A DNA stretch of 64,000 bases from Gammaproteobacteria bacterium (GTDB lineage Bacteria; Pseudomonadota; Gammaproteobacteria; Eutrophobiales; Eutrophobiaceae): the NCBI GenBank assembly GCA_947480335.1, contig CANKCB010000007.1, positions 1 to 64,000 on the forward strand, read 5' to 3'. Numbering within the stretch: the stretch's first letter is position 1; each line of letters opens with the position of its first letter. Below the pieces are notes generated by a model. That model was given only the letters and a program-made list of their open reading frames with translations. It was not told the DNA's origin and ran no database searches. Below are positions 1 to 64,000 of this stretch, piece by piece. The translations under genes and the position numbers were made by a program.

Positions 1-144
1 AAGGATTATCGCACGATGGATATAGCCAAAGCGGACATATTTGACTACATTGAGCGTTTTCACAATCCGCGTATGCGTCGACGAGTTGCGAAGAATGATT
101 TAGAGTTATCAACCTTTTTATAACCGTCCGTGGAATCGGGGTAG
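1..144 (+). pseudogene. 3' end of a decayed IS3-family transposase (OrfB)
   Basis: The open frame from base 1 reads as the C-terminus of an IS3-type DDE transposase: the stretch ADIFDYIERFHNPRMRRRV resembles the end of the rve integrase core of OrfB proteins. The frame stops at TAA 121-123, but the next codons read P-S-V-E-S-G followed by TAG 142-144. From memory, relatives of this subgroup end in a similar QPSV..G tail, so the TAA looks like a nonsense change from a Gln codon. The gene is cut by the window edge, so whether the rest is intact cannot be seen. The element probably ends near base 150, where the sequence finishes in CCCA as expected for IS3 termini ending in CA. Confidence 0.7.
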
Positions 145-168
145 AACCCAAATTTCAATTACCCCGAT
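135..168. repeat. 9-bp inverted repeat at the presumed IS end
   Basis: ATCGGGGTA (135-143) and TACCCCGAT (160-168) are perfect inverted copies separated by 16 bases. They straddle the likely right terminus of the IS relic. They may be part of the IS terminus, or a weak hairpin that shields the downstream gene from IS transcripts. Confidence 0.4.
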
Positions 169-225
169 ATACTGGATGGCCGTGCCGCGGAGGTGCTTCC
201 GCGCCTGCGAGAGGGTGGAGCAGGG

Positions 226-777
226 ATGCGCGCTATCTGGGCGATCTATGCATTTTTGCCCTTGCTGCTGATACCGGGCGCTGTTGGAACCTGGTTTGCT
301 TGTCCGTCCAGCTGCGGACGGATGACACTGGCGCTGGTCTTCTCAATTCTGGGTGCATTGGCTATGTGTCTTGGTCTGATGCGATGGCCCAGTATCCATT
401 GGGAATTGGCAGAGGCCTATGTGCAGGCAGGCACTGAGGCCAGACCGGCTCTTGATGCTGTTTTTAACGGTTTGAACCTGTATCTGGGTAACTATATCGG
501 TGAATTTCTGGGAGAAATGGCACTCGCGATTTTTTTCCTGCTCTCGGGTATCTCGATGAAGGCTGAGACTAATTATCCGAAATGGCTCGCCTGGTCGGGG
601 ATTGTGTTTTCGTTGTTGTTCATGCTGGGTGCATTTCGCAATATTACAGGTGTAGTACAACCGATTGCGGATATAAATAACGGGTTGTTGCCACTGTGGA
701 TGATTGTGCTAGGTGTGGCATTGATCCGGTATTCAAAACGGGACGATACATCGTCCCGTTCGTATGTGCCGGAATAA
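226..777 (+). CDS. Small multi-pass membrane protein, DUF4386-like
   Basis: This 183-residue protein is mostly hydrophobic, with about five membrane spans (near residues 5-25, 35-52, 95-115, 125-142 and 155-170) and a charged C-terminus. The layout and the LYLGNYIGEFLGEMAL region resemble DUF4386-type membrane proteins, whose role is unknown. ATG 226 is preferred over the upstream GTG 193 because GGAG lies about 8 bases before it and a small hairpin covers the GTG. The IS relic lies about 75 bases upstream, so the original promoter or N-terminus may have been replaced; family members are usually somewhat longer. It converges on cysNC. Confidence 0.5.
   Translation: MRAIWAIYAFLPLLLIPGAVGTWFACPSSCGRMTLALVFSILGALAMCLGLMRWPSIHWELAEAYVQAGTEARPALDAVFNGLNLYLGNYIGEFLGEMALAIFFLLSGISMKAETNYPKWLAWSGIVFSLLFMLGAFRNITGVVQPIADINNGLLPLWMIVLGVALIRYSKRDDTSSRSYVPE
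737..760. terminator. Hairpin, likely terminator for minus-strand cysNC
   Basis: AACGGGACGAT (737-747) and ATCGTCCCGTT (750-760) form a perfect inverted repeat with a very short centre. On the minus strand the stem is followed by a run of four Ts, which suits a rho-independent terminator for cysNC, ending 26 bases away. It lies inside the last codons of the convergent membrane-protein gene. Confidence 0.6.
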
Positions 778-785
778 CGAATGCT

Positions 786-2675
786 CTAGCCCAGTATTTG
801 TTTGACTACCACTGCGGCTGCGTCTTCAGCTGATACGCGGGTGGTATCAATTCTCAGCTCCGCTTGTTCCGGCGACTCGTAAGGTGAGTCCACACCGGTA
901 AAGTTCTTCAGCTCACCGGCGCGTGCACGTTGGTAAAGTCCCTTGCTATCGCGTTGTTCGGCAACGGCAACCGGTGTATCGATGAACACTTCAATGAACT
1001 CATCCACACTGAACAGGCGGCGTGCCATGTCCCGATCCGCGCGATACGGTGAAATGGAGGTCACCAGGACGATCAGGCCGGCATCGATCATCAGGCTGGC
1101 AACTTCCGCAATGCGGCGGATATTTTCCACACGGTCGGTTTCACTAAAACCCAGATCCTGATTAAAGCGCTGACGGAGATTATCTCCGTCAAGTATGTAG
1201 GTATGTTTGCCAGCGGCATGCAGTTTCTGTTCGACCAGATTCGCAATCGTGCTCTTGCCGGAAGCTGGCAGGCCGGTAAACCAGAGTACTTTCGGTGTCT
1301 GGCCTTTGGCGGCAGCACGGGTTTGCTTGTTCAGCGTGAACGCATGCGGTGTGACCGTGTTGGCCCGACGCAGCGCCACATCGATCATGCCAGCAGCGAC
1401 GGTATTATTCGTCAGACGGTCGATCAGGATAAAGCCGCCGGTGGTCTTGTTTTCGGTGTAAGGGTCAAATACCAGCGGTTGATCGGTCGAAATTACGACC
1501 GAGGCAACGGCATTCAATGTCAGTTTGTCAGCAGACAGTTTTTCAAATGAATTCACATCCAGTTGGTGATTGATACGGGTGACCGTGGCGTTTACTGTAC
1601 GTGTACCACATTTCAGCCAATAACTGCGTCCCGGCTGCATCGGTTCATCGATCATCCATACCAGTTTGGTTTCGAACTGATCCGCGGCGGTAGCGGGGGC
1701 ATCAGGTGAGCACAGGATATCACCACGGGAGATGTCGATTTCATCCTCAAGCGTCAACGTGATCGCCTGGCTGGCAATGGCCTGCGACAGACTTTGCGTA
1801 TGCAGAATAATGCTTTTGACTTTTGATTCCTTGCCGGAAGGCATGACCCGTACCGTATCACCCACCTTCACGGTACCCGAAGCCAGTGTGCCAGCAAAGC
1901 CGCGAAAATCAAGATTGGGACGGTTGACCCATTGTACAGGCAAGCGCATTGGTTTTTGTCTGGCCGAATCCACGTCAACCGGAACGGTCTCGAGAAATTC
2001 CATCAGGGTAGGACCGGTATACCACGGCATATTTGCTGTGCGGTCGGTAATGTTATCACCTTCCAGTGCACTCATCGGGATCGCGGTCACATGTCGCAGC
2101 CCGAGTTGTTTTGCAAAGGCGTTATAGTCTTTCAGTATCTGGTCGAATACCGCGCGGTCATAGCCAACGAGGTCCATTTTGTTTATCGCCAGTACGACTT
2201 CGTCGATGCCTACCAGCTTGACCAGATTACTGTGGCGGCGAGTCTGTGTAAGAATACCCTTGCGTGCATCGATCAGGACAACGGCCAAATCAGCGGTTGA
2301 AGCGCCGGTGATCATATTACGGGTGTATTGTTCATGACCGGGGGTATCAGCAACAATAAACTTGCGCCGGTCAGTCGAAAAGAAACGATAAGCGACATCA
2401 ATGGTGATTCCCTGTTCACGTTCGGCGGCCAGACCATCTACCAACAGGGCAAAGTCGATCTTCTCGCCCTGCGTGCCCATACGTTTGCTGTCGGCCTCCA
2501 GTGTTTTCAACTGGTCCTCAAAAATCATCTTGCTTTCATAAAGCAGACGGCCTATCAGTGTGCTCTTGCCATCGTCCACACTGCCACAGGTAATAAACCG
2601 CAGCAGGCTTTTGGTTTCGTGCGATTTCAGGTAGGCCTTGATGTCACTGGCTATCAGATCGGAAACATGTGCCAT
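786..2675 (-). CDS. cysNC: Bifunctional sulfate adenylyltransferase large subunit / APS kinase (CysNC)
   Basis: A 629-residue fusion. The N-terminal part is the GTPase subunit of ATP sulfurylase: G1 GSVDDGKST at 31-39, G3 DTPGHEQ near 110, G4 NKMD near 165, followed by beta-barrel domains. The C-terminal part is adenylylsulfate kinase, with P-loop GLPASGKST at 468-476 and the DGDNLR motif just after. It couples GTP hydrolysis to APS synthesis with CysD and then phosphorylates APS to PAPS in the cytoplasm. Its ATG overlaps the cysD stop by one base (TAATG), so the two are translationally coupled. No PAPS reductase or sulfite reductase gene is nearby. NodQ-type proteins share this architecture, so a role in sulfation rather than cysteine synthesis is possible. 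Confidence 0.95.
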   Translation of the reverse strand: MAHVSDLIASDIKAYLKSHETKSLLRFITCGSVDDGKSTLIGRLLYESKMIFEDQLKTLEADSKRMGTQGEKIDFALLVDGLAAEREQGITIDVAYRFFSTDRRKFIVADTPGHEQYTRNMITGASTADLAVVLIDARKGILTQTRRHSNLVKLVGIDEVVLAINKMDLVGYDRAVFDQILKDYNAFAKQLGLRHVTAIPMSALEGDNITDRTANMPWYTGPTLMEFLETVPVDVDSARQKPMRLPVQWVNRPNLDFRGFAGTLASGTVKVGDTVRVMPSGKESKVKSIILHTQSLSQAIASQAITLTLEDEIDISRGDILCSPDAPATAADQFETKLVWMIDEPMQPGRSYWLKCGTRTVNATVTRINHQLDVNSFEKLSADKLTLNAVASVVISTDQPLVFDPYTENKTTGGFILIDRLTNNTVAAGMIDVALRRANTVTPHAFTLNKQTRAAAKGQTPKVLWFTGLPASGKSTIANLVEQKLHAAGKHTYILDGDNLRQRFNQDLGFSETDRVENIRRIAEVASLMIDAGLIVLVTSISPYRADRDMARRLFSVDEFIEVFIDTPVAVAEQRDSKGLYQRARAGELKNFTGVDSPYESPEQAELRIDTTRVSAEDAAAVVVKQILG

Positions 2676-3598
2676 TAGAAATAGCCCTCCTGTTTCTTCT
2701 TCTCCATGCTGGCAGCCGTGTCATGATCAATGACGCGTCCCTGACGTTCGCTGGTTTTGGTCAGCAGCATTTCCTGAATCACATCTTCCAGCGTCGCGGC
2801 AGTGCTTTCAATGGCACCGGTCAGTGGATAGCAACCCAGTGTGCGAAAGCGCACGCTCTTAATCATTGGTTTTTCACCGGGATTGAGCGGCATGCGATCA
2901 TCATCGACCATGATCAGTCCACCGTCGCGTTCCACCACGGGACGTGGTGCCGAAAAGTAAAGGGGTACGATCGGAATCTGTTCGAGATAAATGTATTGCC
3001 AGATATCGAGTTCGGTCCAGTTGCTGATCGGAAACGCGCGGATACTTTCGCCCTTGTGCTTTTTGGTGTTGTACAGGCTCCACAATTCGGGCCGCTGATT
3101 TTTCGGATCCCAGCGATGGTCTTTGGTACGAAACGAGAACACCCGTTCCTTCGCCCGGCTTTTTTCTTCATCGCGACGGGCGCCGCCAAACGCAACATCG
3201 AATCCATGTTTATCCAGAGCCTGCTTCAGCGCCTGGGTTTTCATGATATCGGTGTGGATTTGACTGCCGTGGGTAAACGGGTTGACGCCCTGGGCCAACC
3301 CTTCCGGATTGGTATGCACCAGCAGCTTGAAATCGTGCTCCTTTTGCATGCGCTCCCTGAAACGATACATGTCCTGGAACTTCCAGGTGGTATCCACGTG
3401 CAGCAACGGGAACGGAATTCTGGCAGGATAAAATGCCTTTACGGCCAGATGCAGCATGACGGCGCTGTCCTTGCCGATCGAGTAGAGCATGACCGGATTA
3501 TCCGCCTCGGACACGACCTCCCGCATGATCTGGATCGATTCCGCTTCGAGTCGTTGCAGATGCGTCAGACTGACAGTCTGGGATTGTGTATTACTCAT
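2675..3598 (-). CDS. cysD: Sulfate adenylyltransferase subunit 2 (CysD)
   Basis: This 307-residue protein is the catalytic ATP-pyrophosphatase-type subunit of ATP sulfurylase, forming APS from ATP and sulfate with CysN. The PP-loop reads SIGKDS at residues 40-45, and the downstream [16 protein letters not shown] segment is characteristic of CysD. The length is normal for the family (about 300 residues). It is the first gene of a two-gene cysD-cysNC operon. On the minus strand a TATAAT-like element lies about 140 bases upstream of the start, in the long leader. Confidence 0.96.
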
Positions 3599-4031
3599 TC
3601 CTGTTATCTCTATATTTCAACAGTAGTGTGTTGCAGGACCGGGGAATTTGTATGTCCGGGAAAACCCGACCCTACACTATGCCGGTCGCGTGGTGAACTG
3701 TACGAAAAAACCGTGAAGGAGACAACTCATAAATGATTATAAGGTTATTATTTTTCAATATGTTATCGACAGCCCGCAGCAGAATGCTTATCAGCTTTAG
3801 CAGATAATAATCCAGTATGATTCATCATCCTGCTATGGGATTTTCTGTGTTTCTGACGTATGCTCAATGGTGTATGAGGTACAGTAAGCAGTCTTTTTAC
3901 TATCAGAGTTGAATCAGGACGGCGATGCCGGTATAGACATGGCCTGACAGATCGAGTCAGTTCGCCGAACCATACGAGAATAAGTTGGACAGGCTGCAAA
4001 AAAAATCAGCGTAGATGAAACATAAGGGGGA
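3599..4031. other. 433-base intergenic region between cysD and the binding-protein gene
   Basis: This region separates two divergent genes and should hold both promoters. On the minus strand, TATAAT (revcomp of 3736-3741) is a plausible cysD -10 element with a poor -35, as expected for activator-dependent cys promoters. A short CGGG-AAAA-CCCG stem lies near 3658-3669. Immediately before the plus-strand gene is a purine-rich AAGGGGG ribosome-binding site at 4024-4030. I recognise no riboswitch or convincing gene here. A 24-codon frame at 3733-3807 lacks support. Confidence 0.4.
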
Positions 4032-5054
4032 ATGATGTACAGCAACTTTAGAACTGTAGTATCGAGATGTCTGCAACTCGTGGTGTTGTTGGTCATTTCA
4101 GGCACATTGCAGGCACAGGCGCGAATCCCGCTGCGCGTTGCTATGGGAGATGTGTCCATCAACAAGGTCCCCTATCTTGTCGCTCTGGACAATGGCCTGT
4201 TTGAAAAGTACGGTCTGGATGTGACATTGCGCCCATTCAGTCGCGACGCAGCAGAGGATCTGGGTGTGTCTACAGATGTGCTGGATAAGATTCCTCCAGG
4301 TGAATATCAGATTTCTATCGGTGGCGGTGCGCCGATGATGGTGGACCGCGCATACAGTTCAGAACCCTCAGACAAAATAATAATCGCGACGACAGACCAT
4401 GTCGTGCACTGGGATATTATTGCAAAACCCGGTATAGACACGCTGGAGGAATTGAAAGGCAAGCGTATCGGGGTGTCCAGCATGGGAGCTTGTACCGGTA
4501 TCGTCATCCAGATCATCGCGGACCGTATGGGCTGGGACGTCGACAAGGATCTGGCCGTGTTGACCGGCAGTTACGGTGTTCGCACACTAGAGAATGACTG
4601 GGTTGATGCACTGGTCGCCTATGATGTGCCCTTGTCGCAGGGAATCTTCGCCGGTTATCAGCCGATGAAGATAGACATGCGTTCCTGGAATGAATCCTAT
4701 CCCTGTAATGGTGTGACCGTCTCGCGTGCTTGGGCAGAGGCGAACAGACCTACGGTAATCGCTTTTCTAAAGGCCGTAGTTGAAGCCATATCCCTGATGA
4801 AACAGGACAGCAAGTACGCGTTCCGTTCCATGCAGAAGTGGTATGGCTTTGATGACCCGGAACAGTTACAGATCATCTATGACGGTGCGGTGGAGATGCC
4901 AAAGCTACCTTTCCCGGCAGTTGCCGGCGTCAAGCGGGTGATGGAACTGTACGATACCGGCCCGATGAACCGCTTCAAGCCGGAAGATTTTTACGACGAC
5001 AGCTATATGAAGGAAATTGAACAGAGCGGCTTTGTCAAAACGCTGTACAAGTAG
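4032..5054 (+). CDS. NitT/TauT-family ABC transporter substrate-binding protein (orphan)
   Basis: A 340-residue exported protein with a signal peptide (hydrophobic core about 16-28, cleavage around AQA-R at 31-32), then a type-2 periplasmic binding fold. The YLVALDNGLFEKYGLDV segment and the GKRIGVSS segment are typical of the SsuA/TauA/ThiY-like superfamily. No permease or ATPase gene is adjacent, so the transporter partner is elsewhere or the protein has a sensory role. The ligand cannot be read from sequence. Divergence from cysDNC makes a sulfonate or sulfur compound a reasonable guess only. Starts at ATG 4032 with AAGGGGG just upstream; the second ATG at 4035 is an alternative. Confidence 0.8.
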   Translation: MMYSNFRTVVSRCLQLVVLLVISGTLQAQARIPLRVAMGDVSINKVPYLVALDNGLFEKYGLDVTLRPFSRDAAEDLGVSTDVLDKIPPGEYQISIGGGAPMMVDRAYSSEPSDKIIIATTDHVVHWDIIAKPGIDTLEELKGKRIGVSSMGACTGIVIQIIADRMGWDVDKDLAVLTGSYGVRTLENDWVDALVAYDVPLSQGIFAGYQPMKIDMRSWNESYPCNGVTVSRAWAEANRPTVIAFLKAVVEAISLMKQDSKYAFRSMQKWYGFDDPEQLQIIYDGAVEMPKLPFPAVAGVKRVMELYDTGPMNRFKPEDFYDDSYMKEIEQSGFVKTLYK

Positions 5055-5069
5055 CCCGCAGCAATAACA

Positions 5070-5100
5070 AAACAGGGGCACGGTCTACGTGCCCCTGTTT
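5070..5100. terminator. Bidirectional rho-independent terminator
   Basis: A perfect 13-bp stem, AAACAGGGGCACG (5070-5082) with CGTGCCCCTGTTT (5088-5100) around a five-base loop. It sits between the convergent binding-protein and ettA genes. T-rich sequence follows on the minus strand (TTGTTATT) and a weaker T stretch on the plus strand, so it probably serves both. Confidence 0.85.
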
Positions 5101-5112
5101 ATTTCATTGAAC

Positions 5113-6777
5113 CTATTGCAGACGCTTGAATCTTAACCGGGTCGGTTTGTCGGCATCGTCTCCGAGACGGCGTTTACGGTCTGCTTCGTAGTCGGCGAAG
5201 TTACCTTCAAACCAGACTACTTTTGATTCGCCTTCAAAAGCAAGTATGTGTGTAGCGATCCTGTCAAGGAACCAGCGGTCATGTGAGATGACCACGGCAC
5301 AACCCGGGAATTCCAGTAGCGCTTCTTCCAGCGCACGCAATGTTTCAACATCCAAATCATTGGTCGGTTCGTCAAGCAACAGTACGTTGCCGCCACTGCG
5401 CAGCAGCTTGGCCAGATGCAGTCGATTGCGTTCACCACCGGATAATTGACCGACCAGTTTCTGTTGATCGCTGCCTTTGAAGTTGAAGCGGCCGCAATAG
5501 GCGCGTGACTGGGTCTGGTACGAACCTATTGTGATCAAATCGAGTCCTTCTGATATTTCTTCCCACACGGTTTTCTTGCTGTTGAGATCATCACGGAACT
5601 GATCGACATGAGACAGTTTGACGGTTGAGCCAATACGGATGCTGCCAGAGTCCGGTTTCTCAGCGTCGACGATCATGCGAAACAAGGTAGACTTACCGGC
5701 GCCGTTCGGGCCGATGATGCCCACGATACCGCCGGGTGGTAAGCGAAAATTGAGGTCGTCGAATAACAGGCGTTCACCAAAGGCCTTGCTGACATTTTCA
5801 AAATCGACAACCTGATCTCCAAGTCGTGGACCAGGCGGGATATAAATCTCGCGTGTTTCGTTGCGTTTCTGGTAATCACTTGAAGCCAGTTCATCGAAGC
5901 GCGCAATACGTGCTTTTGATTTTGCCTGACGACCTTTTGGATTAGCACGTACCCATTCCAATTCTTCTTTCATTGCTTTGGATCGTGCACTTTCAGTTTT
6001 TTCTTCAATTTGCAGACGTTTTTCTTTTTGCTCCAGCCAGGAAGAATAATTACCTTCCCAGGGAATGCCATGCCCCCGATCCAGTTCCAGAATCCAGCCG
6101 GCCACGTTATCGAGGAAATAACGATCGTGGGTAATGGCAACGACGGTGCCAGGATATTCATGTAAAAACCGCTCCAGCCAGGCAACCGATTCAGCATCCA
6201 GATGGTTGGTCGGTTCGTCCAGTAACAACATATCCGGATTTGACAGTAATAACCGGCACAGTGCCACGCGTCGGCGTTCACCACCGGATAGTTTGGTCAC
6301 ATCCATGTCCCAGTCCGGCAGGCGCAAGGCATCGGCTGCAATTTCAAGTTTACGATCAAGATCCCAGGCATCAGATGCATCCAGCTGTTCCTGCAATTTG
6401 CCTTGTTGTTCTATCAATGCATCAAAGTCGGCATTCTCTTCACCAAAGGCGGCACTAATCTGGTTGAACTGATCGAGCAGATCCTTGATCGGTCTGACGC
6501 CATCTTCAACATTACCGCGCACATCTTTGGCCGGATCCAGTTCCGGTTCCTGGGCCAGATAACCGATCTTAATTCCGGCAAGTGGTCGAACTTCACCTTG
6601 TATATCGGTATCCAGACCGGCCATGATGCGCAACAGGGTGGACTTACCGGATCCATTCAGGCCGAGCACACCGATTTTGGCGCCCGGGAAAAAAGACAAG
6701 GATATGTTTTTTAATATTTCCCGTTTCGGCGGTACGACCTTGCCGACACGGAGCATGCTCATTATGTATTGGGCCAT
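5113..6777 (-). CDS. ettA: Energy-dependent translational throttle protein EttA (ABC-F ATPase)
   Basis: A 554-residue cytoplasmic ABC-F protein with two ATPase cassettes and no membrane segments. First Walker [10 protein letters not shown] at 39-47 and signature LSGGERRR near 165; second Walker [10 protein letters not shown] around 356-364 and signature LSGGERNR near 445. The opening residues ([20 protein letters not shown]) and the arm region match EttA rather than Uup or YheS. It binds the ribosomal E site and gates the first steps of elongation according to ADP/ATP ratio. Length equals the E. coli protein (about 555). It is a single-gene unit ending at the bidirectional terminator. Confidence 0.95.
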
Positions 6778-6962
6778 GGTATTTCCTGATTATGACAGTT
6801 GTGCAGATTCAGCCTGACATTCTACCTTGCATCGGGCTAGCTTTACACCTGTCGATAACAGGTTTCTGCTATCGGACGCCGGGTGCCAGTCCATGCGGGG
6901 CTGTAATGAACGATCATATGACGTACAATGTGAACTCGACAAATTAATGTTGTCATATCCTG

Positions 6963-8261
6963 ATGATGAATGGACTGATAAATCTGCGAAAAATTGTGGC
7001 CTGCCAACTGATGCTGGCCACGCTGATGTTGTGCTCAACAGGTACACTGGCCCAGGATGCGACCTCGCTATTTAGCCAGTACAACGACCGCATTTACCAG
7101 ATACGAATCATTGAACAGGCCTCCGGTAAACAGGCGGCACTGGGCTCAGGATTTCAGATTGACAGTGATGGCACCATGGTCACCAATTACCATGTCGTGT
7201 CCGAATACACCAATCATCCCGAACGTTACCGTATTGAGTTTGCCGGCTTTGACGGCAGTCACGGTGAACTGGCGCTGGTTGATATTGATGTCATTAATGA
7301 TTTGGCTCTGATAAAAAGACAGGATGTGATGGGTGAGTACCTGCAACTGGCTGATAGTCTGCCCCAACAGGGTGAAGCCATTTATTCTCTGGGTAATCCG
7401 CATGATCTGGGTTTGACGGTGGTACCTGGCACATATAATGGTATGGCTGCTTACAGTCTGTATCAACGTATCCATTTTTCCGGTTCAATCAATCCGGGTA
7501 TGAGCGGCGGGCCGGTACTGAATTCAGCCGGGCATGTTATTGGAGTAAATGTGTCGACTGCGGGCAACCAGATCAGTTTTCTGGTGCCACTGGATCGACT
7601 GGCGGCACTGGTGCAACGTCCGCGCACTGGACCTATCCGTCTGGAAGATATTCACGCCGTCATTACGGCACAATTGTTTGAGAACCAGCAAAAAGTGATT
7701 GGGGATCTGGTGAACAAGGAATGGTTAACCTCACGCTTCAAACAGGCGAACATCCCGAACGAAATTGCAGACTATATACGCTGCTGGGGCATGTCCGGTG
7801 ACAATCCCGATTTATCGTATGAAAATATCATGAGTGTATGTAGTCAGGAAGAAAATATCTATCTGAGTGGTGATTTCACTACTGGTACGGTGGTCTACCA
7901 GTTCAATTGGCTGGAAACCGACAAACTGAATATTTTGCAGTTTTATAATGCCTACCAGACCCAGATTGCCAATGTTTACCCAGATAATACTGCAGCGAAG
8001 GAAGATGTCAGTAATTTCGAATGTCATGAAGACTTCCATGAAAAACAGTCTCAGGCCGGTGATCGTACAATAATCACCAAGGGGACATTCTGTGTGCGCA
8101 AATACAAAAAATATCCGGGCCTGTACGATGTGCTCTATCTTGGCGCAACAGTGAATGAAAACAAGGGCGGACTGGTCAGTCATTTTACCCTGGCCGGTGT
8201 CAGCATGGAAATGGCCCAACAGTTTACCCGCAAATTTCTGGCCAGCATCACATGGAACTGA
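6963..8261 (+). CDS. Secreted trypsin-like serine protease with a novel C-terminal domain
   Basis: A 432-residue protein with a signal peptide (core 10-28, cleavage near A30). A trypsin-like domain follows, with a complete triad: His77 in TNYHVVS, Asp113 in INDLALI and Ser181 in NPGMSGGPV. The catalytic domain resembles DegP/HtrA but there is no PDZ domain. Residues 220-432 match nothing I recognise and carry four cysteines (274, 293, 354, 377), consistent with disulfides in the periplasm. The next gene, an FHA membrane protein, overlaps by 10 bases, so the two are probably co-translated and work together. Start codon is the first of two adjacent ATGs. Confidence 0.8.
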   Translation: MMNGLINLRKIVACQLMLATLMLCSTGTLAQDATSLFSQYNDRIYQIRIIEQASGKQAALGSGFQIDSDGTMVTNYHVVSEYTNHPERYRIEFAGFDGSHGELALVDIDVINDLALIKRQDVMGEYLQLADSLPQQGEAIYSLGNPHDLGLTVVPGTYNGMAAYSLYQRIHFSGSINPGMSGGPVLNSAGHVIGVNVSTAGNQISFLVPLDRLAALVQRPRTGPIRLEDIHAVITAQLFENQQKVIGDLVNKEWLTSRFKQANIPNEIADYIRCWGMSGDNPDLSYENIMSVCSQEENIYLSGDFTTGTVVYQFNWLETDKLNILQFYNAYQTQIANVYPDNTAAKEDVSNFECHEDFHEKQSQAGDRTIITKGTFCVRKYKKYPGLYDVLYLGATVNENKGGLVSHFTLAGVSMEMAQQFTRKFLASITWN

Positions 8262-9202
8262 TCGTCGAGATTACTGACCAGTCAGGTCGAAGTCATCAAT
8301 ACCGCAAAGTGGCGGGCGAAAAGGTGACCATTGGTCGCGCCTGGGACAATGATTTGATTTTGAATGATCCTGCGGTGAATCCTCATCATGTGGTAATTAC
8401 ACAGGATGAAACTAACCGGCTATTGATTACCGATCTGGACAGTCTTAACGGTACCAACAATCCTGACAAGCAACGCATCCAGGGTTCTGCACCGTTGCAA
8501 GTCGGCGAGGAGTATCTGATCGGTAAATCGCGGATCTGCTTCTATACCCCGGATTATCCGGTAGTTGAAACCGTCAAAGTGGCAGATATCGATCATTCGA
8601 TTCGCCTGCTCGATGATACCCGCTTTTTGGTCGGTGCCAGTTTGCTTGTGACCTTGTTGTACGCGGGAGAGCAATGGCTGAATATGTTCAGTGGATTCAA
8701 ATGGCAGGAAATCGCCAATGTGTTACTGGTTGTCTATGCCGGGGTGATTGGTCTTACCCTGTTCTGGGTGGTGATAGGCCGGGTACTGCGACATGAAATC
8801 CAGTTCCGCAAACATTTGACACTGATCCTGATCTTTACTGTGATTCAGTATCTGACCTCCAAGCTATTTGCTCTGATCATGTTCAATACACTGAATATGA
8901 CATTAAGTCTGGCAATGATGGTGTTTTCCGAGTTTGTGCTGGTGGCCGGATTACTCTGGTTTAATCTGTATCTGGCCACTAACCAGACGAATGTACAGCG
9001 CACACGGACAGCGATCATGATCGCCAGTGTTATGATCGCATTGACCCTTTATTCGGAAATTGCTTCTCGTGCCGAATTTTCAGATTCCCCGGATTACATC
9101 AAGGTACTCGTACCACCGGCATTGCAGTTTGGTGGAGGTGTCAGCGAAGACGAATTCCTGTCCGGCGCCAGTAAGGTATTCACCCGACTGGATACCGAGT
9201 AA
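8252..9202 (+). CDS. FHA-domain membrane protein
   Basis: A 316-residue protein. Residues 1-100 form a forkhead-associated domain: GR at 28-29, the PHH segment at 44-46 and SLNGTN at 64-69 match the phosphothreonine-binding loops, although the usual Ser before the His is replaced. About five membrane spans follow between residues 117 and 265, ending in a roughly 50-residue tail. The N-terminal FHA domain should be cytoplasmic and could read Ser/Thr phosphorylation. It overlaps the protease gene by 10 bases, which suggests a membrane-anchored pair linking a cytoplasmic signal to periplasmic proteolysis. No Ser/Thr kinase gene is in the window. Confidence 0.75.
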   Translation: MELIVEITDQSGRSHQYRKVAGEKVTIGRAWDNDLILNDPAVNPHHVVITQDETNRLLITDLDSLNGTNNPDKQRIQGSAPLQVGEEYLIGKSRICFYTPDYPVVETVKVADIDHSIRLLDDTRFLVGASLLVTLLYAGEQWLNMFSGFKWQEIANVLLVVYAGVIGLTLFWVVIGRVLRHEIQFRKHLTLILIFTVIQYLTSKLFALIMFNTLNMTLSLAMMVFSEFVLVAGLLWFNLYLATNQTNVQRTRTAIMIASVMIALTLYSEIASRAEFSDSPDYIKVLVPPALQFGGGVSEDEFLSGASKVFTRLDTE

Positions 9203-9241
9203 TCAAATGTGCCCTCTGTGGCAAAACCAAAAATTACTGAT

Positions 9242-10222
9242 ATGAATTTGACCAACGCAATCGTAGTACATCAAACCGGCGGACCTGAAGTCATGCAATG
9301 GGAATCGATAGCCTTGCCGGAGTTGCAGGCAGGACAGGTCAGGATACGCCACACGGTAATCGGTTTTAATATGATCGATACTTATCGGCGCAAGGGTCTG
9401 TACCCCATGCCATTGCCGTTTGTTCCTGGCAGTGAAGCGGTCGGTGTGGTTGAGGCGGTGGCAGACGATGTCTCGTCGTTGCAAGCGGGGGATCGCGTTG
9501 TTTATTCTGTGGCGGAATCAGGTTCGTATTGCCAGCAGAGAGTGATGTTTGCGGACAGGTTGGTTCGCCTGCCCGAGGACATTCCGGATGAGGTGGCTGC
9601 GGCGAGCTTTCTAAAAGGTCTGACAGTCTGGGCCCTGTTGAAAAAGGTCAAACCCGTTCAGCCCGGCGATAGTTTACTGGTATATGCTGCTGCTGGAGGG
9701 GTAGGTACCTTGTTATGTCAGTGGGCAAAACATCTGTCAGCCAGAGTAATCGGTGTTGTCGGCAGTGATGACAAGATGTTAATTGCACAGCAATACGGTT
9801 GTGATGAAGTGATAAATTATAACAAGTCAGATATTGCGGCCATGGTTAAACGATATACGGATGGTAAAGGTGTGAATGTTGTTTATGACTCCATGGGTCA
9901 GGCCACTTTCAAGGCCTCGCTGGATAGTCTCAAACCTCTTGGCATGATGGTTTCATTTGGTAATGCCACAGGTCCGGTTCCCCCGGTAGATGTGCTGGAT
10001 CTGATGCGCCGAGGTTCGCTGTTTCTGACCCGACCGACCTTGTTCAATTATATTGCCACGCGTTCCGAACTGGAGCATGGCGCTTCTGACCTGTTTGAGC
10101 ATATTCGAAAAGGTATCGTCAAGGTTTCGATTAATCAGCGTTATCCCTTGCAGCAGGCGATACAGGCACATATCGCGGTTGAATCAAAACAGACTACCGG
10201 GGCAACCATTCTGATTGTCTGA
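9242..10222 (+). CDS. qor: NADPH:quinone oxidoreductase, Qor-type (MDR superfamily)
   Basis: A 326-residue zinc-free medium-chain reductase. The N-terminal GroES-like domain carries the GFNMIDTYRRKGLYP motif typical of quinone oxidoreductase 1, and the Rossmann nucleotide-binding site reads AAAGGVGTL around residues 146-154. It reduces quinones or enals with NADPH in the cytosol. An upstream GTG at 9209 would add 11 residues. ATG 9242 is preferred because MNLTNAIVVHQTGGPEVM matches the usual family start and length (about 325), though neither start has a strong ribosome-binding site. Confidence 0.88.
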   Translation: MNLTNAIVVHQTGGPEVMQWESIALPELQAGQVRIRHTVIGFNMIDTYRRKGLYPMPLPFVPGSEAVGVVEAVADDVSSLQAGDRVVYSVAESGSYCQQRVMFADRLVRLPEDIPDEVAAASFLKGLTVWALLKKVKPVQPGDSLLVYAAAGGVGTLLCQWAKHLSARVIGVVGSDDKMLIAQQYGCDEVINYNKSDIAAMVKRYTDGKGVNVVYDSMGQATFKASLDSLKPLGMMVSFGNATGPVPPVDVLDLMRRGSLFLTRPTLFNYIATRSELEHGASDLFEHIRKGIVKVSINQRYPLQQAIQAHIAVESKQTTGATILIV

Positions 10223-10276
10223 AATTGCCAAAATAGATATGTTGTCGTGGGTGGAATGTCTTCACTACTTACACAG

Positions 10277-10310
10277 TAATTGAATGGTAATTGGTGTAAT
10301 TATGCAATTG
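10277..10310. promoter_or_regulatory. Cluster of TAATTG-like boxes upstream of the phosphatase gene
   Basis: TAATTG occurs at 10277-10282 and 10288-10293, TAATTA at 10297-10302 and CAATTG at 10305-10310, about 8-11 bases apart. Near-helical spacing could mark an operator, but AT-rich composition alone could also produce it. It lies about 70 bases before the downstream GTG start. Confidence 0.25.
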
Positions 10311-10377
10311 AATAGAGTTCGTGTTCTCGACAATTTGTCCCAGTTATTATCTACCTCCCGCATCCGCGTGATCATCA

Positions 10378-10893
10378 GTGGCTATTGATAAAATAAAAGT
10401 GTTGTTTGTCTGCATGGGTAATATCTGCCGTTCGCCTGCGGCGGAAGGTGTTTTCGCTGAGTATGTGCGCAGGGCAGGATATCAGGAGCGTTTCCATATT
10501 GATTCCGCCGGCACACTGGATTATCACTCAGGGTCCCTCGCCGATGAACGTATGCGTCAGGCTGCAAGTCGACGCGGATATGAACTGTTATCACGAGCGC
10601 GTCAGGTAAACAAATCTGACCTGGATGAATTTTGCATTGTACTGGCGATGGATCGCACCAACCTGCAGGAACTGAATCAACTGGCCGGTGGTCAGCGTAC
10701 GCACATCCAGTTATTTGGCAGTTTTCTGGTTCCAGCGACCAGCCGTACGATACCCTCCGTACCTGATCCGTATTACGGTGGCATGGATGGATTTGAAAAG
10801 GTGCTCGACATGCTGGAATCCGGTAGTCCAGCACTGCTTGCACATTGTCTGGAACAGGATCCCAACAGGGATAAACACCGTTATGAACCGTGA
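10378..10893 (+). CDS. Low-molecular-weight protein-tyrosine phosphatase
   Basis: A 171-residue cytoplasmic phosphatase. The signature loop V-C-M-G-N-I-C-R-S-P places the nucleophile at Cys12 and the phosphate-binding Arg at 18. The general acid is Asp130 in the PDPYYGG motif, so all catalytic residues are present. These enzymes dephosphorylate tyrosine kinases, often of exopolysaccharide systems, but no such genes are adjacent and a general housekeeping phosphatase is as likely. The start is GTG 10378; no ATG exists before the catalytic loop. It overlaps or abuts the next gene (pirin), whose ribosome-binding site lies across its stop codon. Confidence 0.93.
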   Translation: MAIDKIKVLFVCMGNICRSPAAEGVFAEYVRRAGYQERFHIDSAGTLDYHSGSLADERMRQAASRRGYELLSRARQVNKSDLDEFCIVLAMDRTNLQELNQLAGGQRTHIQLFGSFLVPATSRTIPSVPDPYYGGMDGFEKVLDMLESGSPALLAHCLEQDPNRDKHRYEP

Positions 10894-10904
10894 GGAGAAT
10901 GGAC

Positions 10905-11816
10905 ATGCCGATTGATCAGACCACAACAGATTTTATCAACGATCCCTGTGATGGTATTGAAGTTGTGATCAGGGCGATGGAGCGTGATCTGGACAGTTTT
11001 ACTGTGCGCCGCTATTTACCGCATTTACGCTGTCGCAAGGTAGGCCCGTTTGTATTCTTTGATCATTTTGGTCCGGCAGATTTTGCACCGGGTCAGGGTA
11101 TTGATGTCAGGCCACACCCGCATATCGGGTTGGCAACAATCAGCTATCTCTTCTCTGGTGAAATCCTGCATCGTGACAGTCTGGGATATGTGCAGGCAAT
11201 CAGGCCAGGTGAGGTCAACTGGATGACCGCCGGGCGCGGTATTGTCCATTCCGAACGCAGCAGCGACGAAACACGGGTCAACGGACAGCATTTGCATGGG
11301 TTGCAAGTGTGGGTGGCCTTGCCGGAGTCCGATGAAGAAACGGCACCGGAATTTCATCATTACAACCAACAGGACTTGCCTGTTTTTAAACTGGACCAGG
11401 TTATTCTTCGGCTGATTGCCGGTCGAGCCTGTGACCACCAGTCACCGGTACGTACCTATTCACCCCTGTTTTATCTGGACGTGTCGATGCCACAGGGCTC
11501 CACATTATTGATTCCGGATGAGTACGCACAACGTGCACTGCATCTTATCCGTGGACGAGCCTCTGTGAATCAACAGCGATTCGAACCTTTCGATATGATT
11601 ATCTGCCGCGAATCAGCGCGTATAGAGCTTATTGCGGAAACGGATGTTCATCTGGTTATTTTTGGCGGTGCTCCGATCAGTGATCGGTTTATCTGGTGGA
11701 ATTTTGTTTCCAGCTCGAAGCAGCGTATTGAGCAGGCTGGTCGCGACTGGAAAGAGGGTCGGTTTGATTCGGTGCCAGGTGAAACAGAATTTATTCCCTT
11801 ACCGGATACGCGCTGA
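10905..11816 (+). CDS. Pirin family protein
   Basis: A 303-residue bicupin. The N-terminal cupin carries the metal-binding residues in RPHPHIG and GIVHSE, the hallmark of pirins, some of which act as quercetin dioxygenases or redox-sensing regulators. The C-terminal half is the second cupin (pirin_C). ATG 10905 is chosen because GAGGAG at 10892-10897 sits seven bases upstream. ATG 10899 is too close, and a GTG at 10890 overlaps the previous stop. It is probably co-transcribed with the phosphatase gene. Substrate unknown. Confidence 0.9.
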   Translation: MPIDQTTTDFINDPCDGIEVVIRAMERDLDSFTVRRYLPHLRCRKVGPFVFFDHFGPADFAPGQGIDVRPHPHIGLATISYLFSGEILHRDSLGYVQAIRPGEVNWMTAGRGIVHSERSSDETRVNGQHLHGLQVWVALPESDEETAPEFHHYNQQDLPVFKLDQVILRLIAGRACDHQSPVRTYSPLFYLDVSMPQGSTLLIPDEYAQRALHLIRGRASVNQQRFEPFDMIICRESARIELIAETDVHLVIFGGAPISDRFIWWNFVSSSKQRIEQAGRDWKEGRFDSVPGETEFIPLPDTR

Positions 11817-11833
11817 CCGGGCGGCCAGCGCGT
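11808..11833 (+). terminator. Hairpin after the pirin gene
   Basis: ACGCGCTG (11808-11815) pairs with CAGCGCGT (11826-11833) around a GC-rich ten-base loop, overlapping the pirin stop codon. A GGTTTGTTG stretch follows, so this is a weak candidate for a rho-independent terminator. Confidence 0.45.
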
Positions 11834-11879
11834 GGTTTGTTGATGAAAATTCTGCCTATAAGTACGTGATTTGTTTGAC

Positions 11880-12095
11880 TCAATCCAGATCGCGGTCTGT
11901 GTAATCTTCTATTTGCTCACGTAACCTGCGTTCCTCAAGTAGTTCTTCAATTCTACGTCTGGCAGTCAGGTTGCTGACTACCTTTGCCTTGTTTACCACT
12001 TCCATCGTATCGAGAAAGTCCTCGATATTTTCGTTCTCATCAATTTCGTCTGTGATGTCTTCAATGTCATCATCAGAGTCCTGAGTTCCTGGCAT
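11880..12095 (-). CDS. Small acidic/basic protein, PA3496-like family
   Basis: A 71-residue cytoplasmic protein. The first half is strongly acidic (DSDDDIEDITDEIDENENIED) and the second half is helical and basic, with TARRRIEELLEERRLREQIEDY. That arginine-rich RRRIEEL-E-RRLR core resembles the Pseudomonas PA3496 group described as putative envelope integrity proteins; the assignment is from memory. ATG 12095 has GGAGG six bases upstream, so a longer frame reaching 12239 is not used. It converges with the pirin gene. Function unknown. Confidence 0.65.
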   Translation of the reverse strand: MPGTQDSDDDIEDITDEIDENENIEDFLDTMEVVNKAKVVSNLTARRRIEELLEERRLREQIEDYTDRDLD

Positions 12096-12532
12096 ATTAC
12101 CTCCGTTCAGCGTCAGCTCGCGCAGGGCCCGCGGGCTGTGGTAAATGTTTGAATGTAGTTCCGTTGTCCTGTTTATAACGCCGGAACCGTTCCGCACAAT
12201 CGTTACGGTCAAGTAACGATGGCGAGCGAAATATGCCAATGGAACAAAAAATTGTCAATAGAATTAACTGTCAATAATATCCTGTAATGATCCGAAAAAT
12301 ATTTTTGATAACGGGGGTCTGATTTACGCGAAATTTCCAGTGATCAGCTTGTACTTCAAACCACTCATCGTCAGCTATCTGGCAAACTGGATTAGATCTG
12401 CGGGTGTACTTATTGATTGCTCGGGACTATTCCCCGGTGTCATGCTGATAGGCGTATGATTCGGATAGTGAAATCACTTTTCGTGTAGAATGAACGTCAG
12501 AACAGAGACGATACGAGCAGAGGAGGCCGGAT
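12096..12532. other. 437-base divergent intergenic region
   Basis: This region holds the promoters of two small divergent genes. It contains a perfect palindrome GCCCGCGGGC (12127-12136) in the leader of the minus-strand gene, and two copies of TGTCAATA (12253-12260 and 12269-12276), 16 bases apart, that could bind a regulator. TAGAAT at about 12486-12491 is a plausible -10 element for the plus-strand gene. I see no additional convincing coding frame or RNA. Confidence 0.35.
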
Positions 12533-12811
12533 ATGCTTATCCAGAACACTAGTAGCACAAGCAATGCGTCAGAATACCAGATGGTCAAGCTGGAAAAGAC
12601 GGCCGCTCCAGCAGGGGCCGAGGGGGACAACTGGTATACCTATACCATTGAGCGTAACAGCCTGACCAATATAGTCGGTAATCGACGAGGTACACTGGAA
12701 CAGGTTAAGGAATACGTTCGTGAATATGTCGCTGATATCAACTCACGCCATGGTAATGGCGGTTATTCCTTATGGATGACCCGCAAGAACAACAAACAGG
12801 CGGCAAAATAA
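12533..12811 (+). CDS. Small conserved-looking protein of unknown function
   Basis: A 92-residue soluble protein with no signal peptide. The central part (YTYTIERNSLTNIVGNRRG) suggests a short beta region, followed by an amphipathic helix with the motif GTLEQVKEYVREYVADIN and a basic Asn/Lys-rich tail. I do not recognise the family. GAGGAGG about 6 bases before ATG 12533 is an excellent ribosome-binding site, which strongly supports translation. It converges on rhlE. Confidence 0.75.
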   Translation: MLIQNTSSTSNASEYQMVKLEKTAAPAGAEGDNWYTYTIERNSLTNIVGNRRGTLEQVKEYVREYVADINSRHGNGGYSLWMTRKNNKQAAK

Positions 12812-12825
12812 CAAATTGCCGCCTG
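12797..12825. terminator. Hairpin between the small protein gene and rhlE
   Basis: CAGGCGGCAA (12797-12806) pairs perfectly with TTGCCGCCTG (12816-12825) around a nine-base AT-rich loop, overlapping the stop of the 92-residue protein. There is no clear T run on either side. It sits between two convergent genes and probably acts as a transcription barrier or mRNA 3' stabiliser. Confidence 0.5.
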
Positions 12826-12842
12826 CTGGTTAGATTAGAGGT

Positions 12843-14168
12843 TTAACCCCCCAGTCGGCTCGACTGAAACCGACGTCGATTCCCATTCCCACTCTTGGCA
12901 CCGGCAGTATGCCGGCTCCAGTGTTCAACCGGTTTTTTGTCGTCTATAGCTGGTGCAGAATCGTGGGTAAAGGCCTGTGGCGCTGCTCCACCCTGTCTGC
13001 GTTTGCGCGGGACCACCTTGTGGCTGATACGCGGATCCGGTTCAAATCCAGGTACAACGACTTTCTCGATGTCCAGATTCAGCAGGTCTTCAATCTGGCC
13101 GAGCATATCATGCTCGTCTGCCGCTACCAGTGAGATGGCCTTGCCAGTATTACCGGCCCGACCAGTACGACCGATGCGGTGGATATAATTTTCAGCCTCA
13201 GTCGGCATTTCAAAATTAATCACCAGCGGTAGTTGCTGGATATCCAGACCGCGGGAAGCCACATCGGTGGCGACCAGAACCGTTACCTTGCCATTCTTGA
13301 AACTTTCCAGTGCTTTGGTCCGTTGTGCCTGCGATTTGTCACCGTGAATCGATGTCGCGTTGATACCGGCCTTTAACAATTGTTGGGACAGGCGGTTCGC
13401 CGTGTGTTTCATCTTGATGAAGATCAGGATTTGCGGCCAGCTGTTGTTCTGGATCAGATGCAGCAGTAGTTCGCGTTTACGCGAATGGTCCACCGGATGA
13501 ACGATATGTTCAACCTGGGCTGAGGCAGAATTGCTCGGCGTGACCTGGATAATTTCAGGTTTGGTCAGCAGGGTATTGGCCAGACCTTTCATTTCATTGG
13601 AAAATGTCGCGGAAAATAGCAGGTTCTGCCGTTTTTTCGGCAACAACTGCATGATCTTGCGGATATCACGGATAAAGCCCATATCGAGCATACGATCCGC
13701 TTCGTCCAGCACAAAAATCTCGATGTGCGACAGATCCAGTGTTCTTTGTTGTACGTGGTCCAGCAATCGACCCGGTGTTGCCACCACAATGTCGACGCCT
13801 TTTTGCAGCATCTTGATTTGTGGGTTGATATTGACACCACCGAACACTTCACCAGAACGCAGACCGGTGTATTTGCCATACATTTTAACACTCTGGTGCA
13901 CCTGGGCGGCCAGTTCACGGGTCGGTGTCAAGATCAGGCAGCGTACCGGATGAAAGCCTTTGTCTTGTTGTTTGGCTGACAGTATCTGAAGAATCGGGAG
14001 GGTAAAACCAGCGGTCTTGCCTGTACCAGTTTGTGCGCCGGCCATGATATCCCGGCCATTTAATATCGCCGGTATTGTTTGTGATTGTATAGGGGTTGGG
14101 GTTGTATAACCATGTTCGCTGACAGCACGAACTATTTCGGCCGACAGGCCGAATGTTTCAAATGACAT
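12843..14168 (-). CDS. rhlE: DEAD-box ATP-dependent RNA helicase RhlE
   Basis: A 441-residue DEAD-box helicase. Visible motifs, in order: the Q motif (TTPTPIQSQTIP), Walker A AQTGTGKT, PTRELA, TPGRLLD, DEAD, SAT and HRIGRTGRAG. The C-terminal 70 residues are basic and low in complexity (RKRRQGGAAPQ, GNGNRRRFQSSR), as in RhlE. It unwinds RNA duplexes and participates in ribosome assembly and mRNA decay. It lies downstream of the PHP phosphoesterase gene on the same strand, separated by 210 bases that probably contain its own promoter or a long leader. Confidence 0.92.
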   Translation of the reverse strand: MSFETFGLSAEIVRAVSEHGYTTPTPIQSQTIPAILNGRDIMAGAQTGTGKTAGFTLPILQILSAKQQDKGFHPVRCLILTPTRELAAQVHQSVKMYGKYTGLRSGEVFGGVNINPQIKMLQKGVDIVVATPGRLLDHVQQRTLDLSHIEIFVLDEADRMLDMGFIRDIRKIMQLLPKKRQNLLFSATFSNEMKGLANTLLTKPEIIQVTPSNSASAQVEHIVHPVDHSRKRELLLHLIQNNSWPQILIFIKMKHTANRLSQQLLKAGINATSIHGDKSQAQRTKALESFKNGKVTVLVATDVASRGLDIQQLPLVINFEMPTEAENYIHRIGRTGRAGNTGKAISLVAADEHDMLGQIEDLLNLDIEKVVVPGFEPDPRISHKVVPRKRRQGGAAPQAFTHDSAPAIDDKKPVEHWSRHTAGAKSGNGNRRRFQSSRLGG

Positions 14169-14378
14169 ATATATTTATGCTCCTGGATCCGCCTACCTTA
14201 AGCTTGTCGCTGTGGGAACGGTCTAGGCTGGATTGATTAGTGTGTCGGGGGAAGCCGGAATGGGTTGCCACGATGACAGGCGACGACCGATATTTGCCTG
14301 TGATGACGCACTATAACATAACTTATATTAACTTGTATGTATAAATCATTGTTTTATTTAAAGTGTGAGTTATTTTCG

Positions 14379-15209
14379 TTAATGCCAGTGGTTCCACACT
14401 GGTTCGCATTCATGGGGCAAGGGGCGGCTATGGCCGAGTTTATTCCAGTGTTGTTCATGTCCGTGAAAGTCTGAACCGCACGATGCCAGTAGTTGTTTTT
14501 TCAGACAAATTGTTGTTAATTCGGCGGTTACATCGGCTGTCTGGTTGCCACTGATTACTTCGATACCCTGGCCTCCAGCTTCAATAAAGCTATCGATCAG
14601 TTTGTTCAGTCGGGTCCAGGTCAGCTGGTAACGTGCTGGATGGGCGAGTATGGGAATACCGCCTGAAGCACGTATGCACTCAATGATATCTGTCAGACTG
14701 GTCCAGGTGGGTTTGATGTAGGCTTTTTTGCCCATGCCCAGATAGAGTTTGTACGCTTCCTTGTCATCCTTGACCACTCCCGCCTCGATGAGATAACGGG
14801 CAAAATGGGGACGGCCAATATTATGGTCACTGTGAGCAAGTTGGCGAACTGCGGTGAGTATATTGTCGATACCCAAAAGTCGGGAGAGTTTATCAGCAAT
14901 TTCGCCAGCCCTGTCCAGACGATGCTGATGTTGTCTAGCGATACCAGCTTGCAATTTCGGACTTGTTAAATCGATATTCAGACCCAGTATATGGATTTCC
15001 AGTTTTGACCATTGTGTCGAAAACTCAATACCCGGGATGAGCCGAAAAGGCAGTAATTCCGGGATCGGAATGTCAGCATAGGCATCAATACTGTCATGAT
15101 CAGTGATCGCCAGCATATCCAGTTGTGACATTGCTGCATGGGCAATCAATTCTGCCGGTGACAGCTTGCCGTCGGAGACTGTCGTATGGGAATGTAGGTC
15201 GATGCGCAT
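14379..15209 (-). CDS. rnm: PHP-domain 5'-3' exoribonuclease / 3',5'-nucleotide phosphatase (RNase AM type)
   Basis: A 276-residue PHP metal-dependent phosphoesterase. Metal-binding motifs are complete: HSHTTVSDG near the N-terminus, AITDHDS, PGIEFST, ILAHPAR and CGSDFHG. The E. coli relative (YciV, RNase AM) matures the 5' ends of rRNAs and degrades short RNAs and pAp. Length is close to the family (about 290). ATG 15209 is used; a GTG six bases upstream is possible. It is about 50 bases from the rapA stop, so rapA-rnm could be one transcription unit. Confidence 0.88.
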   Translation of the reverse strand: MRIDLHSHTTVSDGKLSPAELIAHAAMSQLDMLAITDHDSIDAYADIPIPELLPFRLIPGIEFSTQWSKLEIHILGLNIDLTSPKLQAGIARQHQHRLDRAGEIADKLSRLLGIDNILTAVRQLAHSDHNIGRPHFARYLIEAGVVKDDKEAYKLYLGMGKKAYIKPTWTSLTDIIECIRASGGIPILAHPARYQLTWTRLNKLIDSFIEAGGQGIEVISGNQTADVTAELTTICLKKQLLASCGSDFHGHEQHWNKLGHSRPLPHECEPVWNHWH

Positions 15210-15258
15210 GGTCACGATTAAAACATGAAAATTGCGTGATTGTCAGAAAAAACCGTGA

Positions 15259-18114
15259 TCAGGTGGCAATCACAATCTGCATTGCATCAAGACGTGGCAG
15301 AACCGAGTCGAACATCTGGTTTACTGCTTTTAACTCCGACTCAAAGAATTCAATTTCCGCAGGTCGGACATTCGGGTTAACTCTGGCCAGCTCACGCAGA
15401 CGGCTGATTTCATTGCCTAACATCGCGCCAGTAGAGTTGCGTACCTTGTCTAGTTGTATTGCAGACTGCTTAACCGCCAGTTGTTGGCTGTGTAAAGCCA
15501 GTTTACGGATATTCGCCTGTTTCAACGCTATGATTTTGCGAGCCGTGTCCTTGTCGACTGGAATGATGGTCTGGTTTATCGCCGCGTATTCCAGTCGTTC
15601 GGCAAGATTATTTCCGTTTTCATCCAGCAACAAACGGATCAATGCGGTGGGCAGGTAGCGTCGTATCGCCGGAGATCTGGCAGTAGCCGAGTCGAGCAAA
15701 TAGTTGCATTCAAGTAGCAGGCTGCCAGGTTTGAATGCCGGATGTTTGATGGCGACAACGGAGGTGTTGCCATGTTCATTGCCCAGTATCAGCTCCATGA
15801 TGCTGGTTACCATTGGATGGGCCCAGGTCAAAAAATGTCTGTCTTCATGCGCCAGTGCCGTTTGCCGGTGATAGGTAATGGTCAGTCCATCGTCTGGTAG
15901 ATGCGGGAAACTGGTCAGCATGTTTTCAGCTGGTGTGAGGATCAGGCTGGTGTCACCGTGTTCTTCTGAATGGACGCCAAAACAGTCAAACACCTGTTCC
16001 ATATAATTTGCCAGTGTGTAGTCCCTGTCGGCAGTTAGTGCCAGTTGGTGCAGGCTATTAGCCATGTCGGGTCGACAGGAATTATATTCAAGCAGACGAT
16101 CACGTCCTTTTTCCAATGCTTCATTCAGTTGTTGGTACAACTCGCGGCTGTGTTGTAGTAACGGGCTGTTTGCTCTATGGGGGTGATGCAAGGCATCAAC
16201 TAATTCACTCCGCAGCTGATTGAATACAGCGGCTCCGGCATGGCAGGGTCGGGTAAACGCGTCCAGACCTTGTTGATACCAGTTGTACAAAACTGTTTGC
16301 GCCGATTGCTCCAGATAGGGTATATGAATCTGTACAGCATGGGTTTGGCCAATACGATCGAGTCGTCCAATTCGTTGTTCCAGCAAATCCGGGTTCAGCG
16401 GCAAATCAAACAGCACCAGATGATGGGCAAACTGGAAGTTGCGACCTTCACTGCCAATTTCAGAACAGACCAGTACCTGCGCACCGGCTTCATGATCGGC
16501 GAAATAAGCCGCTACCCGATCCCGCTCCAGAATACTCAATCCAGAGTGGAACGCCGCGGCGCTGATGCCGGATTTAAGTCTCAGCCTTTCCGCAATATCC
16601 AGCGCTGTCTGACTGGCAGCACAAATGACCAATACTTTTTCCGGTTTCAGGGACAACAACCGATCTTTCAACCAGCTGATTCTGGGATCAAACTGTGTCC
16701 AGTGTGTTGAGCCTGCCGTCGTTGTCGATTGGTACAGTAATTCAGGTGACAATATTTTCTGACTGTTTTCAATACCGGTTGTATCAATACGGGCATATTC
16801 ATCCGGCAGCGGTAGTGGATACGCATGGGCGTGCCGTTCCGGGAATCCTTTTACTGCAGCACGGGTATTGCGGAACAACACGCGACCAGTTCCGTGTCTG
16901 TCCAACAAACTATTGATGACTGTAGTACGTGATTGCATGTCGGAATTTTTGAGCAGCTGTTCCACAGACGGATCATTGCCGGCCAGTTTTTGAATTTGTC
17001 GAATTGCCTTCGCATCCAATGGCTCCGGACTAAACAGGACGCGGATAGCTTCCGCGACAGTTTCATAGGATTGTTCTTCTTTGAGAAATTTTTCGAAGTC
17101 AGGAAAGCGATCCGGGTCCAACAGTCTTAGTCGGGCATAATGCCCGGCCTTGCCCAGTTGTTCCGGTGTGGCAGTTAACAACATCACCCCGCTGGTGGCT
17201 TTTGCAATCTGTTCTATTACCTGATATTCATGACTGGCCTGTTCTGATGACCATTGCAAATGATGGGCCTCATCAACGACCAGCATGTCCCAGCCGGCTT
17301 CTATGGCCCGCTTCAGACAGGCATCATCGCGGGTGAACAGATCCAGACTGCATAACACCAGCTGTTCCTGCTCAAACGGATTTTCAGCCTGATCAAATTC
17401 AATCATGGCCTGATAGCGTTCTGTATCAAACAGACTGAAACGTAAATTAAACCGTCGCAACATTTCCACCAGCCACTGGTGCAGCAGGGTTTCCGGTACT
17501 ACGATTAATACCCTGTGCAGACGTTCGGCTTCCAGTTGCTCATGCAGGATCAGTCCGGCTTCGATGGTTTTACCCAGCCCCACTTCATCGGCCAGCAACA
17601 CGCGTGGTGCATGACGGCGACTGACCTCATGGGCGATATACAGCTGGTGCGGGATCAAATCAGTACGACCACCTATCAATGAGGCGACACTGGACTGGCT
17701 GATTCGGTTCAATTGCAACTGGGTCTGACAACGCAGATCAAACCAGCGGTTATCATCTATCTGTCCAGTTAATAAACGATCAAGTGGACGGTTCAGACGA
17801 ATCTGGTGATCCAGATGCGATTCCGGCAGTTGGCGGGATTTGCTGGTACTGTCGTGACCAATGTAAGTTAACAGTCCGTTTGACTCCATCACAGAATCCA
17901 CATTCAGGTTCATGCCCTGGTGATCCATGACCACATCGCCTGCAGCAAATACGACACGCGTTAGTGGTGCAGTCTCCTTTGAATAAGTGCGGGTCTCTCC
18001 CGTTGCCTGAAACAGGATGGTGATGGTACGCTGCTCTACCGACATGACTGTACCCAGACCCATCTGCAATTCAGCGTTGTTAATCCAGCGTTGACCTATA
18101 GCAAAATGATGCAT
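15259..18114 (-). CDS. rapA: RNA polymerase-associated SWI2/SNF2 ATPase RapA
   Basis: A 951-residue protein that recycles RNA polymerase after termination. N-terminal Tudor-like domains (GQRWINNAE-QMGLGTVMS) are followed by a Snf2 ATPase: Walker A DEVGLGKT around Lys182, DEAH box, SAT-like LLTATPEQ, then the helicase C lobe with QRIGRLDRIGQ. E. coli RapA has 968 residues and begins MPFTLGQRW, so the start is set at MHHFAIGQRW (ATG 18114) rather than the longer frame to 18180. The ribosome-binding site is weak. Its start lies only eight bases from the divergent GIY-YIG frame, so promoters must overlap with coding sequence. Confidence 0.94.
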   Translation of the reverse strand: MHHFAIGQRWINNAELQMGLGTVMSVEQRTITILFQATGETRTYSKETAPLTRVVFAAGDVVMDHQGMNLNVDSVMESNGLLTYIGHDSTSKSRQLPESHLDHQIRLNRPLDRLLTGQIDDNRWFDLRCQTQLQLNRISQSSVASLIGGRTDLIPHQLYIAHEVSRRHAPRVLLADEVGLGKTIEAGLILHEQLEAERLHRVLIVVPETLLHQWLVEMLRRFNLRFSLFDTERYQAMIEFDQAENPFEQEQLVLCSLDLFTRDDACLKRAIEAGWDMLVVDEAHHLQWSSEQASHEYQVIEQIAKATSGVMLLTATPEQLGKAGHYARLRLLDPDRFPDFEKFLKEEQSYETVAEAIRVLFSPEPLDAKAIRQIQKLAGNDPSVEQLLKNSDMQSRTTVINSLLDRHGTGRVLFRNTRAAVKGFPERHAHAYPLPLPDEYARIDTTGIENSQKILSPELLYQSTTTAGSTHWTQFDPRISWLKDRLLSLKPEKVLVICAASQTALDIAERLRLKSGISAAAFHSGLSILERDRVAAYFADHEAGAQVLVCSEIGSEGRNFQFAHHLVLFDLPLNPDLLEQRIGRLDRIGQTHAVQIHIPYLEQSAQTVLYNWYQQGLDAFTRPCHAGAAVFNQLRSELVDALHHPHRANSPLLQHSRELYQQLNEALEKGRDRLLEYNSCRPDMANSLHQLALTADRDYTLANYMEQVFDCFGVHSEEHGDTSLILTPAENMLTSFPHLPDDGLTITYHRQTALAHEDRHFLTWAHPMVTSIMELILGNEHGNTSVVAIKHPAFKPGSLLLECNYLLDSATARSPAIRRYLPTALIRLLLDENGNNLAERLEYAAINQTIIPVDKDTARKIIALKQANIRKLALHSQQLAVKQSAIQLDKVRNSTGAMLGNEISRLRELARVNPNVRPAEIEFFESELKAVNQMFDSVLPRLDAMQIVIAT

Positions 18115-18122
18115 GTGAAACC

Positions 18123-18464
18123 GTGAACCCCGCAAAAGGTCGACATAGTAAAGAATCTGTATCAGAAATCCACAAAACAACGGAAGACTCTGGCTGGTTT
18201 GTCTATATGGTGCGTTGCAAAGACAGTAGCCTCTATACCGGTATCACCACGGATATCGAACGACGTATTATCGAACATAATACCAGCAACCGACTGGCAG
18301 CAGCCTACACGCGCTCACGCCGACCGGTAGTACTCGTATATAAGGAATCCTATTCTGATCGATCGTCTGCATTGAAACGCGAGTACGAAATCAAGCAATT
18401 AAGCAGTAAGGACAAGCTATTTCTTATAAATAACATAATGATAGTAAATGCTTCAGAGAAATAA
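18123..18464 (+). CDS. GIY-YIG nuclease superfamily protein, YhbQ/UPF0213-like
   Basis: A protein of up to 113 residues. The segment WFVYMVRCKDSSLYTGITTD followed by ERR-IEH matches the GIY-YIG fold of the UPF0213 group, with the VYM and YTG signature tripeptides and the ERR arginine visible. Related proteins such as E. coli YhbQ have nuclease activity; the cellular role is unclear. The only conventional start is GTG 18123, giving an N-terminal extension of about 24 residues compared with relatives, so a non-standard internal start is possible. Genes of this family are typically 80-100 codons. Confidence 0.8.
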   Translation: MNPAKGRHSKESVSEIHKTTEDSGWFVYMVRCKDSSLYTGITTDIERRIIEHNTSNRLAAAYTRSRRPVVLVYKESYSDRSSALKREYEIKQLSSKDKLFLINNIMIVNASEK

Positions 18465-18527
18465 GATGAGATTTATTCGTAGTTAATATACAACTCGCGA
18501 TTTACAAAACATGCACTAGAATGATCC

Positions 18528-18576
18528 CAGACGCTGGTGGCTTGCCGGAAGGGGGGAGGAAAGCTACCAGCGTCTG
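18528..18576. other. Large hairpin with G-rich loop, possible small RNA or barrier
   Basis: A 16-bp stem with a single G-T wobble: 18528-18543 (CAGACGCTGGTGGCTT) with 18561-18576 (AAGCTACCAGCGTCTG). The 17-base loop ends in GGAGGA (18555-18560), exactly complementary to TCCTCC at 18581-18586 just outside the stem, so an H-type pseudoknot could form. A TAGAAT hexamer sits about seven bases before the stem on the plus strand and a T run follows near 18605, as for a short independent transcript. It also lies between convergent genes, so a simple terminator-like barrier is an alternative. Confidence 0.4.
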
Positions 18577-18610
18577 ATTTGTCCTCCTACTATCCGCTTC
18601 ATCATTTTTT

Positions 18611-19369
18611 CTATTTGTTGGTTGTTGCCTCAAGACGTAATTCAAAACCGATCGTATTTGCCACACGTAACGCACCACCCAAAGCGGTGAATGGGCGTAA
18701 GCCTAGTTGTTGATGTTCAAGATTGAAACGGGCCTCTACCAGCATGCGACCATTGTTGATTGATAATGTTGCAGGCAGATTTAATCCGATTTGCTGGCCC
18801 TTGAAGTACAGGGTGATGGCCATTTGCCGAGGATCAGGATTGTTTCCGTCAATCACAGCTTCAATGCGTATCTCCGGAAATTGCTGCGCATCCAGTACTT
18901 CCGGTCGTAGCATATTGCTACGGGTGCCTTGCTTGTCCTTCTCTGTGGGTATCGATTCGTAACCGGCACCGGCGCGTTGCCGTTCAGCGGGATCATCCAC
19001 CACCAGCGAATCTACCGGAATCTTCAACTGTGCGGTTGATGGTAAGGGTGGAGTATTAAAATGGATTGTGCCACTGATATTATGACTGACGATGACATGG
19101 TTGTGCCCCATTCGTGCCAGCAGTCCTTCGCGCCCAACCAGTATGCGAAACACAGACTTTTCACTATCCACGGTATAGACAGGTATGCCGGATGTTGTGG
19201 ACCCGGTTGAATTTACTTCCTGTGCAATGGCCGTTACCACTGACAGGCACATCAGTGTAAACATTAAGTGCAATAGATGACGGATAAGCTGCGGTATAAG
19301 TGAATTTCTGCGATTGGGGGTAGTTGCTTGCACTGTGGCTGGTAGGCGGGAAACTGGAACAGGGTGCAT
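18611..19369 (-). CDS. YceI-family periplasmic lipid-binding-type protein
   Basis: A 252-residue exported protein. A long N-terminal region ends in a hydrophobic signal core (LLHLMFTLMCLSVVTAIA), with cleavage likely near A-Q. The rest fits the YceI lipocalin-like fold: YTVDSEKSVFRILVGREG, GHNHVI, and the late FNLEHQQLGLRPFTALGGALRV segment. Such proteins bind isoprenoid or fatty lipids in the periplasm. The start is uncertain: Met36 would give a shorter, more typical signal peptide. It is monocistronic between the hairpin and the divergent DUF4159 operon. Confidence 0.75.
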   Translation of the reverse strand: MHPVPVSRLPATVQATTPNRRNSLIPQLIRHLLHLMFTLMCLSVVTAIAQEVNSTGSTTSGIPVYTVDSEKSVFRILVGREGLLARMGHNHVIVSHNISGTIHFNTPPLPSTAQLKIPVDSLVVDDPAERQRAGAGYESIPTEKDKQGTRSNMLRPEVLDAQQFPEIRIEAVIDGNNPDPRQMAITLYFKGQQIGLNLPATLSINNGRMLVEARFNLEHQQLGLRPFTALGGALRVANTIGFELRLEATTNK

Positions 19370-19571
19370 AGTTTTTTCACATTTGATCTGGCCAGGTCCA
19401 GGCCATGTAATTATCCAGACTATATCGATTTACAGGTCAATACAAGTTGTTGAAACTGGGGTTGCATCGATACTGCGTATGACTTCCTACTGCGCTTCTA
19501 TCTGCTATAGTAGGCCAACCGGAAATTCAGGGTTTATACACGTGCTGAACAGACTGTATGCGCAAACTGAC

Positions 19572-20354
19572 ATGAAAGATAATCGCATTTTACCTTTATG
19601 GTTTGTATGCATTTTACTGTTCATGTTGATGCTGAATGTGAATATGAATGCTACAGCCCAGGCACAGACACCCGCACCGGATGCCGAATTCGCCTTTTCC
19701 CGCGCCTACTATACCTCCGGCAATCCGGTTACGGATGGTTATGGTCAAGGACGCACCCAGACCTGGCTAACGGACTGGCCGGAAGCTGAATCACATTTTA
19801 TCGAAGGCCTGAGCAGGTTGACACGGGTCAATACTTCTGCTGAAGGGCGCGTTGTCAGTTTGCTGGAAGATGATTTTTATGATTATCCCTGGATGTATGC
19901 AGTGGAAGTAGGCTACTGGAATCTCAGCGATCTGGAAGCAAAACGGCTGCGTGAATACCTGTTACGCGGTGGTTTCCTGATGGTGGATGATTTTCACGGT
20001 ACGCAGGAATGGGCAGGTTTCATGACGTCGATGCGTAAGATATTTCCCGATCGGCAATTTATCGAGATCGATCCTGATCATGAAGTGATGCATGTATTGT
20101 TTGATTTGAATAACAAGGTGCAAATTCACGGGCTGCAATTTTTCTACAGCGGACGTACCTACGAGAAGGACGGGATTGCCCCACATTGGCGCGGTATTAT
20201 GGATGATGCCGGCAGATTGATGGTAGCCATCAATTTCAATATGGATATCGGTGATGCCTGGGAACATGCGGATACGCCGTACTATCCTGAGCCGATGACG
20301 GCACTGGCCTATCGTTTCGGAACTAACTATGTGATCTATGCGATGACCCATTAA
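19572..20354 (+). CDS. DUF4159 protein, first gene of the MoxR operon
   Basis: A 260-residue exported protein. The signal core spans LWFVCILLFMLMLNV, then follows a DUF4159 domain: AFSRAYYTSG near the start, LREYLLRGGFLMVDDFHGT in the centre and the FYSGRTY and YRFGTNYVIYAMTH segments. DUF4159 resembles a class I glutamine-amidotransferase-like fold and is commonly encoded beside MoxR/DUF58/VWA genes. ATG 19572 is used, because the upstream frame (to 19314) overlaps the divergent yceI gene. It is spaced three bases from the next gene. Function unknown. Confidence 0.8.
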   Translation: MKDNRILPLWFVCILLFMLMLNVNMNATAQAQTPAPDAEFAFSRAYYTSGNPVTDGYGQGRTQTWLTDWPEAESHFIEGLSRLTRVNTSAEGRVVSLLEDDFYDYPWMYAVEVGYWNLSDLEAKRLREYLLRGGFLMVDDFHGTQEWAGFMTSMRKIFPDRQFIEIDPDHEVMHVLFDLNNKVQIHGLQFFYSGRTYEKDGIAPHWRGIMDDAGRLMVAINFNMDIGDAWEHADTPYYPEPMTALAYRFGTNYVIYAMTH

Positions 20355-20357
20355 GTC

Positions 20358-22586
20358 ATGACAGAATTACTGCTTAAATATCCGCAAATGTTGTTTGATC
20401 AGGGACAGCTGGTGCTGGCCAGCGAATGGCCGGCATGGGTTGCGCAGATTTTATTTGTGCTGATGGTGGTATTGATTTCAGCCATGTTGATCTGGAAACG
20501 CAACAGCTTGCGTTACTGGCAGCTCGCCGTTATTGGGTTGTTGCAGTCCGCAATGGTAGCGTTATTACTGCTGATACTCTGGCAGCCATCCATCATGACA
20601 GAACAATTGCGCCAGGGTGATAATGTGGTTGCACTGATGCTGGACACCTCGGCAAGCATGAACTACAGCGAGAGCGGTAGTACGCGTATGCAGCAGGCTC
20701 TGACGGTAATCAATGGCGAGGCTCTCGGAAAAACCGGTCAGCAGTATGCCTTGCAGCGATATGTGTTTGCGAACGAGGCACGGTCAGTAGACAGTTTTGA
20801 GCCTTTGCCAGCACCGACACAACAGACACGACTGGGTGAAGCTGTCAGGCAGGTGCTTTCCATGTCGCGAACTAGGCCATTGGGAGCAGTGGTTTTGTTA
20901 AGTGATGGTGCAGAAAATTCCGGTAGTCTGACCCGAGAGCAACTGGCTGACATCGCCCGTTATGGTGTGCCGGTTCATACAATCGGGATTGGTAACGAAC
21001 GTATACCCGAAGATCTGGAATTACAGGATATCACGCTGCCTGGGCAAGCAATGCCGGGTACCTTGCTGACCGCACGTGTTGCCATCCGGCATGATCAACC
21101 CGGAGTCGCCAGACTCAAAATCTTCGATAGTGGCAAGCTGATTGCTGCCAGTGAAATACAATTGCAACCGGCCACCGATGTAACCAGCGCCTGGGTCGAC
21201 GTACCCGTGACCCAAACTGGTTACCGTGATATGCGTTTTACCCTGGATCCTATTGCAGATGAACAGGTGACGGAAAACAACAGTCTCTCCAGAGTAGTAG
21301 AAGTTCGCGAACAAAAATATCGGGTGCTCTATATAGAGGGTGAGCCACGTTGGGAATACAAGTTTATGCGTCGCGCGCTGGAAAAGGATCCGAGTGTGGA
21401 GCTGGTCAGTCTGTTACGGGTCAGCCAGAATAAATTTTATCGTCAGGGTATTAACAACGAAAATGAACTTGCCGAGGGTTTTCCAACTGACAGAAAAACC
21501 CTGTTTGCTTTTAATGCATTGATTATAGGTAGTATTGAGGCTCCGGTATTTTCAGCTGAGCAACAACAGTTGATATATGATTTTGTCAATGATCGTGGTG
21601 GCAGCCTGTTACTGCTCGCCGGGCCAAACGGACTGGGTAAGGGCGCCTGGGGCAATTCCGGCATTGCTGACTTGTTGCCTGCAACGTTACCTGAAGCCGA
21701 ATCCGGTTTTGTACGGTCAAGGGCCCGTGCGGTTTTGACACAGGCTGGCGCACAGTCACCGATGCTGAAACTGAATCAGGATCCGGTTGAGAATAAACGT
21801 TTGTGGCAGGAATTACCCGAGATTGCAGATTATCAGGCGATAGGTAGTCTGAAACCTGCCGCAACGATCCTGTTGAATGCACAGATCGAACAGAGTGAGC
21901 GGCCTTTACTGGTCACCCAACCCTACGGCAAGGGACAGACCTATATTATGGCCACCGGTGGTACCTGGCGCTGGCAGATGAGTTTGCCTTCAGAGGATCA
22001 GAGACATGAAACCTTCTGGCGGCAGTTGTTGAGGGAAATGGTGATCAATACTCCGGATCGTTTCAGTCTGGTGACTGAAGTCACCGCCGATACCGTCAGG
22101 TTGAATGCCGAGTTGTTGGATGAGAGTTTTAAACCAGAACGCAATCTGAAACTGAGTGCGATTGTATCTGCCCCTGACGGTGGATCCACGACAATCGAAA
22201 TGCATCCGGCCGATGATTTGCCCGGAATGATGACCGCCACATTCGAGGCAGGACAATCAGGTCTGTATGCCATTGAGGCGATTTCCCGACGTAATGATGA
22301 GCCGGTTGAATCGGTAAGGGTAGCCGTACATCATGATAGCGGCAAGGCGGAATATTTTTCATTGCGCAAGAATCAGGCCTTGTTGCAACAACTGGCGGAT
22401 GCGACCGGAGGACGCAACTGGTCGGCAGACCAGCTGGACGAACTGGTTCAAACCATCAGTTACTCACCAGCCGGTATTACTGAAAAGAAAATGTATCCAC
22501 TCTGGGATGCACCACTGCTATTTATAGTACTGATGCTGTTAAAGGCACTCGAATGGTCTTTGCGACGATACTGGAAAACCATATGA
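20358..22586 (+). CDS. Membrane protein with VWA and amidotransferase-like domains
   Basis: A 742-residue protein. Two membrane spans (about 27-46 and 54-76) are followed by a von Willebrand A domain with an intact MIDAS Asp-x-Ser-x-Ser at 96-100 (DTSAS). An extracytoplasmic beta-rich region comes next, then a class I amidotransferase-like segment around 390-430 (ALIIGSIEAPVFS, then GGSLLLLAGPNG) without an obvious catalytic Cys. A final span near the C-terminus (LLFIVLMLLKALEW) anchors it. It overlaps the next gene by ATGA. VWA proteins in MoxR operons are thought to bind metal and protein partners at the membrane. Confidence 0.85.
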   Translation: MTELLLKYPQMLFDQGQLVLASEWPAWVAQILFVLMVVLISAMLIWKRNSLRYWQLAVIGLLQSAMVALLLLILWQPSIMTEQLRQGDNVVALMLDTSASMNYSESGSTRMQQALTVINGEALGKTGQQYALQRYVFANEARSVDSFEPLPAPTQQTRLGEAVRQVLSMSRTRPLGAVVLLSDGAENSGSLTREQLADIARYGVPVHTIGIGNERIPEDLELQDITLPGQAMPGTLLTARVAIRHDQPGVARLKIFDSGKLIAASEIQLQPATDVTSAWVDVPVTQTGYRDMRFTLDPIADEQVTENNSLSRVVEVREQKYRVLYIEGEPRWEYKFMRRALEKDPSVELVSLLRVSQNKFYRQGINNENELAEGFPTDRKTLFAFNALIIGSIEAPVFSAEQQQLIYDFVNDRGGSLLLLAGPNGLGKGAWGNSGIADLLPATLPEAESGFVRSRARAVLTQAGAQSPMLKLNQDPVENKRLWQELPEIADYQAIGSLKPAATILLNAQIEQSERPLLVTQPYGKGQTYIMATGGTWRWQMSLPSEDQRHETFWRQLLREMVINTPDRFSLVTEVTADTVRLNAELLDESFKPERNLKLSAIVSAPDGGSTTIEMHPADDLPGMMTATFEAGQSGLYAIEAISRRNDEPVESVRVAVHHDSGKAEYFSLRKNQALLQQLADATGGRNWSADQLDELVQTISYSPAGITEKKMYPLWDAPLLFIVLMLLKALEWSLRRYWKTI

Positions 22587-23488
22587 ACAGAAATTTCCTC
22601 TTTTGTCTGTTGTTCGTGTTGCCTCTACCAGCAATGGCATTGCTGAATGTCACAGTCATACAGGGACTCGATGGTGAGGCTGAATATGGCAAGCAGTTTT
22701 CCGCACAGGTGAAGACGGTGTTTTCGGCGGTAGAGTCTGTAACAGATAAAAATAATATTGTGGTTTTTAGTGGCAATGATGTCAGCCGGGACAAGCTGCT
22801 CGCACATTTTGATCAACTGGGTAAAACACTGAAACCGGTGGATCAACTACTGGTAATTATGGTTGGTCATGGCAGTTATGACGGTTTTGAATACAAATTC
22901 AATATTCCGGGGCCTGACCTGACGGGTGCTGATCTGGTAAACATGCTGAAGGTACAGACAACCAAACTTCAGGTGATTATCAATACCAGCAGCTCCAGCG
23001 GAGCATTGCTGGATCTGTTAAAAGGCGATGGCAGGACGGTGATTACCGCCACCCGCAACGGTGAGGAACGTCTTGCTACCCGCTTCGGGACATACTTTAC
23101 CAATGCACTGGAAGACAGTGCGGCAGACATCAACAAGAATAATGCGGTGTCCCTGCAGGAAGCCTTTACCTACGCTGAAAGAATGAGCAAGGATTACTTT
23201 GAAAACCAGGGTCAACTCGCTACCGAACATCCGGTGATGTCCGGAGACAAGGCAACGCAATTTGTGCTGGCACGAACCGTAACAGGTGCAACTGATACGT
23301 CTGATCCTGAGCTGGCACAATTGCTCATAAAACGTGAACAACTGGATATCAGCATCGAACAGTTACAATTACGTAAAGATGAATTACCGGCTGATGACTA
23401 CCTGAACCAGTTGCAACAATTGATGATAGATATGTCGCTGGTGCAAGATAGTATCGATCAGAAAGGACAACCCGCCGGTGAAAAATAG
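22583..23488 (+). CDS. Exported caspase-like (C13/C14 clan) protein, catalytic Cys replaced
   Basis: A 301-residue protein with a signal peptide (core 4-18, AMA cleavage). The caspase-haemoglobinase fold is suggested by the VIMVGHGSYDG segment with His96, and by VIINTSSSSGALL at 131-143, which occupies the place of the usual D-x-C-x-SG catalytic motif. Ser residues 136-139 stand where Cys is expected, so classical cysteine protease activity should be lost. Residues 240-295 form a probable coiled coil. The start ATG overlaps the previous stop (ATGA), and its own end overlaps the next gene by 11 bases. A pseudoprotease or binding role within the MoxR complex is inferred. Confidence 0.65.
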   Translation: MNRNFLFCLLFVLPLPAMALLNVTVIQGLDGEAEYGKQFSAQVKTVFSAVESVTDKNNIVVFSGNDVSRDKLLAHFDQLGKTLKPVDQLLVIMVGHGSYDGFEYKFNIPGPDLTGADLVNMLKVQTTKLQVIINTSSSSGALLDLLKGDGRTVITATRNGEERLATRFGTYFTNALEDSAADINKNNAVSLQEAFTYAERMSKDYFENQGQLATEHPVMSGDKATQFVLARTVTGATDTSDPELAQLLIKREQLDISIEQLQLRKDELPADDYLNQLQQLMIDMSLVQDSIDQKGQPAGEK

Positions 23489-25766
23489 TACAGGGTTACT
23501 GATACTGCTAGTTTTGATGCGGCTGGTTTCAATGGTCGAGGCAAGACCGATACATTATGGGGCTATTAACGATCCGGGTTTGCTGGCCTGCGATCAGCTC
23601 GACTGGAATGGCAAAAAACAGCAGGCGGTAGATTGCTATCGTAGTTTGCAACAACAGAAACGGGAGCCAGCCATATTGGCGGAAGTCAGCTGGGCTCTGG
23701 GCGACATCAAGGAGGCCAATACATTGTTTCAGACGGCGGTGAAACTAAACCCCGATGATGCGGCGATCAGGGTGCGTTGGGGTGAATTGTTCATTCAAAC
23801 CTATCAGTATCAGGATGCACTGGATCTGTTCAAAGAGGCGCTGGAGCGGGATCCGGAAAATGCCTATGCCCGTATTGGCTCAGCACGGGCATTGATTGAA
23901 CGCTTTGAGTCTGACGCGGTCAAGTCACTACAGCCTGTACTGGAAAATAACAATGCTCCGGCTGGCGCACGTCTGCAAGCTAGCTTATTACTGGCCCGAT
24001 TGGCGATTGAAGCGACGAGCAGTGATGAAGCCGTCAGTCAGTTACAACAGGCCGAAAGTATTGCCACCCAGGCCGGGTTACCAAAACTCGAAATCTACGC
24101 CCTGTATGCCACTCTGGATTTGTTAAAGGGGAAAAAGGACAGTGAATGGATCAAAAAGGCGCTGGAGATCAATCCGGTCTGGGGCGATCTGTATGCAATT
24201 CCGGGTTATTTTTTCTGGATAGGTCGACGCTATCGTGAGGCAATCGATTTATATTCGGAAGCTGTGCGTATCCAGCCCGACCATTGGCTAGCGCATATGG
24301 AGCTGGGGATTAACCTGTTACGAAATAATGAAGTGACTCGTGCGCGTGAACAGATGCACATTGCTTACCATGGAGATCCGTATAATCCAAAAACGGTCAA
24401 TACGCTGCGATTACTGGATACTTTTGTCGACTTTGATGTGCTGACGAGACCGGAAAAACCGGCAGCGAATCTGTTTCCGAAGATGATATTTCGTCTGCAC
24501 AAGGACGAGAGTCCGGTATTGGTAGACTATGCTGAACAGCTGGCTGGTAAGGGAATTGATGAGTACAGTCAGCGTTATCAGTTCACTCCGAAAGAACCGG
24601 TGGTAATCGAGATTTATCCGAACCACGAGGACTTTGTGGTGCGTACTATTGGCATGCCGGGTGTCGGCATACTGGGCGCCACGTTCGGATATCTGTTTGC
24701 AATGGATTCACCTACAGATCATGCAGACAATGAATACCACTGGGGAACGACTCTCTGGCATGAACTGGCACATGTATTTACTCTGGAGATGACAGATCAT
24801 CTGATCCCACGCTGGTTCAGTGAAGGAATTTCCGTATATGAAGAATGGCGGTCCGGCCCGATAAAGGGGGTGCGAATACCGGTCAACGTTCTGGAGGCGA
24901 TGGTAGAACGCAAGTTTTTACCGATTGCCGAACTGGATGGGGGATTTATCCGCCCAAGCTATGATGAGCAGGTTATCGTCTCTTATATGCAGGCCGGGCT
25001 GGTTTGTGATTTTTTTGATCAAAAATACGGGTTCGGCAAGATTGTGGACATGCTGGCGCAATATAAAAAAGGACTGGATACATCGACAGTAATCGGCGAT
25101 GTGTTTGGATTGTCTGTTACTGATTTTGATAAACAGTTCGCAACTTTTGTGGAACAGCAATACGGTGAACTGCTGGCTCATCTGGACCAGTGGAAAAAGC
25201 TACAGTCAGAAAGTATCAAGGCTTTCGCGGCAGAGGATTGGGACAGTGTTATAGAGAAGTCAGAGCAGGCAATCCGTATATTTCCTGAATATGTCGAATC
25301 GGATAGCCCTTATGTACTGCTGGCTCAGGCCTATGCGGCAAACAAGAATGTAGACAAGGAAATGGATACCTTGCTGGCATTCTGGAAGCGTGGAGGGTAT
25401 GTACCGCCAGCGAGCAAGAAGCTGGCCAATCTATTGTATCAGGCCAACCGCAAGAATGAGGCGCTGGAAGTCATGTACAGTATCAATTACGTTGCGCCGT
25501 TCGATGTGGAATTGCACACAACCCTGGGTGACTGGATGCTCGAAGCGAACAGGGCAGAACAGGCGCTAAGAGAATACCAGGTGGTGCTGGCAATGAAGCC
25601 GCACGATCTGGCCGATGCACATTATCGCGTTGCCCGTGCCAGCCATTTACTGGCACGAGATGATGAGGCACGCCGCCATTTACTGGCGGCACTGGAAATT
25701 GCGCCACATTATCGGCCTGCGCAAAAGCTGTTACTGGAGACGACACAAACCAAGCAACAACAATAA
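23478..25766 (+). CDS. Exported TPR protein with gluzincin (peptidase MA-like) domain
   Basis: A 762-residue protein starting at GTG 23478. Signal peptide (core about 6-20), then tandem TPR repeats over roughly 40-320 (for example AILAEVSWALGDIKEANTLF and ALDLFKEALERDPENAYARI). A zinc metallopeptidase domain follows with H428-E429-L-A-H432 and a downstream glutamate in WFSEG (Glu449), the HExxH plus E pattern of gluzincins. C-terminal TPRs occupy about 570-755. Catalytic residues look intact, unlike its caspase-like neighbour. It overlaps the previous gene by 11 bases and leads directly into MoxR. It would act in the periplasm; substrate unknown. Confidence 0.85.
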   Translation: MKNSTGLLILLVLMRLVSMVEARPIHYGAINDPGLLACDQLDWNGKKQQAVDCYRSLQQQKREPAILAEVSWALGDIKEANTLFQTAVKLNPDDAAIRVRWGELFIQTYQYQDALDLFKEALERDPENAYARIGSARALIERFESDAVKSLQPVLENNNAPAGARLQASLLLARLAIEATSSDEAVSQLQQAESIATQAGLPKLEIYALYATLDLLKGKKDSEWIKKALEINPVWGDLYAIPGYFFWIGRRYREAIDLYSEAVRIQPDHWLAHMELGINLLRNNEVTRAREQMHIAYHGDPYNPKTVNTLRLLDTFVDFDVLTRPEKPAANLFPKMIFRLHKDESPVLVDYAEQLAGKGIDEYSQRYQFTPKEPVVIEIYPNHEDFVVRTIGMPGVGILGATFGYLFAMDSPTDHADNEYHWGTTLWHELAHVFTLEMTDHLIPRWFSEGISVYEEWRSGPIKGVRIPVNVLEAMVERKFLPIAELDGGFIRPSYDEQVIVSYMQAGLVCDFFDQKYGFGKIVDMLAQYKKGLDTSTVIGDVFGLSVTDFDKQFATFVEQQYGELLAHLDQWKKLQSESIKAFAAEDWDSVIEKSEQAIRIFPEYVESDSPYVLLAQAYAANKNVDKEMDTLLAFWKRGGYVPPASKKLANLLYQANRKNEALEVMYSINYVAPFDVELHTTLGDWMLEANRAEQALREYQVVLAMKPHDLADAHYRVARASHLLARDDEARRHLLAALEIAPHYRPAQKLLLETTQTKQQQ

Positions 25767-25786
25767 CAGGGAGGCAGTGAAACCCC

Positions 25787-26812
25787 ATGTCAGATATACA
25801 AGCAAATACAATGGATACCAGCGAAGGCACTGTTCGTCCACTGGTGGATAACTTCAAAGCCTCCATGGAACGTATACGTACTGAAATCAGAAAGGTCATT
25901 GTCGGTCAGGATGAGGTGGTTGAACATCTGCTGATAACCTTGCTGGTAGGTAGTCATTGTTTAATCACCGGAATGCCCGGTACAGCCAAAACCTTACTGG
26001 TGAGAACACTGGCTAATTGTCTGGGGCTGTCATACAAACGTATCCAGTTTACACCCGATCTGATGCCGACCGATGTGACTGGTACCGACATAATAGAGGA
26101 GGACTCAACGACAGGTCACAAAACCTGGACGTTTGTGCCGGGCCCGATTTTTGCCAATGTGTTGCTCGCAGACGAAATCAACCGTACCCCACCTAAAACC
26201 CAGTCAGCCTTGCTGGAAGCGATGCAGGAACGCTCGGTTACTGTACGCGGTAAAAACCATACACTGCCTCCACCGTTTCTGGTGCTGGCGACACAAAATC
26301 CCATTGAGCTGGAAGGAACATACCCCTTGCCGGAAGCCCAGCTGGATCGCTTCCTGTTTAATGTGATACTTGATTATCTGAATGCGGACGATGAATTGGC
26401 CGTGGTCAACCGTTACACCACTCGTGTAGATATGCCGGAAGTGAATGTCTGCACCAGTGCCGAAGAGATCCTGAAATACCAGTGGCTGGTACGCCAGGTT
26501 CCGGTAGCTGAATCGGTCAATCGTTATGCCGTCAATCTGGTCCGCGCTACACGTCCCAGAGAACCGGCTGCACCGGATATCGTCAAGCGTTATGTCAATT
26601 TTGGTGCCAGTGTACGTGCGACCATGTTCCTGACACTGGCAGCGAAGGCGCATGCGCTGTTGCAGGGACGTTATCATGTAACGGAGGCGGATATCGCTGC
26701 GGTTGCCAGACCAGTCTTACGTCATCGCGTGCTGACCAATTATCATGCCGAATCTGACAAGATTACCGTAGACGATGTATTAAAAGGTGTGCTTGATTCC
26801 GTCAGAGCCTGA
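25787..26812 (+). CDS. MoxR-family AAA+ ATPase
   Basis: A 341-residue cytoplasmic AAA+ chaperone. Walker A GMPGTAKT at 62-69, Walker B LLADEINRTPPKTQSALLEAM around 126-146, sensor 1 ATQNPIE, and arginine-finger region EAQLDRF. The C-terminal lid domain is typical of MoxR. These ATPases insert cofactors or remodel VWA-domain partners; the following DUF58 and VWA genes are their standard companions. GGGAGG about 13 bases before ATG 25787 supports the start. It is the fifth gene of the eight-gene run and separated from its neighbours by 20 and 11 bases. Confidence 0.95.
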   Translation: MSDIQANTMDTSEGTVRPLVDNFKASMERIRTEIRKVIVGQDEVVEHLLITLLVGSHCLITGMPGTAKTLLVRTLANCLGLSYKRIQFTPDLMPTDVTGTDIIEEDSTTGHKTWTFVPGPIFANVLLADEINRTPPKTQSALLEAMQERSVTVRGKNHTLPPPFLVLATQNPIELEGTYPLPEAQLDRFLFNVILDYLNADDELAVVNRYTTRVDMPEVNVCTSAEEILKYQWLVRQVPVAESVNRYAVNLVRATRPREPAAPDIVKRYVNFGASVRATMFLTLAAKAHALLQGRYHVTEADIAAVARPVLRHRVLTNYHAESDKITVDDVLKGVLDSVRA

Positions 26813-26823
26813 AACAGAAGACC

Positions 26824-27729
26824 ATGAGCACACCAGAATCACAACCGACAAGATTACTCAGGCCAGAAGTCCTGTCCGGACTGTCAACACTGGATCTGGT
26901 TGCGCGTGTGGTAGTCGAAGGGTTTCTAATTGGCATGCACCGATCCCCGTCATTCGGATTCAGCCAGGAATTTGCAGAATACAGGCAGTATGTCGAGGGA
27001 GATGATCTGCGTTACATAGACTGGAATGTCTATGCGCGTTCAGAACGTACCTATATCAAACGTTTTCTGGGAGAAACCAACAGTCATCTGGTGCTGTTGC
27101 TGGATGCCAGCGCCTCTATGGGGTATGGCACCGCTGCTGTGACTAAATTCCAGTATGGTCAATATCTGGCAGCCTGTCTGGCCTATCTGGCCTCAAGACA
27201 ACATGATGCGATTGGTTGCATTATTTTTGATGAGGAAGTGCGTGATTATCGTCCTCCCACAACACGCAGTGGTAATCTGTTCAGTGTCTTGCATACGATT
27301 GATAACGCGAGGCCAGCACACGGGACCAATCTGGAAAAACCGTTCAGACAGTTTGCTGGCATGACCAGTCATCGGGGTATGGTCGTGGTCATATCTGATT
27401 TTTATTGTGACGCGGAACAAATGATTGAAAATGTGCGTCCGTTGGCGTTCAAGGGGCAGGACATTATTCTGTTCCAGTTGTTGGATCCGGGCGAGATGAA
27501 TTTGCCGTTCGCCGAGGCCACCTTGCTAGAAGATGCAGAAACCGGCAATGCAGTTGAGGTGTCTGGCCAGTTTATACGTGATGGCTACAGCGAAAAGGTG
27601 CAGCAACACATTGAGTCGATTCGTAAGGCAGTCGCAGGTATAGGCGCGGACCATGTACTGGTCAGTACCGATGAACCTCTGGATCAAGCCCTGCGCAATT
27701 ACCTGATGTTCAGGCAAAGGCGGAAATAA
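26824..27729 (+). CDS. DUF58 protein, MoxR partner
   Basis: A 301-residue cytoplasmic protein with the DUF58 signature GDDLRYIDWNVYARS around 59-73, followed by a VWA-like fold in which LLLDASASMGYG near 93-104 supplies a MIDAS-type D-x-S-x-S. There is no membrane segment. DUF58 proteins are coupled to MoxR ATPases in nearly all bacterial operons of this type and probably act as its substrate adaptor. It starts 11 bases after the MoxR stop and ends two bases before the BatA-like gene. Confidence 0.93.
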   Translation: MSTPESQPTRLLRPEVLSGLSTLDLVARVVVEGFLIGMHRSPSFGFSQEFAEYRQYVEGDDLRYIDWNVYARSERTYIKRFLGETNSHLVLLLDASASMGYGTAAVTKFQYGQYLAACLAYLASRQHDAIGCIIFDEEVRDYRPPTTRSGNLFSVLHTIDNARPAHGTNLEKPFRQFAGMTSHRGMVVVISDFYCDAEQMIENVRPLAFKGQDIILFQLLDPGEMNLPFAEATLLEDAETGNAVEVSGQFIRDGYSEKVQQHIESIRKAVAGIGADHVLVSTDEPLDQALRNYLMFRQRRK

Positions 27730-27731
27730 AT

Positions 27732-29765
27732 ATGGCCTTGCTCGCGCCCCTGTTTCTGTCCGGGTTACTGGTTATAGCCTTGCCGATATATCTGCATCGC
27801 TTGCAAACACAAAGTACTGAACGTAAACGCTTCAGCTCGACCATGCTGCTTGAGTCCAGCCGGCAACAGGTTCATCTGAAGAAAAAATTGCGCTATCTGT
27901 TGTTGCTGGTATTGCGTGTGGCCTTGTTGGGCCTGCTGGCACTCAGCTTTGCCAAACCGGTGCTTGAAAGGAATTCAGTGATTGAATTGAAAGCCGGTTC
28001 AGTATTGCATCTGCTGGTGATCGATACGTCGTTTTCGATGCAATATGGAAATTTGGCTGATCACTCCCGCACAGAAGCCAGAAAAATCATTGCAGAATTG
28101 CCCGAGGCCGATCTGGCACAGGTACTCACGGCTAGCAATACCCTGGAAGTACTCGGAGAGGCAGACAAGGATCATAATGGCCTGACTGGTCGTATCAATT
28201 CAATTCACTTTGGCAACGGTCATCTGGATTACGGGGTGATGATGACCAGCATCAACAGTTTGATCAAGGATGCCCGGCAGAATATTCATATACATTTAAT
28301 CAGTGATTTTCAGACGACAGGTCTTCCGGCACGGTTTGCTGATCTGGTGCCGACTGCAAGAGGTCAGTACCACACTGAACTGACACCGACTGCAAGAGGT
28401 CAGTACCACACTGAACTGACACTGCATCCGCAGACAGAACAGCAGCAGGACAATCTTTATGTGGATACCATTATTCCGGTGGAGAATGGTCTGGATGTAG
28501 GAGTGCGCAGTAATCTTGCTACCGCCACTGAAATCAGGGTGGCGTTCAAAAATAATGGCGTGATTGTGCAAGAACAGTCCAGAACCATAGAGTCGGGTGG
28601 CCAGTCCCGCTTTATGTTTACAGTTTCAAAATATGAAGATGGTGATAACAGGATTGAAGCGGTGATTGGCAACACTGACGAATTAATCGCGGATAATACC
28701 CGTTACGCGGTTGTGGATAATACTCCCCCAAAACCGGTGTTGTTGTTAACCAGTGATACACAAGGATTACCGGTAAAATATCTGCAAACTGCAGTTGAAG
28801 CCGGTAAATCGGGTTATCGTGCAGAGCCTGTACTGATCACTGAATTCGACCCGCGTGTGTTGCAACGTTATTCATGGATCATGATTGACGATATCGGCAT
28901 CATTGATTCCGGGTTGGCAACCAGTCTGCTTGAATATTTACAGGGAGGGGGTGCGATTTTGGCGGCTTCGGGCGAAAGAGCGCTGGCACAATCACAGCTG
29001 CCCTTGCTGAATTACCCGATTCGGCAGGCGATATTATCTGCCAATGATGCCAAGCCTGGGGCTGTTACCGGGATTGACGCCAGTCATCCTGTGCTAGCCG
29101 GCACCAGCGGTTGGCGCGATATCAACGTATCGCGTTATCTGGATCTGGTTACCGACCCGCAATCACATAACATGGTCAGTCTGGATAACGGTGCAGCTTT
29201 AATACTGGAGCGCAAGTTTGGTCAGGGGCGTTTATTGTTGTTGACCAGCAGTCTGGATAATCGCTGGAATGATCTGCCGGTGCATCCGGTATTTGTTAAT
29301 TTTATTGCTGAGGCAGCCAAATACCTGTCGGGTCGTGATCAATTAAAACGCAGCCAGGTGGCCGGTGACTACCTGCAATTGATACGATCGGGCACTGCCG
29401 CCGGACAGGTGATTGCGCCCGATGGCAAGACCATACTGTCACTGGCAGATACACATCGTAGCCAGCAAATCCCGATGGACTTGCCCGGGTTTTATCAAAT
29501 CTATACTTCTGATTCTGAACATTTAATCGCGGTAAATCCGGATTTGCGAGAATCCGATTTGACAGTGATGCCGGTGTCCGATCTTGATCGTTGGCAACAG
29601 GCTTTACAGGGCCCGGCTGTTATCCCATCTACTCAGGTGGATAATAAGATTGAGGACGATCCTGTTCAGTTATGGCCTATACTGTTAATACTGCTGGGAA
29701 TAGTCGTAATGGTTGAATCACTGCTCGGTAATACCTATCTGGGGTCCGGGCGAGGATCGGTGTAA
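27732..29765 (+). CDS. BatA-like membrane protein with VWA domain
   Basis: A 677-residue protein. The N-terminal aerotolerance BatA segment supplies a membrane span (LLAPLFLSGLLVIALPIYLH) and a second span near 55-75, then a VWA domain with MIDAS DTSFS around 97-101. The middle and C-terminal region resembles an amidotransferase-like domain (IMIDDIGIIDSGL, LQGGGAILAASGERA), and a last span (LWPILLILLGIVVMVESLL) closes it. A perfect 36-base tandem duplication (28350-28421) duplicates the 12-residue unit PTARGQYHTELT. Its stop codon overlaps the next start by one base (TAATG). Confidence 0.9.
   Translation: MALLAPLFLSGLLVIALPIYLHRLQTQSTERKRFSSTMLLESSRQQVHLKKKLRYLLLLVLRVALLGLLALSFAKPVLERNSVIELKAGSVLHLLVIDTSFSMQYGNLADHSRTEARKIIAELPEADLAQVLTASNTLEVLGEADKDHNGLTGRINSIHFGNGHLDYGVMMTSINSLIKDARQNIHIHLISDFQTTGLPARFADLVPTARGQYHTELTPTARGQYHTELTLHPQTEQQQDNLYVDTIIPVENGLDVGVRSNLATATEIRVAFKNNGVIVQEQSRTIESGGQSRFMFTVSKYEDGDNRIEAVIGNTDELIADNTRYAVVDNTPPKPVLLLTSDTQGLPVKYLQTAVEAGKSGYRAEPVLITEFDPRVLQRYSWIMIDDIGIIDSGLATSLLEYLQGGGAILAASGERALAQSQLPLLNYPIRQAILSANDAKPGAVTGIDASHPVLAGTSGWRDINVSRYLDLVTDPQSHNMVSLDNGAALILERKFGQGRLLLLTSSLDNRWNDLPVHPVFVNFIAEAAKYLSGRDQLKRSQVAGDYLQLIRSGTAAGQVIAPDGKTILSLADTHRSQQIPMDLPGFYQIYTSDSEHLIAVNPDLRESDLTVMPVSDLDRWQQALQGPAVIPSTQVDNKIEDDPVQLWPILLILLGIVVMVESLLGNTYLGSGRGSV
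28350..28421 (+). repeat. Perfect 36-bp tandem duplication inside the BatA/VWA gene
   Basis: Two identical, directly adjacent 36-base copies (28350-28385 and 28386-28421) encode PTARGQYHTELT twice and keep the frame. Absence of any divergence means the duplication is recent, or else an assembly artefact. The insertion sits after the VWA domain. Confidence 0.95.
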
Positions 29766-32700
29766 TGGCGGCACTATCACAACAACTTGATCTATACCTG
29801 AATTCGTTCCGCGAACGTCTACGCCGGGTTTCAATTCTCAGGGGTTCAGCACTGTTGGCGTTGGCTCTGTTGCTGATTAGTCTGCTGGGTGCCTGGTTGT
29901 CAATCCGATCCGGTTTTGCCAGTGATGTCGTCTTCCTTGCCCGACTGGTATTACTGATCAGCCTGGCAGGTATAGTGTACCGCTATATTTTCCTGCCGCT
30001 GCAACAACTCGAACGCGGTTATGCCCAACAAATTGAACGTCATACTCCAGCATTCGCTGGCAGGGTGGAAACCTATGCGGGTATGCAGGACCCGGCCAAT
30101 CCATTCCGGGAACTCCTTGCAGAAGACGCGTTGATTCTGGCCAGAAACTATCCGCCGGAACGTCAGATTAACAACAGGCAATTACTGCTACCGGCAATAG
30201 GTACGGGAGTTACCGTTCTGGTATTGCTCTGGTTGCTGGTGGCTGGACCGGGGCTATTTAACTATGCCATCAGGCATCTCTGGGCTGGTTGGATGATGTC
30301 AGGTCTTTTGCCACCGCAGGTTATTAATGTGATCCCGGGTAACGAGGCCGTACGCCGTGGCGGCAATATCAAAGTATTGGCTACCATGCAGGGTTTTGAA
30401 CCGACTGGTGCCTTGATGTACGTGCGTACAGGAGAGACTGACTGGCAACAGGTGGAAATGATCAAAACCGAACGTGGTTATGAGTTTACATTCTTCTCGC
30501 TACGAGAGCCGGTTAACTACTATGTTACTGCAGCGGGAATACGCAGTCCCGAATTTTCCCTCCAGGTTGTAGATTTACCTGAATTGGAAAGTCTGAAACT
30601 GACCTATCATTATCCTGAATGGACTCACAAGGCACCGGACATCGTTGATCCCGGTGGCGATATCCGCACAATCATTGGTACCGGCATTGAACTGGAAGTG
30701 CATACGACCACACCGCTGCCAGCCGGAGTGCTGGTTGTTAACGGTGATTCGAAAAACTTGCAGGTTAAACAACAGATAGCTACCGGACAGTTCGAGATCA
30801 GCGAAGATGGCCAGTATTATGTCGCTGCCCGTGTCGGCAGTGAACTGGTAAGGCTGACAGACGATTATTTCATCAAGGTGATGGAAGATGGTAAACCTGA
30901 GATCAAACTTTCCCGTCCGGGGCGTGACTGGAATGCGAGTAGCATAGAAGAAGTGACAGTACATGTGCAGGCCAGTGATGATTTTTCACTCGAATCAATG
31001 CAGCTACGTTATGCCGTCAATGGTGGGGAGTGGCAATCTGTACCGCTTCCAGTGACTGCGCAAAAAGTCGAGCTGGACCATGTACTCTTGCTTGAGGCCA
31101 TGCAGAGTGTCAGTACGGATAACAAGACTACAAGCTTGCAGCCCGGAGATCTGATTACCTATTATGCCGAGGCGAAAGACAAGGACAATACCAGCAGCAC
31201 GGATATGTTTTTTATCCAGGTACAACCGTTTGATCGCCGCTATACCCAGTCACAACAGGCGGGTGGTGGTGGCGGTCAACAGGGAAATGAACAGCAGGAA
31301 ATATCCCAGAGGCAGAAGGAAATCATTGTCTCAACCTGGAACCTGATGCGCGAAAAGGCTACAAACGGTGGAGTAGTAAAGGACACCACGCGTGATAATG
31401 CCTTACTGTTATCCGGCTTGCAGAAAACATTGGCTGAGCAGGCACAAACGCTGGCTGAACGTACCCGGGCGCGGGAATTAAACGCGGATGAACAAGTTGC
31501 CCGATTTGTGGAACATATGGACAAGGCCGCACAGGCCATGGCACCTGCCACCGAGAATCTGGCCGGATTGGATCTGGAAGCAGCGATACGACCGGAACAG
31601 GAAGCCTTGCAACATCTACTCAGGGCTGAAGATGTCTTTACTGATATGCAGGTTTCATTTCAGCAGAATCAGGGAGGAGGTGGCGGGGGTGGCCGTGCAG
31701 GTCAGGATCTGGCCGAGATGTTTGAGCTGGAAATGGATCTGAAAAAAAACCAGTATGAAACAGGTAGTCCGGCGACCCCTGAGGCAGAGGCACAACAAAC
31801 AGATGATTCAATGGACAAGCTGGAAGAACTGGCACGTCGCCAGGAACAGCTGGCTAATAATCTGCGTAATCAGCAAAACCTGACTGATTCCCAGCGCTGG
31901 CAACAGGAGATGCTCAAACGTGAAGCAGAACGTTTGCGCGAACAGCTGGATCGTCAACAACAGGCATCGAACCAGCAGGGACAGAAACAGGGTGCACAAG
32001 GTCAGCAGGGACAACCTGACCAGCAATCTACGTCAAACAATACCTCTGATCAGTCGGAAGGAAGTCAGGGTTCGGAAGGTACGGCCCAATCAGAATCCAG
32101 TCGCCGCTTACAAAGTGCGATACGGGCCATGAATGACATGACTGAAGCAATGCGCGATCCTGCCAAGCGTGAACAGTTGGAGCGTGCCGCAGAAGAAGCG
32201 GGTCGACAACTGGAAGGTGCCCGTGACCAGATTTCCCAGGATCAGCAACAATCGATGCAGCAATCCTTTGCCGAGATGTCAAATCAGGCTGACCGTATGT
32301 ATGACGACCAGATAAGCATGGAACAACAATTACAGGAAGCGGTGAAACGTGCATTGGCTACCAAGGAGCAGACCGGAGAAATTACCAGCGGACTGACACC
32401 GGCAGAACAGGTAAGACTGTCTGAAGCCAAGAAAGCAATGGCAGAACAGTTACAACAATTACAACGCGATATGCAGAGCACGTCCGGCAAGTTCGGAGAG
32501 CAGGTACCAGAAGCGCAGGATCAGCTTGATAAGGCGAGAGATGTTATCAGCCAATCACAACTTGAAGAAAGATTGAATGTGGCGGCTGAATATATCGCTT
32601 ATGGTGCAGCCCCCTATATTGCTGGCAGTGAAAGCGCAGTCACCAATGCGCTGGAAGAAATTGGCAAACGTTTACGAGATGCAGAAACCAGAACGGCAGG

Positions 32701-33430
32701 TGCGGATATTGCAAAGGATGACAATATTGAACGAGCACTGGCACAAACACGGAGTCTTAGACAACAACTGGAACAACTGGCCAATCCATCAAACCAGAAT
32801 GGGCAGGCTGGACAGGAAAGTGGTCAGCAAACAGCGCAACAGCCGTCGTCTGGTCAGGAGGGGCAGTCAGCACAATCTGATATGTCTACTGCGCAAACCG
32901 GATCACAACCAGCGACAGAGCAAGGTCAGTCAGTTCAGTCGGGCCAATCTGACACAGACGAATCAGGAAAAGCGTCTTTGGCGGGAGGACTCCAGACCGG
33001 GACTACACAAGCAACTGGGACTACTGGGCCTTCTGGTCAATGGGGTGGCTACGCCAACCGTGGTCCCGTAAACCCTGCAGACTGGGACAGGTACAGTCGT
33101 AGCCTGATGGACACAGCACGGGCGATACGGGGCACCTTGCCTGAATTGAGCGAACGCAATTTGAATCAGGCCGATCTGGACGAAATCAGGGATCTTACCC
33201 AGCAACTGGAACAACAGATGGCCCTGTCAGACCCGAATCGCAATGACAGGATCTTGCAGCAACAACTGTCCTCTGCCTTGTCACTGCTTGAGCAGCTGGA
33301 ATTGAAACTGGATGCTGGCGCAAACAGCGGTGAGACGGAAAAGGTTCGAACTACCGCAACCGAACCTGTTCCGGATCAATACAAGGATGCAGTGGCTGAA
33401 TACTACCGCAGACTAAGCCAGGGCAAGTAA
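29765..33430 (+). CDS. Giant DUF4175-like membrane protein with Gln-rich coiled-coil half
   Basis: A 1221-residue protein. Two N-terminal spans (about 26-46 and 52-75) and a third at 143-165 precede an extracytoplasmic beta-sandwich region (about 190-500) with immunoglobulin-like repeats. From residue 500 onward it is dominated by Gln, Glu, Ala and Arg, predicted coiled coil with disordered linkers (QGNEQQ, QQGQKQGAQGQQGQ, QSTSNNTSDQSEGSQGSEGT). DUF4175-type proteins terminate MoxR operons of this layout. Start overlaps the BatA-like stop; the operon terminator lies 14 bases after its stop. The long helical tail could span the periplasm. Confidence 0.8.
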   Translation: MAALSQQLDLYLNSFRERLRRVSILRGSALLALALLLISLLGAWLSIRSGFASDVVFLARLVLLISLAGIVYRYIFLPLQQLERGYAQQIERHTPAFAGRVETYAGMQDPANPFRELLAEDALILARNYPPERQINNRQLLLPAIGTGVTVLVLLWLLVAGPGLFNYAIRHLWAGWMMSGLLPPQVINVIPGNEAVRRGGNIKVLATMQGFEPTGALMYVRTGETDWQQVEMIKTERGYEFTFFSLREPVNYYVTAAGIRSPEFSLQVVDLPELESLKLTYHYPEWTHKAPDIVDPGGDIRTIIGTGIELEVHTTTPLPAGVLVVNGDSKNLQVKQQIATGQFEISEDGQYYVAARVGSELVRLTDDYFIKVMEDGKPEIKLSRPGRDWNASSIEEVTVHVQASDDFSLESMQLRYAVNGGEWQSVPLPVTAQKVELDHVLLLEAMQSVSTDNKTTSLQPGDLITYYAEAKDKDNTSSTDMFFIQVQPFDRRYTQSQQAGGGGGQQGNEQQEISQRQKEIIVSTWNLMREKATNGGVVKDTTRDNALLLSGLQKTLAEQAQTLAERTRARELNADEQVARFVEHMDKAAQAMAPATENLAGLDLEAAIRPEQEALQHLLRAEDVFTDMQVSFQQNQGGGGGGGRAGQDLAEMFELEMDLKKNQYETGSPATPEAEAQQTDDSMDKLEELARRQEQLANNLRNQQNLTDSQRWQQEMLKREAERLREQLDRQQQASNQQGQKQGAQGQQGQPDQQSTSNNTSDQSEGSQGSEGTAQSESSRRLQSAIRAMNDMTEAMRDPAKREQLERAAEEAGRQLEGARDQISQDQQQSMQQSFAEMSNQADRMYDDQISMEQQLQEAVKRALATKEQTGEITSGLTPAEQVRLSEAKKAMAEQLQQLQRDMQSTSGKFGEQVPEAQDQLDKARDVISQSQLEERLNVAAEYIAYGAAPYIAGSESAVTNALEEIGKRLRDAETRTAGADIAKDDNIERALAQTRSLRQQLEQLANPSNQNGQAGQESGQQTAQQPSSGQEGQSAQSDMSTAQTGSQPATEQGQSVQSGQSDTDESGKASLAGGLQTGTTQATGTTGPSGQWGGYANRGPVNPADWDRYSRSLMDTARAIRGTLPELSERNLNQADLDEIRDLTQQLEQQMALSDPNRNDRILQQQLSSALSLLEQLELKLDAGANSGETEKVRTTATEPVPDQYKDAVAEYYRRLSQGK

Positions 33431-33443
33431 CACTAGCCACCAG

Positions 33444-33467
33444 TAACGATTGAAATCGTTATTTTTT
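33444..33467 (+). terminator. Rho-independent terminator of the MoxR operon
   Basis: TAACGAT (33444-33450) pairs with ATCGTTA (33455-33461) around TGAA, immediately followed by six Ts (33462-33467). It ends the plus-strand operon 14 bases after the last stop. The T run lies inside the end of the small opposite-strand Lys-rich gene. Confidence 0.85.
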
Positions 33468-33584
33468 GCCTTTGCTTACGACAACAATGGTTGCCTTGCG
33501 TTTTGCCGGTTTGGCTGTGGCTGTTTTGGTTGTAATTATGGCCTTCTTTGCTGTTTTAACAGGTGCCGCTTTTTGTTTTGCCAT
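33459..33584 (-). CDS. Very small Lys/Ala-rich basic protein
   Basis: A 41-residue protein, MAKQKAAPVKTAKKA at the start and VVVSKGKK at the end, with about a quarter lysine and no acidic residues. Composition resembles the Lys-Ala-Pro tails of bacterial histone H1-like and AlgP-type proteins, so nucleic-acid binding is plausible but unproven. GGGAG about six bases before the ATG (33584) makes translation likely. The gene is convergent with the MoxR operon and its last codons share the terminator sequence. An AT-rich region upstream could be its promoter. Confidence 0.6.
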   Translation of the reverse strand: MAKQKAAPVKTAKKAIITTKTATAKPAKRKATIVVVSKGKK

Positions 33585-33835
33585 GACAATCTCCCGATTT
33601 AGATAAAGTGGTGTTCAGTATAGGTGATTCATCCATGCGTGAATCATTAATATATAGAATATCAAAATTATTATTTGTGCAATTATTTTTTGCTGTATTT
33701 TATCTGATAACTCTAGCTTAAATCGAAAAATCTGCCAGCGTTGAACTAGGTTGGTTCCTGAGTGTCGATCACTGTATTTTTTACGGGATTTATTATTCGA
33801 GAGTGGGTAAGTCCTGTAGATATGTTACTATTTCT

Positions 33836-33949
33836 CCGTGGCCTGCACTGGACAGACCGCGGCGAGAAATTATGAACCCCGTCAGGCCCGGAAGGGAGCA
33901 GCGGTAATAATGGATACGGGTGCGATTTTGAAAGGTGTGGGCCACACTT
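33836..33949 (+). ncRNA. ffs: Signal recognition particle RNA (4.5S)
   Basis: The conserved domain IV core GTCAGGCCCGGAAGGGAGCAGC (two overlapping halves at 33881-33902) is the Ffh-binding loop with its GGAA tetraloop and symmetric internal loop. The termini pair: GTGGCCTGCAC at 33838-33848 with GTGTGGGCCAC at 33935-33945, giving a rod-like molecule of about 110 bases, the size of E. coli 4.5S RNA. It scaffolds Ffh for co-translational membrane targeting. Its position directly upstream of dnaX is common in gammaproteobacteria. Exact ends are estimated from pairing. Confidence 0.93.
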
Positions 33950-34019
33950 GACTAGACTAACCAACCAGCCAGTAGAAACAGCGTTGTTTCAATACAAATC
34001 TGAACCACACAGGTAGCCT

Positions 34020-35579
34020 ATGACCTATCAGGTACTCGCCAGAAAGTGGCGTCCACATACATTTGCTGACATGGTCGGACAAACCCATGTACTGGCGGCA
34101 TTAAAGAATGCGCTGGATTCAGATCGGCTACACCATGCCTACCTGTTTACCGGTACACGGGGTGTGGGCAAGACTACCCTGGCCAGAATTATGGCCAAAT
34201 GCCTCAATTGTGAACAGGGTGTCAGCTCGAATCCTTGTGGGCATTGCAGTGCATGTGTATCGATTGATGAAGGCCGTTTTGTAGACCTGATAGAAGTTGA
34301 TGCGGCATCACGTGCAAAGGTCGAGGAAACCCGGGATCTGATGGATAACGTACAGTATGCGCCGAGCAGTGGCCGCTACAAAGTCTATCTGATAGACGAA
34401 GTACACATGTTTTCCAACCACAGTTTCAATGCACTGCTAAAAACACTGGAGGAACCTCCTCCTCATGTCAAATTCCTGCTGGCTACCACAGAGCCAAAAA
34501 AACTGCCGGTGACTATTCTGTCACGCTGTCTGCAGTTTAATCTGAAACACCTGACCCGAGACCAGATTAGTGGTCAGTTACGTGACATCCTCGGCAAGGA
34601 AGGTATAAAGTCCGATGATGTTTCCGTCCGTTTACTTGCCGCTGGTGCGAATGGCAGTATGCGTGATGCCTTGAGTCTGATGGATCAGGCCATAGCCTTT
34701 GGTAATGGCGAATTGCGTGAATCAGAAGTGCGTGAAATGCTCGGTACAATCGACAGCAGTGATCTGGCCATGTTATTTCAGTCACTGGTAACCGCAGATG
34801 CCGTTGCTATGATTGATTGTATTGACAGGATGGACGAGCACAATCCGGATTATGATGCTGTGCTCGCTGAATTACTGTCGGATTTACATGATATAGCCGT
34901 TTACCAGATGACAGCCGGCAAACCGGAACAGATACGTCCGGAGCTGGCTGCACTGGCAGGTCAACTGGACAAGGAAGATGTACAGTTGTATTACCAGATT
35001 GCACTGACTGGTCGACGTGACTTACCTGGTGCACCTGAGCCCAGAACCGGTTTTGAAATGACCATGATCCGCATGCTTGCTTTCAAACCGGAATCAGCAC
35101 CCTTGAACGCCCGTCCTTCCGGAGCAATGACTACTGTGGTAAACAAGGGGCCATCCATGCCTGCTGCAGCCGATGAATCACGCAATCAGGTCAAACCAGC
35201 CGGCTCGACGAACTGGCCGCAGATGATCATCGAGCTTGAATTGACTGGTCTGGTAAAGGAGCTGGCAGGGCATTGTGTACTCAAGGATCATTCTTCCGAT
35301 CGTATTCAGCTGCAATTGAGACCAGCCCAGGAACATTTGTTGAAGACTGGTCAGAAAGACCGTTTGCAAAAAGCAATTCAGGATCGTTACGGTGCCCATC
35401 TGAAGCTAACTATTAGTGTAGAGGAACCGGAGACCCAAACTCCGATACAACAAAAAGTACAGGCAGAACAAGACCGCCTCAAACAGGCCGCTAACTCCCT
35501 GCAAACGGATCCATTTGTCAAGCAAATGCAGGACTCATTCAGCGCCACTCTGGATCAGAAGTCGATACAACCACAATAA
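34020..35579 (+). CDS. dnaX: DNA polymerase III subunits tau (and gamma)
   Basis: A 519-residue clamp-loader ATPase. Walker A GTRGVGKTT around 44-52, a Cys4 zinc site (CLNC..., CGHCSAC) near 62-77, Walker B LIDEVHMFS (family usually DEVHML), sensor SRC, and the conserved RRDLPGAPEPRTGFEMTMIRMLAF stretch near 330-355 at the domain III border. The C-terminal portion that binds DnaB and the alpha subunit is shorter than in E. coli tau (643). I found no A-AAA-AAG slippery heptamer in frame, so a separate gamma form is not evident. It heads the dnaX-ybaB-recR unit. Confidence 0.95.
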   Translation: MTYQVLARKWRPHTFADMVGQTHVLAALKNALDSDRLHHAYLFTGTRGVGKTTLARIMAKCLNCEQGVSSNPCGHCSACVSIDEGRFVDLIEVDAASRAKVEETRDLMDNVQYAPSSGRYKVYLIDEVHMFSNHSFNALLKTLEEPPPHVKFLLATTEPKKLPVTILSRCLQFNLKHLTRDQISGQLRDILGKEGIKSDDVSVRLLAAGANGSMRDALSLMDQAIAFGNGELRESEVREMLGTIDSSDLAMLFQSLVTADAVAMIDCIDRMDEHNPDYDAVLAELLSDLHDIAVYQMTAGKPEQIRPELAALAGQLDKEDVQLYYQIALTGRRDLPGAPEPRTGFEMTMIRMLAFKPESAPLNARPSGAMTTVVNKGPSMPAAADESRNQVKPAGSTNWPQMIIELELTGLVKELAGHCVLKDHSSDRIQLQLRPAQEHLLKTGQKDRLQKAIQDRYGAHLKLTISVEEPETQTPIQQKVQAEQDRLKQAANSLQTDPFVKQMQDSFSATLDQKSIQPQ

Positions 35580-35596
35580 TACTGATGAGGTAAGTA

Positions 35597-35920
35597 ATGA
35601 AGGCCGGACTCGGAAATATTATGAAACAGGCACAACAGATGCAGGAGAATCTGAAAAAAGTGCAGGAAGAAATTGCCCAGGCCCTTGTAACCGGGGAAGC
35701 CGGAGCAGGGATGGTCAAGGTAACCATGACAGGCAAACATGATCTGAAAAAAGTGCAGATTGATAAAAGCCTGCTGGCTGACGATGTTGAAATGCTGGAA
35801 GATTTGATAGCGGCAGCAGTCAATGATGCCAATCGACGGGTTGAAAACCTGTCCAAAGAGAAGATGTCGCAGTTATCCTCCGGCCTGAACCTGCCTGCCG
35901 GCTTCAACCTGCCATTTTAA
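35597..35920 (+). CDS. ybaB: YbaB/EbfC nucleoid-associated protein
   Basis: A 107-residue DNA-binding protein of the YbaB/EbfC family: starts [26 protein letters not shown], includes [17 protein letters not shown], and ends in a Leu/Pro/Phe-rich tail. It dimerises into a tweezer-like structure that bridges DNA. The GAGGTAAGTA before ATG 35597 gives a good ribosome-binding site. The dnaX-ybaB-recR order is near-universal in gammaproteobacteria. Confidence 0.96.
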
Positions 35921-35930
35921 TTATTAACTG

Positions 35931-36524
35931 ATGCAGGAAATAGGCAAACTGGACCAGTTAATCAGCGCCTTGCGTTGTATGCCTGGTATTGGAAAAAAAT
36001 CCGCACAACGAATTGCCTATCATTTATTACAGCGTAACCGGGATGGCGCCCGAAATCTTGCTCGTGCCTTGCTTGAAGCGATGGATCAGATTGGTCATTG
36101 CCAGCGTTGCCGCAATTTCAGCGAGACAGAAATATGTCTGATATGTAGCAGTGAAAAACGGGACAGGTCACTGTTGTGTATTGTTGAAAGCCCTGCCGAT
36201 GTCTATGCTGTTGAAGAAGCCGGATATCGCGGAGTGTATTTTGTATTAATGGGGCATCTCTCACCTCTGGACGGGATAGGCCCGGATGATTTGGGGCTGG
36301 ATTTATTGTCAGAGCGTGTCAACGAAGGTCAGGTGAGCGAAGTTATTCTGGCAACGAATTCAACTGTCGAAGGCGAGGCTACAGCGCACTATATCGGCGA
36401 GATTATGCACCGCAAAAAAATCAGGGTATCTCGTATTGCTCACGGTGTCCCGGTGGGCGGCGAACTCGAATATATCGATAGCGGTACCTTGTCGCAGGCC
36501 CTGTCAGGTAGACGGGATGTGTAG
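35931..36524 (+). CDS. recR: Recombination mediator protein RecR
   Basis: A 197-residue protein of the RecFOR pathway. Helix-hairpin-helix at the N-terminus ([21 protein letters not shown]), a Cys4 zinc finger ([16 protein letters not shown]), and a Toprim domain ([29 protein letters not shown]). Length and motif order equal E. coli RecR (201). It starts 10 bases after ybaB and is probably translated from the same transcript. No strong ribosome-binding site is visible before ATG 35931. Confidence 0.97.
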
Positions 36525-36569
36525 TCCAATTAAACTCACCGTCATGTGAATTCATTTATTAGACGGTAT

Positions 36570-36600
36570 AAAAAAAACGGCCTCAAGTAGAGGCCGTTTT
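36570..36600. terminator. Bidirectional terminator between recR and ompW
   Basis: AAAACGGCCTC (36574-36584) pairs with GAGGCCGTTTT (36590-36600) around AAGTA. An A run precedes the left arm and the right arm ends in Ts, so T runs follow the stem on both strands. It ends dnaX-ybaB-recR and the convergent ompW. Confidence 0.92.
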
Positions 36601-36621
36601 CAGCTTTACAAAGGCTTACTG

Positions 36622-37275
36622 TTAGAAGCGTTTGCCAATACCGAGGCTAAGTCCTAATGGATTTAGTTCGATATGGCTAACTTTCCCTTGCTGTACATTT
36701 ACATCGGTGTCTATAAAGCGTTTAGTCATATCGGCATTGAGAAAGAAATTATTGGGCAGGCGGAAATCCACGCCAGCCTGGTAGGCTTCTCCAAAACTTT
36801 CATTCTCCAAATGTAAATCCCCACCACCAATTGTTGAAGTCAGATCAGTAGAAGAAAAATCGCTATAGGTTAATCCCAGCCCAAAATAGGGCAGGATATT
36901 GTCAGTGATATTGAACTGATATTGCAGCATCAATGTGGTTGGCATGTATTTAAAAGAGCCTATCGGTTCTGCAAGACGACCCTTAACAATATCCAGATCA
37001 TGCTTTTGTGGAACCGTAAGCGACAATTCTGCTGCAAGCGATGAATTGAAGAAGTAGGTCACGTCCACTTCCGGAATCGTCTTGTTGTCTGCAGCTATCG
37101 CATCTTTCGGCAGATCCGCCGGGGTTAACAGACCCATGCCCTCATCAGAGTGATTAATCATATCAGTATGGGTGGCACGCAGACGCACCATCCAATTTCC
37201 ATCTGCCTGTTGCGCATGTGCTGGCAAGCCAGCGACCATTCCTGCCAGTACCAAGATTAATGAGCTTGTTTTCAT
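36622..37275 (-). CDS. ompW: OmpW-family outer membrane protein
   Basis: A 217-residue protein with a clear signal peptide (MKTSSLILVLAGMVAGLPAHA) and an eight-stranded beta-barrel pattern of alternating residues. The segment VRLRATHTDMINHSDEG opens the barrel, ELSLTVPQKHDLD is typical of OmpW, and the C-terminal residue is Phe (GIGKRF), the outer-membrane assembly signal. It forms a small hydrophobic channel in the outer membrane. ATG 37275 has AGGAG eight bases upstream, so the longer frame to 37353 is rejected. A 10-bp inverted repeat (37377-37427) lies about 100 bases upstream. Confidence 0.92.
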   Translation of the reverse strand: MKTSSLILVLAGMVAGLPAHAQQADGNWMVRLRATHTDMINHSDEGMGLLTPADLPKDAIAADNKTIPEVDVTYFFNSSLAAELSLTVPQKHDLDIVKGRLAEPIGSFKYMPTTLMLQYQFNITDNILPYFGLGLTYSDFSSTDLTSTIGGGDLHLENESFGEAYQAGVDFRLPNNFFLNADMTKRFIDTDVNVQQGKVSHIELNPLGLSLGIGKRF

Positions 37276-37376
37276 ATCAGTTCTCCTAACAATTACCATA
37301 AAATAGTTCAGAGATAAATTTATATTAAAAATCAATAACAAGAAATATTTCATTAAAGTGGATAATAAGTACTAAG

Positions 37377-37427
37377 TTAACTAAAAGCAGCCGTAACCAA
37401 TTAATAAATATGATAAATTTTAGTTAA
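37377..37427. promoter_or_regulatory. 10-bp inverted repeat upstream of ompW
   Basis: TTAACTAAAA (37377-37386) and TTTTAGTTAA (37418-37427) are perfect inverted copies separated by 31 bases in the AT-rich ompW leader. The left arm overlaps the palindrome AGTTAACT. This could be a dyad operator for a dimeric or looping regulator; no known motif is recognised. Confidence 0.35.
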
Positions 37428-37497
37428 ATTGACCATTACACCTGTTGGGAAAAAGAGTCAGTAAGCTGGTTCAATTCTTTGATAAACAGGGTAAATC

Positions 37498-38751
37498 CTA
37501 TCCGATTGTTTCAGACTGTTTCGTTAAATGAGCTACGCGTACCGGCGCAGGAGGATGGGAATCGTAAAAAGCGGAGTACAGTGGATCCGGGGTCAGGGTA
37601 TTGGCATTTTCTTTGTAGAGTTTGACCAGTGCCTGAATCAGGTCTGTCGCACTGCCTTGGGCGGAGGCAAAATTATCTGCTTCGAACTCATGCAATCTTG
37701 AATACCAGGACATCAACGGCTGGATATAAAACGTGAAGACCGGGATGACCATCATAAACAGGGTCAAGGCCATCCAGGTCGAGCTGGAATCCACACCTAA
37801 TGCTGTATAAAACCAGAGTTTATCAATTAACCATCCCAACAGGGCAAAGCCGGCCAGAAATGTGACCGCCATCAGGCCAATGCGTTTTTTCACGTGGTTA
37901 CAACGGAAATGACCCAGCTCATGTGCAAGTACGGCCTCGATTTCTTCATGGCTCAGTTCATTCATTAATGTATCAAAAAACACGATGCGTTTATTGCTGC
38001 CCATACCCGTGAAATAGGCATTGCCGTGGGTGGAACGGGAGGATCCGTCCATCACAAAAATGCCCTGGCTGGCGAAGCCATTACGTGTCAATAATTGTTC
38101 AATCCGTGCTTTTAGCTCGGTATTTTCCAGTGGTCGGAATTTATTAAATAGCGGGGCAATAAAAGCCGGATAGAACCACATCATAAACATACTGAAGCCA
38201 AACCAGGTCATCCACACGTAAAGCCACCATTGCTGGCCAGCATTGCCCATCAGCCAGAGTATCAATGCGAGCAAGGGTGCCCCAATAAGTACCGTCAGTG
38301 CAGTGCTCTTTATCAAATCCGTAATGAACACGCGCACGGTAGTTTTATTGAAGCCGAACCGTTCTTCCAGCACAAAGGTCCGGTAAAGGGCCATTGGCAA
38401 ATCCAGCATGGAAGACACCAACATCACAGACAGTAATACCCCGGTTCCGGTCCACAGTTCCGACAAGCCTAGACTACGCCATTGCGTATCGATCAGTTGC
38501 AGGCCACCCCCCAGTGTCCACAACAGTAACAGTAGAGTGCCTAAAACCAGATCCACTATGGCTAGCTGCGATTTGGCTATCGTATAGGCGGCCGCTCTCT
38601 GATGGTCAGACAGTGGTACCTTGTCACGAAATTGCACAGGTACATTGTCCTTGTGTAGTCTGACATGATTCCTGTGTCGGTATAACAGCGTCCATTGCAC
38701 TATAAAACTACCCAGCAGGGCAGTCAGGAAAATGTAACTGAACAGGTGCAT
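37498..38751 (-). CDS. M48-family (Ste24/CAAX-type) membrane metalloprotease
   Basis: A 417-residue integral membrane protease with about seven spans. Zinc motif HELGH in LAHELGHFRCNH around 270-280, and a downstream EFEADNFA (about 345-352) that supplies the third ligand. The long N-terminal domain with LPMALYRTFVLEERFGFNKTTVRVF identifies the Ste24p/BepA-unrelated CAAX protease-1 group rather than HtpX, which is about 290 residues. It probably removes damaged or misfolded membrane proteins. It is divergent from orn with 81 bases between starts. Confidence 0.9.
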   Translation of the reverse strand: MHLFSYIFLTALLGSFIVQWTLLYRHRNHVRLHKDNVPVQFRDKVPLSDHQRAAAYTIAKSQLAIVDLVLGTLLLLLWTLGGGLQLIDTQWRSLGLSELWTGTGVLLSVMLVSSMLDLPMALYRTFVLEERFGFNKTTVRVFITDLIKSTALTVLIGAPLLALILWLMGNAGQQWWLYVWMTWFGFSMFMMWFYPAFIAPLFNKFRPLENTELKARIEQLLTRNGFASQGIFVMDGSSRSTHGNAYFTGMGSNKRIVFFDTLMNELSHEEIEAVLAHELGHFRCNHVKKRIGLMAVTFLAGFALLGWLIDKLWFYTALGVDSSSTWMALTLFMMVIPVFTFYIQPLMSWYSRLHEFEADNFASAQGSATDLIQALVKLYKENANTLTPDPLYSAFYDSHPPAPVRVAHLTKQSETIG

Positions 38752-38832
38752 AGTTTTTTATCCGCTGTTTAACATGTATCGAAGTTAGTTTGATTAGGGT
38801 TAGAATGTCAGGAAATACACCGGAAAACAGTT

Positions 38833-39375
38833 ATGACACAGTCACCCGATAACCTAATCTGGATAGACCTGGAAATGACCGGTCTGGATCCTGATACGGA
38901 TTATATCATCGAAATTGCCACGGTAATTACTGATTCACGGTTAAACACAATTGCTGAAGGGCCAGTATTAGCAATCCATCATGAACAACACATACTGGAC
39001 AGGATGGATGACTGGAATGTCCGTCAACATGGTCGATCCGGGTTGTTGCAAAGGGTCAAGGACAGCCACGTTACGACCCGGCAGGCTGAACAGCAAACAT
39101 TGGAGTTTCTGAAACAGTATATTCCGGCAAACTGTTCGCCGATGTGCGGTAACAGTATTTGTCAGGATAGACGCTTCCTCTACCGGCATATGCGTGAACT
39201 GGAAAAATATTTCCATTACCGTAATCTGGATGTCAGTACGGTGAAGGAGTTAATTAAACGCTGGACCAATGGCAAGGATCAGTTTGTCAAGAATGCCAGC
39301 CATCTTGCGCTGGATGACATCAAGGATTCCATTGAAGAACTGCAATATTATCGTGCCAGATTTTTTAATCTTTAA
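38833..39375 (+). CDS. orn: Oligoribonuclease
   Basis: A 180-residue DEDDh 3'-5' exonuclease that degrades two- to five-base RNAs to mononucleotides, finishing mRNA and pGpG turnover. DEDDh residues are visible in [13 protein letters not shown] (D, E), [11 protein letters not shown] (D) and the [10 protein letters not shown] segment (H, D). Length matches E. coli Orn (181). It starts the orn-nnr-tsaE-amiB-mutL-miaA-hfq series, whose order parallels E. coli; the next gene begins two bases after its stop. Confidence 0.97.
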
Positions 39376-39377
39376 TT

Positions 39378-40871
39378 GTGACTGACGTATTACCCCCGCA
39401 GAACTTTCGGTTATACCGCACCGAACAAATCCGCCAACTGGAACATCTGGCCATCACTGAACTGCATCTCAGTGGTTACGAGTTGATGCAAAGGGCCGGT
39501 ATCGCCAGCTGGCATTGGTTGCAACAATCCTGGCCTGGCATACACAAACTTGTTGTCGTGTGTGGTGGCGGCAATAATGCCGGCGATGGTTATGCCATAG
39601 CCACAATTGCTCGTAAGTCGGGAAAACAGGTCATTGTACTGGCATTGCGTCCCGTGGAATCACTGCAAGCAGAGGCGTTGCAAGCGGCTCGAAATTTTCA
39701 GCAACAGGGCGGCAAGGTCAAACCATTTGATGCCGATGAACTGCAGCAGGCCGATGTGATCGTGGATGCGATTTTGGGTATTGGTCTTGAGCGTGAGGTG
39801 AGCGGTGATCTGCAAGAATGCATACAAGCGATTAATCAGAGCGGTAAACCGGTGTTTGCTGTAGACGTGCCGTCTGGATTGAATGCAAACACAGGCAGGG
39901 TAATGGGTGCGGCGATTCGAGCCAATTTTACCTTGAGCTTTATCGGACGCAAGCAGGGATTGTATACCGGCAGCAGCGCGGATTATTGTGGTGTACATCA
40001 ATGCGAGGATCTTGATCTGCCGCATTCGATCATAGACAGGGTAGTCCCGTCGGCATACTTACTGGATCGTCAAACTACCGTCTCTGACTTACCAAAACGT
40101 CAACGTACAGCACATAAGGGGCATTTCGGACATTTATTGGTAATTGGTGGTGATTATGGTTATGCAGGGGCAGTACGGATGTGTGCCGAAATGGCTGCAA
40201 GAAGTGGAGTTGGCCTGGTCAGTATTGCCACACGAGCTGAACATGCGCAGATGATTCCGCTTGCAAGACCAGAATTAATGGCCGCAGGTGTTGCTTCAGC
40301 GGCCAATCTGGTTCCGTTATTGCACAGTGCCAGTGTGCTGGCGATCGGACCAGGTCTTGGACACTCAGACTGGTCAACTGCTTTACTGGCTAAAGTGTTG
40401 GATACACAGATTCCCATGGTAGTCGATGCTGATGGTTTAAACCTGTTGGCTCAGGATCCAGCTAGACGAGACAACTGGGTATTGACGCCACATCCTGGAG
40501 AAGCGGCTCGCTTACTGGGTATTAGTGTAGCTGAGGTCGAAGCAGATCGGTTTGCTGCAGCCAGGTTGATTCAGCACAGGTATGGTGGTGTTATCGTGCT
40601 TAAAGGCAGTGGAACGATCGTGGTCGATAGTGCCGGTCAGGTGTCAGTATGTTCCGGGGGCAATTCAGGCATGGCCTCAGGTGGGATGGGCGATGTATTA
40701 ACCGGATTAATTGCTGGCCTGATGTGTCAACAGCTGTCGACTGGTAATGCAGCAAGATTAGCGGTCTGTATACATGCAGAGGCGGCTGATATTGTTGCCA
40801 CACAGACCGGCGAACGGGGATTACTCGCGACGGATTTGATTCCGATTGTCCGTCAATTACTCAATTCCTGA
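39378..40871 (+). CDS. nnr: Bifunctional NAD(P)H-hydrate epimerase / ADP-dependent dehydratase
   Basis: A 497-residue fusion that repairs hydrated NAD(P)H. The N-terminal epimerase (YjeF_N) shows VVCGGGNNAGDGYAIA near 55-70 and DAILGIGL; the C-terminal dehydratase (YjeF_C) shows TPHPGEAARLL, VLKGSGTIV and the GNSGMASGGMGDVL motif near 430-443. Starts at GTG 39378, two bases after the orn stop. E. coli carries queG between orn and nnr; it is absent here. Confidence 0.95.
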   Translation: MTDVLPPQNFRLYRTEQIRQLEHLAITELHLSGYELMQRAGIASWHWLQQSWPGIHKLVVVCGGGNNAGDGYAIATIARKSGKQVIVLALRPVESLQAEALQAARNFQQQGGKVKPFDADELQQADVIVDAILGIGLEREVSGDLQECIQAINQSGKPVFAVDVPSGLNANTGRVMGAAIRANFTLSFIGRKQGLYTGSSADYCGVHQCEDLDLPHSIIDRVVPSAYLLDRQTTVSDLPKRQRTAHKGHFGHLLVIGGDYGYAGAVRMCAEMAARSGVGLVSIATRAEHAQMIPLARPELMAAGVASAANLVPLLHSASVLAIGPGLGHSDWSTALLAKVLDTQIPMVVDADGLNLLAQDPARRDNWVLTPHPGEAARLLGISVAEVEADRFAAARLIQHRYGGVIVLKGSGTIVVDSAGQVSVCSGGNSGMASGGMGDVLTGLIAGLMCQQLSTGNAARLAVCIHAEAADIVATQTGERGLLATDLIPIVRQLLNS

Positions 40872-40874
40872 CAC

Positions 40875-41324
40875 ATGAAACGGCAAATACCGGACGTACA
40901 TGCGATGGAGCAACTGGGACAAGTTATCGCCCAGGGTCTCCGTCCGGGCATGCAGTTGCATTTGATGGGTGATTTGGGCGCAGGTAAAACAACTCTGGTA
41001 CGCGGAATTCTGCGTGGGCTTGGTTATGACGGTACGGTAAAAAGTCCCACCTACACGCTGGTTGAATCCTACACTTTGCCGCCGGTTACGCTTTATCATT
41101 TTGACTTCTACAGGGTCAAACATCCCGGCGAGGTAGAGGCAATCGGTTTCAGGGATTATCATGCAGAGGATGCAATCTGCCTAATCGAATGGCCGGAATT
41201 GGCCGGAAACACGATCGGCAAACCAGATATGTTGATACGGTTTACTTTTGTTACGGTTGGTCGTGAGCTTGAGATCGAGGCGCTGTCAGAGCAAGCTAAG
41301 TTATTGATTTCAAAGATAACATGA
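40875..41324 (+). CDS. tsaE: tRNA threonylcarbamoyladenosine biosynthesis ATPase TsaE
   Basis: A 149-residue P-loop ATPase with Walker A GDLGAGKTTLVRG around 34-46 and the conserved SPTYTLVESY and YHFDFYR motifs. It works with TsaB and TsaD to form t6A37 in ANN-decoding tRNAs. Its start is three bases after the nnr stop, as in many gammaproteobacteria, and amiB follows after 114 bases. Confidence 0.96.
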   Translation: MKRQIPDVHAMEQLGQVIAQGLRPGMQLHLMGDLGAGKTTLVRGILRGLGYDGTVKSPTYTLVESYTLPPVTLYHFDFYRVKHPGEVEAIGFRDYHAEDAICLIEWPELAGNTIGKPDMLIRFTFVTVGRELEIEALSEQAKLLISKIT

Positions 41325-41438
41325 AATTCTGGATAGCAGATTCGTAGATATTATTTCTATTAAAACAGTAAGATAGCTTGATTTTCTAATAAAAAATTGA
41401 AACTATTGCTGTAATGAACAGGAATAGAAGAAAGAATT

Positions 41439-42863
41439 GTGATCGCTAGATTAATCACCAGCATACTTCTGATTGGATTCTGTGGTGGGTCCGAGGCGGC
41501 GGCGTTGTCGATTGAAAGCGTCAGAATCTGGGCCGCGCCGGAGAATACCCGGGTTGTATTTGACCTGAATGGTCAGGTTGAACACAAGGTGACTACATTG
41601 GACAACCCGTCACGTATGGTCATTGATTTTACCAATGTAACACTGAGTAATACCTTACCCAAACCGGTCGCAGCTGACCGGTTTGTCGAAAATATCCGTA
41701 AATCTGGCGAGACCGGCGAATTGCGCGTGGTGCTCGATCTTAAAAAGCCTGCCCAGGTACATAGTTTCCAGTTGCCACCCAATGAAAAATACAGTCACAG
41801 GCTGGTTGTTGATATCTCAGCTGCAAGTCAGGAGCAGCAAGTTACCCAGGCAGAGGAATCCGTTCAGATTGCTTCCAGATCCATAGAGACCAAAATCCCG
41901 GATACGGCCGAGCCGGTAGACCCACTTGCCGATGATGAATCACCCGCAAGATTGCCGAATAATTCGTCAATGCGTGATGTCATCATTGCGGTGGATGCTG
42001 GTCACGGTGGAGATGATCCCGGATCAATTGGTCCGTCGGGCATACATGAGAAGGTCATTGCGCTGACCATTGCCAAGAAACTCGTGGCAAAAATAAACAA
42101 GGTACACGGGATGAAAGCCATACTCATTCGTGAAGGCGATTACTTTATAAAGTTGCGCGATCGTATGGAGAAAGCCCGCCAACACAAAGCCGATCTGTTT
42201 GTGTCGATACATGCTGATTCTTTCAAGGATTCCAAAGTGATCGGATCGTCGGTATATGTACTTTCGCAAAGAGGTGCCAGTAGTGAACACGCGAAACGAC
42301 TGGCCGCCCGGGAAAACGCCTCGGATTTGATTGGCGGGGTAACTCTGGAAGACAAGGACAATGTATTGGCTTCTGTATTACTGGATTTATCACAAACCGC
42401 CAGTCTGGAGGCCAGTATTGATGTCGCAGAGCGGGTATTGGGTGGTCTGAAGAAAATCGGAAATCTGCACAAGAAGCGAGTGGAATCGGCTGCCTTTGCC
42501 GTGTTGAAGTCTCCGGACATACCGTCAGTATTGATTGAAACGGCCTATATTTCCAACCCTTCCGAGGAAAAGAAATTACGTAATCCAGTTTTTCAGGACA
42601 CGTTGACTAGTGCGATTCTGGATGGCCTGGTTGGCTATTTCCGTTTGCGGCCGCCTGAAAATACTATCATGGCGAATAATCGGGATCAGGAACACGTTAT
42701 TGGTCGTGGTGATACCTTGTCGGGTATTGCAGAGCGGTATCAGGTCAGTTTGCGCAGTCTGCGTAAGGAAAATGGACTTGAAAATGACCGTATTCGAATT
42801 GGACAGAAATTACGTATCCCCGCTTCAGCCAGTATTGTTGCCTCCGAGTCCACAACGCGCTGA
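41439..42863 (+). CDS. amiB: N-acetylmuramoyl-L-alanine amidase AmiB with AMIN and LysM domains
   Basis: A 474-residue periplasmic amidase. Signal peptide (core 5-16, cleavage near EAA), AMIN domain about 22-130 for septal ring targeting, then Amidase_3 about 175-400 with zinc ligands in AVDAGHGGDDPG, the following Glu of EKV, and VSIHADS plus the late ETAYISNP. A LysM domain (HVIGRGDTLSGIAERYQVS) closes the protein at about 415-465. It cleaves septal peptidoglycan for daughter-cell separation. Start is GTG 41439; AAGAAAG precedes it. The position between tsaE and mutL matches E. coli amiB. Confidence 0.94.
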   Translation: MIARLITSILLIGFCGGSEAAALSIESVRIWAAPENTRVVFDLNGQVEHKVTTLDNPSRMVIDFTNVTLSNTLPKPVAADRFVENIRKSGETGELRVVLDLKKPAQVHSFQLPPNEKYSHRLVVDISAASQEQQVTQAEESVQIASRSIETKIPDTAEPVDPLADDESPARLPNNSSMRDVIIAVDAGHGGDDPGSIGPSGIHEKVIALTIAKKLVAKINKVHGMKAILIREGDYFIKLRDRMEKARQHKADLFVSIHADSFKDSKVIGSSVYVLSQRGASSEHAKRLAARENASDLIGGVTLEDKDNVLASVLLDLSQTASLEASIDVAERVLGGLKKIGNLHKKRVESAAFAVLKSPDIPSVLIETAYISNPSEEKKLRNPVFQDTLTSAILDGLVGYFRLRPPENTIMANNRDQEHVIGRGDTLSGIAERYQVSLRSLRKENGLENDRIRIGQKLRIPASASIVASESTTR

Positions 42864-42971
42864 TTGCGTTTGCAGCTTTGCATTAAGCGGTAACTGCTTT
42901 AGTCTGATTCCTCACGTCATCACCTGAATTAAATACTTCACCACTGTCGAAGGCTCGGTTAATCTTGACTT

Positions 42972-44699
42972 ATGACTGACCTGGCACAGCCCAATCGTAT
43001 TGTTGTCCTCCCCGGCACCCTGGTAAACCAGATTGCGGCCGGAGAAGTGATCGAACGTCCGGCCTCCGTGGTTAAGGAGTTGGTCGAGAACAGTATCGAT
43101 GCCGGAGCAACATTGATTGAAATTGACATCGAAGCAGGTGGTACACGTTCCATACTCGTGCGCGATAATGGCGCGGGAATTCATCCGGAGGATATCAATC
43201 TGGCGATCCTCCGTCATGCCACCAGCAAACTGAAAACACGGGAAGATCTGGATGCCATAGTCAGTCTCGGTTTTCGGGGAGAGGCCTTGTCCAGTATTGC
43301 GTCCGTTGCTGACTTCAGCTTGACCACCCGTACTGTCAGCATGCCTCATGGCTATCGGTTGCATGTCAAACCGGCTAACGACAGGCATGAGTATCAACCG
43401 GCCGCACATCCTCCGGGTACCACGATAGAAGTGTGTAACCTGTTTTATAATGTACCGGCCCGTAAAAAATTTCTGCGTTCTGAACGTACTGAGTTTTTGC
43501 ATATTCTGGAACTGGTCAGGAACCTTGTCATGAGCAGGGTCGATATCACTATCCAGCTGCGTCATAACGGCAAACCGGTACTGATTTGTCCTTTGGTTGA
43601 GTCGGACTTTCGAGCTCGTATCCAGTCGGTTATGGGAAGTAGCTTTTTCCCCAAAGCCAGATCCGTTGATACGCAGATCGGTGCAATGAGATTATTTGGA
43701 TGGTTGGGAGACGCGCAGAGCGCACGCAGCCAATCAGATCGTCAGTATCTTTATCTGAATAACAGAATGATCAGGGATCGTCATCTTACGCACGCGATAC
43801 GTGTGGCGACAGTTGCGGAGATACCTGTTTCACGCTACCCGGCCTATATCCTGTATTTGCAACTGGATCCAACCCAGGTAGATGTGAACGTGCATCCGAC
43901 CAAACAGGAGGTGAGATTCAGACAGCCACGGGATGTGCATGATTTTGTACTGGCAACATTACGTGAGTCAGTCGAACACACAACAATAGGCCAGTACAGT
44001 TCTGGTTCTTCGATGGTCACCAATCAGACAGGACAGTCATCTGTAAACAGTTTGACAGTACAGGATAAATCGAGCATTTACACCTCGTCCGGCGGAAAGG
44101 TAACATCGTTGGCCGTTAATAACGAACCATTTGGTATACCCCTGGCAGTACTGGCTGGTGGCTTTGTGCTGTCGATGTTAAACGGGGAGTTGAGAATTAT
44201 CGATTTTAACAAGTTGCAGTCGATAGTACTGTCGCATGAGCTCAGACAGGATTACAAAAATGATGCTGTTACTGTCCGCCCCCTACTGGTGCCTTTGTCA
44301 TACACATTGTCCGAGGGCGAGTTGCAAATACTCGGGTCGGTTATGGATGTATTAGCCATACTTGGTGTGCAAATGGATATTTCTGGACCACGTTCAATCA
44401 TCATCCGTACACTTCCATCATTACTTCCTGAACTGGATATCAGTGGATTACTATCCGAATTGCTGAAAGTTCTTACGGCATCGCATCTCACTCCAGAGCA
44501 ATTACCCGATAGACTGATGTCATTGCTGGTAAAGCACGCAATCAGTATTGATATGTCCCGTTATACGCTACAGCAGGTAAAAGAACAGCTGCAACGTTTG
44601 ACCACTTCAGGGTTGCCGATACTGGAAAAGAATCATGCGGATTTATGGCGCACGATTTCGGTTACACAACTGCAGTCCTGGTTAAATGACAATTCCTGA
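42972..44699 (+). CDS. mutL: DNA mismatch repair protein MutL
   Basis: A 575-residue GHKL ATPase. N-terminal motifs are complete: [30 protein letters not shown] and GFRGEALSS. The C-terminal dimerisation domain begins near 390. I do not see the DQHA-x2-E-x4-E endonuclease motif: the corresponding place reads [12 protein letters not shown]. This resembles the E. coli type that relies on MutH, so a MutH/Dam system should exist elsewhere. The stop overlaps miaA by 14 bases, suggesting translational coupling. Confidence 0.94.
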
Positions 44700-45645
44700 A
44701 GCGGAAAACACCCTGCCGGTGATCTTTCTGATGGGGCCGACAGCGAGCGGCAAGACGGCACTGGCCGTTGAATTGGTCAAACATTTGCCTGTTGATATCA
44801 TCAGTGTTGATTCAGCGATGGTGTACCGGGGAATGGACATTGGTACGGCCAAGCCTGGAGCAGACATACTGGAAATTGCCCCGCATCGATTACTGGATAT
44901 ACGTGATCCGGAGCAGACGTATTCTGCGGGAAATTTTTGTCGTGATGCTCGGGTTGCTATCAAACAGATCCATGCCAGTGGCAGGATTCCGTTACTGGTG
45001 GGTGGCACAGGTCTCTATTTTCGCAGTTTGCAATTCGGATTTTCAGAAATGCCGGTTGCAGATGCCCAAATCCGGGCCCGACTTGAGGAAGAAGCCAGTG
45101 CGAACGGGTGGGCGTCCATGCATGCGAGACTCGCCTCTATCGATCCTGTAGCGGCTGCGCGCATACATCCACATGACCCGCAACGTATTCAGCGTGCACT
45201 GGAAGTTTATGCCATTACCGGCAAGCCTATTACTGAGTTACATGAACAGGGACGGATAGCCGCCTTGCCTTACCCGGTTATCAAATTGATAGTGGCACCG
45301 GCACAGCGTTCATTGCTCGATCAGAATATTGAATCCCGTTTTATGCAGATGCTGGATGTGGGTTTTGTTGCAGAAGTGGAGACTTTGCGCGACCGCCCAG
45401 GCTTGACGGCCGCAAATCCCTCCATGCGTATGGTGGGTTATCGCCAGGTTTGGTCTTATCTGCAAGGGGAGATCGATTATAAGACGATGATAAGCAAAGC
45501 AATTACCGCTACTGGTCAATTGGCAAAACGCCAGCTGACCTGGTTGCGTACTGAACAGCAAGGCGTGTGGTTTGATGCCAATCGCACTGAATTGTCACAA
45601 TTTTTACTCAATTTTTTACAGAATAATCCTGTCTATACCTTATAA
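44686..45645 (+). CDS. miaA: tRNA dimethylallyltransferase MiaA
   Basis: A 319-residue enzyme adding dimethylallyl to A37 of tRNAs reading UNN codons. Walker-like [13 protein letters not shown] at about 15-27, [16 protein letters not shown], and [10 protein letters not shown] are all present. Start ATG lies inside mutL, in a different frame, giving a 14-base overlap. The next gene, hfq, follows after 93 bases, as in E. coli, where hfq has internal promoters in this region. Confidence 0.97.
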
Positions 45646-45738
45646 TTAACCCTGTCGGGAGTGCTTTCCAGACTAATTCATGGAAGATGATATATCCCTT
45701 AAAAACAGTGGGTTAAATAATTATAACAGGAGACCAAT

Positions 45739-45987
45739 ATGAGCAAAGGACACACTTTGCAGGATCCCTTTCTGAATGTGTTAAGAAAGGACAAGGTACC
45801 GGTTGCAATTTATCTGGTGAATGGAATTAAACTGCAAGGGCAGGTTGAATCATTCGATCAGTTTGTGATTCTGTTAAAAAACACTGTCAGCCAGCTAGTC
45901 TACAAGCATGCGATTTCAACCATCGTGCCAGCGCGTAATATAAAAATGCCTCGCGGCGATAGCGATGAGGATGAACAAGGCAACTAA
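45739..45987 (+). CDS. hfq: RNA chaperone Hfq
   Basis: An 82-residue Sm-like protein. Sm1 ([32 protein letters not shown]) and Sm2 ([19 protein letters not shown]) are complete, including the KH residues of the RNA-binding proximal face. It forms a hexamer and pairs small RNAs with mRNAs. The C-terminal tail is short and acidic (DSDEDEQGN). A good AGGAG lies nine bases before ATG 45739. The hfq-hflX-hflK-hflC arrangement is classical. Confidence 0.98.
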
Positions 45988-46012
45988 TGTTGTACTGTGA
46001 GTGTAAAGGCTT

Positions 46013-47293
46013 TTGACCGACCCTGTCAGTAGTAAAGGCCCACGGGTCGTACTTGTCCACATCAACTTCCATAATGCCCGTTTCGACGAGGAGCTGGACG
46101 AATTCAGACATCTCGTCATTTCTTCCGGTCTGGAAGCTCAGAATGTAATAACAGGTCAGCGTGATAGACCGGATGCACGATTTTTTATTGGTACTGGCAA
46201 GCTGGAGGAAATCGGCGAATGTGTCGCTACCCAGTGTGCCGAACTGGTTATTTTTAATCACGAGCTTAGTCCCGCCCAGGAACGCAATCTGGAAAAAGAA
46301 TTGAAATGCCGTGTGCTTGATCGGATTGGTTTGATACTCGACATTTTTGCCCAGCGTGCACGTAGCTATGAAGGAAAATTACAGGTGGAGCTGGCCCAGT
46401 TACAGCATTTATCGACCCGGTTGGTCAGAGGCTGGACGCATCTGGAAAGGCAAAAAGGCGGTATAGGTCTGAGAGGGCCTGGTGAAACTCAGCTGGAAAC
46501 AGACCGACGTCTGATTGGTAAACGCATCAAGACTATCAATAGCCGACTGGAAAAAGTCCGTACCCAGCGGGAACAGGGGCGTAAATGGAGATCTCGATCC
46601 GGTGTGCCGGTTGTATCACTGGTAGGGTATACCAATGCCGGAAAGTCCACATTGTTCAATCGTCTTACCGGTGCTGAAGCGTATACAGCTGACAAGTTGT
46701 TTGCGACGCTGGATCCCATGCTACGCAAGGTCGAGATGGTGCCTGGAACCTCGATTATACTAGGTGACACTGTCGGTTTTATTCGTCACATACCTCATGG
46801 TTTAATACAGTCGTTTCATGCCACTCTGGAAGAAGTAAAATCTGCGGATTTATTACTGCATGTGGTCGATGTGAATGATGATCAGCGCCTGGATCATATC
46901 CAGCAGGTTAATCAGGTGATAGAAGAAATTGGGGCGGGTAGTGTTCCCCAGATTATGGTGTTTAACAAGATCGACATTTCTGAGTCAATCGAGGTCAGGG
47001 TCGAACAGCCACCGGGTGAACAGATCAAGATTTGGTTGTCTGCCCAAATCGGTGCGGGTATTCCGCAACTGAAACAATTGATTGGTGATTATTTTCGACC
47101 AGACCATCAAACTTACGTATTGCATCTACCGACTGATTCGGGAAAATTACTGGCCAGATTGTTTGAATATGGGGCTGTCTATAAAGAGGAAGGAGAGGCT
47201 TCCGGTGGCTGGAAAATACAGGTAAATATTGAACCTTCATCGCTGGAACGCCTGTGTCGTGAGCATGGCCAGGATCTGGCGATGTTACAGTAA
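46013..47293 (+). CDS. hflX: Ribosome-associated GTPase HflX
   Basis: A 426-residue GTPase. An N-terminal HflX domain (GTGKLEEIG, FNHELSPAQERNLE) and helical linker precede a TRAFAC G domain with P-loop SLVGYTNAGKST, DTVGFI and FNKID. It splits ribosomes under stress. The start is TTG 46013; it is the most upstream start in frame near an AAGG ribosome-binding site, because the upstream GTG frame is blocked by a stop. E. coli HflX has 426 residues too. Confidence 0.95.
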   Translation: MTDPVSSKGPRVVLVHINFHNARFDEELDEFRHLVISSGLEAQNVITGQRDRPDARFFIGTGKLEEIGECVATQCAELVIFNHELSPAQERNLEKELKCRVLDRIGLILDIFAQRARSYEGKLQVELAQLQHLSTRLVRGWTHLERQKGGIGLRGPGETQLETDRRLIGKRIKTINSRLEKVRTQREQGRKWRSRSGVPVVSLVGYTNAGKSTLFNRLTGAEAYTADKLFATLDPMLRKVEMVPGTSIILGDTVGFIRHIPHGLIQSFHATLEEVKSADLLLHVVDVNDDQRLDHIQQVNQVIEEIGAGSVPQIMVFNKIDISESIEVRVEQPPGEQIKIWLSAQIGAGIPQLKQLIGDYFRPDHQTYVLHLPTDSGKLLARLFEYGAVYKEEGEASGGWKIQVNIEPSSLERLCREHGQDLAMLQ

Positions 47294-47389
47294 TATTCTC
47301 GATGGAATGTGGTACTATCCATAGTATGGTTTTCATGCATTTTATACAAATTATGACAGTTGAATCATTAATAAATTTGGAGTCAGGCA

Positions 47390-48541
47390 ATGGGCTGGAA
47401 TGAACCTTCCGGAGGTAATAACGACAAGGATCCCTGGGGAAGGGGAAACCGTGGTAACGGTGATGGGCCACCTGATCTGGATGAAATAATCAGAAAAATG
47501 CAGGATGGTTTAGGCGGGATATTCGGTAAAAAACGTTCCGGGTCGTCCAGAGGTACTAATGACAACGTGCCGTTCGCATTAATGGCCATATTGGTTCTGG
47601 TAGCGATCTGGTTGTTATATGACATCACCTATTTTATTGATGAAAAGGAACGGGGAGTTGTGCTTCGTTTTGGTCAATACCAAAAGACCATGCAGCCAGG
47701 GCTCAATTTTGCCTTTCCACGCTTTATCGATATGGTTGAGAGAATTAATTACCAGGTCAGGTCGTTTGAGCATACAGCTTCGATGTTGACTCAGGACGAG
47801 AATATTGTCGATGTCGTTGTCGCCGTACAATGGCGTATCAATGAGCCTACTGATTACCTGTTTAATGTAGCCCAGGCGGACTTAAACCTGCGGCAGGTGG
47901 CAGAAAGTGCCGTACGCAGTGTGATAGGAAAAACCACACTGGATTTTGTGCTAACTGAAGGACGTGGTGCAGTGGCCCAGGATCAGGAAGTCTTGTTGCA
48001 ACAGATTTTGACAGACTACAAGGCGGGTATCCTGATAGTGGACGTCAATATGCAGGTTGCCAAACCTCCTGAAGCCGTCAAGGATGCATTTGATGATGCA
48101 ATCAAGGCCGGACAGGACGAGCAAAGACTAGTTAATGAAGCTGAAGCCTATCGTAATGAGATATTGCCACAGGCACGTGGTCAGGCGGCTAGAATCCGTG
48201 AACAGGCCAATGGCTACAAGGCCAGAATCGTTGCTGAAGCGGAAGGTAATGCCGCCCGTTTTGAACAATTACTGACTGAATACGAACGTGCACCAGCCGT
48301 TACCCGTGAACGACTTTATCTGGACACCATGGAATCGGTCTTGTCTACGACCAGCAAGGTGTTGATTGATGCAGATGGCAATAACAGCATGATGTATCTG
48401 CCAATTGACAAACTGCTGGAAAATAATCGTGTCAGGGAAGTCACAGGTAGTATTCCCGATGGCAGCAATGCTACGTCTTCCAGTCAAACGTCACAGGGTT
48501 TGTATGACCGTGCCGACAGACGCGACAGGGGAGTAAGATAA
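47390..48541 (+). CDS. hflK: FtsH modulator HflK (SPFH-domain membrane protein)
   Basis: A 383-residue single-span protein. The N-terminal part is Gly/Asn-rich and cytoplasmic (about 1-55), followed by a span (ALMAILVLVAIWLLYDITY), an SPFH domain (from DEKERGVVLRFGQY) and a coiled-coil. A disordered Ser-rich tail finishes it. With HflC it forms a large periplasmic cage that encloses the FtsH protease. Its stop overlaps the start of hflC by one base. Confidence 0.95.
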   Translation: MGWNEPSGGNNDKDPWGRGNRGNGDGPPDLDEIIRKMQDGLGGIFGKKRSGSSRGTNDNVPFALMAILVLVAIWLLYDITYFIDEKERGVVLRFGQYQKTMQPGLNFAFPRFIDMVERINYQVRSFEHTASMLTQDENIVDVVVAVQWRINEPTDYLFNVAQADLNLRQVAESAVRSVIGKTTLDFVLTEGRGAVAQDQEVLLQQILTDYKAGILIVDVNMQVAKPPEAVKDAFDDAIKAGQDEQRLVNEAEAYRNEILPQARGQAARIREQANGYKARIVAEAEGNAARFEQLLTEYERAPAVTRERLYLDTMESVLSTTSKVLIDADGNNSMMYLPIDKLLENNRVREVTGSIPDGSNATSSSQTSQGLYDRADRRDRGVR

Positions 48542-49410
48542 TGATGTCATCCAGATTATTTATGCCCGTAATTCTTTTTGTGGGAATGCTGAGTATTACC
48601 TCGATATACCGGGTAAATCAATGGGAACAGGCCATTGTGTTCAAGTTCCGCGAGATAGAATATTCAACCAGTCAACCCGGGTTACATTTCATGATACCGT
48701 TCGTCAACACGACGCAAAAATTCGAAACCCGATTGCTGAATTTTGATCAGGAGCCACAGCGGTTTTTGACCAGCGAAAAGAAGGATGTGATTGTGGACTA
48801 TTTCGTCAAATGGCGGATATCAGACGTTGAGAAATTTTACACAGCAACTGGTGGTGGCAATATCGAAGGCGCCAATGTGTTGCTGGGCCAGCAAATCAAC
48901 AATGCCCTGCGTGATGAATTTGGCAAACGCACGGTACAGGAAGTGGTTGCCGGCGTGCGTGGTGAGATTATGGATTTTGTCAAACCGACTACAGAAAAAG
49001 TACAGAATGAACTAGGAATCGATGTGGTTGACGTGCGTACCAAGCGTATCGATTTGCCGGAAGAGATCAGTACGCCCGTATACGAACGTATGCGTTCTGA
49101 ACGTACCAGGGTAGCCAAGGATTTGCGGGCACGAGGCGGTGAAGCTTCGGAGCGGATCAAGGCCAATGCCGATCGGGAACGGGAAATTATTCTGGCCAAC
49201 GCCTACAAGGATGCTGAAACCATACGTGGTGAAGGTGATGCACAGGCTACTGAAATCTATGCGTCAGCCTATGGCAAGAATCCGGAGTTTTACTCGTTTT
49301 ATCGCAGTCTGAATGCCTATCAGAACAGTTTCAAAGGAAATAACGATATCCTGCTGTTGAAACCGGACTCGGACTTTTTCAAGTATTTCCGGGGCCAGCA
49401 GGGAAGATAA
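48541..49410 (+). CDS. hflC: FtsH modulator HflC (SPFH-domain membrane protein)
   Basis: A 289-residue SPFH protein with an N-terminal signal-anchor (LFMPVILFVGMLSITSIY) and the HflC-type start of the SPFH domain (QWEQAIVFKFREIEYS). The C-terminal part is helical (RARGGEASERIKANADRERE). It pairs with HflK to form the cage round FtsH. Start ATG overlaps the hflK stop (TAATG), so the two subunits are made in equal amounts. Confidence 0.96.
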   Translation: MMSSRLFMPVILFVGMLSITSIYRVNQWEQAIVFKFREIEYSTSQPGLHFMIPFVNTTQKFETRLLNFDQEPQRFLTSEKKDVIVDYFVKWRISDVEKFYTATGGGNIEGANVLLGQQINNALRDEFGKRTVQEVVAGVRGEIMDFVKPTTEKVQNELGIDVVDVRTKRIDLPEEISTPVYERMRSERTRVAKDLRARGGEASERIKANADREREIILANAYKDAETIRGEGDAQATEIYASAYGKNPEFYSFYRSLNAYQNSFKGNNDILLLKPDSDFFKYFRGQQGR

Positions 49411-49455
49411 AGGGCTGCACAATTCGTCCTGAATCTGGACAGTCAATATATTCCC

Positions 49456-49644
49456 ATGATGTGGACAGAACTGTTAACGGCGCTTGCGCTGGTATTAATC
49501 ATAGAAGGTATAATGCCGTTTATTAATCCGGACGGTATACGCAAAATGTTTTTGATGGCAGCACAGATGCACACAACCAGCCTGCGTATAACTGGCCTCA
49601 CCAGCATGTTGCTGGGTCTGCTGTTACTTTATCTGGTACGTTAA
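49456..49644 (+). CDS. yjeT: DUF2065 small membrane protein (YjeT-like)
   Basis: A 62-residue inner-membrane protein with two hydrophobic spans (about 6-24 and 43-61). The motif EGIMPFINPDGIRKMF in the loop is the DUF2065 signature. It sits between hflC and hisZ, where E. coli places yjeT between hflC and purA. Function unknown. The two consecutive ATG codons at 49456 and 49459 leave the exact start open. Confidence 0.92.
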   Translation: MMWTELLTALALVLIIEGIMPFINPDGIRKMFLMAAQMHTTSLRITGLTSMLLGLLLLYLVR

Positions 49645-49648
49645 GCTT

Positions 49649-50830
49649 ATGACCGAAACAAATTCATGGATACTTCCTGCCGGAATCGGGGAAGTCTTAC
49701 CCCCTGATGCCTACGAGCTGGAGTTATTGTGCCGACGCATGCTCGATCAGTTTGACTGTTGGGGATACGAACTGGTCATACCACCGCTGATTGAGTATCT
49801 GGAATCGTTATTGACTGGAACGGGTGAAGATCTGGATCTGAAAACATTCAAGATTACTGATCAGCTTTCCGGCAAGATGATGGGAATTCGCGCGGACATG
49901 ACCCCGCAGGTGGCCAGAATAGACAGTAATATCCTGAAACAGGATGGTCCGACCCGGCTTTGTTATTTTGGCACTACCTTGCATACGCGACCACGCTCAC
50001 AAGGTGGTACCCGTGCACCTTTGCAGGTTGGCGCAGAACTGTTTGGACACGCCGGTGTGGAAAGTGATGCGGAAATCCTGTCATTGATGTTAAAAACGCT
50101 GGAAGTTGCCGGCGTGAAAAATGCCCATGTTGATATTGGCCATATGGGTATCTATCGCCGCTTGATTAAATTGCTCGGTATACAACCGAGGCAGGAAGCA
50201 ATGGTCTATTCCTGTTTGCAACGCAAGGCAAATCCGGAGTTGCAGAATTTACTGCAAGAATGGTCAGTCTCGAAACAGCTGACAGAGGCCGTGTTGTTAT
50301 TGACAGAATTACATGGTAGCGCTGAAGTGCTGGATGAAGCGCGTGCAGCATATAAATCCGTAGATACCGGCATAGTCGATTGTATCAACGAACTGCAGCA
50401 GATTGCAGAAATGACGACCAGTCATGTTACAAGTGCGTCGTTATTATTTGATCTCGCTGATTTGAAAGGCTATAAATACCATAATGCCATGATGTTTACC
50501 GCCTATATCCACGGTCAGGGACAAGGCATTGCATTTGGTGGACGATATGACGGAATCGGCAAAGAATTCGGGCGTTCCCGACCTGCCACCGGATTCAGTG
50601 CGGATGTAAAGCTGTTATATGATCTGGTCGTACGGCCAAATCGTAAACGTACAGCCATTTATGCTCCTGACTCAACGGCCCCCGGTTTAATACAAGTGGT
50701 CAGTGAATTACGCGATAAGGGAGAACGGGTCATTTTCGAGTTACCCGGACAGTCAGGTGATGCCAGACAACTGCACTGTGATCGGGAACTGTATCTTGAC
50801 AAGTCACAGTGGAAAGTAAGGAATATATAG
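49649..50830 (+). CDS. hisZ: ATP phosphoribosyltransferase regulatory subunit HisZ
   Basis: A 393-residue class II aminoacyl-tRNA synthetase paralogue without tRNA function. It resembles HisRS motif 2 (LCYFGTTLHTRPRS) and motif 3 (IAFGGRYDGIGKEFGRSRPATGFS) and is required to activate the short form of HisG in histidine biosynthesis. It starts four bases after the DUF2065 gene and precedes purA, the order found in many non-enteric gammaproteobacteria and betaproteobacteria. It implies that a short-form HisG is encoded elsewhere. Confidence 0.95.
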   Translation: MTETNSWILPAGIGEVLPPDAYELELLCRRMLDQFDCWGYELVIPPLIEYLESLLTGTGEDLDLKTFKITDQLSGKMMGIRADMTPQVARIDSNILKQDGPTRLCYFGTTLHTRPRSQGGTRAPLQVGAELFGHAGVESDAEILSLMLKTLEVAGVKNAHVDIGHMGIYRRLIKLLGIQPRQEAMVYSCLQRKANPELQNLLQEWSVSKQLTEAVLLLTELHGSAEVLDEARAAYKSVDTGIVDCINELQQIAEMTTSHVTSASLLFDLADLKGYKYHNAMMFTAYIHGQGQGIAFGGRYDGIGKEFGRSRPATGFSADVKLLYDLVVRPNRKRTAIYAPDSTAPGLIQVVSELRDKGERVIFELPGQSGDARQLHCDRELYLDKSQWKVRNI

Positions 50831-50951
50831 GAAAACCCTGGTTCAGGGGGCGCGTAAATACCTGACTAAAATTCAGATTATATAACCAGTAATAACGAAA
50901 CAGCTTGTCAGAAATCGGGATGATTGAATCCCGGATTCCGGAGCTTGATGA

Positions 50952-52262
<1,311 letters not shown>

Positions 52263-52297
52263 ATCCGGATGCAGGAGCAGACTGTTATCGCAGGATA

Positions 52298-52325
52298 TCT
52301 GTGTGTTCCTGTCGGAACAGACAGA
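52298..52325 (-). terminator. Hairpin downstream of tRNA-Leu
   Basis: On the minus strand a 12-bp stem with one C-C mismatch forms just after the tRNA 3' end: 52314-52325 with 52298-52309 around a four-base loop. No T run follows, so it is a weak terminator or a processing and stability element. It also lies within 36 bases of the purA stop on the other strand. Confidence 0.5.
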
Positions 52326-52327
52326 TA

Positions 52328-52414
52328 TGGTGCCGAGAAGAGGACTTGAACCTCCACTGAGTTTCCCCAACCAGCACCTGAAGCTGGCGCGTCTACCAAT
52401 TCCGCCATCTCGGC
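52328..52414 (-). tRNA. tRNA-Leu(CAG)
   Basis: A class II tRNA of 87 bases with encoded CCA. Acceptor GCCGAGA pairs with TCTCGGC, the D loop carries GGTAGACGC, the anticodon stem CCAGC/GCTGG encloses TTCAGGT (anticodon CAG), the long variable arm follows, and the T arm reads GGTTCAAGTCC. It decodes CUG leucine codons. It is transcribed opposite to purA and rnr, alone between them. Confidence 0.97.
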
Positions 52415-52494
52415 AAAGACTAACATATCGGAAAAGAAGCGCGGACTTTACCGATACGATAACAGCTTGTCAATGTTAACGACCAGAGTTCAAT

Positions 52495-54636
52495 TTGAAA
52501 ACTATAATAAACACCGATTCACCAGAGTATGAAATAGCTATCCCGTCGCGGGAGGAAATCCTGCAATCGTTAAAAGACTGCGGCAAACCGCTCAACTCGA
52601 AGGAAATAGCCGTCCAATTTGATATGCCCTCACATCCTGAGCGACAGGCAGTCAGGAAAAGGTTAAAAGCGATGGTCAGGGATGGCCAGATTATCCGTAA
52701 TCGACGTGGCGGTTATGGGTTGGTTGACAAGATGGATCTGGTGCCTGGCAAGGTAATTGGCCATGCTGATGGCTTCGGTTTTCTGGTTCCGGATGCCGGT
52801 GGAGAAGACATATTTTTATCCACAAGTGTAATGCGGTCACTATTACATGGCGACCGCGCCGTTGTCAGAATTGCCGGTCGTAACCGTCGTGGCAAACCGG
52901 AGGGGACGCTGGTAGAGGTACTGGAACGAGCCAATGACCGGATTGTGGGCAGATATCACAAGGAAAAAAATGTCGGCTATGTCATCCCGGACAATAAAAG
53001 ATTGCATCAGGATATATTTATACCGTCGGGTGAAGACCATCAAGCCAAGACCGGTCAATTCGTGGTGGTCAAGTTAACCCGTCAACCGGATAAACATACT
53101 CAGCCGGTAGGTAAAATAATTGAAATTATCGGTGATCATATCACCGAAGGGATTGCCACTGAACTGGCTATCCGTACCTATGAACTTCCCTACGAATGGT
53201 CTCGTGCCGTCAAGCAGGAAATCAAGGCGCTGGACCCGGACCGAGTAGAGATCCCTCAAGGCAGGGAAGATTTTCGGGCCACTCCGTTTGTAACGATTGA
53301 TGGAGCAGACGCCAGAGACTTTGACGATGCCGTGTTTTGTCAACGTCAGGGTGAAGGTTGGTTGTTGTATGTGGCTATTGCCGATGTTTCACATTATGTC
53401 CAGCCGGGGACCAGTCTGGATGAACAGGCTTGCCTGAGGGGAACCTCGGTGTATTTTCCGGACCGGGTAGTGCCGATGCTGCCGGAAATTCTTTCAAACG
53501 AATTGTGTTCATTAAAGCCAAATGTGGATCGTCTGGCGGTTATTTGTGAAATGCACATCGACAAGTCAGGTAATCGTACATCCTATCGCTTTATCAAAGG
53601 GGTGATACGCTCGGCTGAGCGCCTGACCTATACCAAAGCCGCCACCATCATGGTTGAGCGGGATGTGAAGTTGCGAGAACAGTATGCCAGTCTGGTGCCG
53701 CATCTGGATGAGTTATATACGCTGTATCAGCTAATGCAACTCAATCGGAGAAAAACAGGCGTACTCGATTTTGATACGACTGAAGTACATATCATCTTTG
53801 ACGAGAAGGGCAAGATAAACAATATCGAACCGGTTGTACGTAACGATGCCCACCGCCTGATAGAAGAATTTATGCTTGCAGCCAATATCTCTGCTGCCTT
53901 GATGCTGGAAACTAACAAGATTAGCTGTTTGTACCGAATTCACATGCAGCCCAAGGAAGAAAAACTTAAAAATGTCAGGGAGTTTCTCGGGGCATTTGGT
54001 CTGGGATTGGGAGGGCAGGATGAACCTACCGCCAGAGATTATGCCAAGGTGATTGATTCAATACGACACAGACCGGACGCCCATCTGATCCAGACGGTAT
54101 TGCTAAGAAGTATGCCTCTGGCCTATTACGATTCGGAAAATCTGGGACATTTCGGCCTTGCTTTTCCGGCCTATACTCACTTTACATCACCGATCAGACG
54201 CTATCCGGATTTGCTGGTACACAGAGCCATTGGCAGCTTGCTGGAAAAAAAATCAGATTATCCCTACAGTATCGAACAGATGCGGGAGCTGGGTGCGCAT
54301 TGCTCAATGACTGAACGCCGTGCTGAAGAAGCTTCCCGGGATGTTATTCAACGCCTCAAATGTGAATATATGAAACACAGGATAGGTGAAATATTTGAAG
54401 GCACAATCAGCAGCGTGACCGGGTTTGGCGTGTTCGTGCAACTGGATACGGTTTATGTCGAGGGACTGATACATATCACCGCATTGCCTCGGGATTATTA
54501 TCACCATGATCCAGTGCATCATCAACTCGCCGGTGAACGAACAGGACGGATATACCGTATGGCGGACAAGCTGAAGGTCAGACTAGTTCGTGTCGATACG
54601 GATGAAAACAAGATAGATTTTGAACCGGCAAGATAG
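52495..54636 (+). CDS. rnr: Ribonuclease R
   Basis: A 713-residue 3'-5' exoribonuclease for structured RNA and quality control. Winged-helix HTH at 20-80, cold-shock domains about 85-230, RNB catalytic domain with DGADARDFDDAV near 270-281 (the metal-binding Asp cluster), and S1 domain at about 640-705 (EGTISSVTGFGVFVQL). It stops at the end of the S1 domain, without the Lys-rich tail of E. coli RNase R (813). Starts at TTG 52495. It precedes rlmB as in E. coli, but the tRNA-Leu replaces nsrR upstream. Confidence 0.95.
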   Translation: MKTIINTDSPEYEIAIPSREEILQSLKDCGKPLNSKEIAVQFDMPSHPERQAVRKRLKAMVRDGQIIRNRRGGYGLVDKMDLVPGKVIGHADGFGFLVPDAGGEDIFLSTSVMRSLLHGDRAVVRIAGRNRRGKPEGTLVEVLERANDRIVGRYHKEKNVGYVIPDNKRLHQDIFIPSGEDHQAKTGQFVVVKLTRQPDKHTQPVGKIIEIIGDHITEGIATELAIRTYELPYEWSRAVKQEIKALDPDRVEIPQGREDFRATPFVTIDGADARDFDDAVFCQRQGEGWLLYVAIADVSHYVQPGTSLDEQACLRGTSVYFPDRVVPMLPEILSNELCSLKPNVDRLAVICEMHIDKSGNRTSYRFIKGVIRSAERLTYTKAATIMVERDVKLREQYASLVPHLDELYTLYQLMQLNRRKTGVLDFDTTEVHIIFDEKGKINNIEPVVRNDAHRLIEEFMLAANISAALMLETNKISCLYRIHMQPKEEKLKNVREFLGAFGLGLGGQDEPTARDYAKVIDSIRHRPDAHLIQTVLLRSMPLAYYDSENLGHFGLAFPAYTHFTSPIRRYPDLLVHRAIGSLLEKKSDYPYSIEQMRELGAHCSMTERRAEEASRDVIQRLKCEYMKHRIGEIFEGTISSVTGFGVFVQLDTVYVEGLIHITALPRDYYHHDPVHHQLAGERTGRIYRMADKLKVRLVRVDTDENKIDFEPAR

Positions 54637-54648
54637 CTGGCTTTTATT

Positions 54649-55413
54649 ATGGCAAAAGACACTGAAATTATTTACGGTACCCATGCGGTTCGACATGCCC
54701 TGCAACAGCGCAGTGATTCGATTTTGGAGCTCTGGGTTCAGGATGGCAGGCAAAGTGGACGAGAACTGATCCAGATCATCAGTCTGGCTGAACAGCAATC
54801 CCTGCATCTGGTAAAGGTTCCCAAATCAACCCTGGACCGTGTCACGGCAAATGCAGTTCATCAAGGAGTGGCAATCAGACTACGTATTGAAAATGCTGGT
54901 TTACCGGCTGATATCGATACTGTGCTAGCGGCTACCACCGATCGCCCACGTCTGTTTCTGGTGCTTGATGGAATCCAGGATCCACATAATCTGGGGGCCT
55001 GTCTGCGTACTGCCAATGCGGCCGGCGTGGATGCGGTGATATTGCCAAAAGACCGGGCTGTGGCTATAACGCCGGTTGTACGCAAGGTGGCCAGTGGTGC
55101 GGCGGAAAGTACTACTGTAATTACCGTAACGAATATTTCGAGAACTTTGCGTGATTTACAAGCTGCAGGTGTCTGGATAGTAGGTACTGAGGACAAGGCA
55201 GAAAAAACCCTCTATGAACTGGATCTGTCGATATCAATTGCATTTGTACTGGGCGCTGAAGGTGAGGGAATACGAAGTAATACACGCAATCACTGTGATT
55301 TTCTGGTCAGATTGCCTATGCAGGGAAGTGTAGAAAGTCTGAATGTTTCCGTTGCAACAGGTATTTGTCTGTATGAGACTGTCCGTCAACGGCGATCCTG
55401 GAGCAATAAATGA
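54649..55413 (+). CDS. rlmB: 23S rRNA (guanosine-2'-O-)-methyltransferase RlmB
   Basis: A 254-residue SpoU-family knot methyltransferase that modifies G2251 of 23S rRNA. An N-terminal substrate-binding domain (IIYGTHAVRHALQQR) is followed by motifs LDGIQDPHNLGACLRTANAAG, LGAEGEGI and LNVSVATGICLYE, the three conserved SpoU motifs. Length and synteny with rnr match E. coli (243). Stop overlaps the following start by 4 bases (ATGA). Confidence 0.97.
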   Translation: MAKDTEIIYGTHAVRHALQQRSDSILELWVQDGRQSGRELIQIISLAEQQSLHLVKVPKSTLDRVTANAVHQGVAIRLRIENAGLPADIDTVLAATTDRPRLFLVLDGIQDPHNLGACLRTANAAGVDAVILPKDRAVAITPVVRKVASGAAESTTVITVTNISRTLRDLQAAGVWIVGTEDKAEKTLYELDLSISIAFVLGAEGEGIRSNTRNHCDFLVRLPMQGSVESLNVSVATGICLYETVRQRRSWSNK

Positions 55414-55883
55414 AACCATATACATATATGTTCGGTATTCGCTTGCTGATTTCAGCAATCTTGTTGCTGGTGTTTACGTCATTAGCCGCAAAAGAACCGG
55501 TACTGGAAACACTGCTTATCACTACCGCAGATGGCACGGCAGTTGAATACAAGATCGAAATTGCCCGAACAGAACGACAAATGCAACGCGGTCTGATGTT
55601 TCGAGATACCTTGCCGGAAAATCAGGGGATGTTATTTGTCTACAAGCCGGAACGTAAGGCAAGAATGTGGATGAAGAATACAATTCTTTCACTTGATATG
55701 GTATTCATAAACAGCGATGGCGTGATTATCAATATTGCAGAAAATACCACTCCGTTTTCGCTGGAGACGATTGATTCAGGCGGGCCAGTACGGGGCGTGC
55801 TGGAGCTGAATGCCGGGCAAGCGCTCAAACACAAATTTGCCTTAGGTGACAAGGTTACACATCCGATGATTAACCGTAGATAA
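55410..55883 (+). CDS. DUF192-family exported protein
   Basis: A 157-residue protein with a signal peptide (core 9-24). The DUF192 domain begins at ITTADGTAVEYKIEIA and has the signatures RGLMFRDTLPENQGMLFV, WMKNTILSLDMVFI and GVLELNAG, giving a small beta fold. The family has no established function. The start overlaps the rlmB stop (ATGA), so it is co-transcribed. Confidence 0.9.
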   Translation: MKPYTYMFGIRLLISAILLLVFTSLAAKEPVLETLLITTADGTAVEYKIEIARTERQMQRGLMFRDTLPENQGMLFVYKPERKARMWMKNTILSLDMVFINSDGVIINIAENTTPFSLETIDSGGPVRGVLELNAGQALKHKFALGDKVTHPMINRR

Positions 55884-55939
55884 GTTGTCCATTGACCGGA
55901 ATGTCAGCACGGTGAACTGAGTAACGCAGATGCTTCTTC

Positions 55940-56971
55940 ATGAGTATTGACGCGACTGAACCACACTCTGTCGACTGGAAAAAACGGCTGATTAACAGCC
56001 TGTTTTTACTAACTCTGCTAGTCTTATCCTCTTGTGGATTGCTCTATCTGGCAGTCACCATGCCCGGTGAAGGGAACCCGGATAAAATGTCGCCTGTCAC
56101 CCCGGAGCTCACCGAGCTTGCGCAGGGTTTACATGATCATGTAAATCAGCTCTCATCAGCAATTGGCGAACGCAGTTCCGGCCAACCTATAAAACTGGCG
56201 CAGACGGCAGACTATATACAGCAACACTTTGAACAGCTAGGTTATATACCGACAGTCCGTATATTTGGCGAACTACAGTACCGTAATATCGAAGTTGATT
56301 TGTACGGACGGGAGAAACGTAACGAGATCATTGTGGTAGGTGCTCATTATGATACCCGTTGGCTCAGTCCGGGAGCGGATGATAATGCCTCCGGTATTGC
56401 CGGCTTGATCGAAATAGCCAGAATACTCAAAAACCAGCGTTATACACGAACCATTCGGTTTATTGCGTTTGCCAATCAGGAAGTGCCTTCGTATCAACGA
56501 GCTGAAATGGGTAGTATGTACAGCGCCAAGCGATCCTACGCTCGCGCTGAACTGATAACCGGCATGATAGGACTGGAAATGATAGGTTATTATTCCGAAA
56601 AGCCCGGTAGTCAGAATTATCCATCGCTATTGTCACGGTTTTATCCAGACCAGGGAAATTATATTGCGTTTGTTGGTAATCTGGCATCACGTGATTTACT
56701 GTTGAATGCAATCAGTCATTTTCGTGCCCAGCAGATATTTCCCTCTGAGGGATTGATTGCGCCTGATTGGGCTGGACGTACTATCAGTCGTTCGGATCAT
56801 GGGTCCTACTGGTATTATGATTTTCCCGCTATTATGGTGACAGATACAGCGAATTATCGTAACCCGAATTACCATACCGCAGCTGATTCAGCAGACAAAC
56901 TTGACTATGAGAAAATGGCGCGCGTTGTCAACGGACTTGCAAATATGATTGTCAGGCTTGCACAGGATTAA
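55940..56971 (+). CDS. M28-family zinc peptidase, membrane-anchored
   Basis: A 343-residue protein with one N-terminal span (SLFLLTLLVLSSCGLLYLAV) and a periplasmic M28 aminopeptidase-like domain. Metal ligands are visible: VVGAHYDTRW (His, Asp), GADDNASG (Asp), ANQEVP (the Glu region), GSMYSAKR and the late NYHTAADS (His). It likely trims exported peptides. It starts 57 bases after the DUF192 gene and six bases before the aminotransferase gene. Confidence 0.88.
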   Translation: MSIDATEPHSVDWKKRLINSLFLLTLLVLSSCGLLYLAVTMPGEGNPDKMSPVTPELTELAQGLHDHVNQLSSAIGERSSGQPIKLAQTADYIQQHFEQLGYIPTVRIFGELQYRNIEVDLYGREKRNEIIVVGAHYDTRWLSPGADDNASGIAGLIEIARILKNQRYTRTIRFIAFANQEVPSYQRAEMGSMYSAKRSYARAELITGMIGLEMIGYYSEKPGSQNYPSLLSRFYPDQGNYIAFVGNLASRDLLLNAISHFRAQQIFPSEGLIAPDWAGRTISRSDHGSYWYYDFPAIMVTDTANYRNPNYHTAADSADKLDYEKMARVVNGLANMIVRLAQD

Positions 56972-56977
56972 TTTTGA

Positions 56978-58234
56978 ATGACTATTTCCAGATTTGAAAA
57001 ACACTACACGGAAGACTCCGGAATTGTCCGCTTGATGGATGATTTGGGCGAGGCACAGACAGGTAGCAGCAAAATGCTGATGCTAGGTGGTGGTAATCCT
57101 GCCCATATACCCGAAGTGCTGCAGTTTTTCCAGGAACGACTGGCGCGTATTGTTGATAATCCGGTCGAAATGGCACACATCATCGGTAACTATGATCCGC
57201 CACAGGGAGATAGGAAATTTATTGAATCCCTGTCTGCGCTGTTTCGTAAGCAGTATAGTTGGGATATTGGTCCTGAAAATATTGCGCTTTCAGCAGGCAG
57301 TCAATCTGCGTTCTTTATGCTATTTAATATGTTTGCCGGGGAGTATGAAGATGGCACGCGCCGCAAGATTCTGTTGCCACTGACGCCGGAATATATTGGT
57401 TACAGTGATGTCTGTCTGAGTGCAGACAGTTTTGTTTCATACAAACCATTGATTGAAATCCTGAGTGAACATGAATTTAAATATCATGTGGATTTCAATC
57501 AATTGCAAATCGGACCGGACATCGGTGCCGTCTGTATTTCCCGCCCAACCAATCCCACCGGAAATGTACTGTCTGATGACGAGATGGAAAAACTAACCGC
57601 GCTTACCAGATTACATCAGATACCTTTGATTGTTGATAATGCCTACGGCATGCCATTTCCGAATATTATTTTTACCGAGGCAAACTTGCACTGGGAACCG
57701 CACATGATTCTGTGTATGAGTTTATCCAAGCTGGGTATGCCAGGGGCACGTACAGGAATTATTGTTGCCAGCCAACGGGTAATAAAAAGCATTTCCAGAA
57801 TGAATGCTATATTCAGTCTGGCATTGGGTAGTATAGGGCCAGCCCTGGCACAGGATTTGATCGAGACCGGAGAAATCCTGAGTTTATGCAAACATGTCAT
57901 TACTCCTTATTACCAGCGTAAGGCGCAACTGGCAACGGCCATACTGAAGCGCGAACTGAAAGGGCTGGAGTTTTATTTACACAAGACAGAAGGCGCTATT
58001 TTTTTGTGGTTGTGGATTCCAAATCTGCCAGTCAGTTGCGAGCAGTTGTATCATCGATTGAAAGCACGTTCAGTGCTGGTTGTCCCAGGGCATTATTTCT
58101 TTCCAGGTCTGGAGCAGGAATGGCCACATCGGCATGAATGTATCCGTATCAGCTATGCCATGCATGATAGCGTGGTTGAGCAGGGGCTTGTGATCATTGC
58201 GGACGAAATAAGAAATATTTTCAATAGTAAATAA
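56978..58234 (+). CDS. avtA: Valine-pyruvate aminotransferase
   Basis: A 418-residue fold-type I PLP aminotransferase. The beginning (FEKHYTEDSGIVRLMDDLGEA, then GGGNPAHIPEV) is characteristic of AvtA, and the PLP lysine is in SLSKLGMPGARTG around 245. Other motifs are GSQSAFFMLFNM and RPTNPTGN. It interconverts valine/2-oxoisovalerate with alanine/pyruvate. Length equals E. coli AvtA (417). It is separated from the ABC exporter gene by 110 bases. Confidence 0.93.
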   Translation: MTISRFEKHYTEDSGIVRLMDDLGEAQTGSSKMLMLGGGNPAHIPEVLQFFQERLARIVDNPVEMAHIIGNYDPPQGDRKFIESLSALFRKQYSWDIGPENIALSAGSQSAFFMLFNMFAGEYEDGTRRKILLPLTPEYIGYSDVCLSADSFVSYKPLIEILSEHEFKYHVDFNQLQIGPDIGAVCISRPTNPTGNVLSDDEMEKLTALTRLHQIPLIVDNAYGMPFPNIIFTEANLHWEPHMILCMSLSKLGMPGARTGIIVASQRVIKSISRMNAIFSLALGSIGPALAQDLIETGEILSLCKHVITPYYQRKAQLATAILKRELKGLEFYLHKTEGAIFLWLWIPNLPVSCEQLYHRLKARSVLVVPGHYFFPGLEQEWPHRHECIRISYAMHDSVVEQGLVIIADEIRNIFNSK

Positions 58235-58344
58235 GCGGGGTAGTAGGTCGGGAATTTAACTATAATCAACTCTCTGGTAACAATCGATATTTATCAGCCC
58301 GAATCTTGATCAGATAATTTCACACAGCGGACATAAAAAAACTT

Positions 58345-60126
58345 ATGGCAAAAGTAAAAAATAATTCCGAACGACCTGCCAGCCGGAATCTCAAACCACT
58401 CAGGGCGGCTTTCCCGTTCCTGTTGAAATACAAATCTAGATTGTATCTCGCACTGTTGTTCCTGGTGATTGCTGCCATAGCCGCTCTGGGTATGCCGGTG
58501 GCGCTGCGTGCTGTAATTGATTATGGGTTTTCAACAGACAGGGTGGGTACGATCGATATCTACTTTGTAGATTTATTACTGCTGGCAGCAACCTATGCAA
58601 TATTTGCGGCCTTGAGATTCTATACCGTTATGTGGATAGGAGAACGGGTCGTCGCTGATATACGTAACAAGGTCTATGCGCATGTCGTGACCTTAAGCCC
58701 CAGTTTCTATGAAACCACACGTATCGGTGAGGTGTTGTCCAGGCTGACTACTGATACCACACTCGTGCAGACAGTCTTTGGTGCGGGCATGTCGATTGCA
58801 TTGCGAAGTGCAGTCACGCTGATTGGCGCCTTTATCATGTTATTTATCACCAGTCCCAAACTGACCAGTTTGTTATTTTTGTTGTTACCTGTAGTCGTTC
58901 TGCCGGTATTAATGTATGGCCGGAAAGTCAGAAGACTGTCCAGAGCCAGTCAGGATAAGATAGCCGATTTGAGTGGTTTGGCAGATGAAACGCTGAACGC
59001 TATTCATATTATTCAGGCCTACACTCTGGAAAAATTCCAGAGTAAACGATTTTCCGATGCTATTGAAAGGGCATTTGAAACGGCAACTCGCCGCATTCTG
59101 ATGAGCTCATTGTTGTCTGCTACGATTGTATTGACAGCATTCAGTGCAATCGTCTGCGTTTTGTGGATCGGCGCAAGGGAAGTGATCAGTGGCTCGATGA
59201 CGCCGGGAACGCTGGGACAGTTTCTACTGTATGCCACCTTTGTCGCAGGTACCACTATGGCACTGGGTGAAGTCTGGTCAGATGTGCAGCGTGCGGCTGG
59301 GGCTATGGAAAGACTACTGGAGTTACTGGGCTCCACTTCAAATGTATTTTCTCCGGCCAATCCGGCAAAATTTATGGTTAATCAGGGTGCACTGGCTATT
59401 GAAAATGTAACATTCAGCTACCCATCCAGGCCTGAACATCCATCTTTAATCAATTTCAGTCTGCGGATCAATTCTGGTGAAACTATTGCGTTGGTAGGGC
59501 CTTCCGGCGCCGGCAAATCAACTGTGTTTCAATTATTGATGCGTTTCTATGATCCGCAGTCCGGCAGCATTGTGTTTGATGGAATTGATATCAAAACAGC
59601 CAATTTGACGGAAGTCAGGAGTCGAATTGGCATCGTACCTCAAAATACAGTTTTGTTTGCTGCAACGGCAATGGAAAATATCCGTCTGGGGCGTCCCGAG
59701 GCGAGTAATGAAGACGTGATTAACGCCGCCAAAGCGGCCTTTGCTGATGCTTTTATTCGCGAATTACCTGAAGGATACGATACCTTCCTGGGAGAAAAAG
59801 GGGCACGCTTATCTGGCGGGCAGCAACAACGTATCGCTATTGCCAGAGCCATTTTGAAGAATCCTCCGGTACTATTGCTGGATGAAGCAACCAGTTCATT
59901 GGATGCAGAAAGTGAAAAACAGGTTCAGGAGGCACTTGAACATCTAATGCGCAACCGCACCACGATTGTGATTGCACATCGCCTGGCCACCGTTAAGCAA
60001 GTCGACAGGATCATTGTGATGGAGGCGGGCACGATTGTCGATGAAGGCAATCATGAACATCTGCTCAAGGCCGATGGTTTATACGCCAGACTGGCAGAAT
60101 TACAGTTTGGTGAGAAGACCCAGTAG
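58345..60126 (+). CDS. MsbA-like ABC exporter (fused permease-ATPase)
   Basis: A 593-residue half-transporter. The six-span ABC membrane domain runs about 25-330, then the nucleotide-binding domain: Walker A GPSGAGKST near 387-395, Q-loop IVPQN, signature LSGGQQQR near 492-499, Walker B LLLDEATSS and H-loop IAHRLAT. The ABC domain type is shared by lipid flippases and multidrug exporters (MsbA, BmrA). The substrate cannot be told from sequence. The gene is monocistronic and ends before a strong terminator. Confidence 0.88.
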   Translation: MAKVKNNSERPASRNLKPLRAAFPFLLKYKSRLYLALLFLVIAAIAALGMPVALRAVIDYGFSTDRVGTIDIYFVDLLLLAATYAIFAALRFYTVMWIGERVVADIRNKVYAHVVTLSPSFYETTRIGEVLSRLTTDTTLVQTVFGAGMSIALRSAVTLIGAFIMLFITSPKLTSLLFLLLPVVVLPVLMYGRKVRRLSRASQDKIADLSGLADETLNAIHIIQAYTLEKFQSKRFSDAIERAFETATRRILMSSLLSATIVLTAFSAIVCVLWIGAREVISGSMTPGTLGQFLLYATFVAGTTMALGEVWSDVQRAAGAMERLLELLGSTSNVFSPANPAKFMVNQGALAIENVTFSYPSRPEHPSLINFSLRINSGETIALVGPSGAGKSTVFQLLMRFYDPQSGSIVFDGIDIKTANLTEVRSRIGIVPQNTVLFAATAMENIRLGRPEASNEDVINAAKAAFADAFIRELPEGYDTFLGEKGARLSGGQQQRIAIARAILKNPPVLLLDEATSSLDAESEKQVQEALEHLMRNRTTIVIAHRLATVKQVDRIIVMEAGTIVDEGNHEHLLKADGLYARLAELQFGEKTQ

Positions 60127-60154
60127 CGACTCGAATTAGTACACAAGCACAAAT

Positions 60155-60183
60155 AAAAAAGCCGCCCCGGTTAGGGGGCGGCT
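60155..60183 (-). terminator. Strong rho-independent terminator for the phasin gene
   Basis: AGCCGCCCC (60160-60168) pairs with GGGGCGGCT (60175-60183) around GGTTAG. On the minus strand the stem is followed by six Ts (complement of the A run 60155-60160), terminating the phasin transcript. It may also end the ABC exporter transcript on the plus strand, where the T run is poor. Confidence 0.92.
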
Positions 60184-60231
60184 CCATTTCTCTGCATCTC
60201 CGAGGGGGGGGAGGAAATACAGATGAAAAGA

Positions 60232-60552
60232 CTAGTTAACTTTCATGGCATCCTTGACAACTTTCTGTACTTCAGTCGCGTAGCTGTTACTAAGTTCTGC
60301 CACGGTACGACCTTCTTCAATCGCACGCTCGGTCAACTGTTTTGATACTTCAACCTGGGTAGTAATGTAGTTTTTAAAGCTTTCTACATCAGTAATGCTT
60401 GAAGCTGTTTTTAGCTGCTCAAGACCAACCTTGACACTGTCCTCAATGTATTTAACCTGCAGACCCATCAACTTTTCAATATTGGCAATAACCAGATTGT
60501 TCAGTTCACGGACTGGGGTCAGGTACTTTTCAAATTGTTCGTTCATGCTCAA
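60232..60552 (-). CDS. phaP: Phasin-family protein
   Basis: A 106-residue helical protein of the phasin_2 type: EQFEKYLTPVRELNNLVIANIEKL, TDVESFKNYITTQVEVSKQLTERA, and NSYATEVQKVV. Phasins coat polyhydroxyalkanoate granules; related proteins also occur without PHA. No phaC, phaA or phaB gene is nearby, so its relation to PHA here is unproven. A purine-rich AGAGGA region lies before its ATG, and a strong terminator follows. Confidence 0.85.
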   Translation of the reverse strand: MSMNEQFEKYLTPVRELNNLVIANIEKLMGLQVKYIEDSVKVGLEQLKTASSITDVESFKNYITTQVEVSKQLTERAIEEGRTVAELSNSYATEVQKVVKDAMKVN

Positions 60553-60709
60553 ATCCTCTCTGGTTTTATGAAATTAATGAATTACGGTCTTTGTGCGCTG
60601 CATCATAAATGAACATATGGTGCGACGCAACAATTATATTTTAACTATGCAAGCAGGATGTTAATTAGAAAAACAACTGCATTAGTAACGTGTAATATTA
60701 ATCATTAAC

Positions 60710-60746
60710 TTATTGATATAATTGATAATAAAGTAAATATCAATAA
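60710..60746. repeat. 9-bp inverted repeat in the phasin/BPSS1780-like intergenic region
   Basis: TTATTGATA (60710-60718) and TATCAATAA (60738-60746) are perfect inverted repeats with 19 bases between, in the AT-rich 287-base gap shared by the divergent phasin and membrane-protein genes. A second pair, ACACCAA (60768-60774) and TTGGTGT (60785-60791), lies just before the plus-strand gene. Either could be an operator; none matches a named box. Confidence 0.3.
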
Positions 60747-60839
60747 CAAGATTTTCAGCATATACCCACACCAACCTAATAACTTTGGTGTATTCTGCTG
60801 ACCGACTCAGACTTAAAACAATATTCCTGGAGAGTACAC

Positions 60840-61580
60840 ATGCTGGACATCCGAACTGCAAATGCTGCCCGAGGGTTAGGTTGGTTTGTGGACGGTTTTA
60901 ACTTGTTCAAACTGAACATGCCCGTTTGGGTCGGAATTGCAATACTGTTATTATTTGCCAGCATGATATCTAGCGTATTTACTTTGGCTGGTCTGGTAAT
61001 GCAATTGTTGTTTCCTGCGTTAATGGGTGGGTTGATGTTGGGGTGTCGTGAAACAGAAACAGGCGGTAAGTTGAAACTGGACCACCTGTTTGCAGGGTTT
61101 AGACAGGATGCGGCTGAACTGGTGTTGTTCGGGGTGATAAATACCATATTACTGGGTGTTATTCTGGCTGTAATGATATTTGCCATTATCCTGACAATAG
61201 GTGGATTCACAGTTTATACCGCGCTGTTTGAAGGTGACTACATCTCGTTACTTGAAAATCTGCAGGTAATACTCGTCATCATTTTAGTAGCACTGCTTGT
61301 TAGTGTACCCCTGCTGATGACCATGCTGTTTGGACCTGCCCTGATTGTATTCAATAAACTGAATGTATTACAGGCGATGAAGGCGAGTTTAGTTGCCTGC
61401 GTGAAAAACAGCCTGCCGTTTCTGGTCTATGGAATTGTCGGACTCGTTTTATCGGTACTGGCGACACTGCCCTTGTTCCTCGGTTGGATTGTGTTGGTGC
61501 CCGTATCGATTGCCAGTATTTATTATGCCTATAAGGATATATTTCCTGTCAGTTTAGATGCACTGGAACCGGAAAAATAA
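60840..61580 (+). CDS. BPSS1780-like multi-pass membrane protein
   Basis: A 246-residue protein with about five hydrophobic spans (near 30-47, 48-62, 90-120, 140-165 and 195-225). The N-terminal [22 protein letters not shown] stretch resembles the BPSS1780 group of membrane proteins of unknown function. GGAG eight bases before ATG 60840 supports the start. It is separated from msrA by four bases and likely co-transcribed. Confidence 0.75.
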
Positions 61581-61584
61581 ATTT

Positions 61585-62211
61585 ATGTTATCCAGAAAGC
61601 TGCAGTTACCAGATCCAACCAAGGCCTTGCCCGGCAGGAAAACAGCCATGGCGATAGTGAACCGGCATTTTATCAATGCTCATCCAGTTCAGGGGCCGTT
61701 TCCACAAGGCATGCAAATCGCGATGTTTGGAATGGGATGTTTTTGGGGCGCAGAAAGAAAGTTCTGGGAAGTAGAAGGCGTTTATAGCACAGCAGTCGGT
61801 TATGCCGGTGGTTTTAGCTCGAATCCTTCGTATGAGGAAGTGTGTTCAGGAATGACAGGTCATAATGAAGTTGTACGTGTAATCTTTGATCCTGACATTA
61901 TCAGCTACGAGAAGTTGTTAACAGTTTTCTGGGAGTCCCACAATCCAACCCAGGGCATGAGACAAGGCAACGACGTTGGTACACAATACCGTTCTGGTAT
62001 TTACGTATATAATAATGAACAGGGTGAATTGGCACGAACGTCCTGTCAGAACTATCTGCAGAGATTACAGACTGCTGGATATGCCAGTATTACTACCGAA
62101 ATTACGGATGCACCGGATTTTTATTTTGCTGAAACCTATCATCAGCAATATCTGGCGAAAAATCCCGGGGGCTATTGTGGACTGGGTGGAACAGGGGTTC
62201 GCTGTAGTTAA
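61585..62211 (+). CDS. msrA: Peptide methionine sulfoxide reductase A
   Basis: A 208-residue enzyme that reduces methionine-S-sulfoxide. The catalytic GCFWG is inside [17 protein letters not shown], and the resolving cysteines lie in the C-terminal [14 protein letters not shown]. Length and both cysteine sites match E. coli MsrA (212). ATG 61585 is used in place of an upstream frame that would overlap the preceding gene by 23 bases. Confidence 0.96.
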
Positions 62212-62262
62212 GTAGCAAGCACTTTTAACAACAACATGATTAACAGGTAACAAGATAAATTT

Positions 62263-63219
62263 ATGTACATGCAAAAAAGGGTACTGGTAACAGGTGGTGC
62301 CGGATTTCTCGGCTCACACCTGTGTGAAAGATTGCTCCGGGAGGGCAACGAGGTTATTTGTGTGGATAATTATTTTACGGGCAGCAAACGCAATATTGCC
62401 CATCTGCTCGACTTCAAGGAGTTTGAGCTAATACGCCATGACGTAACTTTCCCGCTATATATTGAAGTCGACGAGATTTATAATCTCGCCTGTCCCGCAT
62501 CACCAATACATTATCAGCATGACCCGGTGCAAACTACCAAGACCAGTGTGCACGGTGCTATCAATATGCTTGGTCTTGCCAAACGTATCCGTGCAAAAAT
62601 CTTTCAGGCCTCGACCAGTGAAGTTTATGGCGATCCGGATGTGCATCCGCAACCGGAATCATACTGGGGCAATGTGAACCCGCTCGGTATCCGTGCCTGT
62701 TACGATGAGGGCAAGCGATGTGCGGAAACCCTGTTCTTTGATTACCACCGTCAGCATAAACTCAGGATCAAGGTGGCACGGATATTTAATACCTACGGCC
62801 CACATATGCATCCGAACGATGGCCGCGTTGTTTCCAATTTTATTGTGCAGGCACTGAAAAACGAACCGATCACCATTTATGGTAAGGGCGATCAATCACG
62901 GTCATTCTGTTATTACGAGGATCTGATAGAAGGGTTTGTCAGGCTAATGAAAACTGGTGATGAGATTACCGGTCCGATTAATCTTGGTAACCCGGTTGAA
63001 TTTACTATTAAACAATTGGCTGAGACGGTAGTACGCATGACAGGCTCCTCTTCGAGTCTGGTCTACAAACCCTTACCGGCAGATGATCCAAAACAGCGAC
63101 AGCCGGATATAACACTGGCCAGAAAGCATCTGGACTGGGAACCAGCAATTCAGCTGGAACAGGGGCTGGAGAAAACAATACGCTATTTTGATAAACTGCT
63201 GAGTGAATCGTCAGACTAG
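62263..63219 (+). CDS. UDP-glucuronate decarboxylase (UXS)
   Basis: A 318-residue short-chain epimerase/decarboxylase. Rossmann motif [17 protein letters not shown] at about 9-25, catalytic Y-x3-K in [13 protein letters not shown], and the [14 protein letters not shown] segment typical of the UXS group. It converts UDP-glucuronate to UDP-xylose, used in polysaccharides or sugar modification. No other polysaccharide gene is in the window. ATG 62263 or 62269 may be used. Confidence 0.93.
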
Positions 63220-63250
63220 ATTTCTGTTTGATGCAGATCTGGACTGTATC

Positions 63251-63769
63251 CTATAACAACGATCTACCTGTCCCAAATTTGGCTGACCATTCACTGGCAA
63301 CTCGCTGCGGATCAAGATTAACGAGCCCATCGCGGTATTTTTTCTCTTTCTGCTGCGCTTCAATATGACAAATCTGTTCGACGGTTTCGGCCCTTCTGGC
63401 ATCATCAACACTGTGCAAACATAGCCCGATATCAAAATGATCAGCGTATTTTTTCACCAGCACCACTGAACCTGTAAATTTTTCAAGTTCATTCCTGACC
63501 GGTATGGTTAATTCAATGCTTGTACCTGGCGGATAATAGACCGAAGAGCTGAACATGATACCGGCGCGAGTACTGTTGCGTTCCTTCTTACCAGCAAATC
63601 GGCTTATCCACTTCTTTCGTGCTAGTAAGGGTAATGCGCTTGGATGGCGGATAAATCCGGTTTGCTCATCCTGCAAGGCGATTGTTTCAGCCTGGTGGCT
63701 ATGCCTTTGCCTTAGTGAAGCCCTATTGTCCGCATTTTGCAGGAAACGGTTTACCCGGAATTTGTTCAC
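63251..63769 (-). CDS. PilZ-like domain protein
   Basis: A 172-residue protein starting at GTG 63769. Residues 40-135 resemble a PilZ fold: RHPSALPLLARKKW, NSTRAGIMFSSSVYYPPGTSIELTIPV and GSVVLVKKYADHFDIGLCL. The canonical R-x3-R is missing or altered, and the usual D-x-S-x-x-G is NSTRAG, so c-di-GMP binding is doubtful. It ends in a polar helical region (AQQKEKKYRDGLVNLD). It converges with the UXS gene, with 31 bases between stops. Confidence 0.5.
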   Translation of the reverse strand: MNKFRVNRFLQNADNRASLRQRHSHQAETIALQDEQTGFIRHPSALPLLARKKWISRFAGKKERNSTRAGIMFSSSVYYPPGTSIELTIPVRNELEKFTGSVVLVKKYADHFDIGLCLHSVDDARRAETVEQICHIEAQQKEKKYRDGLVNLDPQRVASEWSAKFGTGRSLL

Positions 63770-63956
63770 TGCCTGATACCTGTTTATGGATGCAGGAATA
63801 TATTTATCGTTTATTCAGATTAAAATCAAGTTAAACAATATTAAAAACATATAATTACATAATTATATTAATGTTTATTTTTAACTATTAAACTGGGTAT
63901 AAAAACAGCCAAGTCTTTGATAGTTAAATAATTAAGAAAGACGTCTGCTTATTATA

Positions 63957-63993
63957 AATTTGAGAATGGGCAAAAGCGCACCCATTCCAAATT
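63957..63993. other. Hairpin at the right edge in AT-rich DNA
   Basis: AATTTG plus GAATGGG (63957-63970, with one bulged A at 63963) pair with CCCATTC plus CAAATT (63981-63993), 13 bp with a ten-base loop. It is surrounded by AT-rich noncoding sequence (63770-64000). The window ends too soon to tell whether a T run follows. It could be a terminator for a gene beyond the edge. Confidence 0.45.
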
Positions 63994-64000
63994 CATCTGG

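Follow-up and report, generated by a model that had tools for sequence, protein, structure and literature searches.

A predicted legumain-like protein with serine at the catalytic cysteine position, encoded between a VWA protein and a zinc peptidase

The window, as we call the whole stretch of 64,000 nucleotides analyzed, carries an operon whose genes code, in order, for a DUF4159 protein, a VWA protein, the protein considered here (P0001), a TPR-zinc peptidase, a MoxR ATPase, a DUF58 protein, a BatA-like protein and a DUF4175-like protein (Table 1). The TGA stop codon of the VWA gene overlaps the ATG start codon of the P0001 gene (ATGA at 22583-22586), and the zinc peptidase gene begins with a GTG codon at 23478, giving an 11-nt overlap with the P0001 gene. 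These overlaps confirm the original prediction that the gene lies directly between a VWA gene and the gene for an intact zinc peptidase. A wrong frame, start or strand was discarded after the coordinates, the translation and both gene overlaps were re-checked. The translation reads N134-T135-S136-S137-S138-S139-G140 where a D-x-C-x-SG motif would be located and retains the His of the GHG motif (His96), both as first described and at the correct coordinates and strand.

Table 1. Genes of the operon and features of the P0001 protein within the window.
Feature	Coordinates	Strand	Remarks
DUF4159 protein, first operon gene	19314..20354	+	Pfam; start codon uncertain
VWA / GATase1-like membrane protein, adjoins P0001 upstream	20358..22586	+	Pfam, slightly under curated cut-offs
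P0001 gene	22583..23488	+	301 aa, apparently secreted, predicted legumain/caspase fold, Ser137 at catalytic Cys position
Apparent signal peptide, residues 1-19, with the sole Cys (C8)	22583..22639	+	Sequence, judged by eye
G95-H96-G97	22865..22873	+	His96 in 164/164 distinct members
D112 in FN-x-x-GPD motif	22916..22918	+	164/164
S137 codon AGC, catalytic Cys position	22991..22993	+	Ser 151/164, Cys 0/164
EF-hand-like 12-residue loop, residues 182-193	23126..23161	+	D1 and E12 in 163/163 rows with a letter there
E215-H216	23225..23230	+	E215 163/163; H216 variable (46/75 Acidobacteriota loci)
C-terminal helical hairpin, residues 242-295	23306..23467	+	Beyond the legumain-like domain (17-235)
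TPR protein with Peptidase_MA_2 zinc-peptidase domain	23478..25766	+	HELAH at residue 428
MoxR-type AAA ATPase	25787..26812	+	Pfam
DUF58 protein	26824..27729	+	Pfam
BatA N-terminal / VWA membrane protein	27732..29765	+	Pfam
DUF4175-like protein	29765..33430	+	20.7 bits, under the Pfam cut-off of 27.3

An AlphaFold2 model of P0001, generated with a 78-row family alignment as input, has a pLDDT of 92.6. The closest solved structure is that of legumain, a C13 peptidase (Foldseek E 1.5e-9; VIA Z 21.2, spanning residues 20-232; rmsd 2.3 over 190 residues), and the model also matches metacaspase-4 (Z 19.5) and caspase-7 (Z 17.1). The predicted fold is caspase/legumain-like (clan CD), in agreement with the caspase fold proposed originally. 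In terms of clan CD features, the family has the fold and the His of the HG motif following the third strand, and the catalytic Cys after the fourth strand is absent.

By itself, the P0001 sequence yields no match to the Pfam C13/C14 models, NCBIfam or PDB sequences. The sequence link to C13/C14 therefore depends on the relatives of P0001, and PF01650 (Peptidase C13) matches 19 of 78 family rows at E <= 0.01 (best 2.2e-7), P0001 itself not being one of these. Weak matches (E 1e-3 to 1e-15), where examined, were mostly Cys-bearing C13/C14 proteins. ACE2, which matched weakly among the PDB sequences (E 0.005), was treated as a chance hit. Comparison of the family with bacterial C13 and C14 sets by hhalign gave probabilities of 99.2 and 98.5, respectively; in both comparisons H96 is aligned to the His and S137 to the Cys, ungapped at the site. 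In a new MAFFT multiple alignment, S137 likewise shares a column with the Cys, and H96 with the His, of both sets. The 24 C13 and 16 C14 sequences were chosen to hold HG plus C-x-S/A-G, so the Cys in 24/24 and 16/16 is present by construction and the evidence is the common column. Unlike hhalign and MAFFT, HMMER opens a gap close to the site when aligning to GSU0716 (3bij). A chance motif resemblance was discarded because fold, profile alignment and column equivalence all agree.

The P0001 family is present in three phyla (Gammaproteobacteria, Acidobacteriota and Verrucomicrobiota). Among 164 distinct members, position 137 is Ser in 151, Cys in none and another residue in 13, whereas His96 is lost in none. 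Seven positions are invariant, including H96, D112, D182, E193 and E215, and S137 ranks 25th of 272 positions. An earlier sample, made up mostly of the best 80 of 286 relatives and hence nearest to the query, had Ser in 86/86 rows. We dropped that figure as an overstatement, since the less query-biased draw of 247 genomes provided 75 Acidobacteriota loci with 13 non-Ser residues among them (Ser 62, T 3, E 3, P 2, N 2, A 2, G 1). In these same loci, H96, D112, D182, E193 and E215 are each found in 75/75. On the matter of Cys or Ser in homologues, Ser prevails. The Ser run highlighted in the original prediction is kept only in part, with S137, S139 and G140 being the well conserved residues of NTSSSSG. 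The codon for S137 is of the AGY class in 81 and the TCN class in 5 of 86 rows.

The only Cys of P0001 is in the signal peptide. A substitute catalytic Cys in homologues would have refuted the original prediction. In the 86-row alignment none aligns, the richest Cys column of the mature domain reaches 12/86, and a hidden alternative Cys in the family was discarded on this basis. A Cys at position 138, adjoining Ser137, is found in 11/172 rows.

Residues 182-193 fit the 12-residue EF-hand pattern, which includes acidic, amide or hydroxyl ligands at positions 1, 3, 5 and 9 and Glu at position 12. The consensus is matched in 83/86 rows and the length is constant in 86/86, with D/N at position 3 (86/86), N/D/S at position 5 (86/86) and S/T/N/D at position 9 (84/86). 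In the AlphaFold2 model, residues 188-190 form a short strand and a helix begins at 191, which corresponds to the EF-hand layout. The 25 Pfam families listed, out of 57, include no EF-hand model. The pattern distinguishes the family from C13, as it is absent from the 24 bacterial C13 sequences tested (0/24), and it is present in 3/16 C14 sequences. Judging from the aligned sequences, the loop ranks among the most conserved features of the family.

In the family tree, the window's side has Ser in 92/92 rows, some Acidobacteriota among them (branch support 76). The non-Ser states at position 137 require at least 8 changes and are placed among Ser-bearing rows. C13 sequences fall inside the family at the end of a long branch (2.12), and the supports are weak. 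The tree leaves the family unrooted, so calling Ser at position 137 its common state proves no order of events relative to C13.

The family shares its fold, the position of the His, SxSG around the nucleophile site and the weak profile match of some members with legumain and Peptidase C13, including bacterial representatives. It differs in residue 137, in its own C-terminal helical hairpin and in its operon setting. Natural Cys-to-Ser proteins of clan CD fold also exist in Trypanosoma brucei, one of which, TbMCA4, is reportedly called a pseudopeptidase in the title of a study. According to PMC3058108, the metacaspases TbMCA1 and TbMCA4 are ‘expected to be enzymatically inactive’. They resemble the P0001 family in the Cys-to-Ser change and in the Cys beside the Ser that some members carry, but they are eukaryotic, represent two members of an otherwise Cys-bearing family and occur in another context (PMC3058108). 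Bacterial C14 proteins and pseudo-orthocaspases share the clan fold, and those of the Tyr-Ser type share Ser at the Cys position. In PMC6426788, His is changed to Tyr in that type, whereas the P0001 family keeps His in 164/164. The same paper assigns 90% of the published pseudo-variants to Alphaproteobacteria and Cyanobacteria, groups that differ from the three phyla of the P0001 family (PMC6426788). The operon with a zinc peptidase further separates the family from pseudo-orthocaspases.

MoxR, DUF58, BatA-like, DUF4159 and DUF4175-like components are held in common with MoxR-DUF58-BatA (Bat / aerotolerance) operons, whereas the putative pseudo-legumain and the TPR-zinc peptidase are additions, mostly in one gene order. 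The MoxR, DUF58 and BatA-like genes are adjacent in the window and also in relatives. Edaphobacter modestus, a harmless bacterium available in culture, has the operon too. An envelope operon with MoxR/DUF58/DUF4159 is said to exist in Rhizobium, which carries no weight as evidence here. Conflict-system MoxR-vWA ternary systems, according to PMC7159879, have a protein of the VMAP, iSTAND, FtsH or beta-propeller type as their third component, none of which was found in a Pfam search of the 8 operon proteins. No description of the P0001 family was recognized by title or abstract among the open-access literature matches listed. Inactivated caspase-fold proteins are already known. In the present case it is an entire family, with members in three phyla, that lacks the Cys. 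The His is retained, as are a calcium-type loop and much of the shell of the pocket, and an intact zinc peptidase usually accompanies the protein.

On balance, and with moderate confidence, we favor a model in which P0001 is a calcium-binding pseudo-legumain that partners with the VWA protein and the zinc peptidase and does not itself cut peptides. The fold, residue equivalence, conservation, operon and co-occurrence are the computed part of this model. The C13/C14-type fold and the active-site shell appear to be kept with Ser in place of the Cys nucleophile, and the protein most likely performs no peptide cleavage of its own. It would act in the periplasm as a structural and regulatory partner of the VWA membrane protein and the TPR-zinc peptidase, in the setting of an envelope operon of the MoxR/Bat-like kind. 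The EF-hand-like loop might bind Ca2+ and thereby stabilize or gate the domain, while the former substrate cleft, presumably lined by residues near His96, Ser137, Asp112 and Glu215, might hold a ligand or protein segment. The C-terminal helical hairpin could dock onto a partner, and P0001 could present substrate to, or regulate, the zinc peptidase. We infer an adaptor role beside these two proteins. Since the Ser swap is common to about 150 relatives and the intact zinc peptidase is the usual neighbor, P0001 is probably not a cutting enzyme but a helper that binds calcium. Should it be a pseudoenzyme, the role of a fixed pair of dead and live peptidases could be tested in a type of envelope operon, MoxR/Bat-like, that is poorly understood.

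The original prediction offered an inactive scaffold or a serine-based enzyme. Both options stand, and the replacement of Ser137 in 13/164 members and of His96 in none tips the choice toward the former. Likewise, non-Ser residues at position 137 alongside invariant His96, Asp112, Glu215 and EF-loop ends weigh toward a pseudoenzyme that has been conserved and away from an obligatory serine peptidase. We consider it unlikely that P0001 is a serine-type clan CD hydrolase with Ser137 as nucleophile, His96, and possibly Glu215 or Asp112 as the acid, the P/E/N/A/G/T lineages being later pseudoenzymes. This would fit the invariance of both Ser and His among the 92 rows that share the window's side of the tree, where Ser137 is as constant as a nucleophile would be, its presence in 151/164 members and the mostly retained SxSG shell. 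Ser losses are nested and are commoner with altered G140 or H216 (6/35 rows versus 7/131 with both intact; Fisher p 0.03, kinship ignored). Ser is also kept across AGY and TCN codon classes, which separate Cys-to-Ser changes could equally explain. However, His96 remains in all 13 non-Ser loci, which argues that it serves some role where Ser is missing. In addition, the dyad His of clan CD is not thought to deprotonate serine, and a Cys-to-Ser change usually kills clan CD enzymes. We know of no earlier serine-type hydrolase of this clan. An active P0001 would establish a new catalytic type within the caspase clan; its fullest version, a Ca2+-gated legumain-fold Ser137-His96 enzyme with Glu215 or Asp112 as third residue that works in tandem with the zinc peptidase in the envelope of three phyla, is doubtful. 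The expected inactivity of TbMCA1 and TbMCA4 (PMC3058108) also speaks against catalysis.

It is improbable as well that P0001 functions as a ligand- or peptide-binding sensor with the VWA protein alone, independently of the zinc peptidase. The VWA protein is the steadier neighbor (144/150 loci, directly 5' of the P0001 gene in 141), and 23/150 loci have no HExxH zinc peptidase within the examined stretch of at least 3 kb downstream, a counterpoint to the pseudo-legumain partnership. Ser137 is absent in 6/23 of these loci versus 3/112 with the peptidase (raw Fisher p 0.0008; not significant in a phylogenetic test, with only 3 independent pairs), and its more frequent loss there, a further point against the favored model, suggests that Ser has a function when the system is complete. 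Weighing against a VWA-only sensor, HExxH is found in 112/150 loci, which are all those where the motif aligns (3 more zinc peptidase copies are gapped there), and the peptidase gene is directly 3' of the P0001 gene in 104. Very unlikely, in our view, is a decaying remnant kept chiefly through operon position, with weak constraint and drifting site residues. Remote Verrucomicrobiota relatives (L201-L206), in which the HG motif and the EF loop are missing singly or together, are in keeping with decay, as is the greater change at positions 137, 140 and 216 in VWA-CASP pairs outside the operon, but the seven invariant positions across three phyla are not. Both of these last explanations are also countered by the order Eutrophobiales, where full-length P0001 copies and the zinc peptidase co-occur perfectly, in the identical 8 of 53 genomes, five of which belong to one genus.

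The original prediction for P0001, a legumain/caspase-fold protein with a serine (Ser137) at the catalytic Cys position, named an open reading frame, a motif and neighboring genes that are all as stated. The protein is 301 amino acids long with an apparent signal peptide (read by eye), and its sole Cys is C8. Its gene shares an ATGA overlap with the upstream VWA gene and overlaps the downstream peptidase gene by 11 nucleotides.

Features in the window and in P0001
Feature	Position	Strand	Observation
P0001 gene	window 22583-23488	+	
Genes 5' of the operon (by eye only)	window 14379-19369		PHP-type phosphoesterase, SNF2-type helicase, GIY-YIG protein, YceI-like protein
Calcium-type loop	P0001 residues 182-193		Compatible with an EF-hand loop
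Helical hairpin	P0001 residues 242-295		Beyond the legumain-matched domain (AlphaFold2 model)

As a single query, P0001 has no match in Pfam C13/C14, NCBIfam or PDB sequences. An AlphaFold2 model was built from 78 aligned rows, P0001 itself plus 77 unaltered translations from the best 80 of 286 relatives (three were too short), and has a pLDDT of 92.6 and a pTM of 0.84. The top solved structure in Foldseek is legumain 4n6o (E 1.5e-9, prob 1.00). With VIA-align, 190 residues match legumain 4nol (Z 21.2, rmsd 2.3, identity 17%), and Z scores are 19.5 for Arabidopsis metacaspase-4, 18.4 for a GPI transamidase chain and 17.1 for caspase-7.

The putative pseudo-legumain family, which comprises P0001 and its relatives, aligns by hhalign with 24 bacterial C13 domains (prob 99.2) and with 16 C14 domains (prob 98.5). 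In both alignments, which are ungapped at the site, H96 corresponds to the catalytic His and S137 to the catalytic Cys. A MAFFT alignment of 212 sequences likewise places S137 in the column holding the Cys of the C13 and C14 sequences, whose uniform Cys there reflects their selection by a rule demanding HG and C-x-S/A-G. None of the 172 family rows has Cys at this position. In 11 of them (e.g. L192, L194, L241, L180 and L188) a Cys occupies position 138, beside the Ser/Thr/Asn site, an arrangement reminiscent of the Cys beside Ser in the trypanosome metacaspases TbMCA1/4 (PMC3058108).

Position 137 is Ser in all of the first 86 rows, a sample skewed to close relatives of P0001, with 81 AGY and 5 TCN codons. 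Among 164 distinct members it is Ser in 151 and Cys in none, and ranks 25th of 272 positions in conservation, while H96 is present in all 164. The 75 Acidobacteriota loci retain H96, D112, D182, E193 and E215 without exception and Ser137 in 62; the other 13 carry T (3), E (3), P (2), N (2), A (2) or G (1). In this count the two pieces of L270 are one locus, and L166, from a different search, is left out. At least eight changes on the family tree are needed to explain the losses.

The calcium-type loop has D1 and E12 in 163/163 sequences. Position 3 is D/N and position 5 is N/D/S in 86/86 rows, 83 of which match the EF-hand pattern, and loop length is unchanged. In the model, loop positions 7-9 form a short strand and a helix starts at position 10. 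The same pattern occurs in 0/24 bacterial C13 and 3/16 C14 sequences, and no EF-hand Pfam model is among the 25 listed out of 57 families. We infer that the loop binds Ca2+.

A catalytic Ser-His pair should be retained or lost jointly. His96 is present in all 13 loci without Ser137, and Glu215 and the loop ends are more conserved than Ser137. In clan CD, a Cys-to-Ser change normally abolishes peptidase activity. For naturally occurring examples, TbMCA1/4 among them, a lack of activity is expected (PMC3058108). For these reasons, the better supported mechanism is one in which the pseudo-legumain would bind something and serve the VWA protein and the zinc peptidase, rather than act as a serine enzyme. 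Catalysis by Ser137 is the less likely alternative; in its favour, the residue is invariant on the window's side of the family tree, where 92 rows include no loss. Published pseudo-orthocaspases have Tyr and Ser at the dyad, and 90% are from Alphaproteobacteria and Cyanobacteria (PMC6426788).

Homologues of the operon's genes lie near the best 80 of 286 relatives as follows (many loci end at contig ends): VWA 79, TPR-peptidase 77, MoxR 66, DUF58 61, BatA 56, DUF4175 51 and DUF4159 43. A profile search covered 150 loci (those 80 and 70 more). VWA is listed in 144, immediately 5' of the pseudo-legumain gene in 141, and an HExxH peptidase is found in 112, immediately 3' in 104. At the HExxH motif three TPR copies have a gap, and no copy carries a different motif. 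The remaining 38 loci divide into 23 whose downstream stretch of at least 3 kb has no HExxH peptidase and 15 that stop too close to the gene. Ser137 occurs in 109/112, 17/23 and 11/15 of these groups, respectively, and the raw association with the peptidase is lost under phylogenetic pairing (3 independent pairs). Some MoxR-vWA conflict system architectures include caspase-like domains (PMC7159879), and the specific function of Bat proteins was without experimental demonstration at the time of PMC3557215.

Many divergent Acidobacteriota loci, L284, L288, L309 and L311 among them, have two DUF4159 genes, the first before VWA and the second before MoxR. Nine loci (L303, L308, L310, L317, L320, L322, L326, L335 and L339) are VWA and pseudo-legumain pairs with neither zinc peptidase nor MoxR-operon genes within ~9 kb downstream; seven of them carry Phe in place of G140, and every one has Arg instead of H216.

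Full-length members occur in 8/53 genomes of the window's taxonomic order (five more have weak matches only), and the peptidase domain is in the same eight, five of which are one genus. They are found in 7/369 genomes of the class sample (E <= 1e-40), 1/398 of the phylum sample (the window's own), 69/247 from Acidobacteriota (75 loci) and 5/194 from Verrucomicrobiota. PF01650 matches are present in 12 of 21 genomes searched, and in none of the four among them with P0001's family (G000, G002, G019 and G021). Other genomes of the window's taxonomic family (L009-L013, L020-L024) encode another kind of C13 protein that does carry the Cys; by eye, some copies have MORN-like repeats or membrane segments. 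Verrucomicrobiota proteins L201-L206, left out of the 164 distinct members, have a distant form of this domain within open frames of at least 684-763 amino acids; they have lost HG, D112 and the EF loop in part or completely, as in a further decayed branch.

In named genomes, 286 of 291 matches to the search pattern, the FN-GPD motif rather than the serine site, encode relatives (tblastn E <= 1e-3), and the best 80 loci were used. The two nearest to P0001 (L054 and L055; 66 and 63% identity) have the whole operon and lie in MAG records titled Klebsiella pneumoniae; the corresponding genomes G001 and G004 (3.6 and 2.2 Mb) are listed under the window's genus, which suggests that the records are mislabelled.
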